The notes under the pieces: model-generated
The model's input: the letters and a program-made list of their open reading frames with translations, nothing else
What the model was told of the DNA's origin: nothing
Database searches by the model: none
In this document: positions 1 to 64,000 of the stretch, piece after piece
Numbering within the stretch: position 1 is the stretch's first letter
How the letters are laid out: the number at the start of each line of letters is the position of its first letter
Made by a program: the position numbers and the translations under genes
Assembly (NCBI GenBank): GCA_016169945.1
Contig: JADLSH010000235.1
Location: 124,001-188,000 of the forward strand
DNA length: 64,000 nucleotides
Origin: Trachythela sp. YZ-2020
Taxonomy: Eukaryota > Cnidaria > Anthozoa > Malacalcyonacea > Clavulariidae
Reading direction: 5' to 3'

Positions 1-1866
1 ACTCTTTGAGTACTGCAGCAACAGAAGCACTTAATACTTGGGCAGCTAAGTTTACTCTCATTACACCATAAGATGACAAGTGAACATGATCATTAGTGAG
101 TCGTGGCAATAATTTCAGACCATTGTCAATATCCTGATAGTAGAGCTGGCAAATATGCTCCCAGATGATGGACATTCCATCATTCCACATGTATCGAGAA
201 CCTCCACTGCGGGAATGAGATAGGCAGTTCCTTGCTGTCTTAACAAGATGTGGAGCATCACAAAAAAAATAAATGTATCTATATTTTGCATATAGATTGA
301 TAGTTCTGTAGCAAACATCTTTGCCAGAATCACCTTGAAGACCTTTGTGCATGCGATAGAATGTGCGATTTGGTGAAGCACCGTCCGAGGTTGCAGCAAT
401 GACCCACAAGTTGCAAGTAACTTCTAGGATGTAAACAGCTTCCCAAAACACAGGAAAGATCTGTTCGCATCTTATATCAGTTGTTGCAAAATAGGCCAAT
501 GCAAACTTAAGATTGGTGCAAACACCTCTGAGAAGAAACACTAAAGCATGCGTAGCAAGATCATCACACTTTTCCAAGGTATTGTAATTGACTTCAGGAT
601 CACCAAGGTCTGTAAAACCGATTAGTTCACCAGATTCCTTGCTGAAGACAAGATTGGATTTAACAGTCATCTCATCAAAAAGTAACACAACATACCTTTG
701 AGTGTTGAAGTAGGTTGTGGTTAAAGCAATTAAATCTTTGATTACTTCAGCATTAAATCCAACCTTTGGTTTGATAGCATTTCTATAGTCTCTAAGTGTT
801 CTTTGACTTGGTAGAACAAGAACTCCACTGTTTCTAAGCTCTTCATAGCAAGATGAAGATTTGCTGGCCAGAGACAGACAAAAGCGAATTATCATTGGAT
901 GGTAGCGAATTCCTTTATTGGTACTTGCTTGCAGCATTTTTTTCTGTTGTTGCCAAAATAATTGCATGAATGGTGTCATTTCCTTGTTGCTAATCTTTGA
1001 CAACATGCTTACAACATCTTTGCTCATTTCATCGTCAACTGCTATGCTTGCGTTTTCTATTTCTATCTTCATTTCTTCCAATTCTTTCTCCAGTTTAGCA
1101 CATTTTAGCCGCTGTTCCTGAAGGGCTAGCTTTATTCTTTCAGGCGCTGTCTTGGAAATGGGAGCTTTCAGTTTAGCTGCTGTCACCACTCTATTGTTGA
1201 TATTCTTCTGCGTCTTTACTTGAGCAGAAGAAACAGCTGCATGGCTGACAGGACTCGACTGATGCGGATGGTGAAATTAGCAGTTCACAATTAGTGGATC
1301 TGTGATAGTCATCATGGTGGTAGGACTTGCTAGCTTTTACTTCATTATCCTCATCCCATAATGGATCATGTGATTTGGGAATGACATGGTGCTCTATATT
1401 AGTACATTCTTTGATTCCATGGGTTATTCCATTACATAAGGTATAACCCATTATCTCTTCAATCAACTGCTGAATGCTGACTTGTTTTACTGACCTATGA
1501 TGTTTTTTGTATAGTTCATGATTTTCTGGTAAAAGCCAATGAAACACAGTCAGGGTGAATCCAAGACTGTCATCTATCACAATTTCATACTCAGGCAAAA
1601 GATATGGCAATTTCATCTTTTGCATTGTTATTCTATCATCCAATGTTACAACATTCCAGTTTCTTTTTAATTCTTTTAATTTTAAAACTTGCTTGAACCT
1701 CTGCAAGTGAGTGAAACTTCTGACAGGTAACCGGAGCTTGTACTCGATACAAAGGGCGTCTGGGGGGAATGTTCTCTTGATCATGGACTCGACTTGGCAT
1801 ATTAAGCAGTGGTAAAGCTCCAAAAACTGGCTTCTTTTTTGTCATTTTCTCAGTCACAACTACCAA
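1..1866 (-). CDS. P-element-like (THAP9-type) transposase, catalytic part, partial at window edge
   Basis: Reading leftwards, the protein contains a THAP9/P-element linker region (about 1866-1260, with a LPLLNMP motif and a [22 protein letters not shown] block). A charged coiled-coil follows (about 1200-1030), then a long open frame that runs to base 1. Its RNase-H-like motifs are in the family order: LLFDEMTV near 662-685 (first Asp), [11 protein letters not shown] near 368-400 (second Asp) and [14 protein letters not shown] near 220-262. The family catalyses cut-and-paste transposition or is a domesticated relative. The THAP exon at 2983-3351 is its likely 5' exon, across an intron of about 1.1 kb. 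Two frame changes, near 1650-1690 and near 1260, are needed; they may be short introns, decay or sequence errors. The 3' end lies outside the window. The family call is firm; intactness is not. Confidence 0.75.
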
Positions 1867-2982
1867 AAGAACAAGTCTATTTTAGTTTCACTAATAAACA
1901 AACATATGCATTTCTGTACTGTTTAAACTATACTCTGGTACATAGAAAATTGAAATGCCAATTCAATTATATTACATGAACTTTTATACTGTAACAATAA
2001 AGGCTTTACAGTATATCCCTCGCTATTAACAAAGTTGATAAATGGCTTGCAAAAAATAGATAAATAATAGTTGTATAATTTTGGAAATTTGGGGGAGGTA
2101 AAATCATACAAAATACAATTTTCAACATGCCAAAGGCCCCCAGGAAAATTTTGATTTCTAGGGTCTCTGAAACGTAATTTCCTGCATTCTTCTGAGATGA
2201 GTTTTATTATAATTATTTGGAGTATATCAGAATATATATCACACACACAATTTCTTCCCAGATATGGACTTTTATGAGAACAGTTTTGGGACCATTTGGG
2301 GCAGCTAGGGGATTCTGCCTCCCTCGTCCCCAAGGCTACGCCACTACCTTGTCTGTGTTATGAATTAAAACTATACTGTTGTGTAAAATTAAATGAATTT
2401 TAATTGCGTTACAAATTCTCAAAATATTAATAACTCACTGAAACGTTTAATGTACAATCAAGCAATATTTATGTACCTCAAGTTCATACAGGACAACGAA
2501 ATTGTAAAGAAATTCTGCTTCGATGTTTTAACATTGTTTTATAGTACTTTAATTAAATAGTTTAAAATAGTTCAAAGGGAATTTATGTATGTTATGTATT
2601 GCTGTAATTGTAGATATGTATAGTCTGTTAGTGTTATGATTGATTGATTGTGATTGTCTTATAAACCAAAATTGGTATTTTGTTGATTGTTAAATTATTA
2701 TTATAAAGTACGAATCGCATCAAGACGTGTGTATTTATACTGAGTAGAAATCAAAATAATATAATAACGTGTGTATTACTAACAGTAAAATGGTGCATCA
2801 GCACGACACATTTTATACTTTATAGTTAATATTAACACTTTGATCAAGTCACATTTTAGGCCATTTTAGATAAAACTTGATTCGCTCATACCGTCTCAAA
2901 TTACTACAAAGAACTATATATTACTTGAAAAATTTGCTGACTAGTTACTACGTTTAATATAATACACCATTGCAACATTAAT

Positions 2983-3351
2983 TCATATATTTGATACTTT
3001 GACACTTTGTAGTGCGTGACGGTCAATATGTAGATTGTCCTTTAATAGTTTAAGTGCATTGTTTTTATTCGGGACTACAAGAGCTCGCATACAAGAATTA
3101 TTTAAAACTTGGCACTTACACGTTTCGATGTCTTCTTCTTTAAAATGTTTTTCACATGTAAATACCCTGTCGTTGTCAATCTGCGCTCGAAAATTCTTGT
3201 CAATCACTCGTGTTTTCGTGAGTTCGTTCAACCACTGTGATCGCCATACCTTATATTCTTCGTTCTTAGGCGCTGGGAGTTTAAAAATACCGATACCTTT
3301 TGTTCTTCGAGACGTCCCACAACCCATCACAGCGCAATTATCGCCTGGCAT
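2983..3351 (-). CDS. THAP zinc-finger domain exon (5' exon of the P-element-like gene)
   Basis: The 122-residue frame opens [12 protein letters not shown], giving the C2 half (C..C) of a THAP finger. Further on are a W ([10 protein letters not shown]), VFTCEKHF supplying the C and H ligands, and a basic tail. THAP is a sequence-specific C2CH DNA-binding domain at the N terminus of P-element and Kolobok transposases and of host THAP proteins. It lies about 1.1 kb upstream, on the same strand, of the P-element-like catalytic ORF, so I read it as exon 1 of that gene. A short inverted repeat (ATCGCCTGG / CCAGGCGAT, about 3336-3366) overlaps the start codon region. The exact splice donor was not determined. 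Confidence 0.7.
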
Positions 3352-3364
3352 TTCCAGGCGATAA

Positions 3365-4776
3365 TTAAGATGAAACTTTACACCGATTTATGTCACCATG
3401 ACTAGTCGAATTGTGTACAAGCGTATATTGTATTTCCTATTTGTGTGCACGGTCTTTGGTCACGTGACTTAAAAAAGCGCGAAATCAACATCCGTCTTTG
3501 AAGTTTGCCGCGTTTCCTAACCATGTTCCCCCTTATATAAACTATGGTCTAAAATACAAATTACGATATAGTATTGTATTGTAAATATAGGCTATATGCA
3601 AAGAAATGATAGCGCATCAGGTTTACAAAATATTTTTCATACATAATTCGAGACATAATTCATAAAAACTGATGCGTAGCCTTTCCACATATATATAATA
3701 TATATATATGTAAAATTTAGTCCTTCAGAGTTGGAGTTCCCATTGAATCTGCTGTAGAGTGTATAGTACAGCAAAATAAAAACATAGTTGTACACCAAAT
3801 TTTGTCTATACTATAGGACAAAGACTTTAAAATAAGTCGGCTTATTGGACACTGATGTCTCACAGTCACAGACCATATGCACAGACACAATAGCATAGTG
3901 ATATGGATACTTTCAGCAAATACTAAATAACTGTATTCTAAATCCCTTTTGTATATTATATTAGATCAAGCTAGAAAGACGATGAAAACTATTTAGGATT
4001 TAAAGTGTGGTGTATACTAACTAACTAACACATATGAAGTATAATTACATATGTTTTATCGTAAATATTCAAGTTGTACCGCACGCACGGAGAGTCGTTG
4101 AATTTGCCTTTATCGGATAATTTTACCGTACGTTTGGTAACGTAAAGTTATACTTCGACATACTTCTTGATTGTCGCGTTTAGCGATGCCAAGGCGGATA
4201 TTTTACAATCTTGAACGAGATTTAACCTCTGGATAGCATTGTTTACACACAGTAGGATCTCGATATTTTATAGCAATTCCATATGTCAGCATTAAAAAAA
4301 TCCATTTTGTTTGCAGTTTGAATACCAGACAGGATAAGGTTCAACACTGTTAACAATCATATCAGTCAGTCTATAGAAGATATGTTTTATTGATTGTGTT
4401 TTATATTAAAATACCGTGCGACGCGTGCTTTCCTTGGCTTGACAAGCGTTGTGTATTGAAATCTGATCCAACTTATCGAGTACTTATCGCTTGAAATGTA
4501 ACTCAATACTCCAGGATACAGTAGGTAGTGACATGATGATGAATGCGACTATTTTATAACAACAGTTTTGTCACAATTTCTTGTTGCAAATTTTCAATTC
4601 ATCGCCCCAAAATACTTTTTTCCAAACGCAACAATATCAAAGAAGACAACACGCTCCTGTACCACCCCTCCCTATAAAGTGTATTCTCAATTTATCACGC
4701 GAAATCCGCGTGACACGTGACCAGCTCCATCCAGGGTATTATCTCCCCAAGAGATAAGAGCCTGGGAACGAGGTTG
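3365..4776. other. Intergenic, no gene recognised
   Basis: AT-rich sequence with no supportable ORF. It holds a TA-rich stretch (about 3690-3710) and, beside the R repeat, a short GAGATAAGAG-containing segment near 4740-4765. I see no conserved coding signal on either strand. Confidence 0.5.
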
Positions 4777-5358
4777 ACAATTTACTCCCCCAAAAGTTAT
4801 TGTAACATGAAGTACTGAGTCGATCAATGTAACCATGGTAACACGCACTGTATATTTCTATTATTTTGTACAAAACATTGATAAGATCTGTTAACTATAA
4901 AATTATCAATTGCCCAACTATATAAAGTAGGTATGTTATTATGTACTCTTTTAGCTTTGATTTACTGTAAAATTCAACCTTAGAAGTCTCACAAAACATT
5001 TCGAAATTTTCACAAAACAGTATTTTTATACTTCTTTTCGCACTTGTTTTTGAGATTTAAAGGACATTGGCAACCAAAATTTTTATTGTGTAATTTAAAA
5101 GTGCTTACTCATCTAAGAATAAATATGGTATTCATTTCTTGCCAAACTCTTTTGTTCAAAAGTTATTCGCATCTTAATTCACCAAAATTTTGATTTTCGT
5201 CCGCCATCTTGGAAATAGTTCTCAAAAAATTATCTTTGGGTCACATGACCGATGTGACGTCATTAGCAGGGCAGCGTCAAAACAACAATATATTTTTCTA
5301 CACGTGTTTATCGAGATTCGTGAGGTTTTATAAGAAATTGTGGCGTTTTTTTGTTGTA

Positions 5359-5970
5359 ATGGAAAATATCCACGAGCATCAAGTAGAAGAAGTGTTACCC
5401 TACCAATTTGAGCCAGAAGCGGGCGCAGAAACATCAAATTTTAGCGATGAAAGCGATTCCGAACAAGGCAGTGGTTTGTCTTCGTCTGAGGAGGAAGTCG
5501 ATAACAAGTTCGAAAGAGCAAACGCTTGGCGCCTTGAAACTCTAAGCTGGTGCAAATGTGGTCATTGTGCTTTGTCAACGAAGGCTATTGAGTGTTTTTG
5601 TTGCCACGAAAAAGCGGTGGAGTACGACGAATACGGAGTGCTTCTTGATCAAACAGAAGCACATGGCGAAGAATGTTTGACAATACATCCGGACTTTCGA
5701 GACAACATGCTGTCGGAAGGCGTACTAAAGATAGATGTTTGCCGCTATCTCGAAGAAAATTGGCCTCTAGATGATGGGGATCTGGAGAAAATACACAAGC
5801 TGTATCGTTTAGTGGCATATCAACGATGTTCACGGTGGATTTTCCAGATTTTGGGGAAAAAAAAGCGAAGACCATTTCCTGCGTGTGTTTATTCAAGCAT
5901 ACGAGAACGCTTTGCGTCGCCTGCTGGCCTATATACGCATTTCAAATATGCCAAAACATCAAAACGGTAA
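5359..5970 (+). CDS. P2X7 intracellular (ballast / P2RX7_C) domain protein carried by the Kolobok
   Basis: This is a 203-residue protein from MENIHEH. The frame also opens at 5209 (253 residues), but that start lies close to the terminal repeat and lacks the acidic N terminus, so 5359 is preferred. An acidic, Ser-rich N terminus (SDESDSEQGS) leads into a complete ballast-type domain: LSWCKCGHC, ECFCCHEK, a CLTIHPDF block, AYQRCSRWIF, and RPFPACVYSSIRERF ending GLYTHFK. In vertebrate P2X7 this cytosolic domain binds zinc through such cysteines and a guanine nucleotide; there are no channel transmembrane segments here. The gene converges on the transposase, about 530 bp from its stop. Its role in the element is unknown (accessory DNA/RNA binding or regulation is a guess). 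The family call rests on motif order and is strong. Confidence 0.85.
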   Translation: MENIHEHQVEEVLPYQFEPEAGAETSNFSDESDSEQGSGLSSSEEEVDNKFERANAWRLETLSWCKCGHCALSTKAIECFCCHEKAVEYDEYGVLLDQTEAHGEECLTIHPDFRDNMLSEGVLKIDVCRYLEENWPLDDGDLEKIHKLYRLVAYQRCSRWIFQILGKKKRRPFPACVYSSIRERFASPAGLYTHFKYAKTSKR

Positions 5971-6341
5971 TCTTTTACGTTACTTAAGCAAATTATGGAA
6001 ATTGATATAAATGTTGGTAAATTATTTATGTTTATTATTGTCATTTCTAAAAGTCCAAATCTTGTGGGCAAAAGTGAGGTGTTTCCCCATTTGGTATAAA
6101 GGTTAATTATATATTTCTCTTGGACTTGGGCAATTTAAACAAACCCAAATATTGAATGGTTGAGTGCGTTTAATATACATACTGAATCACATGGTGGAAC
6201 CCTAGAATGATATACTAAATAATATAATACAAATAAGGCCTTTTCTCCTTTACCTCAAATGGGAAAACACTATAATACTCTTGCATAAATAAAACTATAA
6301 ACATTTAAAGCATCTAACCCTGATGAATACCACATATTTAA

Positions 6342-6439
6342 CCCATTAACGTCCAAGACTTTTCCTTTGTTTGACCAGTAAAATTGTCTGGCGTTAGACA
6401 CAGTAAATACTAAAGAAGGGCATATTGCACATTAATGGG
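6342..6439. mobile_element. 98 bp TTAA mini-element (piggyBac-like ends)
   Basis: Termini CCCATTAA...TTAATGGG are flanked by TTAA on both sides (6338-6341 and 6440-6443). CCC ends with TTAA duplication are the piggyBac signature. It carries the internal motif GTCTGGCGTTAGA, which recurs near 28620-28665, 29888-29945 and (diverged) 41300-41340. Too short to code. Confidence 0.6.
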
Positions 6440-6495
6440 TTAAGCTAATAGTAATAAATATGTATTTACATTGAGTATAAAAGTGCATAAATATC

Positions 6496-9400
6496 TCATT
6501 CACGGTTTACACACTGTGCTAATTTGCATTTACATTCGCTGTCACACAACACTTCCACTGCCCTACAGTTGCACTTTCGTGTAGCACACTTTCCCTTACA
6601 AGCACAAGGCTTATTTTGTGATCTTCGTTCTTCACTTGTAGGTAAGGCTGGTTTACTGAACCGCGACTTTCTGCTGGCCACTACCTGTTCCTTTGAGGGT
6701 CGTTCCTTTCCTGCCAAGTACTGTGCAACAAGAGACTGTGGTTCAGCAGGTAGCATGTCATGTGCATGGGCTTTGGCATCCTTCAGCCTTTTGTACTGGC
6801 TCCTTAATCTCATGACTTCACTTAAAATCAACTGTACATATCCTGTAGAATATTTTAAAGATTTTAAACTCACTCTAGTTTAGGTAATTTTATACAGGGG
6901 AAACAGTTAATAATTTAAGCATTTTCATCATACACTTCATATTGTCTTGGCTTTTTTTGGGGGGGGAAATAAAATTCTTACCATAAGTGGGCTTTTCCTT
7001 CAATGGTTTTGCAACTGCCTTTTCGCCTTTGAAGGCCTTTGGATATGCAATTGCCCATCTTAGTTTTCCTTCAGCAGTCTTTGCTTGCTTTCTGTTGCTG
7101 TTTTCATTGTAGTGCAAGTTTGAACAGTACAATCTATTTCAAGAATGTATAAAAGATAATTTAATAAGCATTCTGGTTTTATAATGACACTGTGTCAGTG
7201 GACACTAAATTGATATTAGAAGCTCTCATATCATGTTGGTGAAAAACAATGAGTACTTGACCTGCACAGCACCCTCATTGCATTGCAAATACCTATACAG
7301 GGTGTCTCAAAAAAACCGCTACCCTTAGAAATTAGAGGCTTTAGAAATTTTGCTTTGTCTGGCATATTTGCATGCAATTAGAAGCAAATAAGCAATTTTG
7401 AATTCCCAAGTGTACAAAATCGAGGCTTTTTCTAAAGCCTCTAATTTCTAAGGGTAGCGGGTTTTTTTGAGACACACTGTATAATGTCTATATGGATTGA
7501 AAAGACTGTTTAGCATTTTATTAGTAGGTCATCCAATTAACTACATTGAAGATAAAGAAAACAGACTGTTGTCAGATAATCTTTGCCTGTTCAAGTGAAT
7601 GCCTCCTTTGGCAAGTTGCTAGTGAATTCAATGTTCTTGACAAAGGACCTTAACTCAAAAAGGCGACTAGAAAGTATTTTCTTTATTTTCTAAGTAGTTG
7701 GATTGAACCTGCATTTACTACACATGACATATTTCTTACATTCGACATCATAAATTGCTATTGTACACTGCCACCCAAAGAAAAGCTCACCTTGCACTCA
7801 ATGAATGATACGAATGGTAGGTGTTCTTTGAAGCAAGCAAGTTATCCAAAGCATGCTTGGCCTCCAAACCAGATGTCTGGTGATATTTGGATAACTTTCG
7901 AATTGCTGCGATAAGACGTGGTCTCGTCAACATCTCGACTAACTTTTTATGAGCAGCTGATCCTGTAATATACAAGAATAAATTATAAATGTTAGGATAC
8001 TAAGTGATTACCATTGAAACCCCTAGATGCCATGTGTTTAACTAGCCAAGGCTAAATTTGGTGAACTATTATAATTAAAATTTGTCATAAATTCTCTTGT
8101 TCATTAAATTTTACTCAACCTTGCTTAAGCCATTCTCGTTCAAGTGTGCCATGGAGACATTCAACGAAAATCTTATGGTCAGCATGTTTGTGTATGTTGA
8201 CAATATGATTTAAAATACTGCGCCACTTTTCTTCCCTTTCATCTTTGCTTTCGCTTGAATCACCAACCCAGTAAATATGATTAATGATTGACTGTCAAGT
8301 AGATGAAAATAATTTTTAAATTAAATACAAAGTACCAAAAACTGCATGAGCATATATATATATACTGCTTTAGTTGTGATACTTGACTTCAGGAATGTTC
8401 TGTGGGCATCTATCCAAATATTTTTCCTTTTCAATATAATAAGTGTGCTACTCACTCCAATCCATGGCTTAATTTTCCTAAATTTCTTCCTCTTCGCAAC
8501 CTTCATCAATTTTTTCTTTTCACCTTTAAAATGACAAATGAAATATTGTAAATGAAATAGTTTACAATTATGTATTGTATAAAATATGTCTGTACTCTGC
8601 AGTGAGCATGATATCCAGGCTCTTTAATGATAATGACAAGCTACATACCTTTTGCTACATGCCATACATCATAAGCATGCTCAATCTCTGGCTTCTCATT
8701 TGCCATGTATGAAGAGACTTGAATGTGACGATCAGTCACCAACTTTGTTACCTAATAATGATAATAATAAAATATGTAGTTTAATAATAATAATTATTAC
8801 AGTAATAATAATATCTCAGCATAAAAAGAACATAAACTGTGTGAAAACAACAACATGATATAAATACTAATGCTACTACTACTAATCATGATAATACTAC
8901 CTCAACGTTGTTGTCCTCCAAGCATTTCAGTTGCCTCTTCAAGGATTCGAGCTCCATGGCATTGGAGTTTTTCACTTCTGTTGACTGTTAAAACATTTAA
9001 AAAAAGCCGATCTTAGATTTCTGCTCAAGATCCTGTAGTTTAATTCCTAAACCTAACACTAACTTTAACCTCATTGGTCGGTTAGCCACTAATCCATTTG
9101 GGGACCTGTATATGAAAAGTCAGAAAAGTGAGCCCAGATTTCCAGTGTGCAGTGACATTGTCTAATCTGATGAAAATGTCAGAGCTAGTTGGACATCTAA
9201 AAGAGTTGAATTTTCCTTTTTGTGAAAATACAGCAATCACTGTATTATTATAACTACGATATTATATTGGAGATGTCATATATTTCAATGCAATGAAGTT
9301 TACCTTAATTACTTGCGTGTCTAATATGACGTTCCTCGTCATGTCTAAAGTGCTGCCCGACCCAAACAAACCGCTATGTCCAGGACTGTCCACACGCATA

Positions 9401-10894
9401 TCTGACGCAATTACAATCGGCTCCCCTTCGGCCTCTCGCAATCTCGCAGATTGCTCCGCTTTCCAAACGTGGTAAACTCCGGGAATGGTGTAATTTTTTA
9501 GGATGTTCGACAGCTCGCGTTGCTTCAGGTTTGGAATCTTCAACGCTTGGAAGAGACGAAGAACTTTCGACGATTCCATTCCTGTTGCGAGAATACCAGA
9601 CGCTAACAAGAGATGGAATGCTGGCATTTTGGACACGCACGGACCAGTTGTCCACTCAAAATAATGTTTACTATCGGCTGAACACGAGATGCAAATTTTG
9701 CAACACGAGCCAATTTGGTTTTCCGCAGTAATTAAGCATTTCGAACCACACTGTACGCATTGACCGAAAACATCTAAAATCGCTTCTTCGAATACGATAA
9801 ACTTAATCTGATCTTGTGAGGGTTTCCCCTCCACTAGCAGTGTTCGCTTGTCAGAATCAGAATCTTCCTCGCTGCTTTCGTCGCTTTCGGTAGACGATGA
9901 TGCATTGACGTCGACTGGAATGTGGCCGTGTGATGCTGCCGATTCCTCGCTTACGCTGCTTGCAATGCTTTCCACGTCAACCTCTGTTGTTGTAGCCGTT
10001 TGTGCTGCAGAGTCGTCTACGTTTTTGTTGATATTTAATATAGTGTTGTCCATGTCTGTAACCACGGCTGTAGCTTCGCTGACTGCTTGTGCTTCTGGAA
10101 AAGATGGACATTCCACCACGGGTTTTGTTGGAGAAGACGTTGAAGTCACTGCCGTAACGGTCTGCGTTCTCACCGATCTTGTCCCCCGTCTTCTAACTGT
10201 TTGCGTCGATCTATCTCGAGAGTTCGATGATATTTCCTCCTCGAATGTCTCTGACGCACTCGGCCTTGGGTCTGGTTCACTGCTTTGCTCAGTTGGCGGA
10301 TCGGACACACTTTCGGATTCTTTTTTCTCCTCCGGTTGTGATTCTCCGGGATTTAGAATGTTAGCAAGTTCCTATAATTGTAGATAAAATATATTTACAG
10401 TAACATTTTTGGCCAACTTTGCCAATGACAATGACGAATGTACAATATGGAAACAAAAGTGTGAAAATATCCTTATGCGCTGTGTTGTGTAACATAATAC
10501 ATATAAAATAAATTTATCGATCGAGAATTCGACTCACCTTTTCTCGCTGTCTTCTTGCTGTAGAAGTCCTTGGTTTGCTTGAGCTTGCCTCAAGCAATGG
10601 TTTGTTCAAAGTTGGCAAGGCGTCGCTTTTTAACCGTACACGAAACGCTTCCTTGCACTCGATGCGTTCGAGGAACTGCGGCGAATGCCCTGACTCGTAC
10701 GCGTCTTCGGTGAAATGCCGTGAGCAGATTCTACTGCACGACGAAGGACTGAACTCTTTGCGTTTGCAAAATTCAACCCATGCCTTTCTTCTGTGTTGTT
10801 GGGCTACGGATTTTCCGCTTGGAAACGAAAAGAAACGTATTCCACTCGGATTTTTTTGACTGTCACTACTGCAACCGTATACCGGACAGTACAT
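6496..10894 (-). CDS. Kolobok transposase with THAP domain, nine exons, apparently intact
   Basis: Exons (5' to 3'): 10894-10538, 10371-9304, 8984-8901, 8751-8649, 8523-8456, 8291-8120, 7962-7791, 7133-6982, 6842-6496. All introns are GT..AG and every junction is in phase; the sum is 2,523 nt (840 codons plus TGA). Exon 1 encodes a THAP finger (MYCPVYGC; RICSRHF; a C-terminal LPTL motif). Exon 2 has an acidic/Ser-Thr linker, a CVQCGSKC cysteine pair and the first catalytic motif SDMRVDSPGHSG. Exon 3 has STEVKNSNAMELESL. Exon 4 has the second motif VTDRHIQV and YDVWHVAKG. Exons 5-7 carry basic and helical segments, exon 8 a basic Lys-rich segment. Exon 9 ends in a Cys-rich CACKGKC...CECK-type tail. 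The protein performs TTAA-specific cut-and-paste in the nucleus. The second in-frame ATG (10894) was chosen because THAP domains begin at the first Cys; 10930 is the alternative. Confidence 0.88.
7296..7481. mobile_element. Tc1/mariner-type MITE, 186 bp
   Basis: Long imperfect TIRs of about 48 bp start TACAGGGTGTCTCAAAA and are flanked by TA (7294-7295 and 7482-7483). TA duplication and an ACAGGGTG-type terminus are typical of mariner-family MITEs. It lies in the intron between transposase exons 7 and 8 (7134-7790), so it need not disrupt the protein. Confidence 0.75.
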
Positions 10895-11949
10895 GTTGCG
10901 CCTTCGGCTTGCATGCAAGTGAAGCAGCAAAATTCGTTATGGGCCATATAGCTCCTTCGCAAACAATGCTCATTTAGAACTTGTCAGCACCTACACAGCA
11001 ACAATGATAATTGCGATTCTTTAAATAGCTAGACCTCACCGAAGAAAAAAACATTAAAAGATTTATACCAAGGTGTATCCGGATGAATGGAGATATAGTC
11101 AGAAAGTGTCGCAAAAAGTTCCTTCTAATGCGCTAATGTGCTATTGTTTGCCCTTGCAAGTGTCTGTGAAAGCCCACACAAGATTTCAATTGCTTCCTTC
11201 GGGCTTCCGCGATCAGATTTAGGTGCGCGCTAATGTATTGTTGTTGTTGCCCTTGCCGACATCATTTATGGCTAAATGACTTTCAGACTTGGTGGCTAGG
11301 TCAGTGAAAGCCCACACAAGATTTCCTGTTCGACAACCTTTGTCAGTCTTTTGTAAAACAATTTTGGTACAAAGTATAAGCGCTGGTGTATGTTACATAT
11401 TGGCATATTGTCACCTGTGAGTCGTGTTCGATGTTACAAGCAATGTTTCTAGTATATAACTACTTTCAAATAATCAAGACTTGTTTTTTACTGATATGTA
11501 CAAACTATTTCAGCAATATGCCAATAATATCTCATTTGAAATATATGGCAGACGTCCAGCATGGGGTCAACATCTCGACGCATTTAACAGTTCTGATATA
11601 TGCGTTTATTCGAAATAATGTCAAAAACATATTTGGAGAACAGTAATACTTAGGTTTGCACAATTGCTTAATTGTATTTGCTCTGCAACTTTTATTTTTT
11701 GGCAAAATGTTCTTAACGTAATAGTAATTTATATTGTCAAATTCGGCCTACCCTGCTAATGACGTCAGCAAATGTATTCCTGCATAAATTAGCATAAGGC
11801 ACTATTTTTAAAATGGCTGCCGTATGATCAACATTTCTTCAAATTTTCTCAACAACTAAATGCGATGGACACACGAAAACGCGAAATTAAGTATTCCATA
11901 GGTAAGTATAATAGATATAAGGAATAAAAAATTTGGTTGCCAATGTCCT
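10895..11949. promoter_or_regulatory. Kolobok 5' region upstream of the transposase
   Basis: Noncoding side of the element, expected to hold the transposase promoter. A direct repeat with the core GTGAAAGCCCACACAAGATTTC-like sequence occurs near 11166-11190 and 11304-11326. The subterminal segment (about 11740-11870, including TGACGTCA and GCTAATTTATGCA) is conserved at 59690-59800 in the related element. No core promoter motif is clear enough to name. Confidence 0.4.
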
Positions 11950-12433
11950 TTAATATGTTGTTTCTTATTCTATAACGTATTTGAATTAATACTAAAATAC
12001 CTTTTAACATTAATCAAATTAAATCAATGTTGTATTGACCACACAGGATGACCTACATTTTCAAATCCACAAACTATAATATACTGCATGCCAATACGGC
12101 AAAAGCAAGTATACAAAATAGACACTTACGCGTTTAAAACTCTTTAAAACTCGAAAATCTTGTCTTTCTTCCGTCTTTTGACTGTTTTTTCCTCCTGTTC
12201 CTCTAAATAATTTTCATTTATTTCGTTTTAGAGACTTTGTTTGTCTGTTTATGCCCCGACTCCCGAGTACAAAACAGTTTTCTCTCGGCCTGAACTCGCG
12301 CATGCGCATAACGTAGAAAACCGTCCATTGCATAATGGCGGACAACTTTGCATTCCGCTATGTTGTCACATACCCGGGTGTAAATATCCGAGCGGAATTA
12401 GTACCCTCGCACGGCGCTTCGCGCCGGCTCGGG

Positions 12434-12472
<39 letters not shown>

Positions 12473-13008
12473 GTACATTTTTATAGCGCTATTTCCTATA
12501 GCTCAATAGCGCTGTACCGAATTTAGTTACAATAAAGCCTACTTGATTTAGAAATATTATTGTTACATCCAGTGGTAATAAATAGAAAAGTGAGTATGTT
12601 CTAAAACTAGTGGCCTACAATATAAATTACATGTTATCTATTAATATCATTTGTAAATATATACATATATAATAAAATTATTTACACTAAATCAGTTAGG
12701 TAGTCATAAAACTGCTTAAAAAGATAAATCAGTTAGCTAGTCATAAAACTGCTTAAAAAGACAAGTCTTAATGTTAGCTTTAAACTAATCAGTGAGTCAC
12801 TATGACGAATATGGTCAGGAAGTGAGTTCCATAATTTTAGTGCTGCAAAAGAGAAAGACCTATGACCATAGTTGACCAATTTAACTGATGGTATTTTCAG
12901 TAGATTTTTTGAGGCGGATCTCAAGTTCCTGGTCGGTGTATATGGTTGTAGTAACTCTTTAATATAGCCAGGTGATAGCCCATTTAACGCTTTATAAGTT
13001 ATTACCGG
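12434..13008 (-). mobile_element. 5'-truncated CR1/L2-like LINE, 3' end
   Basis: The minus strand encodes the C-terminal end of a LINE ORF2: KALNGLSPGYIKELL, NLRSASKNLLKIP, HRSFSFAALKLWNSLP, stopping at 12733. The 3' UTR ends GCGCTATAAAAATGTA followed by an (ATT)n tail, seen as TAATAATAA on the plus strand at 12434-12472. Such microsatellite tails are typical of CR1/L2 LINEs. A 37 bp tandem duplication lies in the UTR at 12689-12764. The 5' truncation falls inside the kinase exon at about 13008. Confidence 0.8.
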
Positions 13009-16000
13009 GTGATCCTAACTTTGGTAATCCTGATATAACATCTGAAAACGTTGTATAATCCGTATTCGGTGATCTACCATACAACATTTCATATATTATA
13101 ACTCCAATTGACCGTACTGCCTCTTTTGATGGATCATACTGTCCATCTAGGATATATTCTGGTGGCATATTGTTTGGAGTGCCTTGAAAGAAATATGAGA
13201 AATAAGATATAATATTAAGTGCTTTGTACAAACTTTTAGAATTAAGTTGCGATGCAAAGGGACAGGAGCAAGGGCGAAAAAGCATCTCAAAAAGTGAGGC
13301 ATGTTAGTTATGGAGGCATGTTAGTTATGGAGGCATGTGACACACTTAATATTTCCGAATTTATACACACTTTCCGCCGGAATTCGAAGCGTAACTTACG
13401 GGTCTAAGCATTAGGGGTGTGGGCACGTTTTGCCCGATGAAATGGCGTGGTAAAGGTGCCGGCCAAAATCAAATTGTCTATTGAGGCCCTATGCAAGGCC
13501 ACCGGGATTGACAAACTTTTCAACACGTTTATTCGTCAAGAGATGGTGCTTATCTTACTCACCACAAAATGTGTCAAATAGTTGGCCAGCTTTATGATTT
13601 CGTGCCAATCCAAAATCAATTAACTTGATATCACCTGTGTCAAAGTCATAGAGAATATTCTCTAATTTAAGATCACGATGAACAATGTTCTTTTTCTCCA
13701 TCGAAAGTACAACATCAACCAACTGCGTTACGCATCTTTTTGTTTCGTCCTCAGTAAAGAATCCTCCTCTATCACTTAGAAGATGAGCCAGATCTTTGCA
13801 ATTAGTTGGTCTTTCGCAAATAATTACAAATCCACCAGGAGCTACTTGTTCGTAATGCAGAAATTTAATGACATTTGGATGATCTTTCATCTTTTTCAGG
13901 AAGTAGACTTCGCTAGGTACTTCACCTAGGTCTTTGTCTTGAAGAGAAACAATTGTAGGAATAGAGAAGGTTAAAAATTCGTGAGCTGGTTCACCCTCTC
14001 TTCAAAGGCCGCGAAAGCATCTCAAAAGTATGGGGCACCGAAAAATTAGGCATTTATCAGTGGCACACCCATTTTTGACAGGTAATCCCGATAGTACAAC
14101 GTAAGGAACAAACATTGTAGAGGTGCCCGACGTTACCCCTCCCTGAAAAAAAACCGAATTTCACAACACCATTTACTACATTTTGAGTCACTTTATTAAC
14201 CTAATTAAAAAAGTTATAAGTACATGAATCTTCCCATTGATTGGAAAGGGTCACTTTCAGACTAGAAAATAGGGCACTTTCATTTCAGAAATTGGGCACT
14301 ATTTCGAACGAAAGTAGGGGGGAGGGGGGCACATGCCCCGTGTGCCTCCCTGGTAACGCGGCCCCTGTCTCTTTTTTTAAGTTTCGTCGATAAATACATG
14401 CTGTAAAACACTGGTAACTACAACTTAGTTTATTACAATTTTCTCCAATGTGTTCAAATGCACGTAATAACACCTGTTCTATACCTTGGTAATTATTTTC
14501 GTGATTGATGGACCTATTATTATTTACCTTGCAATACTTATCAACCAAGTTGTATTTTACAAATTTCACAGCAACCTGAAATGAAGAAAAAGTAGCCTAT
14601 TTTATAGGTGCGTGACTTTAGCAACCTGAGCAACAGGTTCGGATAATGAATAGTGATTTTAAAGCATCTGGGCTAGCGTTTCAATTCAAATTACAAATGT
14701 ATTATTGACTTTTTCTGTTAAAAGAAATACAACGCAAGTACAGGTTGCAGATACGATAAGCACGCTGTCCCTTGCCTGTAACTTAAGCTGGCTATACATA
14801 TAGCTGTTTGAGCCGTAGGGGTTCACGTTGGTTGGGTAATTTCCTTTTGCTTGACAAAGCGATAACTGACAAACTAACTAACGTTCGGAGACCTTTGTCC
14901 ATTCGATTGTAAAACCTGTTAAGTCTTTGCGTCCACCACAAGGGGTGAAACTCATTGTGCAAAGCTTACCGGTGTCTTTTCAATTCCTTTTATAGCATAA
15001 CCTTTATGCACGCTACCAAAGCCACCTTCCCCAAGTGAACCATTTTCAACGCAATAGTATATTAGATCTGAAAGTTAAAAACAATTGTTATTGTAATTTG
15101 ATATATATAAAGTACTTTGTTGTACTTATCAATTGTGAAAGTCTTTAATTAGGAAACCTATATAGCTGTCTAAATTAGGAATTCCCGCCCACCATAATAA
15201 TAAGGCTCCCCTATTTAGGGGATGATAATTTTTTACACCCCTTTCCTGCAACCGCCCTATTAGGACTCCCATTTTTCCAAAAGGGAAATTCATGCTTTTA
15301 GATTAATCAATTTTCTTTGAATTCCAATCATATTACTACGTTCCTTATTCACTGGTTCAGACCAAATCAATAAAACCATACTCTCAAACAAACCATGTCT
15401 ACTACGTAGACGAAGTCTAGGTTTCCCCAAGTTTCTGCAGTGTTTTCTATTTTTATCGTCGAGAAATTGACTTTACATCCAGAATGCTTTGCCCTCTGGA
15501 TCACTGCAAAAACGTGACAACTTTCTGGACAAAACCAAAGGCTACGCAACAGAACTGACAACCTGAGCGGGCGTCTAGTTTATAATTATGTAATCATGCA
15601 TAGTCTTATCAATTTTCCCTAATCATCTTGCCTTTTGAGGTTGCAATTTGAACAAGAGTTTCTCCATCAACCACTTTAGTTATACAGGGAGGGCTTCATG
15701 ACATATTGTAACGGTGTGATTTGGTTTTCTCGGATTATATTCCATTTCAGGAGCTTTTCTCGCAAAATATTACGTTTCTTGACTTCATGGATACTTCAAA
15801 AAAATATTAAGTAGAAATTATGTTAATAAATTGAAGAATAGATTATATAAGGAGAAAGAGAATTCTGGTAGTACCAGTGGAAAACCTTTGAAACCAAAAT
15901 AGCAGAAATAATATGGAATGTTATTCCTACATAGTGTTTCCATATTATATGCCATAGTGTGGATATGGAATGGAAATTAGTAAGAAATTAGTATTTTATT

Positions 16001-17372
16001 ATACTATTTCCAACTTAGTCCAAGATCGATACTATTTCAATAGCAAGGATTTCTTGAAAAATTATTTTATAGTTTTAATAGCAGTTTTTTTTAATCTAAG
16101 CACACAAAGTGGACAAGTTAGGCTATTTTTCCAGTTCGACAGTCATAATGAATTACCAAGTCTTCGATCACGACATTTCGTAACAATACGTTTGGAATGG
16201 AAAACTTGGCACAATCCGTTTCCAGGGACAGAGTGAATTCAAATTTTTACGATTTTGTATTGCATTCGAACACGCTATTTTTGCTACAACTTGCAACACA
16301 ATTTTGGACACAGAGCCATGTTATTTAGAAATACACCTCACAGTCACTCCAACGATATGGTCATTATCAATCATATCTTTGTTACCTTTTGGACATGTTG
16401 TGCAAGAAAAATTGCGGCAAATTAGTAAAACGAGGTTGATGCTCGCCATTTCTCGGCGAATGTACTTTTACCTTACATCGCTCTGCGTCAGAAATTGCGT
16501 TAGAAGTTGCTGCAAAACTTGTCTCGTGTAACATGGCCTTTAACTCGCTACACGAATTTACGCGCACGGCTTCGTATCGGAGCGGTCTCGTGTGAATATG
16601 ACTCTTTACTTGCTAAGCAACGTACGAGTTGTTATGACAAAATATTTTCAAAAACTTAAATACTAAGAGGTCGAGAATTGTGATATGTACACTACGGAGT
16701 ATATACAGAGAGTCACGAGAATCACGTAGCTGTGATGATTTCTAAATATATCTCACCTTTCATGAGTGCTATCTGGAATTGTACCAGTAAGAGATTGAAG
16801 CTGTAAACAAAAATACTAATATTGTATCATGAACCATTTATTCATTGCACGATCTAGTGACTGGTGTGTGGAACATATAGTAATATCTCAATATAGATCC
16901 TATACCGCTGTCTGAGTATTGTCTCAATAGGTCCTTGGCATGAAGGTTAAAGGATGGCATGGAGAGTTGCAGTAAGAATTCTAGAACTACCGAAAAGAAG
17001 ATGAAACATCGCTGGATCATAATTGCATCGCACTATATTTTTATGCTAAATTATAATTATATTGCTGATTTGGTTTTCTGTTCTATAAAATTTTCATTTT
17101 GCTGTGATATCTGGTCATTGTTTAAAATGCTCTCAGGTTCTCTGTATGTCATTGCTTACCTTCTGTTCAGACGTCTGTGAAGAATGACCACTCCTGTATT
17201 TTAATAAAAAATATAAGATATTCTTATTGAAGTTTACTACTGGACCTCATTGCTTAGCCACTACTTTTCTATACATTGAGCTTGTATACACGATCTTATT
17301 AATCCCATTGCAAAGTAGTATTTCTCACCTGTTGTCCAAATTCACAAGCCCAATGGAGGCCAAAGATTCTGC
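13009..17372 (-). pseudogene. PIM-like Ser/Thr kinase gene, interrupted in its C-lobe by a LINE
   Basis: Exons, minus strand. E: 15067-14970, Gly loop GSLGEGGFGSVHKGYAIKG. F: 14575-14528, VAVKFVKY with the ATP-anchoring Lys. G: about 13945-13563, with EVYFLKK (the alpha-C Glu), HPNVIKFLHYEQV, the IICERP hinge, HRDLKLEN and KLIDFGLA. H: 13182-13009, GTPNNMPPEYILDG and VRSIGVIIYEML. The ERP hinge, the phase-1 CGT-P join and loss of the usual Asp before the V-W-S-L-G-type motif match PIM kinases. Upstream candidate exons B 17372-17329, C 17174-17160 and D 16800-16757 join E in phase. After SGLPKLGSPG the frame enters LINE sequence and stops, so the rest of the C-lobe is missing or displaced. The acceptor of exon G is unresolved. 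The core catalytic residues are present. Confidence 0.75.
15068..16756. other. Intron of the PIM-like gene
   Basis: Lies between candidate exon D and the Gly-loop exon E. It is AT-rich with no recognisable ORF. The 64-88 residue frames here show no family motif. Confidence 0.5.
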
Positions 17373-17512
17373 CTACAGAAATATTTTCAAAGGAAACGTC
17401 CAAGCAATTAATTTTATTTCAGTATATCAATGTAAACCAATGCATACATTTGCTCACAAATATTGCCTCACCTGATTTGCAGACGTCCGGATGGATTCTT
17501 CACATGAAACAT

Positions 17513-18189
17513 AATAATCAGATATCATGGATCGGAGACTGCTGTTGAAAATACAACGAATTTCCTTGTCAAAATAAAATTGGCAAAAACTACAATTTAC
17601 TCTTGGTGAAAACTAGAGAGTTATGTAAAATTATGTCAGCGTCGTAATAGGCCCTGTGCGCTGGCCTGGTAAATATGGTCAGGGTATTTCCGTTAACAGT
17701 GGTCAGAGGTGTTAGTGTTAGAGGCAGCATGTTCAATACGATATTGGTCCAACAGGAAGATCAAGCTTCTAATGAGGCCTGGCATATCTTCATTGGCGTT
17801 TTGCCGTCATATCACATTTCACAATCATTCAGTTTTGAATTAGACCGGCCGCTAAGATAGTGTAAGATATATAAAGAAATTGAAAAATCCCTTTTTGAAA
17901 TATCTTGTCTGGACTTTCGTCGAAGACTGACATCATGAGATACAAATGGAGTAAAAGATTTGTGTTGAAAACAGGTAACGATCATATGCATTTTTATCTG
18001 ACGATGTTGATGCTCGACGAAAGTCTTTAGAGGCTTGGCACGGCGGCCATGTTTATTGCATACATTTGAAACAATAGATTACAAGGTTTCGGAAATTTGA
18101 AGGTTTTGTCGGAAATTTAGGATGTTTTCCCCAACGTAAAAAGTGAATTTCCGCCTCTGCAGGATTGTTGTAATAGAGCGAAACGACGA
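17513..18189. other. Noncoding stretch 5' of the PIM-like gene
   Basis: No supportable gene. A possible first exon ending at a GT donor near 17472, with ATG at 17512, was considered but does not join exon B in an open frame. Confidence 0.4.
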
Positions 18190-20385
18190 TGATTATATGG
18201 ACGTTTACAGACGATTATACAAGGTATGTGACAGTCTACTTTCTTAAATCTAAATCGGTACGTCATGTATGTTAATATGTATGTCAATATGGTACAAACT
18301 GCGACTGGTCTGAAAGTCCAGAATCTTAGAACTGACAATGGTGGAGAATATGTATCTCATGATTTTACTAAATTTTGTACGAGTAAAGGAATCTTTCATC
18401 AGTTTACCAACCCATATACACCAGAGCAAAATGGCATATCAGAGAGACTTAATAGAACACTCATTGAATCAGCAAAATCTATGATTTTCCATGCCAATAT
18501 GCCATTACATTTTTGGGCTGAAGCAGTGAGTGAATACAGCGGTATAATAGAAGTCCGACAAGCTCGTTGAAAGATAAAACACCGCATGAATGTTGGTTTG
18601 GGAAGAAACCAAACGTGTCAAATTTGAAAGTTTTTGGATGTATTTGTTTCGTTCATACTCCGGACAGTTTGCGACAGAAACTTGATCCTAAGTCTCGAAA
18701 GGCGATATTTGTCGGTTACCCACTTGATACGAAAGATTACAAAGTGTATGATTTGGAGTCCAAACGTTTCGTGAGAAGTTGAAATGTATTATTTCATGAG
18801 AACAAATTTCACAGTTTTAAATTAGTTAACAAGGAAACAGTCTTGAAAGAAGATGGTGAAGTCAATGAACAACATGACGAGAACGAACAGTCTGTTATTC
18901 AAGTTGAACCCACAATTAATCCAGCTGCACCAGAGCATGCAGAGGATGTTCCAGTAGTGGGAGCTTCATGCGACAAATCGAAAATATCGGTCCAACTAGA
19001 CAAAGGAAAGCACCTGAAAGATTTCGTCCAGATGAATGTTATGTTGCAGAGTCACTTACTGCAGAGAATGAAGAACCTCAATCTGTTGAAGAAGCATTAA
19101 GAGGTAAGCACTCAAATAAATGGAAACAAGCTTTAGAAGCTGAATACAATTCATTGATGAGCAATGAAACATGGGAATTGGTACCACCTCCCGAAGATTC
19201 AAATATCGTTGGGTCGAAATGGGTATTGAAAGTTAAACGTGATGCAAATGGGAACATTGATAGACACAAGGCTAGACTTGTAGCCCAGGAATACTCACAA
19301 ACCCAAGATGTAGATTACGAGGAAGTATTTTCTCCAGTTGTTAGATACTCAAGTATCAGAACTTTGCTAGCTCTAGCAAATGCTCAGAATCTAGAAATAC
19401 ATCAAATGGATGTAAAAACTGCATTCTTAAATGGATCGATTGAACACAACATTTACATGTCTCAACCTGAAGGATTTGTTGATCCAGATCATCCTGAGTA
19501 TGTATGTAAGCTAAAGAAAAGCATCTATGGACTAAAGCAATCCGCTCGATGATGGAATCAGACCCTCGATAGTTTTCTAATGGCAAATGGTTATCGTAAG
19601 AATGGCGCTGATAACTGCATTTATGTAAAGTCTGAAAGAAAGGCTAATGGCTTCATCAGTTTTGTAATATTGGCAATATATGTCGATGACATCATTCCGG
19701 TTTCCAATGATGTTGATATGCTCAACGCAGAGAAAGAGTCGTTGTGTAGAGAATTTGAAATGGTAGATCAAGGAGAAATCCACTTCGTTGTCGGTATGTC
19801 AATCAAGAGAGATAGAGAAAATAATGTATTATTCATTAATCAAGAGAAATATTTAGAAGGTATGCTAAATCGATTTGGAATGCAAGATTGCAAGTCAGTC
19901 TCAACTCCACTTGAGGTAGAAATGACATTCCACAAGCAAACAGAAAACGAAGAATCGTTCGATAAACATGTATATCTACAAGCTATAGGCTGTTTAACCT
20001 ATGCATCAACAGCAACAAGCCCAGATATCGCTGCAGCTGTAAGTATTTTATCCACATTTATGTCAGATCCAAGCAAAGAACACTGGATGGGAATTAAGCG
20101 ACTGCTAAGATACATTAAAGGAACTATGAATTATGGCTTAAAGTTCACAGCAGATGAAAATGATCACGAGTTATATGGTTATTCAGATGCGAATTGGGCA
20201 GGGGATGTAGACACTCGTCGTTCTACCTCCGGATATGTTTTCAAAGTAGAGAACTCCACAATTAGTTGGTGTTGTAAGAAGCAAGCAACAGTAGCGAAGT
20301 CCACTATGTATGTTGCTTTAAGTCAAGCCTGCCAAGAAGCGATTTGGATGCGAAAGTTATTGTGTGATATTGGTTCAAAAATCGA
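18190..20385 (+). pseudogene. Degenerate Ty1/Copia retrotransposon pol (integrase to RNase H)
   Basis: Copia pol order is seen: the integrase core end (FTDDYTRYVTVYFLKSKS; LRTDNGGEYVS; YTPEQNGISERLNRTL; HFWAEA), the GKKPNVSNLKVFGC and AIFVGYPLDTKDY region, then reverse transcriptase (WVLKVKRDANG; QMDVKTAFLNG; YGLKQSAR; IYVDDI), then the connection and RNase H (YGYSDANWAGD; VALSQACQEAIW). There are stops and frameshifts near 18240, 18520-18560, 18781 and 19550, and a deletion in the RNase H KST-to-YVALS region. Gag, protease, the integrase N terminus and both LTRs are missing; the 3' end is cut at about 20385. This is a non-functional fossil. Confidence 0.85.
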
Positions 20386-20462
20386 CCTATCCTTACTTCT
20401 TAGAACTCGGCTCAAAGCTAAGCTCGCTCGATATGGAGGTAGGGTCGCACAATATATATGGT

Positions 20463-20602
20463 ATTTAATGGCTGCGAGGTCCGGATAGTGGAATACTGTG
20501 CCCGAAGTCGTGAAAACGGCTTTTAGTCGTGAAAACGGCTATAGCTTTTCACGACTGAGGGCACAGTATTCCCATATCCGGACCGAGCTAAGCCATTAAA
20601 TA
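20463..20602. repeat. Palindromic MITE-like hairpin at the Copia 3' break
   Basis: Imperfect arms run from ATTTAATGGCT, through GTCCGGATA and ACTGTGCCCG, to GTCGTGAAAA, and are repeated in reverse on the right side (TTTTCACGAC...AGCCATTAAAT). It sits directly after the truncated Copia RNase H. No clear target duplication. Confidence 0.55.
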
Positions 20603-21212
20603 ACATTTTTATTTTTAGCGGTCTAAGAAATCAAATTTGTCCTATGAAACTGCAAGAAATTTAACAAATTCAGCAAAATAATTTTATTATTTACAAATGA
20701 CGGTATTCCACTTTCACTGTGACTATCGTTTTCACTGTACATTTCGGTGTTAAGTTTATAAAACAATCATAAATATTTTTTTTAAAAATAGCATTTAAAA
20801 CCTTTTGCTCACGCAACGGTCCGGTATCCTGTCCGGATAGCAGGATACCGGACACACCATTTAACTGGATACCGGACTGCAAAAAAAATAAAAACAATTA
20901 TCACTCTAGAACTATACTAGAATTGCTCAAAAAGTTGTGTATTTTATGTTTTAAGAAGAGCTTGCTACAGGGTTATGATTGGGCAGCCTGTGAGCAGTTT
21001 CAACAGCGAAGTAGCAAGTACTATAAACTATATATTGAAATATGTTGTGTATATATATGGCCATTGGCAATCTTATATTTCATTGTATATATTTCTGTGT
21101 GTCCTACGATCTAGAAATAAATCATATTTATTTCTACTTTTTTGTTCCTTTTGCATTGTTTACAGTACAGTTTATAATTTAAAAATTTAAAAATAATTTA
21201 ATTTAATTTTTG
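20603..21212. other. Noncoding spacer with a short CCGGTATCC inverted repeat
   Basis: AT-rich. A small set of inverted or direct CCGGATA / CCGGTATCC motifs lies at 20818-20880. No gene seen. Confidence 0.4.
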
Positions 21213-21325
21213 GTGTAAACTAGCAGCTGGGAAATTTGTTACGCATGCGCTAGTCTGGCTTGCGTGGAGACCACGCAATTATTTTCGCGCGCGGTGGCGG
21301 GGCCTTTAAATTCATAAACAAAAAC

Positions 21326-24300
21326 ATGTCCGGCCAATTTTTTTTCTGTGTCTTGTTTCTTTGGCTTGTTTTGAACGCTGTTTTTGCAGTTCCAAATAAA
21401 AAGAACCTTTATTGTGCCGTGTGTGGCAAATGCTGCAAACAAAAGTTAAATTCTACAAGAAATAGCCTTCCACAAAGCGCTCTTCTGGAGAGTTGCTTCG
21501 GTGTTTCGCACGAAGGGACAGGGATATTATGTTCTACTTGTCGAAGAGCTTTGTATATATACAGAACCACAGGAAAAACGTCCTTTCAGGTAATTTTTTT
21601 ACAATTTTTAATAAGCCAAGTGGCAAGTAAAATTCAAATTATACTAAAAAGCACAGTGTCTAATTTGTTTTGGTTTTATTAATATGCTAGTTGGTTAAAT
21701 CAAATAAAAAAGATAAAGCAGGAAGACCAAAGAAAACACAACGAACTGTCCCAGCTAGAACTTGGTCGGATACCAATAACGAGGGATGGGTGGCAGAAGA
21801 CACATGCTTTGGAGTGTTACGGAGAGGGGCCAATGGAGACGTGCTTATGCCAGCAGAAATGTATGATGATATTAAGACGCAGTTCAACTGCCTGTCTGGA
21901 AGTATGTACATACTGTACTGTATATTACATGCACAAAATGTAAACAGACTGTAACAATACTCCATGAGTAGGGAGTGGGGTCCTTGCCCTGGACTACATG
22001 CATGTTGTGAGCTCCTTGAGAGGAGGCTTTACAAATTGTGGTCAAATTGCCCCCCCCCCCAATGATACTATGATGTTGTTATAGAGGCCCCAGTGAAACA
22101 TTTGCCCTGGTCTCCCGAAATCTTGCCATTATCCTGGTTAACATAACATTACAAATTAACAAGTAAATAACAACAAATGACAAAGTCAATGCTTTTCTTG
22201 CAGGATGTGATCTCAAATTGGAGCTGGAGAAAATAAAACAGAGCATATATGAGAACTTTGTTCTTGGAAACCAACCAGCAATATATCAACCAAATGAATT
22301 CATCGATTTTTGTCGTCAGGCAGGTGCTCCAAATATATTTGAACACATCTTGCAAGCAGTTTCAGAGGACCGTCATTCCCACAGGCGTCAGGATCTCAAC
22401 CGAGTAAGAACAGTGTCGATAATTTATACTATGTGCTACCGCCGCAGCCAGATGTGTAATGTTATGCAAGTAGATAATGCACTCTATCTGAACTCCAATA
22501 GGATGACTCAAGAAGGCATAGATACACAATATCGGATGGGACATACATGCAGCCGTAAAACATCTGACATAATCCGCAGCCAACTGTCGCGAAATCATGA
22601 GGAAAGTCTGAAAAATTTTTTCAACCAAGCAATCCAAAATGAATGGGTTTTGGTACTTATAATCGATGACTTCACCAAAATTCACACCTATCGAAGACCA
22701 GCCATTCTGAGAACTTGCAATCCAATGAGCATGTGTACAATTGTAGTAAAGGCATTCAAGCAATTGAGAGCAATAAAGGTACCATCAAATATTTCCAGAA
22801 TCCATTGCCCAGATGGTGTTGACATACCAGCTTGTGTAGATGCTATAACCTCCCCTGAACAGGCTGCACTGTTAAGCAATAGTTACGCCTCAACTATGCC
22901 AAATTGGTTGACCACGCTGTTTTTTACACCGGATCTTGAACGACACATTCTAGAAGAACATGGCTATGGTGACGAGTCTGGAGTTCGAATGATGAGAACA
23001 ATGGATGATTTGCATCTAATTGACTTTGTCGAGTTACAGTTGAAATCAAAGGATGGTTTTCCAAAGCATATGATACAATTGTGGCATCAGGTTTAGCAGC
23101 TTATTTGAAGAAGTTTGTCATAATTCAGCCTGGTGACTGGCCATGCCAATTTTATTGTAGACAACTGATATACGAATCTCTCACCCAGTATCAGCAATCA
23201 TGTGCATCTCAACAGGAGCATCAGTCATCCTCCAATACTGTGGAAAATTGCAACTCCAGGAGCGGTCAAATCCCTGCCATAACATCTCTCATTCCCACTA
23301 TGAGTCCATTGCACATTTCCTAAATAGTAGAGAAGACATTTTCATACATTTAGACCGTTCTTCAACCAAGTTTATAGTTATTTGTTCCCAAACAGTAAGC
23401 TGACAAAATCACCCAAACCCTGGAGAATAAATCTCATACTAGAAACAGTGTATGGTAGTTGGACATTAATACGAGATCAAGTGCTGACCAAATTTCAAAA
23501 TTCCAAGGACACTCAATATGGTACACTACTCAATTTGTTAGAAAACTATATCCCACTGGTTTTGACAATTTATACAATCACTTTCAAAAGAAACAATTTT
23601 AAAGAATACTACAATTCAATGATCCGGATATGGGTAATGTTCCTGTGCCTAAAGCGCCGTCATTACAATAAAGCTCCCCTTGTGTGGTTATCAAACACTT
23701 CCCACTGGAAAAGCAAGTACAATGAGCTTTATGAACAATTTTCCAAGTGGCCCACAATTTTTGATGAATATCCAGTGGAGAATACACACAGCATCATCCG
23801 AGCCCAAACTCAGCCTTCCGACACTGCCGCTAAACTTCAGGAAAGGGCAAAGGGTATATTTCAATCCAAGACCAAACAAGCTAACTTTCGATTAAATTTC
23901 ACCCCTCCAAAACACTTCAGTTTTTCACAGCAGCAACTTAAGTACCTAAAGGTCCGATGTGCAGAATTTTTGACAAACATTTTCATTGTGATAAATGATA
24001 ACATTGGCTGTGCTTCTAGTTTTATAAGAAGGAAAACAAAATATGTCCGCTTACCACACATTTTTGGACAAGCAGAAGTTAAATACACAGCTCTTCCTCT
24101 TGGCTTCAGCGCAAAGCAGGAACCAAACCAAGATTGCATATGTGACCTCCACTCGTGCACCATTAACGACGACGATGAACCATGGAGAATTTTTCAAGGG
24201 TGTTGGCATTCATTCCATGTTAAATGTCTCAATGGCACTACTTTCTGCCCAATTTGTCATGCCTTTCTTCAAAGTAAAGTGGAGGAGCTTGGTAAAGTTG

Positions 24301-25211
24301 TCAAAGATGCCATTTTACATCCAAATCCAGCCAAGGAGGCCCAGCTTGATGATAATCCTGATGATGAACCAGCCAATATGGAAACTCTGCCAACTGTTGA
24401 TCTACAAAGTATAGATGAAACAATAAACAAACTGAGTGACAAAATTGCAAATTTACACCCACCACCAAAGCCTTCTAATCACCATCTGCAACGAGAGCAA
24501 GCACCACCAGCTAATTCTGATTCCACTCAGCATAACAGACACAAAAAGCGGAAACCTCTTCGGGAAGTTCAAAATTTAGTTAACCATGTAGTGCAGCAGG
24601 AACCACCTCAACAATCACAGCAAAACACAAATGGAATCATGGAATGGCTGTTCCCCACAAGTATCTGCCAAACCCAAATAGGTGGAAGACCACTGGCAAG
24701 TAATGCTTGCACAATTATTGCTTCAATGTGGTGCCGAAAGTTTCTGTTAAAAACATTGGCTATCCCATCTAATAAAAGTGATATCCGAGCTATGACAAGC
24801 AGCTACAAACAAACAATTTTGAATGGGAATTTATTGTACCAAGGTTTGAATCTACCTCATAACCAACCAAATTTGGAAGTTCGAGATGTGGTCGGCAAGA
24901 TTAAGGATCTGAACTTACAAATTTTGCACGATTTGGGATTCTTCAATGTGGATGACATTAAAGAAACATTTGTTAAAATGCTTCAAGGAGGGAAAAGGCA
25001 TGCTGGCGTTTGGATTATCCCACCAGCTAATTCAGTGGCCATACTTATTGATAATGGAAACCTAGCTGTGTTTGACAGTCATCAGCATGGCAATGAAGGT
25101 GGCCTAGTTCTCGTATGCAAGCTTGCAGAAATAGATGAACTTTTCAATTATCTTGGAGAAAAACATAACTTGTGTGGCAGCAACTTTGCCGAACTTGCTA
25201 TGAATGTATAG
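21326..25211 (+). CDS. Putative transposase with AT-hook-like motif, RING-H2 finger and C-terminal cysteine-peptidase-like region (copy A, frameshifted)
   Basis: Exons 21326-21589, 21691-21901 and 22204-25211 join in phase (GT..AG). Domains in order: an N-terminal Cys cluster (CAVCGKCCKQK...CFGV...CSTCRRAL); AGRPKKTQR, AT-hook-like; a candidate DDE core with LVLIIDDFTKIH as Asp 1, IQPGDWPCQFYCRQ as Asp 2 and PVENTHSIIRA as a possible Glu; RING-H2 (CICDLHSC...CWHSFHVKC...FCPICHAF, about 24136-24265); a Pro/Gln-rich linker; and a C-terminal region with RPLASNACTIIASMWC (candidate catalytic Cys) and LAVFDSHQHGNEGG (candidate His). Relative to copy B it lacks one base in each of three homopolymers (about 23056, 23321, 23343), which break exon 3. 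The DDE and peptidase calls are inferences; the RING call is strong. Confidence 0.65.
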
Positions 25212-26675
25212 TGCATGACATCATTTGTTAGGAAATGTTCAATTGAAATAAAATATTGCAAATCAATGTATAAGGGAGTCAGTAAATATATCGTTTTCAA
25301 TCATTTCAAATATTTGTGTTGAATTGTACAATTAGTGAATAAACACAGGCATATGAAACCATCTAAAATCATTACTGTACATGTGAAACAAACCAATGCA
25401 TTTCATCAGACAAATATCAAATGAGACTCTATTTTTGAGGGGAAAAATTGTATAAAGGTTGAGCTCAAGTTTTGTATGACATTCAGACATTGAAAAGTCT
25501 CTGGAATTTTAGATTTATCTATTATTAAATTCATATGACCAAGTTTGGTTTTGAAAAAACATAGTCGAAATATAAATGGTACTAAAGTTACTTCTAGCAA
25601 TAAAAGAAAGCTAAAAATGCCTATTTGTAGCGGGAAAAACTTGAAACTCTTCGCGTGAATCGCGCCAAATAAGGGCACGGTATAGTAATTTCCCAGTTGA
25701 TTGGAACGTACTTCAACAGCTACTTGCTCACATTGCATGCTTACTAGCGCGCGTTTTAAAGGCGAAATTTGCCTTCAAGGGCAATTTTTCACTCAAAACG
25801 ATTATGAATTTATTTTTTCCACACCTCTAGAGAATTCAAAAATAGGGGCATAATTTTGGAGATTTCGGTTAGATTTTTTGTAATTTGGCTCTGTAGGGAC
25901 TCGGTTTAAATACTGAATGAGACGAGAAAATACGACGAGATATAATTTAAAATATTTTTTGTTCTTGAAGGAGTAACGGGTTGATTTTTCTATACAAGAA
26001 TTAACAAATTAGAACCAGAAACTATAACAAAAGATGAACCTAGTAGTTCAAATAGATTTGCGATCCTTTTATCCAATATACCGGGCATCAAAAGTGAACC
26101 AATATGCAATGTTTGAAATACAACCCAGGATTTCAATCGGAAGGGCGATTTTTATGTCAACAAAATACTGTTTATCGAAAGCAACAAACGATGGGAATAC
26201 AAAATTTAGTACAAAAATTTGGGAGATTTCGTTAAGATTTTGAGCTGTCGGAACTTGCTTGCTATACCCCTGTCCTGGACCTAGAACGTCAACAGCTGCG
26301 AAGGCATGTGAACTTTTTCCACACCCTGTACAAACGTGAAATTATCTGGGGAAAACACAACCAGAACTGACACCTAAAGTTGTAAGGAACATCTTGCGTA
26401 CCTTTTTCTGGTTTCATCACACCAACGTGTAGCAGACAGTCCTTCTTTCAGCACGCGCGTGGCAAAGTTGTGTTCATTTCATCGGTCTACTTCTTCGTGT
26501 ATAAATGTGGTCATCACTCGCACAGATTTGGCTCAAACCACTTGAAAAATCGTCATCTATCAAACCATGGGTATCAGTTCACGTACAAGTTTGTTTTACG
26601 CCATTTAAGCAATCGAGTTGCCGCACAATTCACAACTAAATACAACAGTTCGAAAGGCACAACTACAAGTCCAAA
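25212..26675 (+). other. 3' noncoding part of element copy A
   Basis: Matches copy B at about 31288-32814 in reverse. It contains the conserved CGCGATTCACGCGAA palindromic patch near 25650-25670 and no supported ORF. Short frames here run in both copies but carry no motif. Confidence 0.6.
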
Positions 26676-27666
26676 CGATCTTCAATGTGACCTTGATGGT
26701 ATTAGCCAATGGTGTCGGACATGGCGCATGGACCTTAACACATCTAAGTGTGGAGTTCTTAAGGTAACAAGGAATCTCAAACCCATACAGTCATCTTACC
26801 ACCTCAGCAACTCTGCCAATACCACCGTCATCAGTAAAAGGGTTGTTCAAAAAGATCTTGGCGTTCTGATCACTGCAGATCTCAAATGGAACCACCAAGT
26901 GTCCGCTGTATGTGCGAAAGCAAACAAAATGCTTGGGTTTGTAAGAAGGTCCTCTCTCAACATGCATGATCCCCGTACACGTACTGCATTATATAAAACG
27001 TTAGTACGAAGTCGTATCACTTACAGCTCGCAAGTCTGGTCCCCGCAGTCTGTATCATTAATCCACGACGTCGAGAAGGTTCAAAGACGTGCAACCAGGT
27101 TCATTCTATCGCTGCCGTTTAGATCTGAAACCAGTTACCAGGAAAGATTACTAAAAACAGGACTAATTCCTTTGTCCTACTGGCACGAGTACCTGGACTT
27201 AGTATACCTTTTTAAGGCAATTAAATTGAATGACCCCCAGATTGCTTTACTATCAAATGATCGTATCACCAGGCGTTCCACAACTGACAGTATAACATTA
27301 AAAATTGCCAAAGTTAACACTTTAACCTTTCAGAACAGTTTTTATAATAGAACTCCTAGAGTCTTCAACTCTCTACCACCACATATCCGAGAAGCAGGCG
27401 TTACTATTGGCCAATTCAAATCCTACCTGTTGACTTACTATCATACCATGACTGAACAAATATATGATATTGATGCTCCACAAACGTTTAAAAGTATATG
27501 TGTTAAGTGTCACGTGTGTCGTTCATTGTCAAGTCTTGTGGTTAAAATGTGTTGTAAATAATGTATTATTGTTTGTATTTAGGAACCCTGTAAATGGAGC
27601 AATAAGCTCTGTAGGGTTAACCTGCCTAATGGCTAAGTTTGTAAAAAAAAACAAAAAAACAAAAAA
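26676..27666 (+). mobile_element. 5'-truncated CR1/Jockey-like LINE inserted in copy A
   Basis: The reading frame (to the TAA near 27559) is the C-terminal end of a LINE ORF2 with GISQWCRTWRMDLNTSKC, VQKDLGVLITADLKWN, TYSSQVWSPQ, VQRRATRFIL and FNSLPPHIREA. The 3' end is A-rich with interspersed C (27645-27666). Copy B has the uninterrupted site at 31287/31288, so the borders are exact and the insertion postdates the divergence of the two copies. Only a 0-4 bp target duplication is possible. The ATG-initiated frame at 26470 is an artefact fusing element sequence to the LINE. Confidence 0.85.
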
Positions 27667-27924
27667 CCAAGGTATCTTTGTCGCCATTATTTGAACAAAA
27701 TTTACCGTTAAAAATGACATATTTAACATCTGAAGCAAAGTTGGTGTGCTAACAAAAAACTTCCCATTCTTTAAATATCTTGATCATCGGTCAGAGAAGT
27801 TCAGATCTCAACAAACTTTCTCTTTGTAGTTCTGATTCAAAATTCGAATTCCAACGAAAAAAACAGGCTGTGCCAGCAATTTTTCTGCACAGCGACAACA
27901 AATTTCCCAGCTGCTGTGTAAACT

Positions 27925-28325
27925 ACGTATTTCGCATTCTGAAATTTGGGGACGTTTTGACTAGAGGACGTTTTGACTTGGAGACTTTTTGACTTAGAAA
28001 ATAACCTATTACCTTGTTGATTATAATCTTTGATAGCAGAGTACGATAAAATTCCAATACATACAGTAAACATGTCTTAAAGTCGTGAAAATCAACAAAA
28101 ACAAACCAAAATAATAAAAAATATTTCCAAAATATATAAATTAATAAATACTCCGCTGCCCGCATTACTGCAGACTCGTATTCTCCGAAAGGAACGAACA
28201 TCTCCCGAAGGTCGACGAATAGAAAATAGAGAAAGGGACCGCAACACCCTATGACGGAAGGGCTATCTTTAAAATAGGGAACGGGGATGGTCGTCTTTAT
28301 GGGAATGGTCGTCTTTATACTGTGA
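27925..28325. other. Spacer right of element copy A
   Basis: No gene recognised. Contains GACGTTTTGACT direct repeats near 27952-27990 and GGTCGTCTTTAT repeats near 28288-28318. Confidence 0.4.
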
Positions 28326-30248
28326 CAATACCGACAATCAAGTAAATAAAGGTAAAAAATATATTTTAAACAGTTTACACCATGGGATGAAAGAACCGAG
28401 GAAATAAAGATCGACTAACAAGGGATGGGACATAATTGAGGGATATGTCATGAATGCAGAAATTTTCAGGGAATGGAACTGTGTTTCACTTTGTTGGCAA
28501 TCATATTATAAATAATTAAATAACAAGTATATTAATTGGCATTCACTAATAACTTTAACATATTTTACTTTACCCATTAGTGTGCATTATACCCTTTCCT
28601 TAATTGACGAGTAAAATCGTCTGGCGTTTAATAGACAGCGCAAAATAGTCTGGCGTTAGATAGAGCAAAATAGCATGTATGGGGTGTATTTGGGCGCACT
28701 GTGGCTCCTTGGGTAATTAGGCAAACCAAGAGAATCCAATTAATTGTCAGGGGATGGGGGAAACCAGGAGAACATTGGAAGGTGCAAACCAGCTTAACAA
28801 GGTAATGGGCAGAAAAGAAAACTAAATTATAAGGATAATGACATTCTTAAATAGATTTTGGTCCAGATAAAATTTAACCCTCTGGCTCTAATGAGAAAGG
28901 AGTTTGATGTATATAAAGGTATCAAGGCCATTTTACTTTCGGAATTCAGTATTTTTTTATTGCCAAAATATTAGTCAAAATGCACAGAAAACATATCACA
29001 GGCACAGGGGGGGGGGGGATTTGCGGAGGAAGGGGCAGACAAGACTTTCCCTGACAAAGGTGGAAACTCCCCGACTTTCACTAAAAACAGAGCTCTCTTT
29101 TATGCTTAATTACAATGGCACACCTTCCAATTATCCATTTGCAACTAGCTCTTGGGAAGGAATTGCCTAAATTTCTTACTATTTGTGCCAAATTTGGCCA
29201 CCTCCTCCCTTCCCCACCCACCTTGTATGCCTATGTCTAAAATTTTACAGTTATACAAAACAAACCCATTAGGCAGACAGATGTAGCTGCATCTGTTACA
29301 TTGAACCAGTGAAATGGTATCCTGGTAGGCTGAGGCCTTAAATTATACTGTTAGACAGGGGTGTAGGAAGCTCATTTATTGTGGATGAGGGCAACCAAAG
29401 CAAAAAGTAATGTATGTGATCCTGAAGGCACTACATAACCAGGGGGATATGGGGGCATGCCCCCTCAAAAAAGTTTAAAATCTAGACCCTCTGAAATGGC
29501 ATTTTCAGCCAATTTAGTGACTGGTGTGTCATTTTTAGAAATATTAGACAGTTAATAGTCATTGACATCTAAAAGATAATACTAGATTATTAAACCATTT
29601 TACAGTTTTCTAACATTCTTTACTCCGAAATGCAACATAAAACGTAGCTTTATTTGTATTCAGGGTAGTAAAAGTGAGGGGTGCTATTTGAGAGCCCAAG
29701 GAGCGAGACACAGCCAGGGGATCCGGGGGATTCACCAATCCCTTGTTTGTCGATCTTTCTTCCCTCGGTGTAAACTGTTTAAAAGATATTCTTTACCTTT
29801 ATACACTTGATTGTTGGTCTTGTATAGCTTTGGGTTTTATTTTTTATGTAAATATGCCCCACTTTGCTATTTTGCTCTATCTAACGCCAGACTATTTTGC
29901 TCTGTCTAACGCCAGACTATTTTGCTCAGATATCTAACGCCAGACGATTTTACTCGTCAATTATTAAGGAAAGGGTATATTATGTACACTAATGGGTAAA
30001 GTAAAATATGTTAAAGTTATTAGTGAATGCCAATATACTTGTTATTTAATTATCTATATTAAATATGATTGCCAACAAAGTGAAACTCAAACACAGTTCC
30101 ATTCCCTGGAAATTTCTGCATCCATGACATATCCCCCAATTCTGTCCCATCCCTTGTTTGTCAATCTTTCTTCCCTCGGTTCTTTCATCCCATGGTGTAA
30201 ACTGTTTAAAAGATCTTTTTTACCTTTATTTACTTGATTGTCGGTATT
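28326..30248. repeat. Large inverted repeat with arms of about 375 bp
   Basis: The left arm 28326-28700 (ATACCGACAATCAAGTAAA...) is found in reverse at 29868-30248. The arms include GTAAAATCGTCTGGCG motifs and a CCCATTAGTGT segment related to the 98 bp element at 6342. A further partial direct copy of the right arm lies at 29743-29870. The interior (28700-29740) holds a G-run (about 29008-29019) and no supported gene. Unclassified foldback or nested MITE remnants. Confidence 0.65.
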
Positions 30249-30574
30249 GTATAGCTTTTGATTTTATTATTTTATGTAAATTTTAGTATTCCACTGATGC
30301 TTTTTTAAACACAACAGCAAATCTCCAGTCACATGACCTATAGGTCCTGCTATCCGCAGTATCCAGTGGATAATAAAGCCTGGTTAGATATCGTTACACA
30401 CTGTTCCCCCCATCCCCTGGTCTCGCCATTGCCCAATTCTACTGTCCTATAGATCTCTTAGTTCCTGTTTCCCCCGCTTCATGTTTGCCCCACTCCCCGG
30501 TTTCCCCACTTCTCGGTTCCCCACTCTCTTATTTCCTCGTTCCCCGGATTTTAAAGATAGCCATTTGTTTACTG

Positions 30575-30931
30575 CAATGGACCATTCCCCTATTAAACTA
30601 ACTTTTGAACTAGGAAATTGTATCAGTACAGCTGGAAAGAGCATCCCAAGTTTAGTAAAATTGCAAAGTTTAGTAAAATTGCGAAATGTTGTAAAATGTG
30701 GAAAATATAGCCCTATGAAGTTGGTAAATTTTGTATATTTTTGTATTACGCGCGGAAAACGGTTACCACTTAATATACAAAATTTACCAAATTCACAGCG
30801 CTGTATTTTCCACATTTTACAACATTTCGCAACCAAACCTTGCAATTTTACTAAACTTAGGATGCTCTTTCCAGCTGTACTGATACAATTTCCTAGTTCA
30901 AAAGTTAGTCTAATAGGGGAATGGTCCATTG
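30575..30931. mobile_element. Palindromic MITE, 357 bp
   Basis: Long TIRs start CAATGGACCATTCCCCTATT and run about 85 bp, to GGAAAGAGCATCC, in near-perfect inverted order. An inner pair of arms around TAAAATTGC and GTAAAATGTGGAAAATA makes almost the whole unit fold back. It sits just left of element copy B. ORFs read through it (for example 30481-31146) are by-products of the palindrome. Confidence 0.65.
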
Positions 30932-31038
30932 GCGGCGTTTCCGCCTTCGCATCAACTTCGGAATTCGGAAATTGCTCGCAGGCTCAACTCAAATGGGCAG
31001 CGGTTGAAAATAATAATTTATTAATTGTTAAAAAAATG

Positions 31039-34000
31039 AGCAGCTGGGAAATTTGTTGTCGCTGTGCAGAAAAATTGCTGGCACAGCCTGTTTTTTTCGT
31101 TGGAATTCGAATTTTGAATCAGAACTACAAAGAGAAAGTTTGTTGAGATCTGAACTTCTCTGACCGATGATCAAGATATTTAAAGAATGGGAAGTTTTTT
31201 ATTAGCACACCAACTTTGCTTCAGATGTTAAATATGTCATTTTTAACGGTAAATTTTGTTCAAATAATGGCGACAAAGATACCTTGGTTTGGACTTGTAG
31301 TTGTGCCTTTCGAACTGTTGTATTTAGTTGTGAATTGTGCGGCAACTCGATTACTTAAATGGCGTAAAACAAACTTGTACGTGAACTGATACCCATGGTT
31401 TGATAGAGGACGATTTTTCAAGTGGTTTGAGCCAAATCTGTGCGAGTGATGACCACATTTATACACGAAGAAGTAGACCGATGAAATGAACACAACTTTG
31501 CCACGCGCGTGCTGAAAGAAGGACTGTCTGCTACACGTTGGTGTGATGAAACCAGAAAAAGGTACGCAAGATGTTCCTTACAACTTTAGGTGTCAGTTCT
31601 GGTTGTGTTTTCCCCAGATAATTTCACGTTTGTACAGGGTGAGGAAAAAGTTCACATGCCTTCGCAGCTGTTGACGTTCTAGGTCCAGGACAGGGGGTAT
31701 AGCAAGCAAGTTCCGACAGCTCAAAATCTTAACGAAATCTCCCAAATTTTTGTACTAAATTTTGTATTCCCATCGTTTGTTGCTTTCGATAAACAGTATT
31801 TTGTTGACATAAAAATCGCCCTTCCGATTGAAATCCTGGGTTGTATTTCAAACATTGCATATTGGTTCACTTTTGATGCCCGGTATATTGGATAAAAGGA
31901 TCGCAAATTTTTTGAACTACTAGGTTCATCTTTTGTTATAGTTTCTGGTTCTAATTTGTTAATTCTTGTATAGAAAAATCAACCCGTTACTCCTTCTAGA
32001 ACAAAAAATATTTTAAATTATATCTCGTCGTATTTTCTCGTCTCATTCAGTATTTAAACCGAGTCCCTACAGAGCCAAATTACAAAAAATCTAACCGAAA
32101 TCTCCAAAATTATGCCCCTATTTTTGAATTCTCTAGAGGTGTGGAAAAAATAAATTCATAATCGTTTTGAGTGAAAAATTGCCCTTGAAGGCAAATTTCG
32201 CCTTTAAAACGCGCGCTAGTAAGCATGAAATGTGAGCAAGCTAGCTGTTGAACCACGTTCCAATCAACTGGGATTCCTTTCGGCTGAAATTACTATACCG
32301 TGCCCTTATTTGGCGCGATTCACGCGAATAGTTTCAAATGTTTTCCCACTACAAATAGGCATTTTTAGCTTTCTTTTATTGCTGGAAGTAACTTTAGTAC
32401 CATTTATATTTCGACTATGTTTTTTCAAAACCAAACTTGGTCATATAAATTTAATAATAGATAAATCTAAAATTCCAGAGACTTTTCAATGTCTGAATGT
32501 CATACAAAACTTGAGCTCAACCTTTATACAATTTTTCCCCTCAAAAATAGAGTCTCATTTGATATTTGTCTGATGAAATGCATTGGTTTGTTTCACATGT
32601 ACAGTAATCACCTTGCTATGTTTATTTAAGTTTCAACTTAATCAACCAACTGAATGATTTTAGATGGTTTCATATGCCTGTGTTTATTCACTAATTGTAC
32701 AATTCAACACAAATTTTTGAAATGATTGAAAACGATATATTTACTGACTCCCTTATACATTGATTTGCAATATTTTATTTCAATTGAACATTTCCTAACA
32801 AATGATGTCATGCACTATACATTCATAGCAAGTTCGGCAAAGTTGCTGCCACACAAGTTATGTTTTTCTCCAAGATAATTGAAAAGTTCATCTATTTCTG
32901 CAAGCTTGCATACGAGAACTAGGCCACCTTCATTGCCATGCTGATGACTGTCAAACACAGCTAGGTTTCCATTATCAATAAGTATGGCCACTGAATTAGC
33001 TGGTGGGATAATCCAAACGCCAGCATGCCAATTCCCTCCTTGAAGCATTTTAACAAATGTTTCTTTAATGTCATCCACATTGAAGAATCCCAAATCGTGC
33101 AAAATTTGTAAGTTCAGATCCTTAATCTTGCCGACCACATCTCGAACTTCCAAATTTGGTTGGTTATGAGGTAGATTCAAACCTTGGTACAATAAATTCC
33201 CATTCAAAATTGTTTGTTTGTAGCTGCTTGTCATAGCTCGGATATCACTTTCATTAGATGGGATGGCCAATGTTTTTAACAGAAACTTTCGACACCACAT
33301 TGAAGCAATAATTGTGCAAGCATTACTTGCCAGTGGTCTTCCACCTATTTGGGTTTGGCAGATACTTGTGGGGAACAGCCATTCCATGATTCCATTTGTG
33401 TTTTGCTGTGATTGTTGAGGTGGTTCCTGCTGCACTACATGGTTAACTAAATTTTGAACTTCCCGAAGAGGTTTCCGCTTTTTGTGTCTGTTATGCTGAG
33501 TGGAATCAGAATTAGCTGGTGGTGCTTGCTCTCGTTGCAGATGGTGATTAGAAGGCTTTGGTGGTGGGTGTAAATTTGCAATTTTGTCACTCAGTTTGTT
33601 TATTGTTTCATCTATACTTTGTAGATCAACAGTTGGCAGAGTTTCCATATTGGCTGGTTCATCATCAGGATTATCATCAAGCTGGGCCTCCTTGGCTGGA
33701 TTTGGATGTAAAATGGCATCTTTGGCAACTTTACCAAGCTCCTCCACTTTACTTTGAAGAAATGCATGACAAATTGGGCAGAAAGTAGTGCCATTGAGAC
33801 ATTTAACATGGAATGAATGCCAACACCCTTGAAAAATTCTCCATGGTTCATCGTCGTCGTTAATGGTGCACGAGTGGAGGTCACATATGCAATCTTGGTT
33901 TGGTTCCTGCTTTGCGCTGAAGCCAAGAGGAAGAGCTGTGTATTTAACTTCTGCTTGTCCAAAAATGTATGGTAAGCGGACATATTTTGTTTTCCTTCTT

Positions 34001-36809
34001 ATAAAACTAGAAGCACAGCCAATGTTATCATTTATCACAATGAAAATGTTTGTCAAAAATTCTGCACATCGGACCTTTAGGTACTTAAGTTGCTGCTGTG
34101 AAAAACTGAAGTGTTTTGGAGGGGTGAAATTTAATCGAAAGTTAGCTTGTTTGGTCTTGGATTGAAATATACCCTTTGCCCTTTCCTGAAGTTTAGCGGC
34201 AGTGTCGGAAGGCTGAGTTTGGGCTCGGATGATGCTGTGTGTATTCTCCACTGGATATTCATCAAAAATTGTGGGCCACTTGGAAAATTGTTCATAAAGC
34301 TCATTGTACTTGCTTTTCCAGTGGGAAGTGTTTGATAACCACACAAGGGGAGCTTTATTGTAATGACGGCGCTTTAGGCACAGGAACATTACCCATATCC
34401 GGATCATTGAATTGTAGTATTCTTTAAAATTGTTTCTTTTGAAAGTGATTGTATAAATTGTCAAAACCAGTGGGATATAGTTTTCTAACAAATTGAGTAG
34501 TGTACCATATTGAGTGTCCTTGGAATTTTGAAATTTGGTCATCACTTGATCTCGTATTAATGTCCAACTACCATACACTGTTTCTAGTATGAGACTTATT
34601 CTCCAGGGTTTGGGTGATTTTTGTCAGCTTACTGTTTGGGAACAAATAACTATAAACTTGGTTGAAGAACGGTCTAAATGTATGAAAAATGTCTTCTCTA
34701 CTATTTAGGGAAATGTGCAATGGACCCATAGTGGGAATGAGAGATGTTATGGCAGGGATTTGACCGCTCCTGGAGTTGCAATTTTCCACAGTATTGGAGG
34801 ATGACTGATGCTCCTGTTGAGATGCACATGATTGCTGATACTGGGTGAGAGATTCGTATATCAGTTGTCTACAATAAAATTGGCATGGCCAGTCACCAGG
34901 CTGAATTATGACAAACTTCTTCAAATAAGCTGCTAAACCTGATGCCACAATTGTATCATATGCTTTGGAAAACCCATCCTTTGATTTCAACTGTAACTCG
35001 ACAAAGTCAATTAGATGCAAATCATCCATTGTTCTCATCATTCGAACTCCAGACTCGTCACCATAGCCATGTTCTTCTAGAATGTGTCGTTCAAGATCCG
35101 GTGTAAAAAACAGCGTGGTCAACCAATTTGGCATAGTTGAGGCGTAGCTATTGCTTAACAGTGCAGCCTGTTCAGGGGAGGTTATAGCATCTACACAAGC
35201 TGGTATGTCAACACCATCTGGGCAATGGATTCTGGAAATATTTGATGGTACCTTTATTGCTCTCAATTGCTTGAATGCCTTTACTACAATTGTACACATG
35301 CTCATTGGATTGCAAGTTCTCAGAATGGCTGGTCTTCGATAGGTGTGAATTTTGGTGAAGTCATCGATTATAAGTACCAAAACCCATTCATTTTGGATTG
35401 CTTGGTTGAAAAAATTTTTCAGACTTTCCTCATGATTTCGCGACAGTTGGCTGCGGATTATGTCAGATGTTTTACGGCTGCATGTATGTCCCATCCGATA
35501 TTGTGTATCTATGCCTTCTTGAGTCATCCTATTGGAGTTCAGATAGAGTGCATTATCTACTTGCATAACATTACACATCTGGCTGCGGCAGTAGCACATA
35601 GTATAAATTATCGACACTGTTCTTACTCGGTTGAGATCCTGACGCCTGTGGGAATGACGGTCCTCTGAAACTGCTTGCAAGATGTGTTCAAATATATTTG
35701 GAGCACCTGCCTGACGACAAAAATCGATGAATTCATTTGGTTGATATATTGCTGGTTGGTTTCCAAGAACAAAGTTCTCATATATGCTCTGTTTTATTTT
35801 CTCCAGCTCCAATTTGAGATCACATCCTGCAAGAAAAGCATTGACTTTGTCATTTGTTGTTATTTACTTGTTAATTTGTAGTGTTATGTTAACCAGGATA
35901 ATGGCAAGATTTCGGGAGACCAGGGCAAATGTTTCACTGGGGCCTCTATAACAACATCATAGTATCATTGGGGGGGGGGGGGCAATTTGACCACAATTTG
36001 TAAAACCTCCTCTCAAGGAGCTCACAACATGCATGTAGTCCAGGGCAAGTACCCCACTCCCTACTCATGGAGTATTGTTACAGTCTGTTTACATTTTGTG
36101 CATGTAATATACAGTACAGTATGTACATACTTCCAGACAGGGAGTTGAACTGCGTCTTAATATCATCATACATTTCTGCTGGCATAAGCACATCTCCATT
36201 GGCCCCTCTCCGTAACACTCCAAAGCATGTGTCTTCTGCCACCCATCCCTCGTTATTGGTATCCGACCAAGTTCTAGCTGGGACAGTTCGTTGTGTTTTC
36301 TTTGGTCTTCCTGCTTTATCTTTTTTATTTGATTTAACCAACTAGCATATTAATAAAACCAAAACAAATTAGACACTGTGCTTTTTAGTATAATTTGAAT
36401 TTTACTTGCCACTTGGCTTATTAAAAATTGTAAAAAAATTACCTGAAAGGACGTTTTTCCTGTGGTTCTGTATATATACAAAGCTCTTCGACAAGTAGAA
36501 CATAATATCCCTGTCCCTTCGTGCGAAACACCGAAGCAACTCTCCAGAAGAGCGCTTTGTGGAAGGCTATTTCTTGTAGAATTTAACTTTTGTTTGCAGC
36601 ATTTGCCACACACGGCACAATAAAGGTTCTTTTTATTTGGAACTGCAAAAACAGCGTTCAAAACAAGCCAAAGAAACAAGACACAGAAAAAAATTGGCCG
36701 GACATGTTTTTGTTTACGAATTTAAAGGCCCCGCCACCGCGCGCGAAAATAATTGCGTGGTCTCCACGCAAGCCAGACTAGCGCATGCGTAACAAATTTC
36801 CCAGCTGCT
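31039..36809 (-). mobile_element. Unassigned TIR transposon with RING and protease-like domains, copy B (no LINE)
   Basis: Same 19 bp TIR as copy A. A perfect but different 9 bp target duplication AAAAAAATG flanks it (31030-31038 and 36810-36818). Length 5,771 bp. It is nearly identical to copy A but lacks the LINE. It carries a ~43 bp extra segment near 32607-32650 and ~14 bp near 32273. The opposite orientation and different duplications show that the two copies inserted independently. Confidence 0.85.
32815..36705 (-). CDS. Putative RING/protease-like transposase, copy B (frameshifted)
   Basis: Exons 36705-36443, 36341-36131 and 35826-32815 with the same splice sites as copy A. Exon 3 is open from the start through the candidate DDE motifs IIDDFTKIH and QPGDWPCQFYCRQ until one extra A near 34618 shifts the frame. 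After that shift it is open to the end through RING-H2 (about 33760-33885) and the C-terminal FDSHQHGNEGG region. Exon 1 lacks one T in a T-run (about 36685-36694) relative to copy A. So each copy has different one-base lesions, all in homopolymers. Domain content and uncertainty are as for copy A. Confidence 0.65.
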
Positions 36810-36890
36810 AAAAAAATGACAAATGTTCGAAAACGACGAAAATCTCAAGATGTTAACTATGTAAACTAGGCTTATGGTATTTTGCGAAAC

Positions 36891-36995
36891 GAAACGGGAA
36901 ATTGCGAAACGGGAAATTGCGAAACGGGAAATTGCGAAACGGGAAATTGCGAAACGGAAAATTGCGAAACGGGAAATTGCGAAACGGGAAATTTC
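36891..36995 (+). repeat. 15 bp minisatellite, seven units
   Basis: Tandem units of GAAACGGGAAATTGC, with variants GAAACGGAAAATTGC and GAAACGGGAAATTTC. Length is a multiple of three, so all frames stay open and give spurious repeat peptides. Not CRISPR: there are no spacers. Confidence 0.9.
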
Positions 36996-38617
36996 GAATG
37001 CAAGATACTTGATACTCATTACCAGCCTAGACCTAGGGCCTTTACTCGGCAGGCGAACCTGTTTGCAGGTTAATCGACTTCGTGACGTCACGAGGCAGAT
37101 GCTCGTTTTTCCTCCTTCCCGCCAGCCCCCCTCAAATGCTGTTTTGATCGATAGATATCAACACGGTGTCCCAAATTAAACGGAAAAAGCAGAAATAGAA
37201 ATAAGAAGGCCTTGGGTCAATGTGCCTTTATACTATATTGTAGAAGATTGGTTGGCTTGTTTACAGCCGTTTGGCTACCAGGGACTGGAATCGAGCTTAG
37301 AAGATTGGATGCTAGTTGCGATATTAAAATATTGCAAAATACGCAGTTTAGGCACTCAGTTGATAAATGTCACAGATCAAGAAAAAATATGAACGTTTGT
37401 ATGATATAAAATACTATTCACTGCGGCGAGGTTAACTGATAAGCTCGGTACGGCTTAGTTTCAGCAAACAACAATCACTTTAAGAAAGATAATTCACACA
37501 AAAACTACCACTACACGTACGGTTGTAAAACTAAAACAAACGTTGCTATGGGCACTTATTTCCGGTGGTGCGTATCACGTAAAACTGCTATAAATACTGC
37601 ATGTATTTGATGCAAGATTCCCAAACCGCAGGTATGCAGAATGAGTTATGTTGTAAGAACGGCCGAATGTAATGAACATCCAACGAATGAACGAAATATA
37701 ATTTCGAAAGCATCAAGCAACGTCAGCCAATTAGCAAACTAACATTCCATTGATCACAAATTCCCCATCCAGTCTTTATTAATACTATGGTTTCAGTAAC
37801 AACAACTACAACTTTAAAAAGTGAGAAAATAATAAATGTTAAGCTATCATAAGGCCAGTTTACACGACAAGCGTTTTCGGCACGGCACCCCTAAAAGTTG
37901 GCACCCGTGCCCAAAACTTTGCGCACGGCACCTTTGACTTTTGTAGTATAAACGTGACAAAAATCGGCACCGATGTCCAAAATAATTAAGGTGCCCAGAC
38001 TTCCTGACGAGGTAGTCTCGGCCCGTCTAGCGAGCGGCACCAAAATGCGAAAATGCGAAAATATTCTGGAAGTAATCTAGTTTGAGCCTGCGCAAAACAA
38101 TTCGTTGATTTTCCAACATGGCTTCTACGAACAAGTAGCGAAAAACAAAGAAAAACAGAAAGAACAAACTAATTTGAATGATAAGTAACATCTAAAAGCT
38201 TATTGAATAGATGGGATCCCAAGTCAAACTGGGTGTTAGCTCTTCTGTGCATTGAAACCTCCCGGATTCGTGGCCGAGGATGAATCGATATACTATTGAC
38301 TCTACTTTTTCGTTTCAGTCAAAAGAACAGTATAGCATTCCTGTCGCCCATTGACTCAAAGCATTTCAAACACAAACAAAACACATCGTAATCATTAGAA
38401 TGTGGGGGTGCCTTACCCCAATGGGCACGGTGCCCATTAAAAAAGTATCCCTTGTAAAAATTGTGGTGTGAACGGGTGCATATCGCAACTAGCATCCAAT
38501 CTTCTAAGCTCGATTCCAGTCCCTGGTAGCCAAACGGCTGTAAACAAGCCAACCAATCTTCTACAATATAGTACTAGAAATACATGCATGCAGAATCCCC
38601 TCGCCCATTCGAACCAC
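36996..38617. repeat. Nested inverted repeats, no gene
   Basis: 37018-37222 is repeated in reverse at about 40053-40200 (ending AAGGCCTTGGGTCAATGTGCC). 37229-37322 (TAGAAGATTGGTTGGC...) is repeated in reverse at 38486-38578. Between them, 37861-37990 holds GGCACGG / CGGCACC motif repeats, and 38401-38430 has GGGCACGGTGCCC. No supported coding sequence. Confidence 0.6.
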
Positions 38618-39309
38618 ACAATTTACTCCTCCAAAAGTTATTGTAACATGAAGTACTGAGTCGATCAATGTAACCATGGCAACACTGTATATTTCTATTA
38701 TTTTGTACAAAATATTGATAAGATTTGTTAATGTTAACTATAAAATTATCAATTGCCCAACTATATAAAGTAGGTATGTTATTACGTACTCTTTTAGCTT
38801 TGATTTACTGTAAAATCAAACCTTAGAAGTCTCACAAAACATTTCGAAATTTTCACAAAACAGTATTTTTATACTTCTTTTCGCACTTGTTTTTGAGATT
38901 TAATATGTTGTTTCTTATTCTATAACGTATTTGAATTAATACTAAAATACCTTTTAAAATTAATCAATAGTGTTGTATTGACCACACAGGATGACATACG
39001 CATTTTCAAATCCACAAAACTATAATATACTGCATGCCAATACGGCAAAAACAAGTATACAAAATAGACACTTACGCGTTTAAAACTCTTTAAAACTCTT
39101 TAAAACTCGAAAATCTTGTCTTTCTTCGGTCTTTTGACTCTTTTTTCCTCCTGTTCCTCTAAATAATTTTCCTTTATCTCGTTTTAGAGACTTTGTTTGT
39201 CTGTTTATGCCCCGACTCCCGAGTACAAAACAGTTTTCTCTCGACCTGAACTCGCGCATGCGTATAACGTAGAAAACCGTCCATTGCATAATGGCGGACA
39301 ACTTTGCAT

Positions 39310-39928
39310 CAGTGAACTCCATAAATTTCTAATATCTGGAACGATAACATTCAATCATTCAGGCGGAAAAAAGTGAAGCCTAAATCCCAGTCCTTTTACG
39401 CGGTCCGTACGTCAGTTTCAGTCCCTCAAAAGTCAATTTCACGCGGTCCGTAGGTCAGTTTCAGTCCCCCACAACTTATTTACTGCGCGGTCCGTACGTA
39501 AACTCTATTTTTGTGTTATTTTTTGGAAAAAAAACAACAGTTTTTTTGCAAATCGAAGTAGTTTCTACTTTGTAACTGGCTAAAAAAGATTACAGAAGGA
39601 AAACTAGGAGGAAAACATATCTTTGTCACTGAGTGACTGAAGTAAGTTAGTTTTCTCAGTGTTTTTGTTCAAACAGCGAAAATATTTTGTTTTTTGTCAG
39701 TCGTATAAGCTAGTTTGTGCAAAAAGTTTATGAAAGCCATAAAAATATGGGATAAAATAAGTTATCGTGCAGGTTTTAACAGCTTTTCAAGTTTTTTTTC
39801 TATTTTCGTAACTTATTTTGAACTTTGGCCGTTGTGAAATCAATCACGTTTGATGGCGTAGGCACTGTTATTTTGGCTTCACTTTTCACCGCCTGTTATC
39901 GTTCCAGGTAACCAAATTGAGTTCACTG
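39310..39928. mobile_element. hAT-type MITE, 619 bp (copy 1)
   Basis: TIRs CAGTGAACTC...GAGTTCACTG with a perfect 8 bp target duplication CTTTGCAT (39302-39309 and 39929-39936). The 8 bp duplication plus CAGTG ends are hAT hallmarks. An inner inverted segment (CTGGAACGATAACA / TGTTATCGTTCCAG-like) extends the fold. A CGGTCCGTACGTCAGTTTCAG unit repeats three times at 39400-39500. It encodes nothing. Confidence 0.85.
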
Positions 39929-39936
39929 CTTTGCAT

Positions 39937-39964
39937 CAGTGAGCTCTATATATAGAGCTCACTG
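39937..39964. mobile_element. 28 bp minimal hAT-like element
   Basis: A perfect palindrome made of CAGTGAGCTC, TATATATA and GAGCTCACTG. It is flanked on both sides by CTTTGCAT (39929-39936 and 39965-39972), the same 8 bp used by the adjacent MITE. It looks like two hAT ends with almost no interior. Confidence 0.75.
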
Positions 39965-40205
39965 CTTTGCATTCCGCTATGTTGTCACATACCCGGGTGT
40001 AAATATCCGAGCGGAATTAGTACCCTCGCACGGCGCTTCGCGCCGGCTCGGGAATAAAGGCACATTGACCCAAGGCCTTCTTATTTCTATTTCTGCTTTT
40101 TCCGTTTAATTTGGGACACCGTGTTGATATCCATCGATCAAAACAGCATTTGAGGGGGGCTGGCGGGAAGGAGGAAAAGTACGAGCATCTGCCTCGTGAC
40201 CAGCC

Positions 40206-40221
40206 CATATAGAGTTCACTG
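40206..40221. mobile_element. 16 bp hAT-end remnant
   Basis: CATATAGAGTTCACTG retains the right MITE terminus and is flanked by a perfect 8 bp duplication GACCAGCC (40198-40205 and 40222-40229). Reads as an internally deleted or excised MITE. Confidence 0.55.
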
Positions 40222-40229
40222 GACCAGCC

Positions 40230-42123
40230 TAGACCCTAGGCTTTTCCGCTGCGCACGCGGACATTCGTTTCATTACGTCACAGAGAGACCTATTTCTCAT
40301 TTTTCGTCCCCCTCCCCCTCCCCCATATATTTTTTTGTCACGAGTATGATTCGAGTGCGAATAAGAGAAATATGAAGGCCTGGTCATAGAGTAAGGACTA
40401 TATAGAGGGACCACTCAGTGATACAGCGTGTCCCCGATTTTTAGTGCGCATGTGCAAGGTTCGCCATTTTGCTGGCCAGTCGATGAGCTGGAGTTTTGTA
40501 GTAAACAATATGGAGGAACTCGAGTTTCTGCTACTAAAATCGCTATAACTTTTGAACGAACCGCTCTATTTTCATTCTACGATTATCGATTATAGATAAA
40601 AGGTTAGTGCAAATATTTGTTTCAGTTAAAGTACTTAGATTAATATGCTTGGCTTGTATCAGGCGGTTGAAGGAGCGAGGAGTGTAGCGGTCTGAGGTTG
40701 TCCCTTCGCCAAGATTGTACATTGTTTTGTGTAATCGAGTTTATGTCTAGAACAATAAAGCTTTGCCCAGGAATGGTTAATTTATGAACATTTCTGGGAC
40801 ATTATCTAAAATTTTCTTTCTTTTAGCTTTCTTGCTTAATAGCCTAATAAATAATTGGGTTACTTTTGTTAGTTTGTCCCATGTTTGAGGTTTGTCTAAA
40901 AATATGTAGGTATTACTTTCATGTATTGCAGCAATTAAAACTGCTTTTGAATTTGTGAAATCGAGATTTTTGCTTGGGTTATAGCCTTCAAAGTCTTGAT
41001 GCATGATTGACTGTGTCTGGCGGACATGGTCTGCCCTAAGACATGCCTAATATATGCCCTGTGACTACTACCATTATAACTAAAAATATATTTACTAAAA
41101 ATTCCTTTTGAAATTCACAGGATCAAGATGTGCAGGCTTCTTTGTTCATGAAGCTAGATACTGGTGCATATTTGGCCTGTCTTCAGATGACAACAAAGAA
41201 CTATTCTAACTTGTGTGAACTTACTGTTTGCATAATTAGAAGCTAGAAGAGAGCGAGTCTGATATCTGCAGCTATTAATAATTTTATAAAACTTTACTAT
41301 TTTACTCCGTCTAATGCCATCTGGATGATTTTACCCATAATGGGATAGTTACTCCAGCTAATGGAAAACTATATTACTCATCAAGGAGTGATGCCCCAGA
41401 AACCTGATCAGTTGACACACACAGGCTGGCCACTGTTGAACCCAACCTATATGAACAGGTTTTGTGATTAGCTGATTTTGGCAATAAACTATAAAAATAG
41501 TCTATCTAAGAACTAGTCACAATCATTGATCACTTTTGTTTGTCTGAAAGCTAATCACAAAATATGATCATTTTAGGTACTGTGTATTTACTGACTGGTA
41601 AATTTTAAAGCTGTGATGTTGTATTTTAATTGTTCTGAATATAATAAAACACTTAATTCGCTTGTGACTTGCTGAACTTTTATAATCAAGCAACATGCCA
41701 ACAGAAATGTGGTTGACATAATTGGAAGCTATGTGAACTAAAGTCTTGGACTTTTTACATCAATTGTATGACAAAACAAATTTATATACTAGAAGAATTC
41801 CTGAACAAAACTGGGCATCATAGTGTGGGGTTAATTGATATGAAGTTATGTATTTATATAACTGTTTAAATATAGATATATTATTGAAAAATTATCCATG
41901 GAAAAATATTGTAACATACTGGTTTGACGATTGATTATGAAATGAGATGATAATAAAATAACTCTCAAAACTAGTGGATAACTCTCTTGATATTTTAATA
42001 AAATATTATTTGCTAATTTTTCACAAACCCCACCCAGTCCCACTCTCTAACCACGTGCGATCTCGTTGTCATACGGCTACTTTACAAAGACATAGTTCTT
42101 TCACTGCTTTGAAAATCACTCAA
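40230..42123. other. Intergenic, no recognised gene
   Basis: Contains a C-rich pyrimidine tract (40306-40325). A 75-residue minus-strand frame (40777-41004) has no motif I recognise; it could be a small exon. A diverged GTCTAATGCCATCTGG motif near 41308 is related to the element at 6342. Otherwise AT-rich. Confidence 0.4.
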
Positions 42124-42254
42124 ATGGCGAATACTCTAAAGAAATCTAAAGGAAAAGGAGGAGGGCATACGTTCTGCTCTGCTGTTAACTGTTCCAACAG
42201 CAAACATTCGCATCCTGAGCTCAGTTTCTTTCGCTTTCCGTGTGATGCACAAAG
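42124..42254 (+). CDS. Orphan THAP first exon
   Basis: ATG followed by a basic stretch, then GGHTFCSAVNCSNSKHSHPELSFFRFPCD: the C-x4-C start and the FFRFP block of a THAP finger. It ends at a good donor, AAAG/GTATGT. The second half of the finger (C..H, AVPTLF) is not found downstream on this strand. The intron is occupied by a palindromic element (42276-42361), so this may be a promoter-proximal fragment of a THAP gene or transposon. Confidence 0.6.
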
Positions 42255-42275
42255 GTATGTTCTCTAATACAGTAT

Positions 42276-42361
42276 AGCCTGTTTTCCACTTCAAACGTAT
42301 CGTAACGTACCGTAGCATACGCTACGTTTCGCTACGATATCGTCGAAGTGGAAAACAGGCT
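42276..42361. repeat. 86 bp palindromic mini-element
   Basis: TIR AGCCTGTTTTCCACTTC with a perfect inverse at the right end. The inner part is CGTA-rich and self-complementary. Located a few bases inside the intron after the THAP exon. Flanking TATA on both sides makes the exact duplication ambiguous. Confidence 0.6.
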
Positions 42362-42729
42362 TATAGATGTATAGTAGTAAACACAAATGTTACAATTAAA
42401 CTTGTGTCTATAAAGTGTTCCAGTCTCATTTAATCGTTGTCCATCCTTTCCTCTCCTGTATCTGCAGAAGTTATTCTTACGAATGAGAATCTACTACAGC
42501 ATTAAGTTTGCCAACCGAAAGTTCTCATCCTGCAAGAACAATAAAAAATAAACCAATCAGATGGATTTAATCAAAACAAACTATAAACAATGGAAATCAC
42601 ATCACAAAATATATTAGCATATAAGGAGCAGCGAACAAAGATAACAAAGCAAGAAAGACAGAAAACAAGGAACAAAATATAAGAGGAGGTGAGATGTAGA
42701 GTATCTGCTGATGGCAGGCATAAACAGAT

Positions 42730-43080
42730 AGGAGTTAAATGTAAGAGAGGCACTCATTAATGCCGAGAGGATGAATGGTGCCAAGTTGGGAAATTAGATG
42801 CATTTATTGGCTTTTGTGGCTATCATTGCTACCTGAAATGGGGCACAGAGCTCGAATTTTCATATCTGAAACACTGTGATTGCCAGTGTTGAAATGTCTG
42901 GCAACAGGTTGTTTAGCATCATTGTTTACGACAGCATGACGGTGCTCACCAAACCTTAAATATCTGCCAGTTTCACCAATATAGAGCATCCCACATTTAC
43001 TGCATCAAATACAGTAGGTGAGATGAGAGGAGCTGCACGTGAAATGGTGCTTAATGGTGTACTTAGATTTTGGTAGAGGT
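42730..43080 (-). pseudogene. Penelope-like GIY-YIG endonuclease fragment
   Basis: The minus strand encodes a zinc-type CSKC followed by GMLYIGETGRYLRFGEHRHAV and VARHFNTGNHSVSDMKI, then LISQLGTIHPLGINE. This is the C-terminal GIY-YIG endonuclease of Penelope-like retroelements (the GIY-YIG here reads MLYIG). In-frame stops occur near 43007 and 42803. No reverse transcriptase is seen upstream, so it is a short dead fragment. Confidence 0.7.
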
Positions 43081-44001
43081 TTTACACAGCTTCACACAAC
43101 AGGGAAACATGCCTAGTAGTTTTAGAGTATCTAAAACAGATTGATTGAACAAAACAATTAACGGGAGTAAAGCCAAGATACTAATGTATTTAATATCAAG
43201 AAACTGTTAAGGTTGTCCACTTTTTAACAAAATCATCGTTGGATTTTGAACTGGACAGGACAATTTTATACCACAATACTATGGCCTTATACATGGTGCT
43301 TTATTCGGTTATATTCTGTCAAGAATAAACTGGTAAAAACGAGAATGGAAAGAAATACATTATATTAAACTCTCGTTAACATTTTAACTCAAACTGAAGA
43401 ACAGAAGTAAAATTATTTAGGCAACATCACGCGTACGCCAGCACAGGCCTTCACTAGCTTCATAGAGACACAATAAAATATTTAAATTCGGCTTTAAAAA
43501 TGATTATATAATGCCACAACGAAGGTAAAAACGATCAATTACCTCATATTTTCCAATATCAACCATAGATTTTAAATTTGGGGTCATAACTGAGCGATAT
43601 TGGCCCATTTTCACTGTTACTCCTTATCTGTGCCATATTGTTTATCAGAAATCGACTGGCTAGCAAAATGGCGGCCAAACATGCGCGAGGCGACATGCGC
43701 GAACCCAAAAAATTCAAAGCTTCCGACGGAAGTGGCCTCTCTGTACAGTCTTTCCTCTGTGGCCTGGTGTCTAGGCTGGGCCCATCCCTAGTTTTCTTGT
43801 TTTCTTCGACTGGAAGACTTTACTTCAAGGCAAGGGGATTTATACCTTTGAAAATTCTGCCCTGATTCAGAGTTATTGTGATAAAAAGTTTTACATTTAT
43901 ATGGATTCTGTATGAACGGTCCCGTTTCATGGCATAGCTGTACGAGAATATTAAAGTATGTATTATTTTACTTTATATAAACTTCACTTGGTTTGTCTAA
44001 G
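43081..44001. other. Intergenic, no recognised gene
   Basis: AT-rich with a GC-richer patch at 43660-43800 containing AAAATGGCGGCC. The open frames across this patch (43600-43865) lack any domain. Confidence 0.4.
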
Positions 44002-44008
44002 ACTTGAT

Positions 44009-44211
44009 CACAGTATAGAGACGACCAGTAGGGCCACTCATTGGAAATTTTGTGTGGCCGCTCATTACGCATTGGCAGCCAGTCAATTGCTTTTTCTGAC
44101 CAATAAGCAAGCTGGACTAACTTTCCTGGCCAGTAAACCGCATATTTTTGCATAAAAAGCCGGCTACAAGTTGCATCGCCGAGTGGCCCTACTGGTCGTC
44201 TCTATACTGTG
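44009..44211. mobile_element. 203 bp MITE
   Basis: Near-perfect TIRs of about 31 bp start CACAGTATAGAGACGACCAG. A 7 bp direct duplication ACTTGAT flanks it (44002-44008 and 44212-44218). Possibly hAT-related by duplication length; not certain. The antiparallel frames inside are noncoding. Confidence 0.7.
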
Positions 44212-44218
44212 ACTTGAT

Positions 44219-46323
44219 TGTTGTTCACTGCCGTTTCATTTTAGGAAGCGGTTTAATATTTTGTTCGACATCGATCCCAATGTGTAAACGCTATTAATTC
44301 GACACAACAATTTTCCTTGTTCTTTCTATATATCCTCAGTAGTTTTATTTAGGCGTCTGCCACCGTCGGCTCTACAGTTTCATTTTCAGATTCACATTCA
44401 AATCAGATTCAAATCTGAAAATAGTCGCGGGTATCTGACGTACAAAATGTGGGAATTACTCAGTTTCTTTCGACGGAATAGACTTGTTTATAAAACTCAT
44501 TCTTCCTGAGAATATTACGCATTGAGCAAAAGTATTGTGAAGTTATTTGGGCGAAATATGAAGTCAGGAATATTCGCAGAACCTACACGAGACATACCAT
44601 ATTGTCGCAAGCGATCGGCTAAAATATTTATCAGTTATAGACCTGGAGCGAGGTTTACAAAAATTATTTGAGGGATGAAATATCCTGAGGGATATTTCAT
44701 CCCGGAGGGTAATTTTTTGGGAATACCCCGAGTGAAAGGTCTATAAATGATATATTATACTGAACCTTGTATGGCTTTTACTTGTACTAGATACTAGAAA
44801 ACAGGCGATGAAATTAGACGACGGCCTGGGTACGAGCGGGGTATTCAAATGTCGAATTCCCCGCTCAAGAGTGGTATAATGCCCCGGGGAAACGACTCAG
44901 GGTACAAGTTGCCCGGGGCATGGTATTCGCTGAAAAATACCATGGCCATGTGGTACAAGCCTAGTTCTCTGATTCGACAAACTTATTTGTGAGGTATAAT
45001 ATTTTTTGCTATATCTCGTAGGATACGCATGTAACTCCTCCATACTGAACTTCCTTCTTTATTACAATATAATGAATAATAAGAAGCAAACTTAGTCTTA
45101 AAAACGATTGCCGTTCTGTCAGGAGAAATTGAAAATCGTAGCGCATGAGAAATGGCTTTTGTGACCTGAAGCGAATGACAACAACAACAAAGTCAAGAAA
45201 GTAAACGCTTCTCACGGGCACGCATTTGCGTTGGAAATTCATTCATCTACAACTATCATAAAATGATGTGATGTAATTTTTATGCACCTATCAATGTTTA
45301 TAAGCCCAAGGGAGGGTGGGTCATATGGAGGGGTATTGGGGTAAAAAATATGATGATGTCATTATATCATTCCATTATATCGTGTTGTAATATCATTATG
45401 TCGTGTCAATATGCCATCATGTCAATATGCCATCATGTCAATATGCCATCATGTCGTGTTATCTCATGCCAGTTACCACCCCCACCCCCCTTGGCAACCC
45501 CCAGGACAATGCAGCAAATCATATTCCAGGGGCTGCGAACTGGTTTAATGATTTTGTCCGGGGGGTTTAGGCAGGGAATGCGCAAGATCTGGGGTCTGGT
45601 GATTAGCAACGTAGGATTGCAGACTCGAAGGATGAGATTGACTAGTCCCTAGTCCTGTTTATTTAATTTAATTATTTTGCCCATGTCAATTAACATTATT
45701 TACATGTAAAATGTACAAAAATAGAAATTTTGGGCTAGGAGTCTATTGAAATCTTGAACAGGCTTATCTGCACATATACTTTGATAAAGTTTTTCGAAAA
45801 GTTCATTGTCTATTTGAAAATTCTTGCGAAGGTTGCTGTTGGTGTCATTTTTTACTGCTTGTTTTATCAACCTGATGCATAGAGTGCAGTAGTGTAACAA
45901 ATCAAATGCTTCAGGAATACAATTCTATCTCAGGGTGGGGAATTTGCCCTGGAATTTTGTTCAGAGGGAGTGACATTTGACATTTTTAAAATTGGAAAAT
46001 TGCAAATGAATTAGGAACTGAAAAGAGGAACGCTTCACGTAGTTTACCTGTAATGCCTTTTCTATCGTTAGAGAGTTTAATCAAGTATGTCGGGTTACAC
46101 AATATAATTTATTCCCTAGAGTTTTTATCAAAACGTTGTTGCCCGCGGTGTCATTACCCGATCTTGACAAATGCCCGGCCCCTGAGTGAACGCGCGGCTG
46201 CAAATGCCCAGACCTGGGGAAAAGTTAGCTTGCAAATGCTCCGCACTGGCCCGGGGGAGGGAAGGAATAGTTGCAGCTGGCATTGACTGATGCATAATGT
46301 TGTAAGTACAGTATTTGCTGCAT
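44219..46323. other. Intergenic with a hairpin and a 16 bp minisatellite
   Basis: A hairpin GGGATGAAATATCC...GGATATTTCATCCC lies near 44673-44702. Three units of GTCAATATGCCATCAT lie at 45405-45452. A 66-residue minus frame (45700-45900) has no motif I recognise. No gene is supported. Confidence 0.45.
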
Positions 46324-48185
46324 GATGATCATCTTCAGTATACCACATGACACTAGGATTGAAACAATGTAATCCGTTTTGACCTATCATACTTTGAGTC
46401 CAAATATCTGAAGCTTGAGTAAGATTATTCTAGCCAAAATCCATAAAATATGGGACCACCAGATTTCGAGCTGAGATCGTTTCACGCGCGAAAGTTTCGT
46501 CAATGAACTCTTTGGAATATGAGGTCCAGGTTCATTCTGGGAAACTGGCATGAAAATTCGGCAAGTTGGTATATTCCTTCTGGATTTTGTTCAAATTACC
46601 ATTACCACCATCATATGACTACAAAAAATTTAACCTAAGATATAAGCAATGTTGCACCAAAATCAAAACAATCAAAAATCCTCATGTCCCACTAGGTCTA
46701 CAACAAAGTGGGAGACTGTCTAAAACATTTCACCTGAAACAATTAATTAAAGTACAGCCGTAAAAAAGATTATGACGGGATTACTATTACTATTTTCCTC
46801 CATACAGTAATCTGATTATTTTACCAGTATGTGCTCTTTTAAGCTCAAGGTCACCATACTGGTAGAGAAAGCCATGGCGAACCATATTTCAATACATTTC
46901 TTCGACAAAAATGCTTCGTTGAATTTATGCAGAATTTATTACTATTTTCTTTATTTTTTTCATTCTGCGGGTGGAGAAAATTTTACCAGTGAGTACTCTG
47001 TTAAGCTCAAGGTCAAACGTACTAGTCGAGAATATCATGACGAACAATATTACAATACATCTTGCCTACAAAAAATCCTTTGCTGAATTTATACAGAATT
47101 TTTTACTATTTATTTTCGATTTTTCTCGTATTTTTTACCAGTATGTGCTCTTTTATGGGATGATCGTCCGATGGACGTCAGCGAATGCCGTAGAATTTGA
47201 GTCCTGCATATATTTACATTTTTAATACCCCTTTTACATGAATTAACGTTTTGAAAACTAACTAACTATGTTCTAGAGTCACTTATATACATTTAACAAC
47301 GAAAAAAAACCTACAGTTCTCGTTCCTTCTGCCGAAAATATACCAGTTTCAATTCACAACAAAAAACTCACCTTTCACGAATTCCAAAATGGCGCAACAG
47401 GGCGGAGACTGGGGGAAACTCCCAGATATTGGGGGAAACCCCTATTTTTTTGACTGGTTATTCATAACCTCTCGTAACTTACTCGTTATGTTATCTATGG
47501 TCACGAAACTTACTGTGTATATGTTAAATTATACCAGGAACAATTTGTTGGTGATTTTGGACCGATGCGAGATGTTCACTTAAGGTGGCTGGTTAGGGTC
47601 ATGGCCTCCCTAACCATAACCCTAACACCAATTAGCCTTTAATTAATATTTAAAGACTTGTAACTTATTTGTAATGTTATCACGAAAACTTACTGTGGAT
47701 ATGTAAAATGATACGAGGACCAATGCGGGATGTTAAGTTAAGGTGGCTGGTTGGTGTTATTAACCTACCTTGACCAAATAAGATAAGGTCTTTGATGTTT
47801 TATGATTTCACCTTGATACTTGGGCCACATACACTTGGTCCGAAGCCGAGTCCAGCCGTCACTGTGGATTTTGGTTACCATAGCAACCAAAATTTAAAGT
47901 GCCCGAACACATGTCTGACCAGGGGGGATCGATGGAGCATTGTTAGGAGACCAAAATGGGTGTGGTCAAAATTGGCCACGCCCGCCATCAATTTTCAAAT
48001 CTGTTCATACTTGGTCAGAATGATGCTGGAGTATAGGCGAACCAAATGTCTTGACCACACCCTGCCACGCCCCCAAAAAAATTTTCCACCATTTAAAAAA
48101 AAAAAAAAATACGCTCGGACATGTACCAGGGGCTTGTGAACAATATTGTAATACATCTTGGATACAAAATATTTTTTCTTCTATT
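46324..48185. repeat. Segmental duplication, copy A (orphan 5' end of the zinc-finger gene)
   Basis: Direct duplicate of 50568-52965. It carries a decayed copy of the first ~35 codons of the C2H2 gene plus about 1.6 kb of its upstream sequence. It differs from copy B by about 116 extra bases (46413-46528) just after the start codon and by lacking the hAT MITE: the empty CAAAAAAC site is at 47360-47367. Confidence 0.85.
46823..47160 (+). repeat. Tandem ~165 bp repeat, about two units
   Basis: Units begin TTACCAGTATGTGCTCTTTTAAGCTC-like, each containing AATACAT(C/T)TCTT-like and TTTATGCAGAATTT segments, with a third partial start at 47138. Repeated in the duplicate at 50952-51290. Confidence 0.65.
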
Positions 48186-49297
48186 TTTAATTAATTTATT
48201 TATATTTTTCACAAATCAAAGTCCGAAGTTTGGACAAAGATAACTCGTGTTGGTTTTAACCAAAACGGTTCATACTTGGTAACGAAGATGCCCTAGTAGG
48301 TCTACACGAAATATCTGGACCTCGGCCGGTCAGGCCCAAAATAGAAATTTCCTATTTTTGGGTTGAAAAGACAATTTTTTTCATGTTTGTTTCGGGGCTG
48401 ACTGGCCATTGTGATGATATTTGGTGTAGAACAACTAGGGGATTGTCGCTGCCAATTATTAAATGTTTTGGTAAAAACCAACAAGAGTTATCTTTGTCCG
48501 CACTTTGGACTTTGATGGGTGAAAAATAAAAAAAAAATAATTAAAAATAGAAAAAAAAATATTTAGTATGCAAGATGTATTGCAATATTATTCCCCGTAT
48601 TAATTTGCATATGTTGGTGTATTTTTTGGAAGGGAAAACAGATATTTGTGAAAAAATTATGAAAGCGTCATGATTGCGAGTAAGATATCGTTTTTCGGCT
48701 CTAGCGGTCCTTAGCGGTGAGCGGTTAAAAGGGTTCACTCTCATACTTGGTTTATAGATGTAATTTGGATTAGCGAACAATATTGTAATACATCTTACAT
48801 ACAAAATATTTTTTTTTCTATTTTTATTTTTTATTTTTAATTATTTCGCACATCAATTTTAAAAATTGAATTCAACCAAATCTGTTCATATTTGGTGAAA
48901 ATGATACTGAAGTAAAAGCGAACCAAATGTCATACTTGCCTTAAATGATACTGGACTTAGGCCGCACCAAATACCATGACCCCGCTATGCCACGCCCAAT
49001 ATGAACAGAAATGCCATGCCACGGTTCATATGCACCGTGAGTATCACCGGTGTATCAGCGGTGTATATGCACATTGACATTTAAAAACAAATACCCCTTG
49101 TAGTAAGAAAACCTATATAATGCATCAAATCCACATTTTGCCAATCAGAAAAATATATGATTAAGATGGACATGGATAGCCGAACAATGAACTTTAACAA
49201 AGAACTTTTAATATAAATACATGATTGTTAGGTACATGATTGTTAGGTACAGGATTGTTAGTACATGATTGTTAGGTATTTTCCGGGATTTTCACCA
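48186..49297. repeat. Repeat-rich spacer 3' of the zinc-finger gene
   Basis: 48541-48890 is found in reverse at 53055-53420 (contains AAGCGTCATGATTGCGAG and a GCGGT-rich patch). The motif GAACAATATTGTAATACATC recurs near 48136 and 48774. A short tandem of ACATGATTGTTAGGT lies at 49219-49275. No gene supported. Confidence 0.6.
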
Positions 49298-50665
49298 CTA
49301 AGCCATTTCTTCTTTATGCACGTTTCTCTTGTGTTTGTGCAAGTTTCCAGACTGGGAAAACCGCCTGTCACAAATATTGCAGCGATAAGGTTTCTCGCCA
49401 CTATGAACGCGGGCGTGTTTCGCTAAGGTCGAACTGTCCGAGAATGCCTTGCCACAGTTAAGTGGGCACTGATAAGGCCGTTCTCCAGTATGCGTGCGAG
49501 TGTGTGTTTTGAACGAACTCGAGTTATCGAAAGTTTTATCACATTGTGAGCACGGAAAAGGTCTATCGCCGTTGTGCATGCGCTGATGGGCATTGAGTAA
49601 GCCTTTCTGAACGAACGTTCTCGGACAAAAATCACATTTAAAGGGACGGTACCCCGAATGCTGCTGACGTAAGTGGATATTTAAAGTCACCGCTCTGGAT
49701 AAATGTCGTTTACATATAGGGCAGTTCCAATTTGGTATGCCTGTATTTCGTTCCGTATTTCGTGATTTCATAAACTCGTCAACTTGCGCTTTTGCCTGTT
49801 CCGATAGGCTTGCCTCTTTAACCAAAGACAACGGTGGCTGTTCTGTTTTTGTTTGAACTGTTTCCACTTTCAATTTTTCATATAATTTTGGAACAAAAGT
49901 TTCCACGTCTCTTTCGAGAATACGAGAGGTTTTTCTGCGTGGTTCTTTGACGTTGAAATTAAGCGGCTGATGTGATAACGATTTAGTCCGCGTGTACATA
50001 GAATTTTCTGAGAATTCTAGGTTTCTAGGAATTGTATTGCTATCTACGCTGGTCAAAGGTGGTCTGTTCTCACATGTGTTTGCACGGATATTGGAAAGAT
50101 GACGCAAGTTATTGTCATTGAATTCGTACAAGTAATTTGATGTTTGCTGAGGCTGGTTGGCAGGTGGAATTTCGTTGTACATTTGTGAGTTGGTTTGGGT
50201 CTCTACGAGATACTGATTGAAAAAAGATGGTGGCACAAAATTTAGCGGATAAGAATTGGGTAAGGTTTGGATGGGTATATCACCAGACACCTGCATTTGC
50301 GGTTGACTGTAATAGTAAGCGATTTGAGGTAAAGTTAACTTTTGTCGAACACGATTTGTTGTTGGGTTGTAAAATGGTTGCCTTGGGGTATTTGATGGTT
50401 TTTCCAAGGGGATAGGGTTATTTTCTATTTGTAAATTGGTATCAATGGGGTTGTATACATCAGTTAGAACTGGCTGAGGTGTCATCGCAAACAAGGCTGG
50501 TTCCTGGACTCTTAAAAGAAAACTTGGCACGCCAGAAACGCTAGTCTCAGCTGGTAAGGACGAAATAGGATGATCATCTTCAGTATACCACACGACACTA
50601 GGATTGAAACAATGTAATCCGTTTTGACCTATACTACTTTGAGTACAAATATCTGAAGGGTTCAT
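49298..50665 (-). CDS. C2H2 zinc-finger transcription factor, five fingers
   Basis: Intronless 455-residue frame from MNPSDICTQ. The N-terminal ~310 residues are Asn/Gln/Pro-rich and probably disordered (for example NFVPPSFFNQYLVETQ). The C terminus holds five C2H2 fingers: CPICKRHLSRAVTLNIHLRQQH, CDFCPRTFVQKGLLNAHQRMH, CSQCDKTFDNSSSFKTHTRTH, CPLNCGKAFSDSSTLAKHARVH and CNICDRRFSQSGNLHKHKRNVH. They are joined by TGERPY / SGEKPY-type linkers, so it is a sequence-specific nuclear DNA-binding protein. The last finger ends five residues before the stop. No repressor domain is recognised and no ortholog can be named. The 5' end and upstream region are duplicated at 46324-48185. It shows no transposon hallmarks and is the best host-gene candidate here. 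Confidence 0.88.
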   Translation of the reverse strand: MNPSDICTQSSIGQNGLHCFNPSVVWYTEDDHPISSLPAETSVSGVPSFLLRVQEPALFAMTPQPVLTDVYNPIDTNLQIENNPIPLEKPSNTPRQPFYNPTTNRVRQKLTLPQIAYYYSQPQMQVSGDIPIQTLPNSYPLNFVPPSFFNQYLVETQTNSQMYNEIPPANQPQQTSNYLYEFNDNNLRHLSNIRANTCENRPPLTSVDSNTIPRNLEFSENSMYTRTKSLSHQPLNFNVKEPRRKTSRILERDVETFVPKLYEKLKVETVQTKTEQPPLSLVKEASLSEQAKAQVDEFMKSRNTERNTGIPNWNCPICKRHLSRAVTLNIHLRQQHSGYRPFKCDFCPRTFVQKGLLNAHQRMHNGDRPFPCSQCDKTFDNSSSFKTHTRTHTGERPYQCPLNCGKAFSDSSTLAKHARVHSGEKPYRCNICDRRFSQSGNLHKHKRNVHKEEMA

Positions 50666-52965
50666 TCTGGGAAACTGGCATGAAAATTCGGCAGGTTGGT
50701 ATATTCCTTCTGGATTTTGTTCAAATTACCATTACCACCATCATATGACTACAAAAAAATTTAACCTAAGATATAAGCAATGTTGCACCAAAATCAAAAC
50801 AATCAAAAATCCTCATGTCCCACTAGGTCTACAACAAAGTGGGAGACTGTCTAAAACATTTCACCTGAAACAATTAATTAAAGTACAGCCGTAAAAAAGA
50901 TTATGACGGGATTACTATTACTATTTTCCTCCATACAGTAATCTGATTATTTTACCAGTATGTGCTCTTTTAAGCTCAAGGTCACCATACTGGTAGAGAA
51001 AGCCATGGCGAACCATATTTCAATACATTTCTTCGACAAAAATGCTTCGTTGAATTTATGCAGAATTTATTACTATTTTCTTTATTTTTTTCATTCTGCG
51101 GGTGGAGAAAATTTTACCAGTGAGTGCTCTGTTAAGCTCAAGGTCTAACATACTAGTCGAGAATATCATGACGAACAATATTACAATACATCTTGCCAAC
51201 AAAAAATCCTTTGCTCAATTTATACAGAATTTTTTACTATTTATTTTCGATTTTTCTCGTATTTTTAACCAGTATGTGCTCTTTTATGGGTGATCGTCCG
51301 ATGATCGTCCGATGGATGTCCGATGGACGTCAGCTGCATATATTTACATTTTTGATACCCTTTTACATGAATTAACGTTTTGAAAACTAACTAACTATGT
51401 TCTAGAGTCACTTATATACATTTAACAACGAAAAAAAACCTACAGTTCTCGTTCCTTCTGCCGAAAATATACCAGTTTCAATTCACAACAAAAAACCAGT
51501 GAACTCCATAAATTTCTAATATCTGGAACGATAACATTCAATCATTCAGGCGGAAAAAAGTGAAGCCTAAATCCCAGTCCTTTTACCCGGTCCGTACGTC
51601 AGTTTCAGTCCCTCAAAAGTCAATTTCACGCGGTCCGTACGTCAGTTTCAGTCCCCCACAACTTATTTACTGCGCGGTCCGTACGTAAACTCTATTTTTG
51701 TGTTATTTTTTGGAAAAAAAACCCAGTTTTTTTGCAAATCGAAGTAGTTTCTACTTTGTAACTGGCTAAAAAAGATTACAGAAGGAAAACTAGGAGGAAA
51801 ACATATCTTTGTCACTGAGTGACTGAAGTAAGTTAGTTTTCTCAGTGTTTTTGTTCAAACAGCGAAAATATTTTGTTTTTTGTCAGTCGTATAAGCCGTA
51901 TAAGCTAGTTTGTGCAAAAAGTTTATGAAAGCCATAAAAATATGGGATAAAATAAGTTATCGTGCAGGTTTTAACAGCTTTTCAAGTTTTTTTTCTATTT
52001 TCGTAACTTATTTTGAACTTTGGCCGTTGTGAAATCAATCACGTTTGATGGCGTAGGCACTGTTATTTTGGCTTCACTTTTCACCGCCTGTTATCGTTCC
52101 AGGTAACCAAATTGAGTTCACTGCAAAAAACTCACCTTTCACGAATTCCAAAATGGCGCAACAGGGCGGAGACTGGGAGAAACTCCCAGATATTGGGGGA
52201 AACCCCTATTTTTTTGACTGGTTATTCATAACCTCTCGTAACTTACTCGTTATGTTATCTATGGTCACGAAACTTACTGTGTATATGTTAAATTATACCA
52301 GGAACAATTTGTTGGTGATTTTGGACCGATGCGAGATGTTCACTTAAGGTGGCTGGTTAGGGTCATGGCCTCCCTAACCATAACCCTAACACCAATTAGC
52401 CTTTAATTAATATTTAAAGACTTGTAACTTATTTGTAATGTTATCTATGGTCACGAAACTTACTGTGGATATGTAAAATGATACGAGGACCAATGCGGGA
52501 TGTTAAGTTAAGGTGGCTGGTTGGTGTTATTAACCTACCTTGACCAAATAAGATAAGGTCTTTGATGTTTTATGATTTCACCTTGATACTTGGGCCACAT
52601 ACACTTGGTCCGAAGCCGAGTCCAGCCGTCACTGTGGATTTTGGTTACCATAGCAACCAAAATTTAAAGTGCCCGAACACATGTCTGACCAGGGGGGATC
52701 GATGGAGCATCGTTAGGAGACCAAAATGGGTGTGGTCAAAATTGGCCACGCCCGACATCAATTTTCAAATCTGTTCATACTTGGTCAGAATGATGCTGGA
52801 GTATAGGCGAACCAAATGTCTTGACCACACCCTGCCACGCCCCCCAAAAAAATTTCGACCATTTTCTTTTTAGAAAAAAATATGCTCGGACATGTACCAG
52901 GCGATTGGGAACAATATTGTAATACATCTTGGATACAAAATAATTTTTTTTCTATTTTTAATTAT
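50568..52965. repeat. Segmental duplication, copy B (5' end and upstream region of the zinc-finger gene)
   Basis: Matches 46324-48185 over its length except for the 627 bp hAT MITE (51497-52123) and the missing ~116 bp near the start codon. It probably contains the promoter of the zinc-finger gene (minus strand, so upstream is to the right). Confidence 0.8.
51497..52123. mobile_element. hAT-type MITE, 627 bp (copy 2)
   Basis: Same ends, CAGTGAACTC...GAGTTCACTG, and nearly the same interior as 39310-39928. Perfect 8 bp duplication CAAAAAAC (51489-51496 and 52124-52131). The paralogous site at 47360-47367 is empty, so insertion followed the segmental duplication. A short local duplication, AAGCCGTAT, is unique to this copy near 51890-51900. 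Confidence 0.9.
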
Positions 52966-53054
52966 TTATTTTATTATTTTTCTCGCATCAAATTCCAAAT
53001 TTTGTTAGGCCATAACTCTTGCCGCTTTTGTCCAAATCTCTTCATACTTCGCGA

Positions 53055-53420
53055 GAATGATCATGTAATGGCGAATATGATTTTGACCAAGTATGAACAG
53101 ATTTGGTTGAATTCAATTTTTAAAATTGATGCGCGAAATAAATAAAAAAAAAATAGAAAAAAAAATAGTTTGTATGTAAGATGTATTACAATATTGTTCG
53201 CTAATCCAAACTACATGTATAAACCAAGTATGAGAGTGAACCCTTTTAACCGCTCCCCGCTAAGGACCGCTAGACCCGAAAAACGATATTTTACTCGCAA
53301 TCATGACGCTTTCATAATTTTTTCACAAATATCTGTTTTCCCGACACAAAAAATGCACCAGCATATGTAAATTAATACGGGGAATAATATTGCAATACAT
53401 CTTGCATACAAAATATTTTT
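53055..53420. repeat. Inverted copy of 48541-48890
   Basis: Reads as the reverse complement of the spacer downstream of the zinc-finger gene. Flanked on both sides by the AATATTGCAATACATCTTGC-type motif, which also appears near 47041, 48136, 48774, 51177 and 52908. Confidence 0.7.
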
Positions 53421-54947
53421 TCTTCTATTTTTAATATTAATTTTTTTATTTTTCACGCGTCAAAGTCTGAAGTGCGGACCTGGATTATTTTTTCTGGTTT
53501 TCACCAACACGGTTCATACTTGGGAACAATGATTATGGAGTAAGACTACACCAAATTTCGTGGTCAAAATCGACCACACCCAAAAATAAATGACATATTT
53601 TTATCTGCAAAAATCGTTCAGGGTGACATTTTATCCCAATTTTTTTATATTGCCCTTGCTTCGTTATAATTTCTAAATATAATAATTAGGTACGCCTTCG
53701 AGCTCTATATGGGCATGGGAGAGTCAAGGTGAAATAAAAGAAAACTAATCAATTAACTAAAATATTTTGATTGTTCGCTAGTTTTTCGTGCTATGGAAAA
53801 ATGCCATATATGGTACTAAAGAACGCCCAATCCTTTATATGCATACATAAATAATTTTCATTGACAGCCTCGATTTCATGAGATATCAGGAAAAATTAAT
53901 AACTAATCGAGAATTCAACCGTTTGTATTCAAACTTGGCCAGCAGTATACCCGCGGTAATGGCTATTAACTACCTTATTTTCATCTAAAAATATTCAAAA
54001 TTACCCCCAACAGCGTAACTCGCCCTAGTCTCCCAGTACTCGATCACGAATAACTTTTTCCCAACACAGGAAAAATAACCAAACTTCACGTGGTGATAGA
54101 CCGTCGTCAGGAGATGCCTGCCATATGGGTGGTTATGTAGGTTAAGGTGGCTATGATACTTTTTTAGCGTTAAAACATATATCTCTTTAAACAGGCCAAT
54201 GAGGTGTTATACGAAAGCTCTTTGGATGGGTATTCCAACTGTCCATGTTCTAAAGAGAAAAAATCAAATCCTACCCAGAAATCTTTGCGAGAAGAAAAAA
54301 AATAAAATTTCTGCGCCAGGTTTGCATGCCTGTATTACAGTTGGCTTTTGCTTAAAATGTACTAAATTTACCATAGGTGAGAAGGACGAGTCAGGCTTTA
54401 TTAGCGTTGCATCCGTTGGGCATATGCCTTTAAGGTGGCTCTGCAATGTTATACTAAATTTAAAAAATGTTAGCCTAAAATATATTTTTGAATTTCTAAT
54501 GAAATCGTACAACTATCATACAGCTATTATTAACATCCAATAATAAAGACTCGATTCTAGGAAAATGAATGAACCAGCCTCGCTTTCATGAGTTATATGG
54601 TAAATAGCCTTTTTATATATTGTAAGGCGGTTATTTGAGTAAATAATCTGAAACTCTGTCAGTATGACAGAAATAGTAATCGGAACCAACTATGAAATCT
54701 GATTGGTTTATTAGAATTTCAGTAAATTTGAAATTGCGCGGTTTCTAATAAGTTACAGGAAAAATCGGTAAAAGTACCAAAATTCGTGTGTGGATAGAGA
54801 TTAAGATTCTACATACGAATTTGTGGTCAAAAAAATGTGGTACTCTGAACCCCATACCGGGGGGTTGGGTAAATGACATTTTGGGTTATGGGGTCTGGTA
54901 CCGAGTTGTAAGCATGTGACGTAATATCGTTTGCAAGTACCATAGTA
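53421..54947. other. Intergenic, no recognised gene
   Basis: AT-rich. A 114-residue plus-strand frame (54199-54543) and its antisense frame show no motif. GGGGTTGGG and GGTCTGGTACC patches lie near 54855-54905. Confidence 0.4.
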
Positions 54948-54949
54948 CT

Positions 54950-56543
54950 ATGGTTATATGGTTATATGGTTATGTCTAAAACCAAACTGATGTTCTGAAA
55001 GAATATTCTGTTTCTTTAAATAATCATACATTAGGTCGTACAGAATCCTTTCCATCAGTTTGCTGACCACAGGTAAAATTGAGATTGGTCTATAGTTGTC
55101 TAACATAGTCCGTTGGCCATTTTTAAAAATTGGAGTTACTCGTGCTACTTTCCACTCCATCGGGAATCTATCAGTGGCAATAGACATATTAAAAATCCTT
55201 GATAAAGGCTCTGCAATAGCAGGAGCTGCAGCCTTTAGTACTTTTGCTGAAATTTCGTCAATACCTGTAGCTTTGGAGATAGTTAATTTGGTTATAAGCC
55301 TGTAAACTATTGCAACATTTACAGGTTGGAAAATAAATCTCTCAACCGCTTCATGTTGAGGAATGAAATCTCGAAAGCTACAGTTGTGTTCGTATTCAAT
55401 TTTTTCAGCAAGTTTAGGACCAACATCGGTAAAATAATCGTTGAAAACATTAACCAGTTCACTAGTTGATGTGACTGTTTTCTCTGGTACATTTCATTAA
55501 CAATATTTTGCTTCTGACTTCTTCCTAGTATCACATTAACTGTTTTCCACGCATGTTTTGGGTTCGTTTTGTTATTGAGGAATTTTGTTGCATAATATTC
55601 CCTTTTAGCATTTCGGAAGGCAATATTTGCAGCATTTCGAGATGACCTGTACAGCTTCCAATCATTTTCATTATTGGTTTTTATTGCTACGCGCTTAAAG
55701 TGCATGGTCTCTCTGAAACAACTTATTTTTAACAGTTTTATTGAACCAGGGAACATTACCCTTTTTTCTTAATCTTTTTTATCTCTTCGGTGCGTGTTTG
55801 TCAAGCACCTGAAGAAATAAGGTTTTCCAGCATTCCCACATTTCATCCACGTTTTGTTTGCAGTCAAGCTCTACCCATGGAAGCATATACAAGTCATTAA
55901 GAAAGCTTTCAACATTAAATTTCCTAAAGTTTCTAAATTCAACCGAATTTTGAGAATCTCCTTTAATGACATAATTCATTTTACGTGTTGCATAGATTAA
56001 ACTATGATCACTAATACAGAGATGGACCACGCCTGATTGAATAATTTTATCCGGAGAGGAAGTAATGCAAACATCAAGTATTGATTTTGTAGATTTAGTA
56101 ACACGTGTAGGATCATCAATTATTTGTGTAAATTGGTACAGTTGCATTATTTCCTGAAGCATTTTAACATTCGACAGATTTGAATCGAGTAGATTACAGT
56201 TCAGATCATCTAACATGTAAACTTCTTTGTTTTCATTATCCACTAGTTGAATTAGCCTTTCAATTTTTGAAAAGGTCTCAACAGTAGTGTTTGGTGGTCT
56301 ATAAACACTTGAAAAAATAAAAGACTTACTATTGGCTTGTTTTATTTCCAAACAAACGGCTTCTAGATCGTTTGGAATTAAGTCTGGACGGTTTTCATAG
56401 TTTACATGACACCTAACGTATATACATACTCCCCCTCCATTTCGTTTTCGATCAGAGCGCAGTATATCGTAACCTTCGATACTCATAAGGTCGTCCGAAA
56501 TAGAGGAGTCAAGGCGAGTTTCATTTAGTGCCAAGACATCCAA
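54950..56543 (-). pseudogene. LINE fragment: endonuclease, linker and start of reverse transcriptase (3'-truncated)
   Basis: 56543-55779 encodes an APE-type endonuclease (LALNETRLDSS; RNGGGVCIYVR; SSVYRPPN; a degenerate LDDLNCNLL; ISDHSLIYA). 55756-55319 gives the usual basic linker (NDWKLYRSSRNAAN; KHAWKTVNVILG). 55187-54954 starts the RT (WKVARVTPIFKNG; YRPISILPVVSKLMERI; EHQFGFR) and then breaks into three ACCATATA repeats. The middle is frameshifted and stop-containing. Such ORF2 proteins nick the target and prime reverse transcription. Losing the 3' side is the reverse of normal LINE 5' truncation. Confidence 0.85.
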
Positions 56544-56559
56544 TTTTTTATCACTTCAA

Positions 56560-57990
56560 ATTTTGCACATGGGCGGCTATTATATATTAGCCCAAGTTAA
56601 TTACGTCCAATTATACATCCCAATCCAATTATATCCCATCCATTTAAGGTACAGGTATACTGTAAAGTTTAAATTAACACGACTATTGGGACTGCAGGCT
56701 TTGCAGCACGTTTATACACGTATGATCCTGTTTTATACCATAGAGGTTATAATATAAATCGGATACTATATATAGTCTGCACTGTTTTGATAGTTCATAA
56801 TACAGATTACAGATCGAATACATGCAGTATACTATATATATCCAGCCATCGACTTGCACAAGTTTATTGACATTGGCATTGTCCCTATAGTTCATAAGGC
56901 CATAGTTGTATTTGCAATAATATAGCCTTTAAACTGCTACCACATTTACCTTCCTTATCATTTATATAATCTGCAAACTCGCATTTGAGATACAGTCTTT
57001 AAATATTTTGTCATAATCATATTCTCGAAAGCAAATGTCAAATAATAATGCTCGGGAAGCGAAAATAAGTGAATTTCTACAATCCTTCCCGTTGATTATC
57101 CAGTACTGAAGGCACGTTGGTAAGTCAGTTATAATGACTGATTTCTCTCCGGTTCATCGACGTATAGTTATACTATATATTGATAATTTGATATAATTAT
57201 GTCTTGTCGCTAGACTCGCTACACCGCACGTGTACGAATCTCGCAGTCACCTCGCGGCCAAGCACTTGATAGCGCACGCGCATTTGTGATTGCACAAAAA
57301 ATCGCGTGTTCCGGGGGAAAGTTCGCCAATTTAATGTCAATTCAACGTCTTCAGCAAATGTTTCAAGTTCAATATAAAGACTCTAATTCAGCATAGTTTG
57401 TGTAAAGTCGCCATAAGATCAAAATAATATTTAAAGAAAAATGTGAAGTCCTGTCTTGAAGGACTAAATCACTAAATGTTAATGAATTTAAAAAGAAACA
57501 TAAATTGTATACACCCCCCGGAAAGTTTACACTATGATTGAATGAATGAATGAATGGATGAATGAATGAATGAATGACTGACTCGTTTGAATTTTCGCCA
57601 CTCACCACAATATTGCAAAGTTTCGAAGAAACTTTGCACTAAAAATGACTTCAAGCTCGACCTTTTGCCCTGGAATTACGATAAACAAACATCCACCAAA
57701 CCGACGCCAAATCTCAATCTTGACAATATATAGGTCGGGTAAAAGACTGGGGCAAGTGAACTCTGGAGAAACCTTAGCACGTCAAGAATAGTGTGCTGTC
57801 TCGCTGAGGCTCGACAGCAACAATTTGCACAAAATCCATTCATGCTATTGCTTAGAAATTAGACTATGTTGTACAGATTTTCTCGCCCGTTTTAGCGATA
57901 TAAAGCGCAAGCCTATAAAACCTGAATTTTAAATAGATATTCACAATAAAATTCTTAGTATTTAGGGTAATGAGGGGCAAAACGAGACAC
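56560..57990. other. Intergenic with a TGAA microsatellite
   Basis: (TGAA)n with interruptions at 57537-57582. CG-containing segment at 57225-57310. No gene supported. Confidence 0.5.
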
Positions 57991-58832
57991 TTAAGAGGCT
58001 GTCTCCGTAAAAACCTCCTGGTCAATATGTGGCTCAAAAATAGATTTCTCTCATACTCTGGTGTTTCGAAGGTCTATCCTTGGGAACAACTAAAATCGAT
58101 TTCATTTGACTCAAATTTCTGTTAAATAATTTTTGGGAGCGATTGATGTTCGATCGGCTGGTGACCAACTTGAACTCCGAATGAGGCAAAATATCGACAC
58201 ATTTTCACTGCTATTTTTTATATCAAAAGTCATACCCTAAATTTTTTATTTTTGCACAGAAATATGGACTTATCCTTCTATTTTCGTTGGTGATATGACT
58301 TAGATAATTATTCTTTTTGCATAAAATAGAAAACAGCGCAATTATTGACCCTCCTTAACGGATAACGGATATCGTCTCAAAATATACCAACTTTGAAAGC
58401 TTATTTCAAAATCGTGGCACTTGATTGGCACATGACCTTAGCTTTTCTATAAACTACTAACATTAGTCAACACAAATAGCTAATAAAATCTTTCTGCTTT
58501 AGCATTTGACAAAAATGACAAGCGCTCAAACTTTGTAAAATTTGAAAATGTGTCGAAATCGAGCATATTTAACGGTAAACGTAATTATTGATATTAACAG
58601 ATAAAATCACCTTACACTACACGGAATGAAGCTTGATTATGTAAATATATGTCGTTCATCATTATTCTTTGGCTTTGCGCTTCAAAAAAATTGTTCTAGT
58701 ACAGTTTGACTTCAAGGATAGAGTAATTCAATGCCAGTGTCTTATGCGCGCATCACTGCCATTAGAGGTTCTTGCGTCTACAATATTGTTTTTTCCTGTA
58801 CTCATTCATATAGTGTTCACTATTACTACAGC

Positions 58833-59231
58833 CAGGGCCGGATTAACGTCGCGCGAGGCCCGTGGCAGATTTGCAGTGCGAGGCCCCCAACCCCAATCCC
58901 AACACCAACCCCCCTCGTTATGAAAACCTGTGAATTCAAAGACACACAAAATTGTTAAGTAATTGTTTTCAATTTTATCCGCAAATCACCGCAATTTCGC
59001 TGGGGCCAACTGCCAACCCTAGGGGCCCTAATTAAATGCGCGAGGTCCCTAAATTCGCGAGGCATCTAAATTCGCGAGGCACCTAAAATGGGCGTGTCCT
59101 AATAGAAAATAATAATAATAAATGGGCGTGTTCTCGTAAAAATGGGCGTTGCACAGTAAAGCGCGAGGCCCCCATAAGCGCGAGCTCCGCGGCATATGCC
59201 GCATCTGCGACGTGGCCCTAATCCGGCCCTG
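58833..59231. mobile_element. hAT MITE, 399 bp, CAGGGCCGG family
   Basis: TIRs CAGGGCCGGATTAAC / CTAATCCGGCCCTG. Flanking octamers ACTACAGC and ACTAGAGC match at 7 of 8. The interior has GCGAGGCCCC-type repeats and a short (AAT)n. hAT by terminus and duplication length. Confidence 0.75.
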
Positions 59232-59606
59232 ACTAGAGCCGCAATTGGTGGTCACGCCACGTTAGGTGAACCTAAACGATTTCGGCAGACAGTACATTTT
59301 ATCAGCCTCGTTACCCAGGCGCTTTTAAGGAAAATAAAATTTATGCATTCGCACCTTGATTCGTCATTTTTTCCCCTGCTACTTCACCATGACTGGTGGC
59401 CTTTTCCGTTTTCAGTTTCAGTCACAAAAACCTGGTGCAATACTAAGACTACTATTTAATGCAATACGAAGAAAGAGAAGCCAGAGAGCAACGAAATATT
59501 TCATCGTGTTGATTGACATGTTTATGCACAGCGAGTACATTTCTTTCGGCCAGGGGATTCCCCCGAGATTTAATTAGTACATTCTAACGAAATTTTAACA
59601 GTTTAA

Positions 59607-61997
59607 AGGACATTAGCAACGAAAATTTTTATTGCTTATATTTATAGAGCATGCCTACGGAATACTTAATTTCATACTTTCCCTTGTCCATCGCATTTAG
59701 TTGTTGAGAAAATTTGTGACAAAGTTCAACAGTCGTCCGCCATTTTGAAAAAAACGGCGTATGCTAATTTATGCATGAATACATTAAATGACGTCATTAG
59801 ATGGGTTGACACAATTTCTCTAATATAAACTCTACAGTGTATTACCACACGCGGTAAACGTTGCGGCAAAATAGACGGCAGAAAGGTTTTAACAAGTGTG
59901 TAACATGTGTGTGCCACTACTTTTGATACTATTTCTTCCAATTCCGTGTAAAATAGACGCATAAATTCGAATATCACATAGGAAATCCTTATGCAATGTT
60001 ATGCCATTATTGTCTATACCCCTGAATGTCTCGCTGGATAAATGCATAAAAATTACTCAAATTGCAAAACAATCAAATCTCTATCAACACGTTCAGTTAC
60101 CAGTTCCAATTATTATTGAAAATACAACAGTAAATAAAATTGTCACAATGTAGTCTATACTAATACTAACTATTAAACCTAAGTAGCTGGCGCAATTATA
60201 TATACATTCAAAATACACAAGAATAAAGGCCTAAAAATTTGGATAGTTCATCATTGAGATTTGAACTACTCCTTTTATACTTTCAATGCAGTTGGACAGT
60301 GTAGTATAAAGAAGCGCTATTACATAAAACAAACTCCAAATAGCACGCTGTATTCGTATTCAAGGTATATTATTGATTGTTGTAGAGTATATCGCTTCAT
60401 CGCTTGTATTGACATAAGTGCAAATTTAAGTTACCCAAGATTATTGAAATAAAACAAACAAGATTAATACAACTACAGTCATTTTGAAAAGCGAAGAGAA
60501 TACCGATATGTCAGTTAATAGCAAGTCTTCAGTGCGGCAACGCATTAAATTATTAATTTCTATTTTAATGATCAGTTATTCCCTGCCCAATATTTCTTTA
60601 AAATTGAAAAAAATGCGCGTCTTGACTTTTCGTAAAAAACAGTATAACAAAAGAACTAAAAGATCTAAAAATATTAGAGTTCTCACTTCTATAATTGATA
60701 TTGTGTATTGACGTAATTAAGAACTATCGCGTGAATAACTTATTCTATTAATCATTAGAACTTGAATACAGATTGTTTTCAAAAAAATATTACTTGTATC
60801 CAATAATTCTGCACCAGATTTATTTTTCAGTAACATTCAAGGCTTTAGCTTAGCTCCAGATAAGGTCAAGGTGCTCAAAATCGCTGGTTGACAATTCGTT
60901 CAACCTTTCTCGGTGTCTCGAGTTAATAGAGACCTTTAGCATAGCATAAATTTTTCAGACCGCGAACCACAAACCGCGGTTTCAGGTTAGCGGTTTGCCG
61001 TTAGACGCTTGGGCAGTTTGGTGCATTTAGCTTGACGTTTCATTCCTGCTTACCGGGTAATGAGTCCGCCATGTTTTGTTTACTTCCGCATGGCTATTCT
61101 CACTTGTGCGGTAATAATCGCCATAACTCTTGTAAAAGTTATAATCTCAGGATAAAAATTGCCATGTATCAAGAAAAGAGGCCAAAGAACTTTGCTTTAG
61201 TAGTTAAACGTGTGTTTGTAAACTTTAAATAGTGTTAAAACGTTGCCGTATTTCACTTACCGCTAGAACACCTTCTTGCGGTTGAAACGTCAACGTCAAA
61301 CGCCAAACGCGACCGCAAGACCAGGGTCACGTGATATTTTGCGGTTTGCGGTTTTTTGCGAAAAACGCAATGCTAAAGGTCTCTAATATAACATTTCAAA
61401 CATCTCTTCTCGTGTCTTCGTTTAAAGAATGTATCCTACAACAACAGATGGTTCCTGAAACCTTTTCCAGAGTGTATGGCCATTTACGTTTCTCGTTAAA
61501 TTTCAATTGACACAAAATACTATAGTATAATAGTAAATACTATAGCTTCAATATTAAATACCCCAATCATTCACAAACGCGTGACACAATTAAACCACTC
61601 AAGTTGTAAAATTCGCAATTCCTTTCCTTCTCACACGCTTAATATGGCTTTACCCGATAGTGTAGCATTTTCTTAGTTCTCCTGCCTGGTTGTGAGAATT
61701 TTTGTTCATTATAACGCGCAAAAACGACATATTTTTAGTTACCAAAACCTTCACGCAATATAGATCCCTATGTTGTTTTGAAGCGAACCCATCTAATGAC
61801 GTCACAAAGGTCATTGACCCCAAAGATAATTTTTTGAGAATTTGATCCAAGATGGCGGCCGATGAGCAAATTTATCACATTTTACTTGCACTTTACTCGC
61901 AAACAAAAATGTTACAGAAAAAAATAGTAACATTCTCATAGTTAGGTGGTCCAGTAAGATTAAATAAGCCAATAAAAATTTTCGTTGCCAATGTCCT
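59607..61997. mobile_element. Non-autonomous Kolobok, 2.4 kb
   Basis: Ends AGGACATTAGCAACGAAAA... and the inverse ...GTTGCCAATGTCCT are flanked by TTAA (59603-59606 and 61998-62001). Both subterminal regions resemble those of 5061-11949. The left end matches the transposase-promoter side. The right end matches the ballast-gene side, including a frame at 61850 starting MDQILKKLSLGSMTFVTSL, parallel to the extended start at 5209. The ballast domain and transposase are both gone. Confidence 0.8.
60929..61383. mobile_element. 455 bp MITE nested in the Kolobok derivative
   Basis: TIRs GAGACCTTTAGCAT...ATGCTAAAGGTCTC, flanked by TAATA (60924-60928 and 61384-61388). The interior repeats GCGGTTTGCGGTTT-type motifs in both orientations. 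Superfamily not assigned. Confidence 0.65.
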
Positions 61998-63076
61998 TTA
62001 ACGTAAACAAACAGATGAAAACTCTGTATTATGACTAATTCTGAGTTTTCTAATTTGATTGAACATTGTCAATAAACCCCCAAGAAACATAGACATTTTA
62101 TTTACAGGAGGTAAACAAAGCGAACAAAGCGAAGTTCGTATGTGACAATCAGGCCTCTAATGGCAGTGATGCGCGAGAAGACACTGGCATTGAATGACGA
62201 TATCTATCCTTGAAGTCAAACTGTACTCAAACAATTTTTTTCAAACGCAAAGCCAAAGAATAATGATGAACGACATATATTTACATAATCAAGCTTCATT
62301 CCGTGTAGTGTAAGGTGATTTTATCTGTTAATATCAAAAATTACGTTTACCGTTAAATATGCTCGATTTCGACACATTTTCAAATTTTACAAAGTTTGAG
62401 CGCTTGTCATTTTTGTCAAATGCTAAAGCAGAAAGATTTTATTAGCAATTTGTGTTGACTAATGTTAGTAGTTTATGGAAAAGCTAAGGTCATGTGCCAA
62501 TCAAGTGCCACGATTTTGAAATAAGCTTTCAAAATTGGTATATTTTGAGATGATATCCGTTATCCGTGCAGGAGGGTCAATAACTGCGCTGTTTTCTATT
62601 TTATACAAAAGAATAATTATCTAAGTCATATCACCAACGAAACTACAAGGATAAGTCCATATTTCTGTGCAAAAATATTAAAATTTAGGTATGAATTTGA
62701 TTTAAAAAAATAGCAGTGAAAATGTGTCGGAGTTCAAGTTGGTCACCAGCCGATCGAACATCAAACGCCCCCAAAAATAATTTAACAGAAATTTGAGTCA
62801 AATGAAATCGATTTTAGTTGTTCCCAAGGATAGACCTTCAAAACACCAGAGTATGAGAGAAATCTATTTTTGAGCCACATATTGACCAGGAGGTTTTTAC
62901 GGAGACAGCCTCTTAAGGACACTTTTGTTCTGGAAAGAGAGGGATAAATTTTTTAATGCTTTTTTGGGGCTCAGGTATTTCAGGCAGTCCTTAAAGAAGA
63001 GATACATGTACAACACAAAAAAAATGTTGGAAATAATTTATTTAGCAGAAATCAGCAAAAACATGAAAGTTATTTT

Positions 63077-63116
63077 TGTCTCATTTTGCCCCACCATGGT
63101 GGGGCAAAATGAGACA
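63077..63116. repeat. 40 bp perfect palindrome
   Basis: Centred on CCATGG with arms TGTCTCATTTTGCCCCACCA and the complement. A near-match to one arm (GGGGCAAAACGAGACAC) lies at 57974-57990, just outside the foldback element. Confidence 0.8.
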
Positions 63117-63282
63117 GTGTGAAAACATGAGTACATTAATTTACTAGAACTATATATAACTTACTTTAAAATACATTTACACATTATATTGAAGTCAAAG
63201 TTAGTAACACAAGTCACAGGTCACACTAGTTGCAACAACATTACAACACTCATTGTGACATCACAGTTTGCATGCAAAACAT

Positions 63283-63446
63283 TTAACCCAGTCCTCGCCT
63301 GGCATTGATCTGGAAATTTTTCATCCTACCATTCACTCGGCGGTTCAATGAATCCTTTGGCACTCCAAGGGCTGCGGCAGCTTTCCTTATCGACATCTCC
63401 TTTTTCTCAACTGCTAAAATCGCAAGTTTCATAGTTTCAAACCATT
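63283..63446 (-). CDS. Pipsqueak-type HTH exon (pogo/Tigger-like), fragment
   Basis: After a good acceptor (TTTCAG at 63447-63452) the frame reads KLAILAVEKKEMSIRKAAAALGVPKDSLNRRVNG and stops at 63283. This is the HTH_psq fold (kmSirkAAkalgVPksTL) that begins pogo/Tigger transposases and pipsqueak-like host proteins. The transposase catalytic core is absent nearby. It could be the last exon of a short protein or a remnant. Confidence 0.65.
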
Positions 63447-63654
63447 CTGAAAGCAATGCAAGTTGTTTTGATTAATGATAAGTATTGTGTTTATACCGAG
63501 TTCATCATATTTAAGCTTTGCAATCCTTTTCAAGACTATCTGTCTTGTGAATGCATGATTAAAGTTACACACCATGCATTTAAACAGTTTAAACTTTCCA
63601 AACAAAAACAGGCTGGGGTCAAAGACTTCAAAATAAAAAATATTGCTGGTTAAT

Positions 63655-64000
63655 CCCCGAGCCGGCGCGAAGCGCCGTGCAAGGGTACTAATTCCGCTCG
63701 GAGATTTACACCCGGGTATGTGAAAACATTGTGGAATGCAAAGGTGTCCGCCATTTTTTTTTGTCATGGACTGGACTGGACAGGACCTTTTCGTAAGTTA
63801 TGCGCATGCGCAAGTTCAAGCCGAGAGAAGACTTCATTTTGCAAACCTTTTCAAAGTTAGTTTCGCACGTATTTTATAAGTAAGTCTCTATGTCTCCAAA
63901 ACAAGATAAATGAAAATTATTTAGAGGACAAATTAACAAGAGGAAAAGTCGAAAGACCGAAAAAGGAGCGTTTTAAACAGGCAAGTGTCTATTTTCCATG
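63655..64000 (-). repeat. Repeat family R, copy 3 (diverged, runs off the edge)
   Basis: Reverse complement of the right half of R (CCGAGCCGGCGCGAAGCGCC at the left border; ATTATTTAGAGGA further right). More diverged than copies 1 and 2. No insertion at the CTTTGCAT-equivalent site. Confidence 0.75.

Follow-up and report, generated by a model that had tools for sequence, protein, structure and literature searches.

The window, by which we mean the whole 64-kb stretch of DNA that was analysed, contains a transposable element of 6,889 bp (positions 5061-11949) with a TTAA duplication at each side. The element carries two genes, KolX and a transposase gene, which are convergent: they lie on opposite strands and each reads towards the other, with KolX situated within ~300 bp of one element end. 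The features of the element are as follows.

5057..5060, no strand: left TTAA target-site duplication (comparison of ends; 10 of 10 other listed element copies likewise have TTAA on both sides)
5061..5087, + strand: left terminal inverted repeat of 27 bp, first letters AG (5'-RR); 26 of 27 positions equal the right end
5359..5970, + strand: KolX ORF, 203 aa, P2X7 cytoplasmic ballast domain (PF20478, E 4.4e-13; fold match to P2X7; identical protein at at least two other loci)
6496..6842, - strand: transposase exon 9, Cys-rich C-terminus and stop (splice model)
6982..7133, - strand: transposase exon 8 (splice model)
7791..7962, - strand: transposase exon 7, TSGLEAKHA with the presumed catalytic E (splice model; E column invariant in seven relatives)
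8120..8291, - strand: transposase exon 6 (splice model)
8456..8523, - strand: transposase exon 5 (splice model)
8649..8751, - strand: transposase exon 4, VTDRH (second D) and DVWH (C/DxxH signature) (splice model; D, D, W and H columns invariant)
8901..8984, - strand: transposase exon 3 (splice model)
9304..10371, - strand: transposase exon 2, SDMRVDSPGHSG with the first catalytic D (splice model; D column invariant in relatives)
10538..10894, - strand: transposase exon 1, THAP DNA-binding domain (PF05485, E 6.2e-16 on the full protein)
11923..11949, - strand: right terminal inverted repeat, pairs with the left repeat over 26 of 27 positions
11950..11953, no strand: right TTAA target-site duplication (comparison of ends)

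The end sequence of the element reads AGGACATTGGCAACC..., and the two ends pair over 26 of 27 positions. They have the form AG...CT, in agreement with the 5'-RR / YY-3' termini of Kolobok Kol0 (PMC9587614, section 3), and the Kol0 target site, TTAA, flanks the window copy and 10 other listed copies at both ends. The sequence-only reading had placed the ORF between precisely defined, TTAA-flanked Kolobok ends, and this is borne out by the duplications at 5057-5060 and 11950-11953 and by the matching repeats. Its view that the Kolobok is apparently intact holds at the level of reading frames: KolX is open, and so is the predicted nine-exon transposase frame.

The Pfam profile P2RX7_C (PF20478) matched ORF 5359-5970 with an E value of 4.4e-13 and a score of 50 bits, the cut-off being 23.5. 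A Pfam scan of the ORF at E 1 gave no other family, and hence no P2X channel domain joined to the ballast. This profile match, the presence of all four ballast motifs in the translation and the exclusive assignment to P2RX7_C agree with what had been read from the letters, namely a whole ballast motif series without a channel domain. An upstream in-frame ATG at 5245 would extend the KolX frame to 241 aa; we favour the start at 5359, since P0003 and P0004, two close relatives, have 203 aa and cover 100% of the query. The predicted structure of KolX matches the cytoplasmic ballast of P2X7 (PDB 6u9v, 8tr5 and 9e3m), with 22-26% identity in the structural alignments. A sequence search of the PDB with the single window KolX at E 0.001 gave nothing, and P2X7 was reached by the profile alone. 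Seven cysteines of the window KolX (C65, C67, C70, C81, C82, C106 and C176) are each at least 90% conserved among 51 relatives. They align to a second KolX lineage of the same genome, described below, and via its member L038 to P2X7, and are putative zinc ligands on the basis of this alignment; ballast of the P2X7 type has seven zinc-binding cysteines (PMC9587614, section 12). The named KolX relatives, few among the 120 listed of 183 proteins, are all from octocorals (Dendronephthya, Xenia and Paramuricea), which suggests that the host is an octocoral or closely related to one.

On the - strand, nine exons separated by GT-AG introns yield, by predicted splicing, a transposase of 840 aa without stop. 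A Pfam scan of this protein at E 1 gave THAP, MULE below the cut-off (E 0.3) and no further family. Ten database relatives were found at E 0.001, and the seven with E values of 3.3e-51 or better were aligned: three from Paramuricea (octocoral), one from Diadema (sea urchin), two from fishes and one without a named source. No variation was seen among the seven at the D, D, DxWH and E columns. The transposase accordingly has the DDE residues with C/DxxH between the second D and the E (D, D, DVWH, E) that characterize Kol0; cysteines are also present between C/DxxH and the last E, unaligned to Kolobok references. A structure model of the relative P0121 (mean pLDDT 53.9, with higher values in the core) places the first D on a strand and the second directly behind one, and the best PDB matches of the modelled core are the ISCth4 and Hermes transposases, with the P element at E 0.04. 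Assignment to piggyBac, which likewise uses TTAA, was rejected, as the 840-aa protein contains no piggyBac DDD domain (Pfam, E 1) and the ends are RR/YY. The long intron between exons 7 and 8 harbors an inverted repeat of ~190 bp (7294-7483; arms of 39 nt at 97% and 24 nt at 96%) that resembles a small foldback element. Four sister copies show no large gap at this position, which indicates that the inverted repeat is older than they are.

Other parts of the window hold further frames. Positions 1-3351 on the - strand contain a separate P-element-like THAP transposon gene (THAP exon 2983-3351) with a TNP-like RNase H and a GTP-binding insertion domain, whose frame runs off the window start. Two frames on the + strand at 18968-20488 resemble, by eye, a Copia-type polyprotein. 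A two-ORF unit is present in two copies of opposite orientation that are very similar by eye (22431-25211, + strand; 32815-35599, - strand); a Pfam search at E 0.01 with one frame of each copy gave no match.

Searching the genome (578 Mb, 396 contigs) with the window KolX gave 153 matches, with 150 of 586 candidates scored; among the matches listed, three are 100% identical, the window included, and one is 99% identical. The copies L017, L018, L019 and L025 are 98.9-99.6% identical to the window element over long aligned pieces, from which they differ by 9, 16, 14 and 45 substitutions, respectively, and each is bounded by TTAA. KolX has shifted out of frame in L025 and is open in the other three copies; only L018 retains an unbroken transposase frame. 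When the KolX-side flanks (up to 1 kb) of the window and 20 other loci were compared, L030 and L033 were the sole resembling pair. The presence of four near-identical copies at separate TTAA sites with unrelated flanks indicates that the family moved recently. A genome-wide search for the exact end pattern TTAAAGGACATTGGCAAC gave 293 + 297 occurrences, and the same search with the pattern reversed gave 0 + 0.

The 20 loci were taken from the upper part of the KolX match list, and shares given for them are not genome-wide estimates. The transposase core was present in 17 of these and in all 17 on the strand opposite to KolX; L027, L033 and L036 are the loci without it. A script detected a TTAA-bounded terminal repeat of at least 13/15 in 15 of the 20. 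In the remaining five, both ends of L033 were identified by inspection, and L021, L027, L028 and L030 have the KolX-side end. The length of the L024 element is 7,023 bp by script pairing of ends versus 6,298 bp by alignment.

Ratios of dN to dS were calculated by the Nei-Gojobori method with stop codons skipped (KolX of L024 has one stop). For the window, L020, L024, L028 and L030, the nine between-family pairs (the same-family pair L020-L024 being excluded) gave 0.08-0.18 for KolX and 0.09-0.19 for the transposase core. Over 13 loci, all 32 between-family KolX pairs with computable dS fell between 0.08 and 0.21, KolX dS not being computable in 41 of 78 pairs. Within families, KolX gave 0.40-1.30 (five pairs, based on few changes) and the transposase 1.50 (pair L031-L035). 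Transposase pairs with L026, the frame of which has stops, gave 0.26-0.69 where computable, and those with L027 comprised only 16-47 codons. These values show that both genes are under purifying selection between families, within one genome. Recurrence in several families together with purifying selection on both genes, which the sequence-only reading had put forward as support for a functional two-gene element, was thus found within this genome (nine between-family pairs). In addition, the amino-acid distances of KolX and transposase are correlated (r 0.959) over seven loci, hand-picked from 21 copies as one per family by our own grouping, and only 13 of 5,040 relabellings reach this value. 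The correlated distances fit two genes that have long travelled together; that the two act together is not implied by them.

Scanning the genome with P2RX7_C gave 150 scored matches of 750 candidates. The lowest one listed has 76.6 bits, and the window KolX, with 50 bits, is for that reason outside the listed matches. Four of the places (L037, L038, L039 and L040) were fetched. In L037 and L038, KolX belongs to a different lineage and lies on the strand opposite to a transposase core; the far ends of these two elements were not found in the fetched stretches. The L038 KolX matched P2X7 in the PDB with an E value of 4.8e-20, far better than the window lineage, and a profile comparison unites the two KolX lineages (probability 98.8, E 8.4e-17). 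A single genome can thus contain two KolX lineages separated by a deep split, that of L038 being clearly closer to P2X7. L040 (4753-5391) has a KolX frame beside frames that by eye are retroelement-like; neither terminal ends nor a transposase match was found there, and a copy in decay or a nested insertion is the probable explanation.

Taken together, we conclude with considerable confidence that 5359-5970 is KolX, the second gene of a Kolobok of the Kol0 lineage (assigned to Kol0 by its features), and most likely a partner of the transposase in trans. The word cargo, used for it in the sequence-only reading, has to be given up, because KolX is a regular second gene of Kol0 and belongs to the families as originally reported (PMC9587614, section 3). 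A role as transposase partner is considered the most likely one since selection holds both genes in the tested families and the two diverge jointly. According to the mechanism that we propose, the THAP/DDE transposase would move the element into TTAA sites, as suggested by the anatomy and by near-identical copies at different TTAA sites. KolX would be a small ballast-fold protein with putative zinc-binding cysteines made from the opposite element end, and may assist the transposase in trans, be it in assembly, in end binding or in import, by analogy with the Myb-like protein of Harbinger. That KolX takes part in transposition is a proposition to which we give even chances.

KolX might instead be a regulator, a repressor or dosage sensor and not a helper, with short KolX derivatives, with or without THAP, braking full copies; we regard this as rather unlikely. 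Such a role would suit two core-less elements. The first, L036:6454-8290 (1,837 bp, TTAA ends 18/18), contains an open KolX and a THAP frame, and the loci C130:1265575 and C390:7349440 have the same score and open-frame length. The second, the TTAA-bounded L039:1840-6437 (4,598 bp, ends 18/18), is of the L038 type and retains an open KolX together with the beginning of the transposase; four pieces that align to L038 show 93-96% identity, and the L038 stretch 402-4050 with most of the transposase is missing. Its KolX open frame of 138 aa has a length common to 33 of the 150 listed P2RX7_C places. However, the location of KolX within ~300 bp of one end of the window element means that many internal deletions would leave it intact by chance, and in L029, a 3,823-bp copy of the window family that has lost its middle, KolX is broken. 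L033, with 1,784 bp between its ends, also keeps an open KolX. L030 and L033, on different contigs, contain the same Kolobok insertion with the transposase in one only, and their flank is 97% identical over 1,008 aligned columns. L033 therefore probably reflects a deletion within a duplicate or allele of the L030 locus and was dropped as a mobile KolX-only element, and this dependence lowers the weight that we give both to regulation and to a stand-alone KolX.

Also at odds with a regulator is the scarcity of KolX among paired ends. The first 100 listed ends formed 31 pairs, two of which hold a listed KolX and 29 none, and none of the 23 pairs shorter than 3 kb holds one; as the underlying KolX list has 150 of 586 candidates scored, "no KolX" falls short of proof. 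Related, transpositionally active Kolobok copies lacking the ORF had been named in the sequence-only reading as evidence that would count against it. The 23 short pairs provide this in a weak form that bears on need in cis alone: they are too small to contain the whole transposase gene, and their movement would depend on transposase supplied in trans, so that they show no more than that KolX is dispensable in cis.

An improbable variant is that KolX is a stand-alone control player, core-less elements with an open KolX (with or without THAP) being kept and spread through an action of KolX itself, helping or braking, on the element ends or the transposase. If so, P2X7 and Nanor would have recruited a transposon-control protein. 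Still less credible is the recent capture of a host ballast gene, as a passenger, by this one transposon. Ballast genes that stand alone have been reported across animals (PMC7016195, sections 11 and 14), but KolX lies opposite the transposase core in 17 of 20 loci belonging to at least seven families by our own grouping, the pairing recurs in the second deep lineage (L037 and L038), KolX and transposase diverge together, and Kol0 families have been reported in vertebrates, annelids, cnidarians and sponges (PMC9587614, section 16). Finally, the related gene Nanor has been called a likely domesticated KolX (PMC9587614, section 16), but we give virtually no credence to a domesticated host gene merely adjoining transposon remains, as the window element and its four near-identical copies are TTAA-bounded with unrelated flanks; the TTAA-bounded copies likewise rule out a host gene that lies near a transposon by chance.

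KolX as the likely second gene of Kol0 agrees with the work of Kojima and Bao (2022, PMC9587614), who described KolX, a protein with the cytoplasmic ballast fold, alongside the transposase as a product of Kol0 families and proposed that P2X7 arose when KolX was fused to a P2X4-like gene. The ballast domain has been found across animals (PMC7016195, sections 11 and 14 of which do not contain the transposon link), and PMC9587614 states that this link was previously not pointed out. Our literature search found KolX, and ballast tied to transposons, in PMC9587614 alone, and no report on Kolobok in octocorals. The main idea of the sequence-only reading, that P2X7 took its ballast from a gene carried by a transposon, had therefore already been published in 2022 (PMC9587614, section 16). 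It has been inferred there that the P2X7 tail descends from some KolX, and our sequence and fold matches are consistent with such a descent. The window KolX does not belong to the lineage closest to P2X7. All 11 PF00864 (P2X channel) matches in the genome are on contig C135, and no fused P2X7-like gene was seen, none of the 150 scored P2RX7_C matches (of 750 candidates) being on C135. Added here are selection on both genes, their joint divergence, the second KolX lineage and the two TTAA-bounded core-less derivatives L036 and L039. A young two-gene Kolobok with near-identical copies at different sites offers a bench system for the job of KolX, and two deep KolX lineages in one genome sharpen the question which Kolobok gave vertebrates the P2X7 tail.

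The window element resembles the KolX/Kol0 elements of PMC9587614 in having two genes, for a DDE transposase and a ballast-fold protein, TTAA, 5'-RR/YY-3' ends and C/DxxH; it differs from what is described there (supplements aside) by its new octocoral-like families, convergent orientation, nine-exon THAP transposase and core-less KolX-bearing derivatives. KolX shares fold and cysteine series with the cytoplasmic ballast of P2X7; in contrast to P2X7 it has no channel domain, and the lineage of L038 is closer to P2X7 than the window lineage is. P-element-like THAP transposons have in common with it a THAP domain and a DDE core, whereas the TTAA duplication and KolX set the window element apart. 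Harbinger (PMC9179366) is likewise a two-gene DNA transposon with a conserved accessory protein, for which the trees of both proteins match globally; its proteins are unrelated to those studied here, and for its Myb-like protein, binding to the ends and a role in allowing joint nuclear import have been reported.
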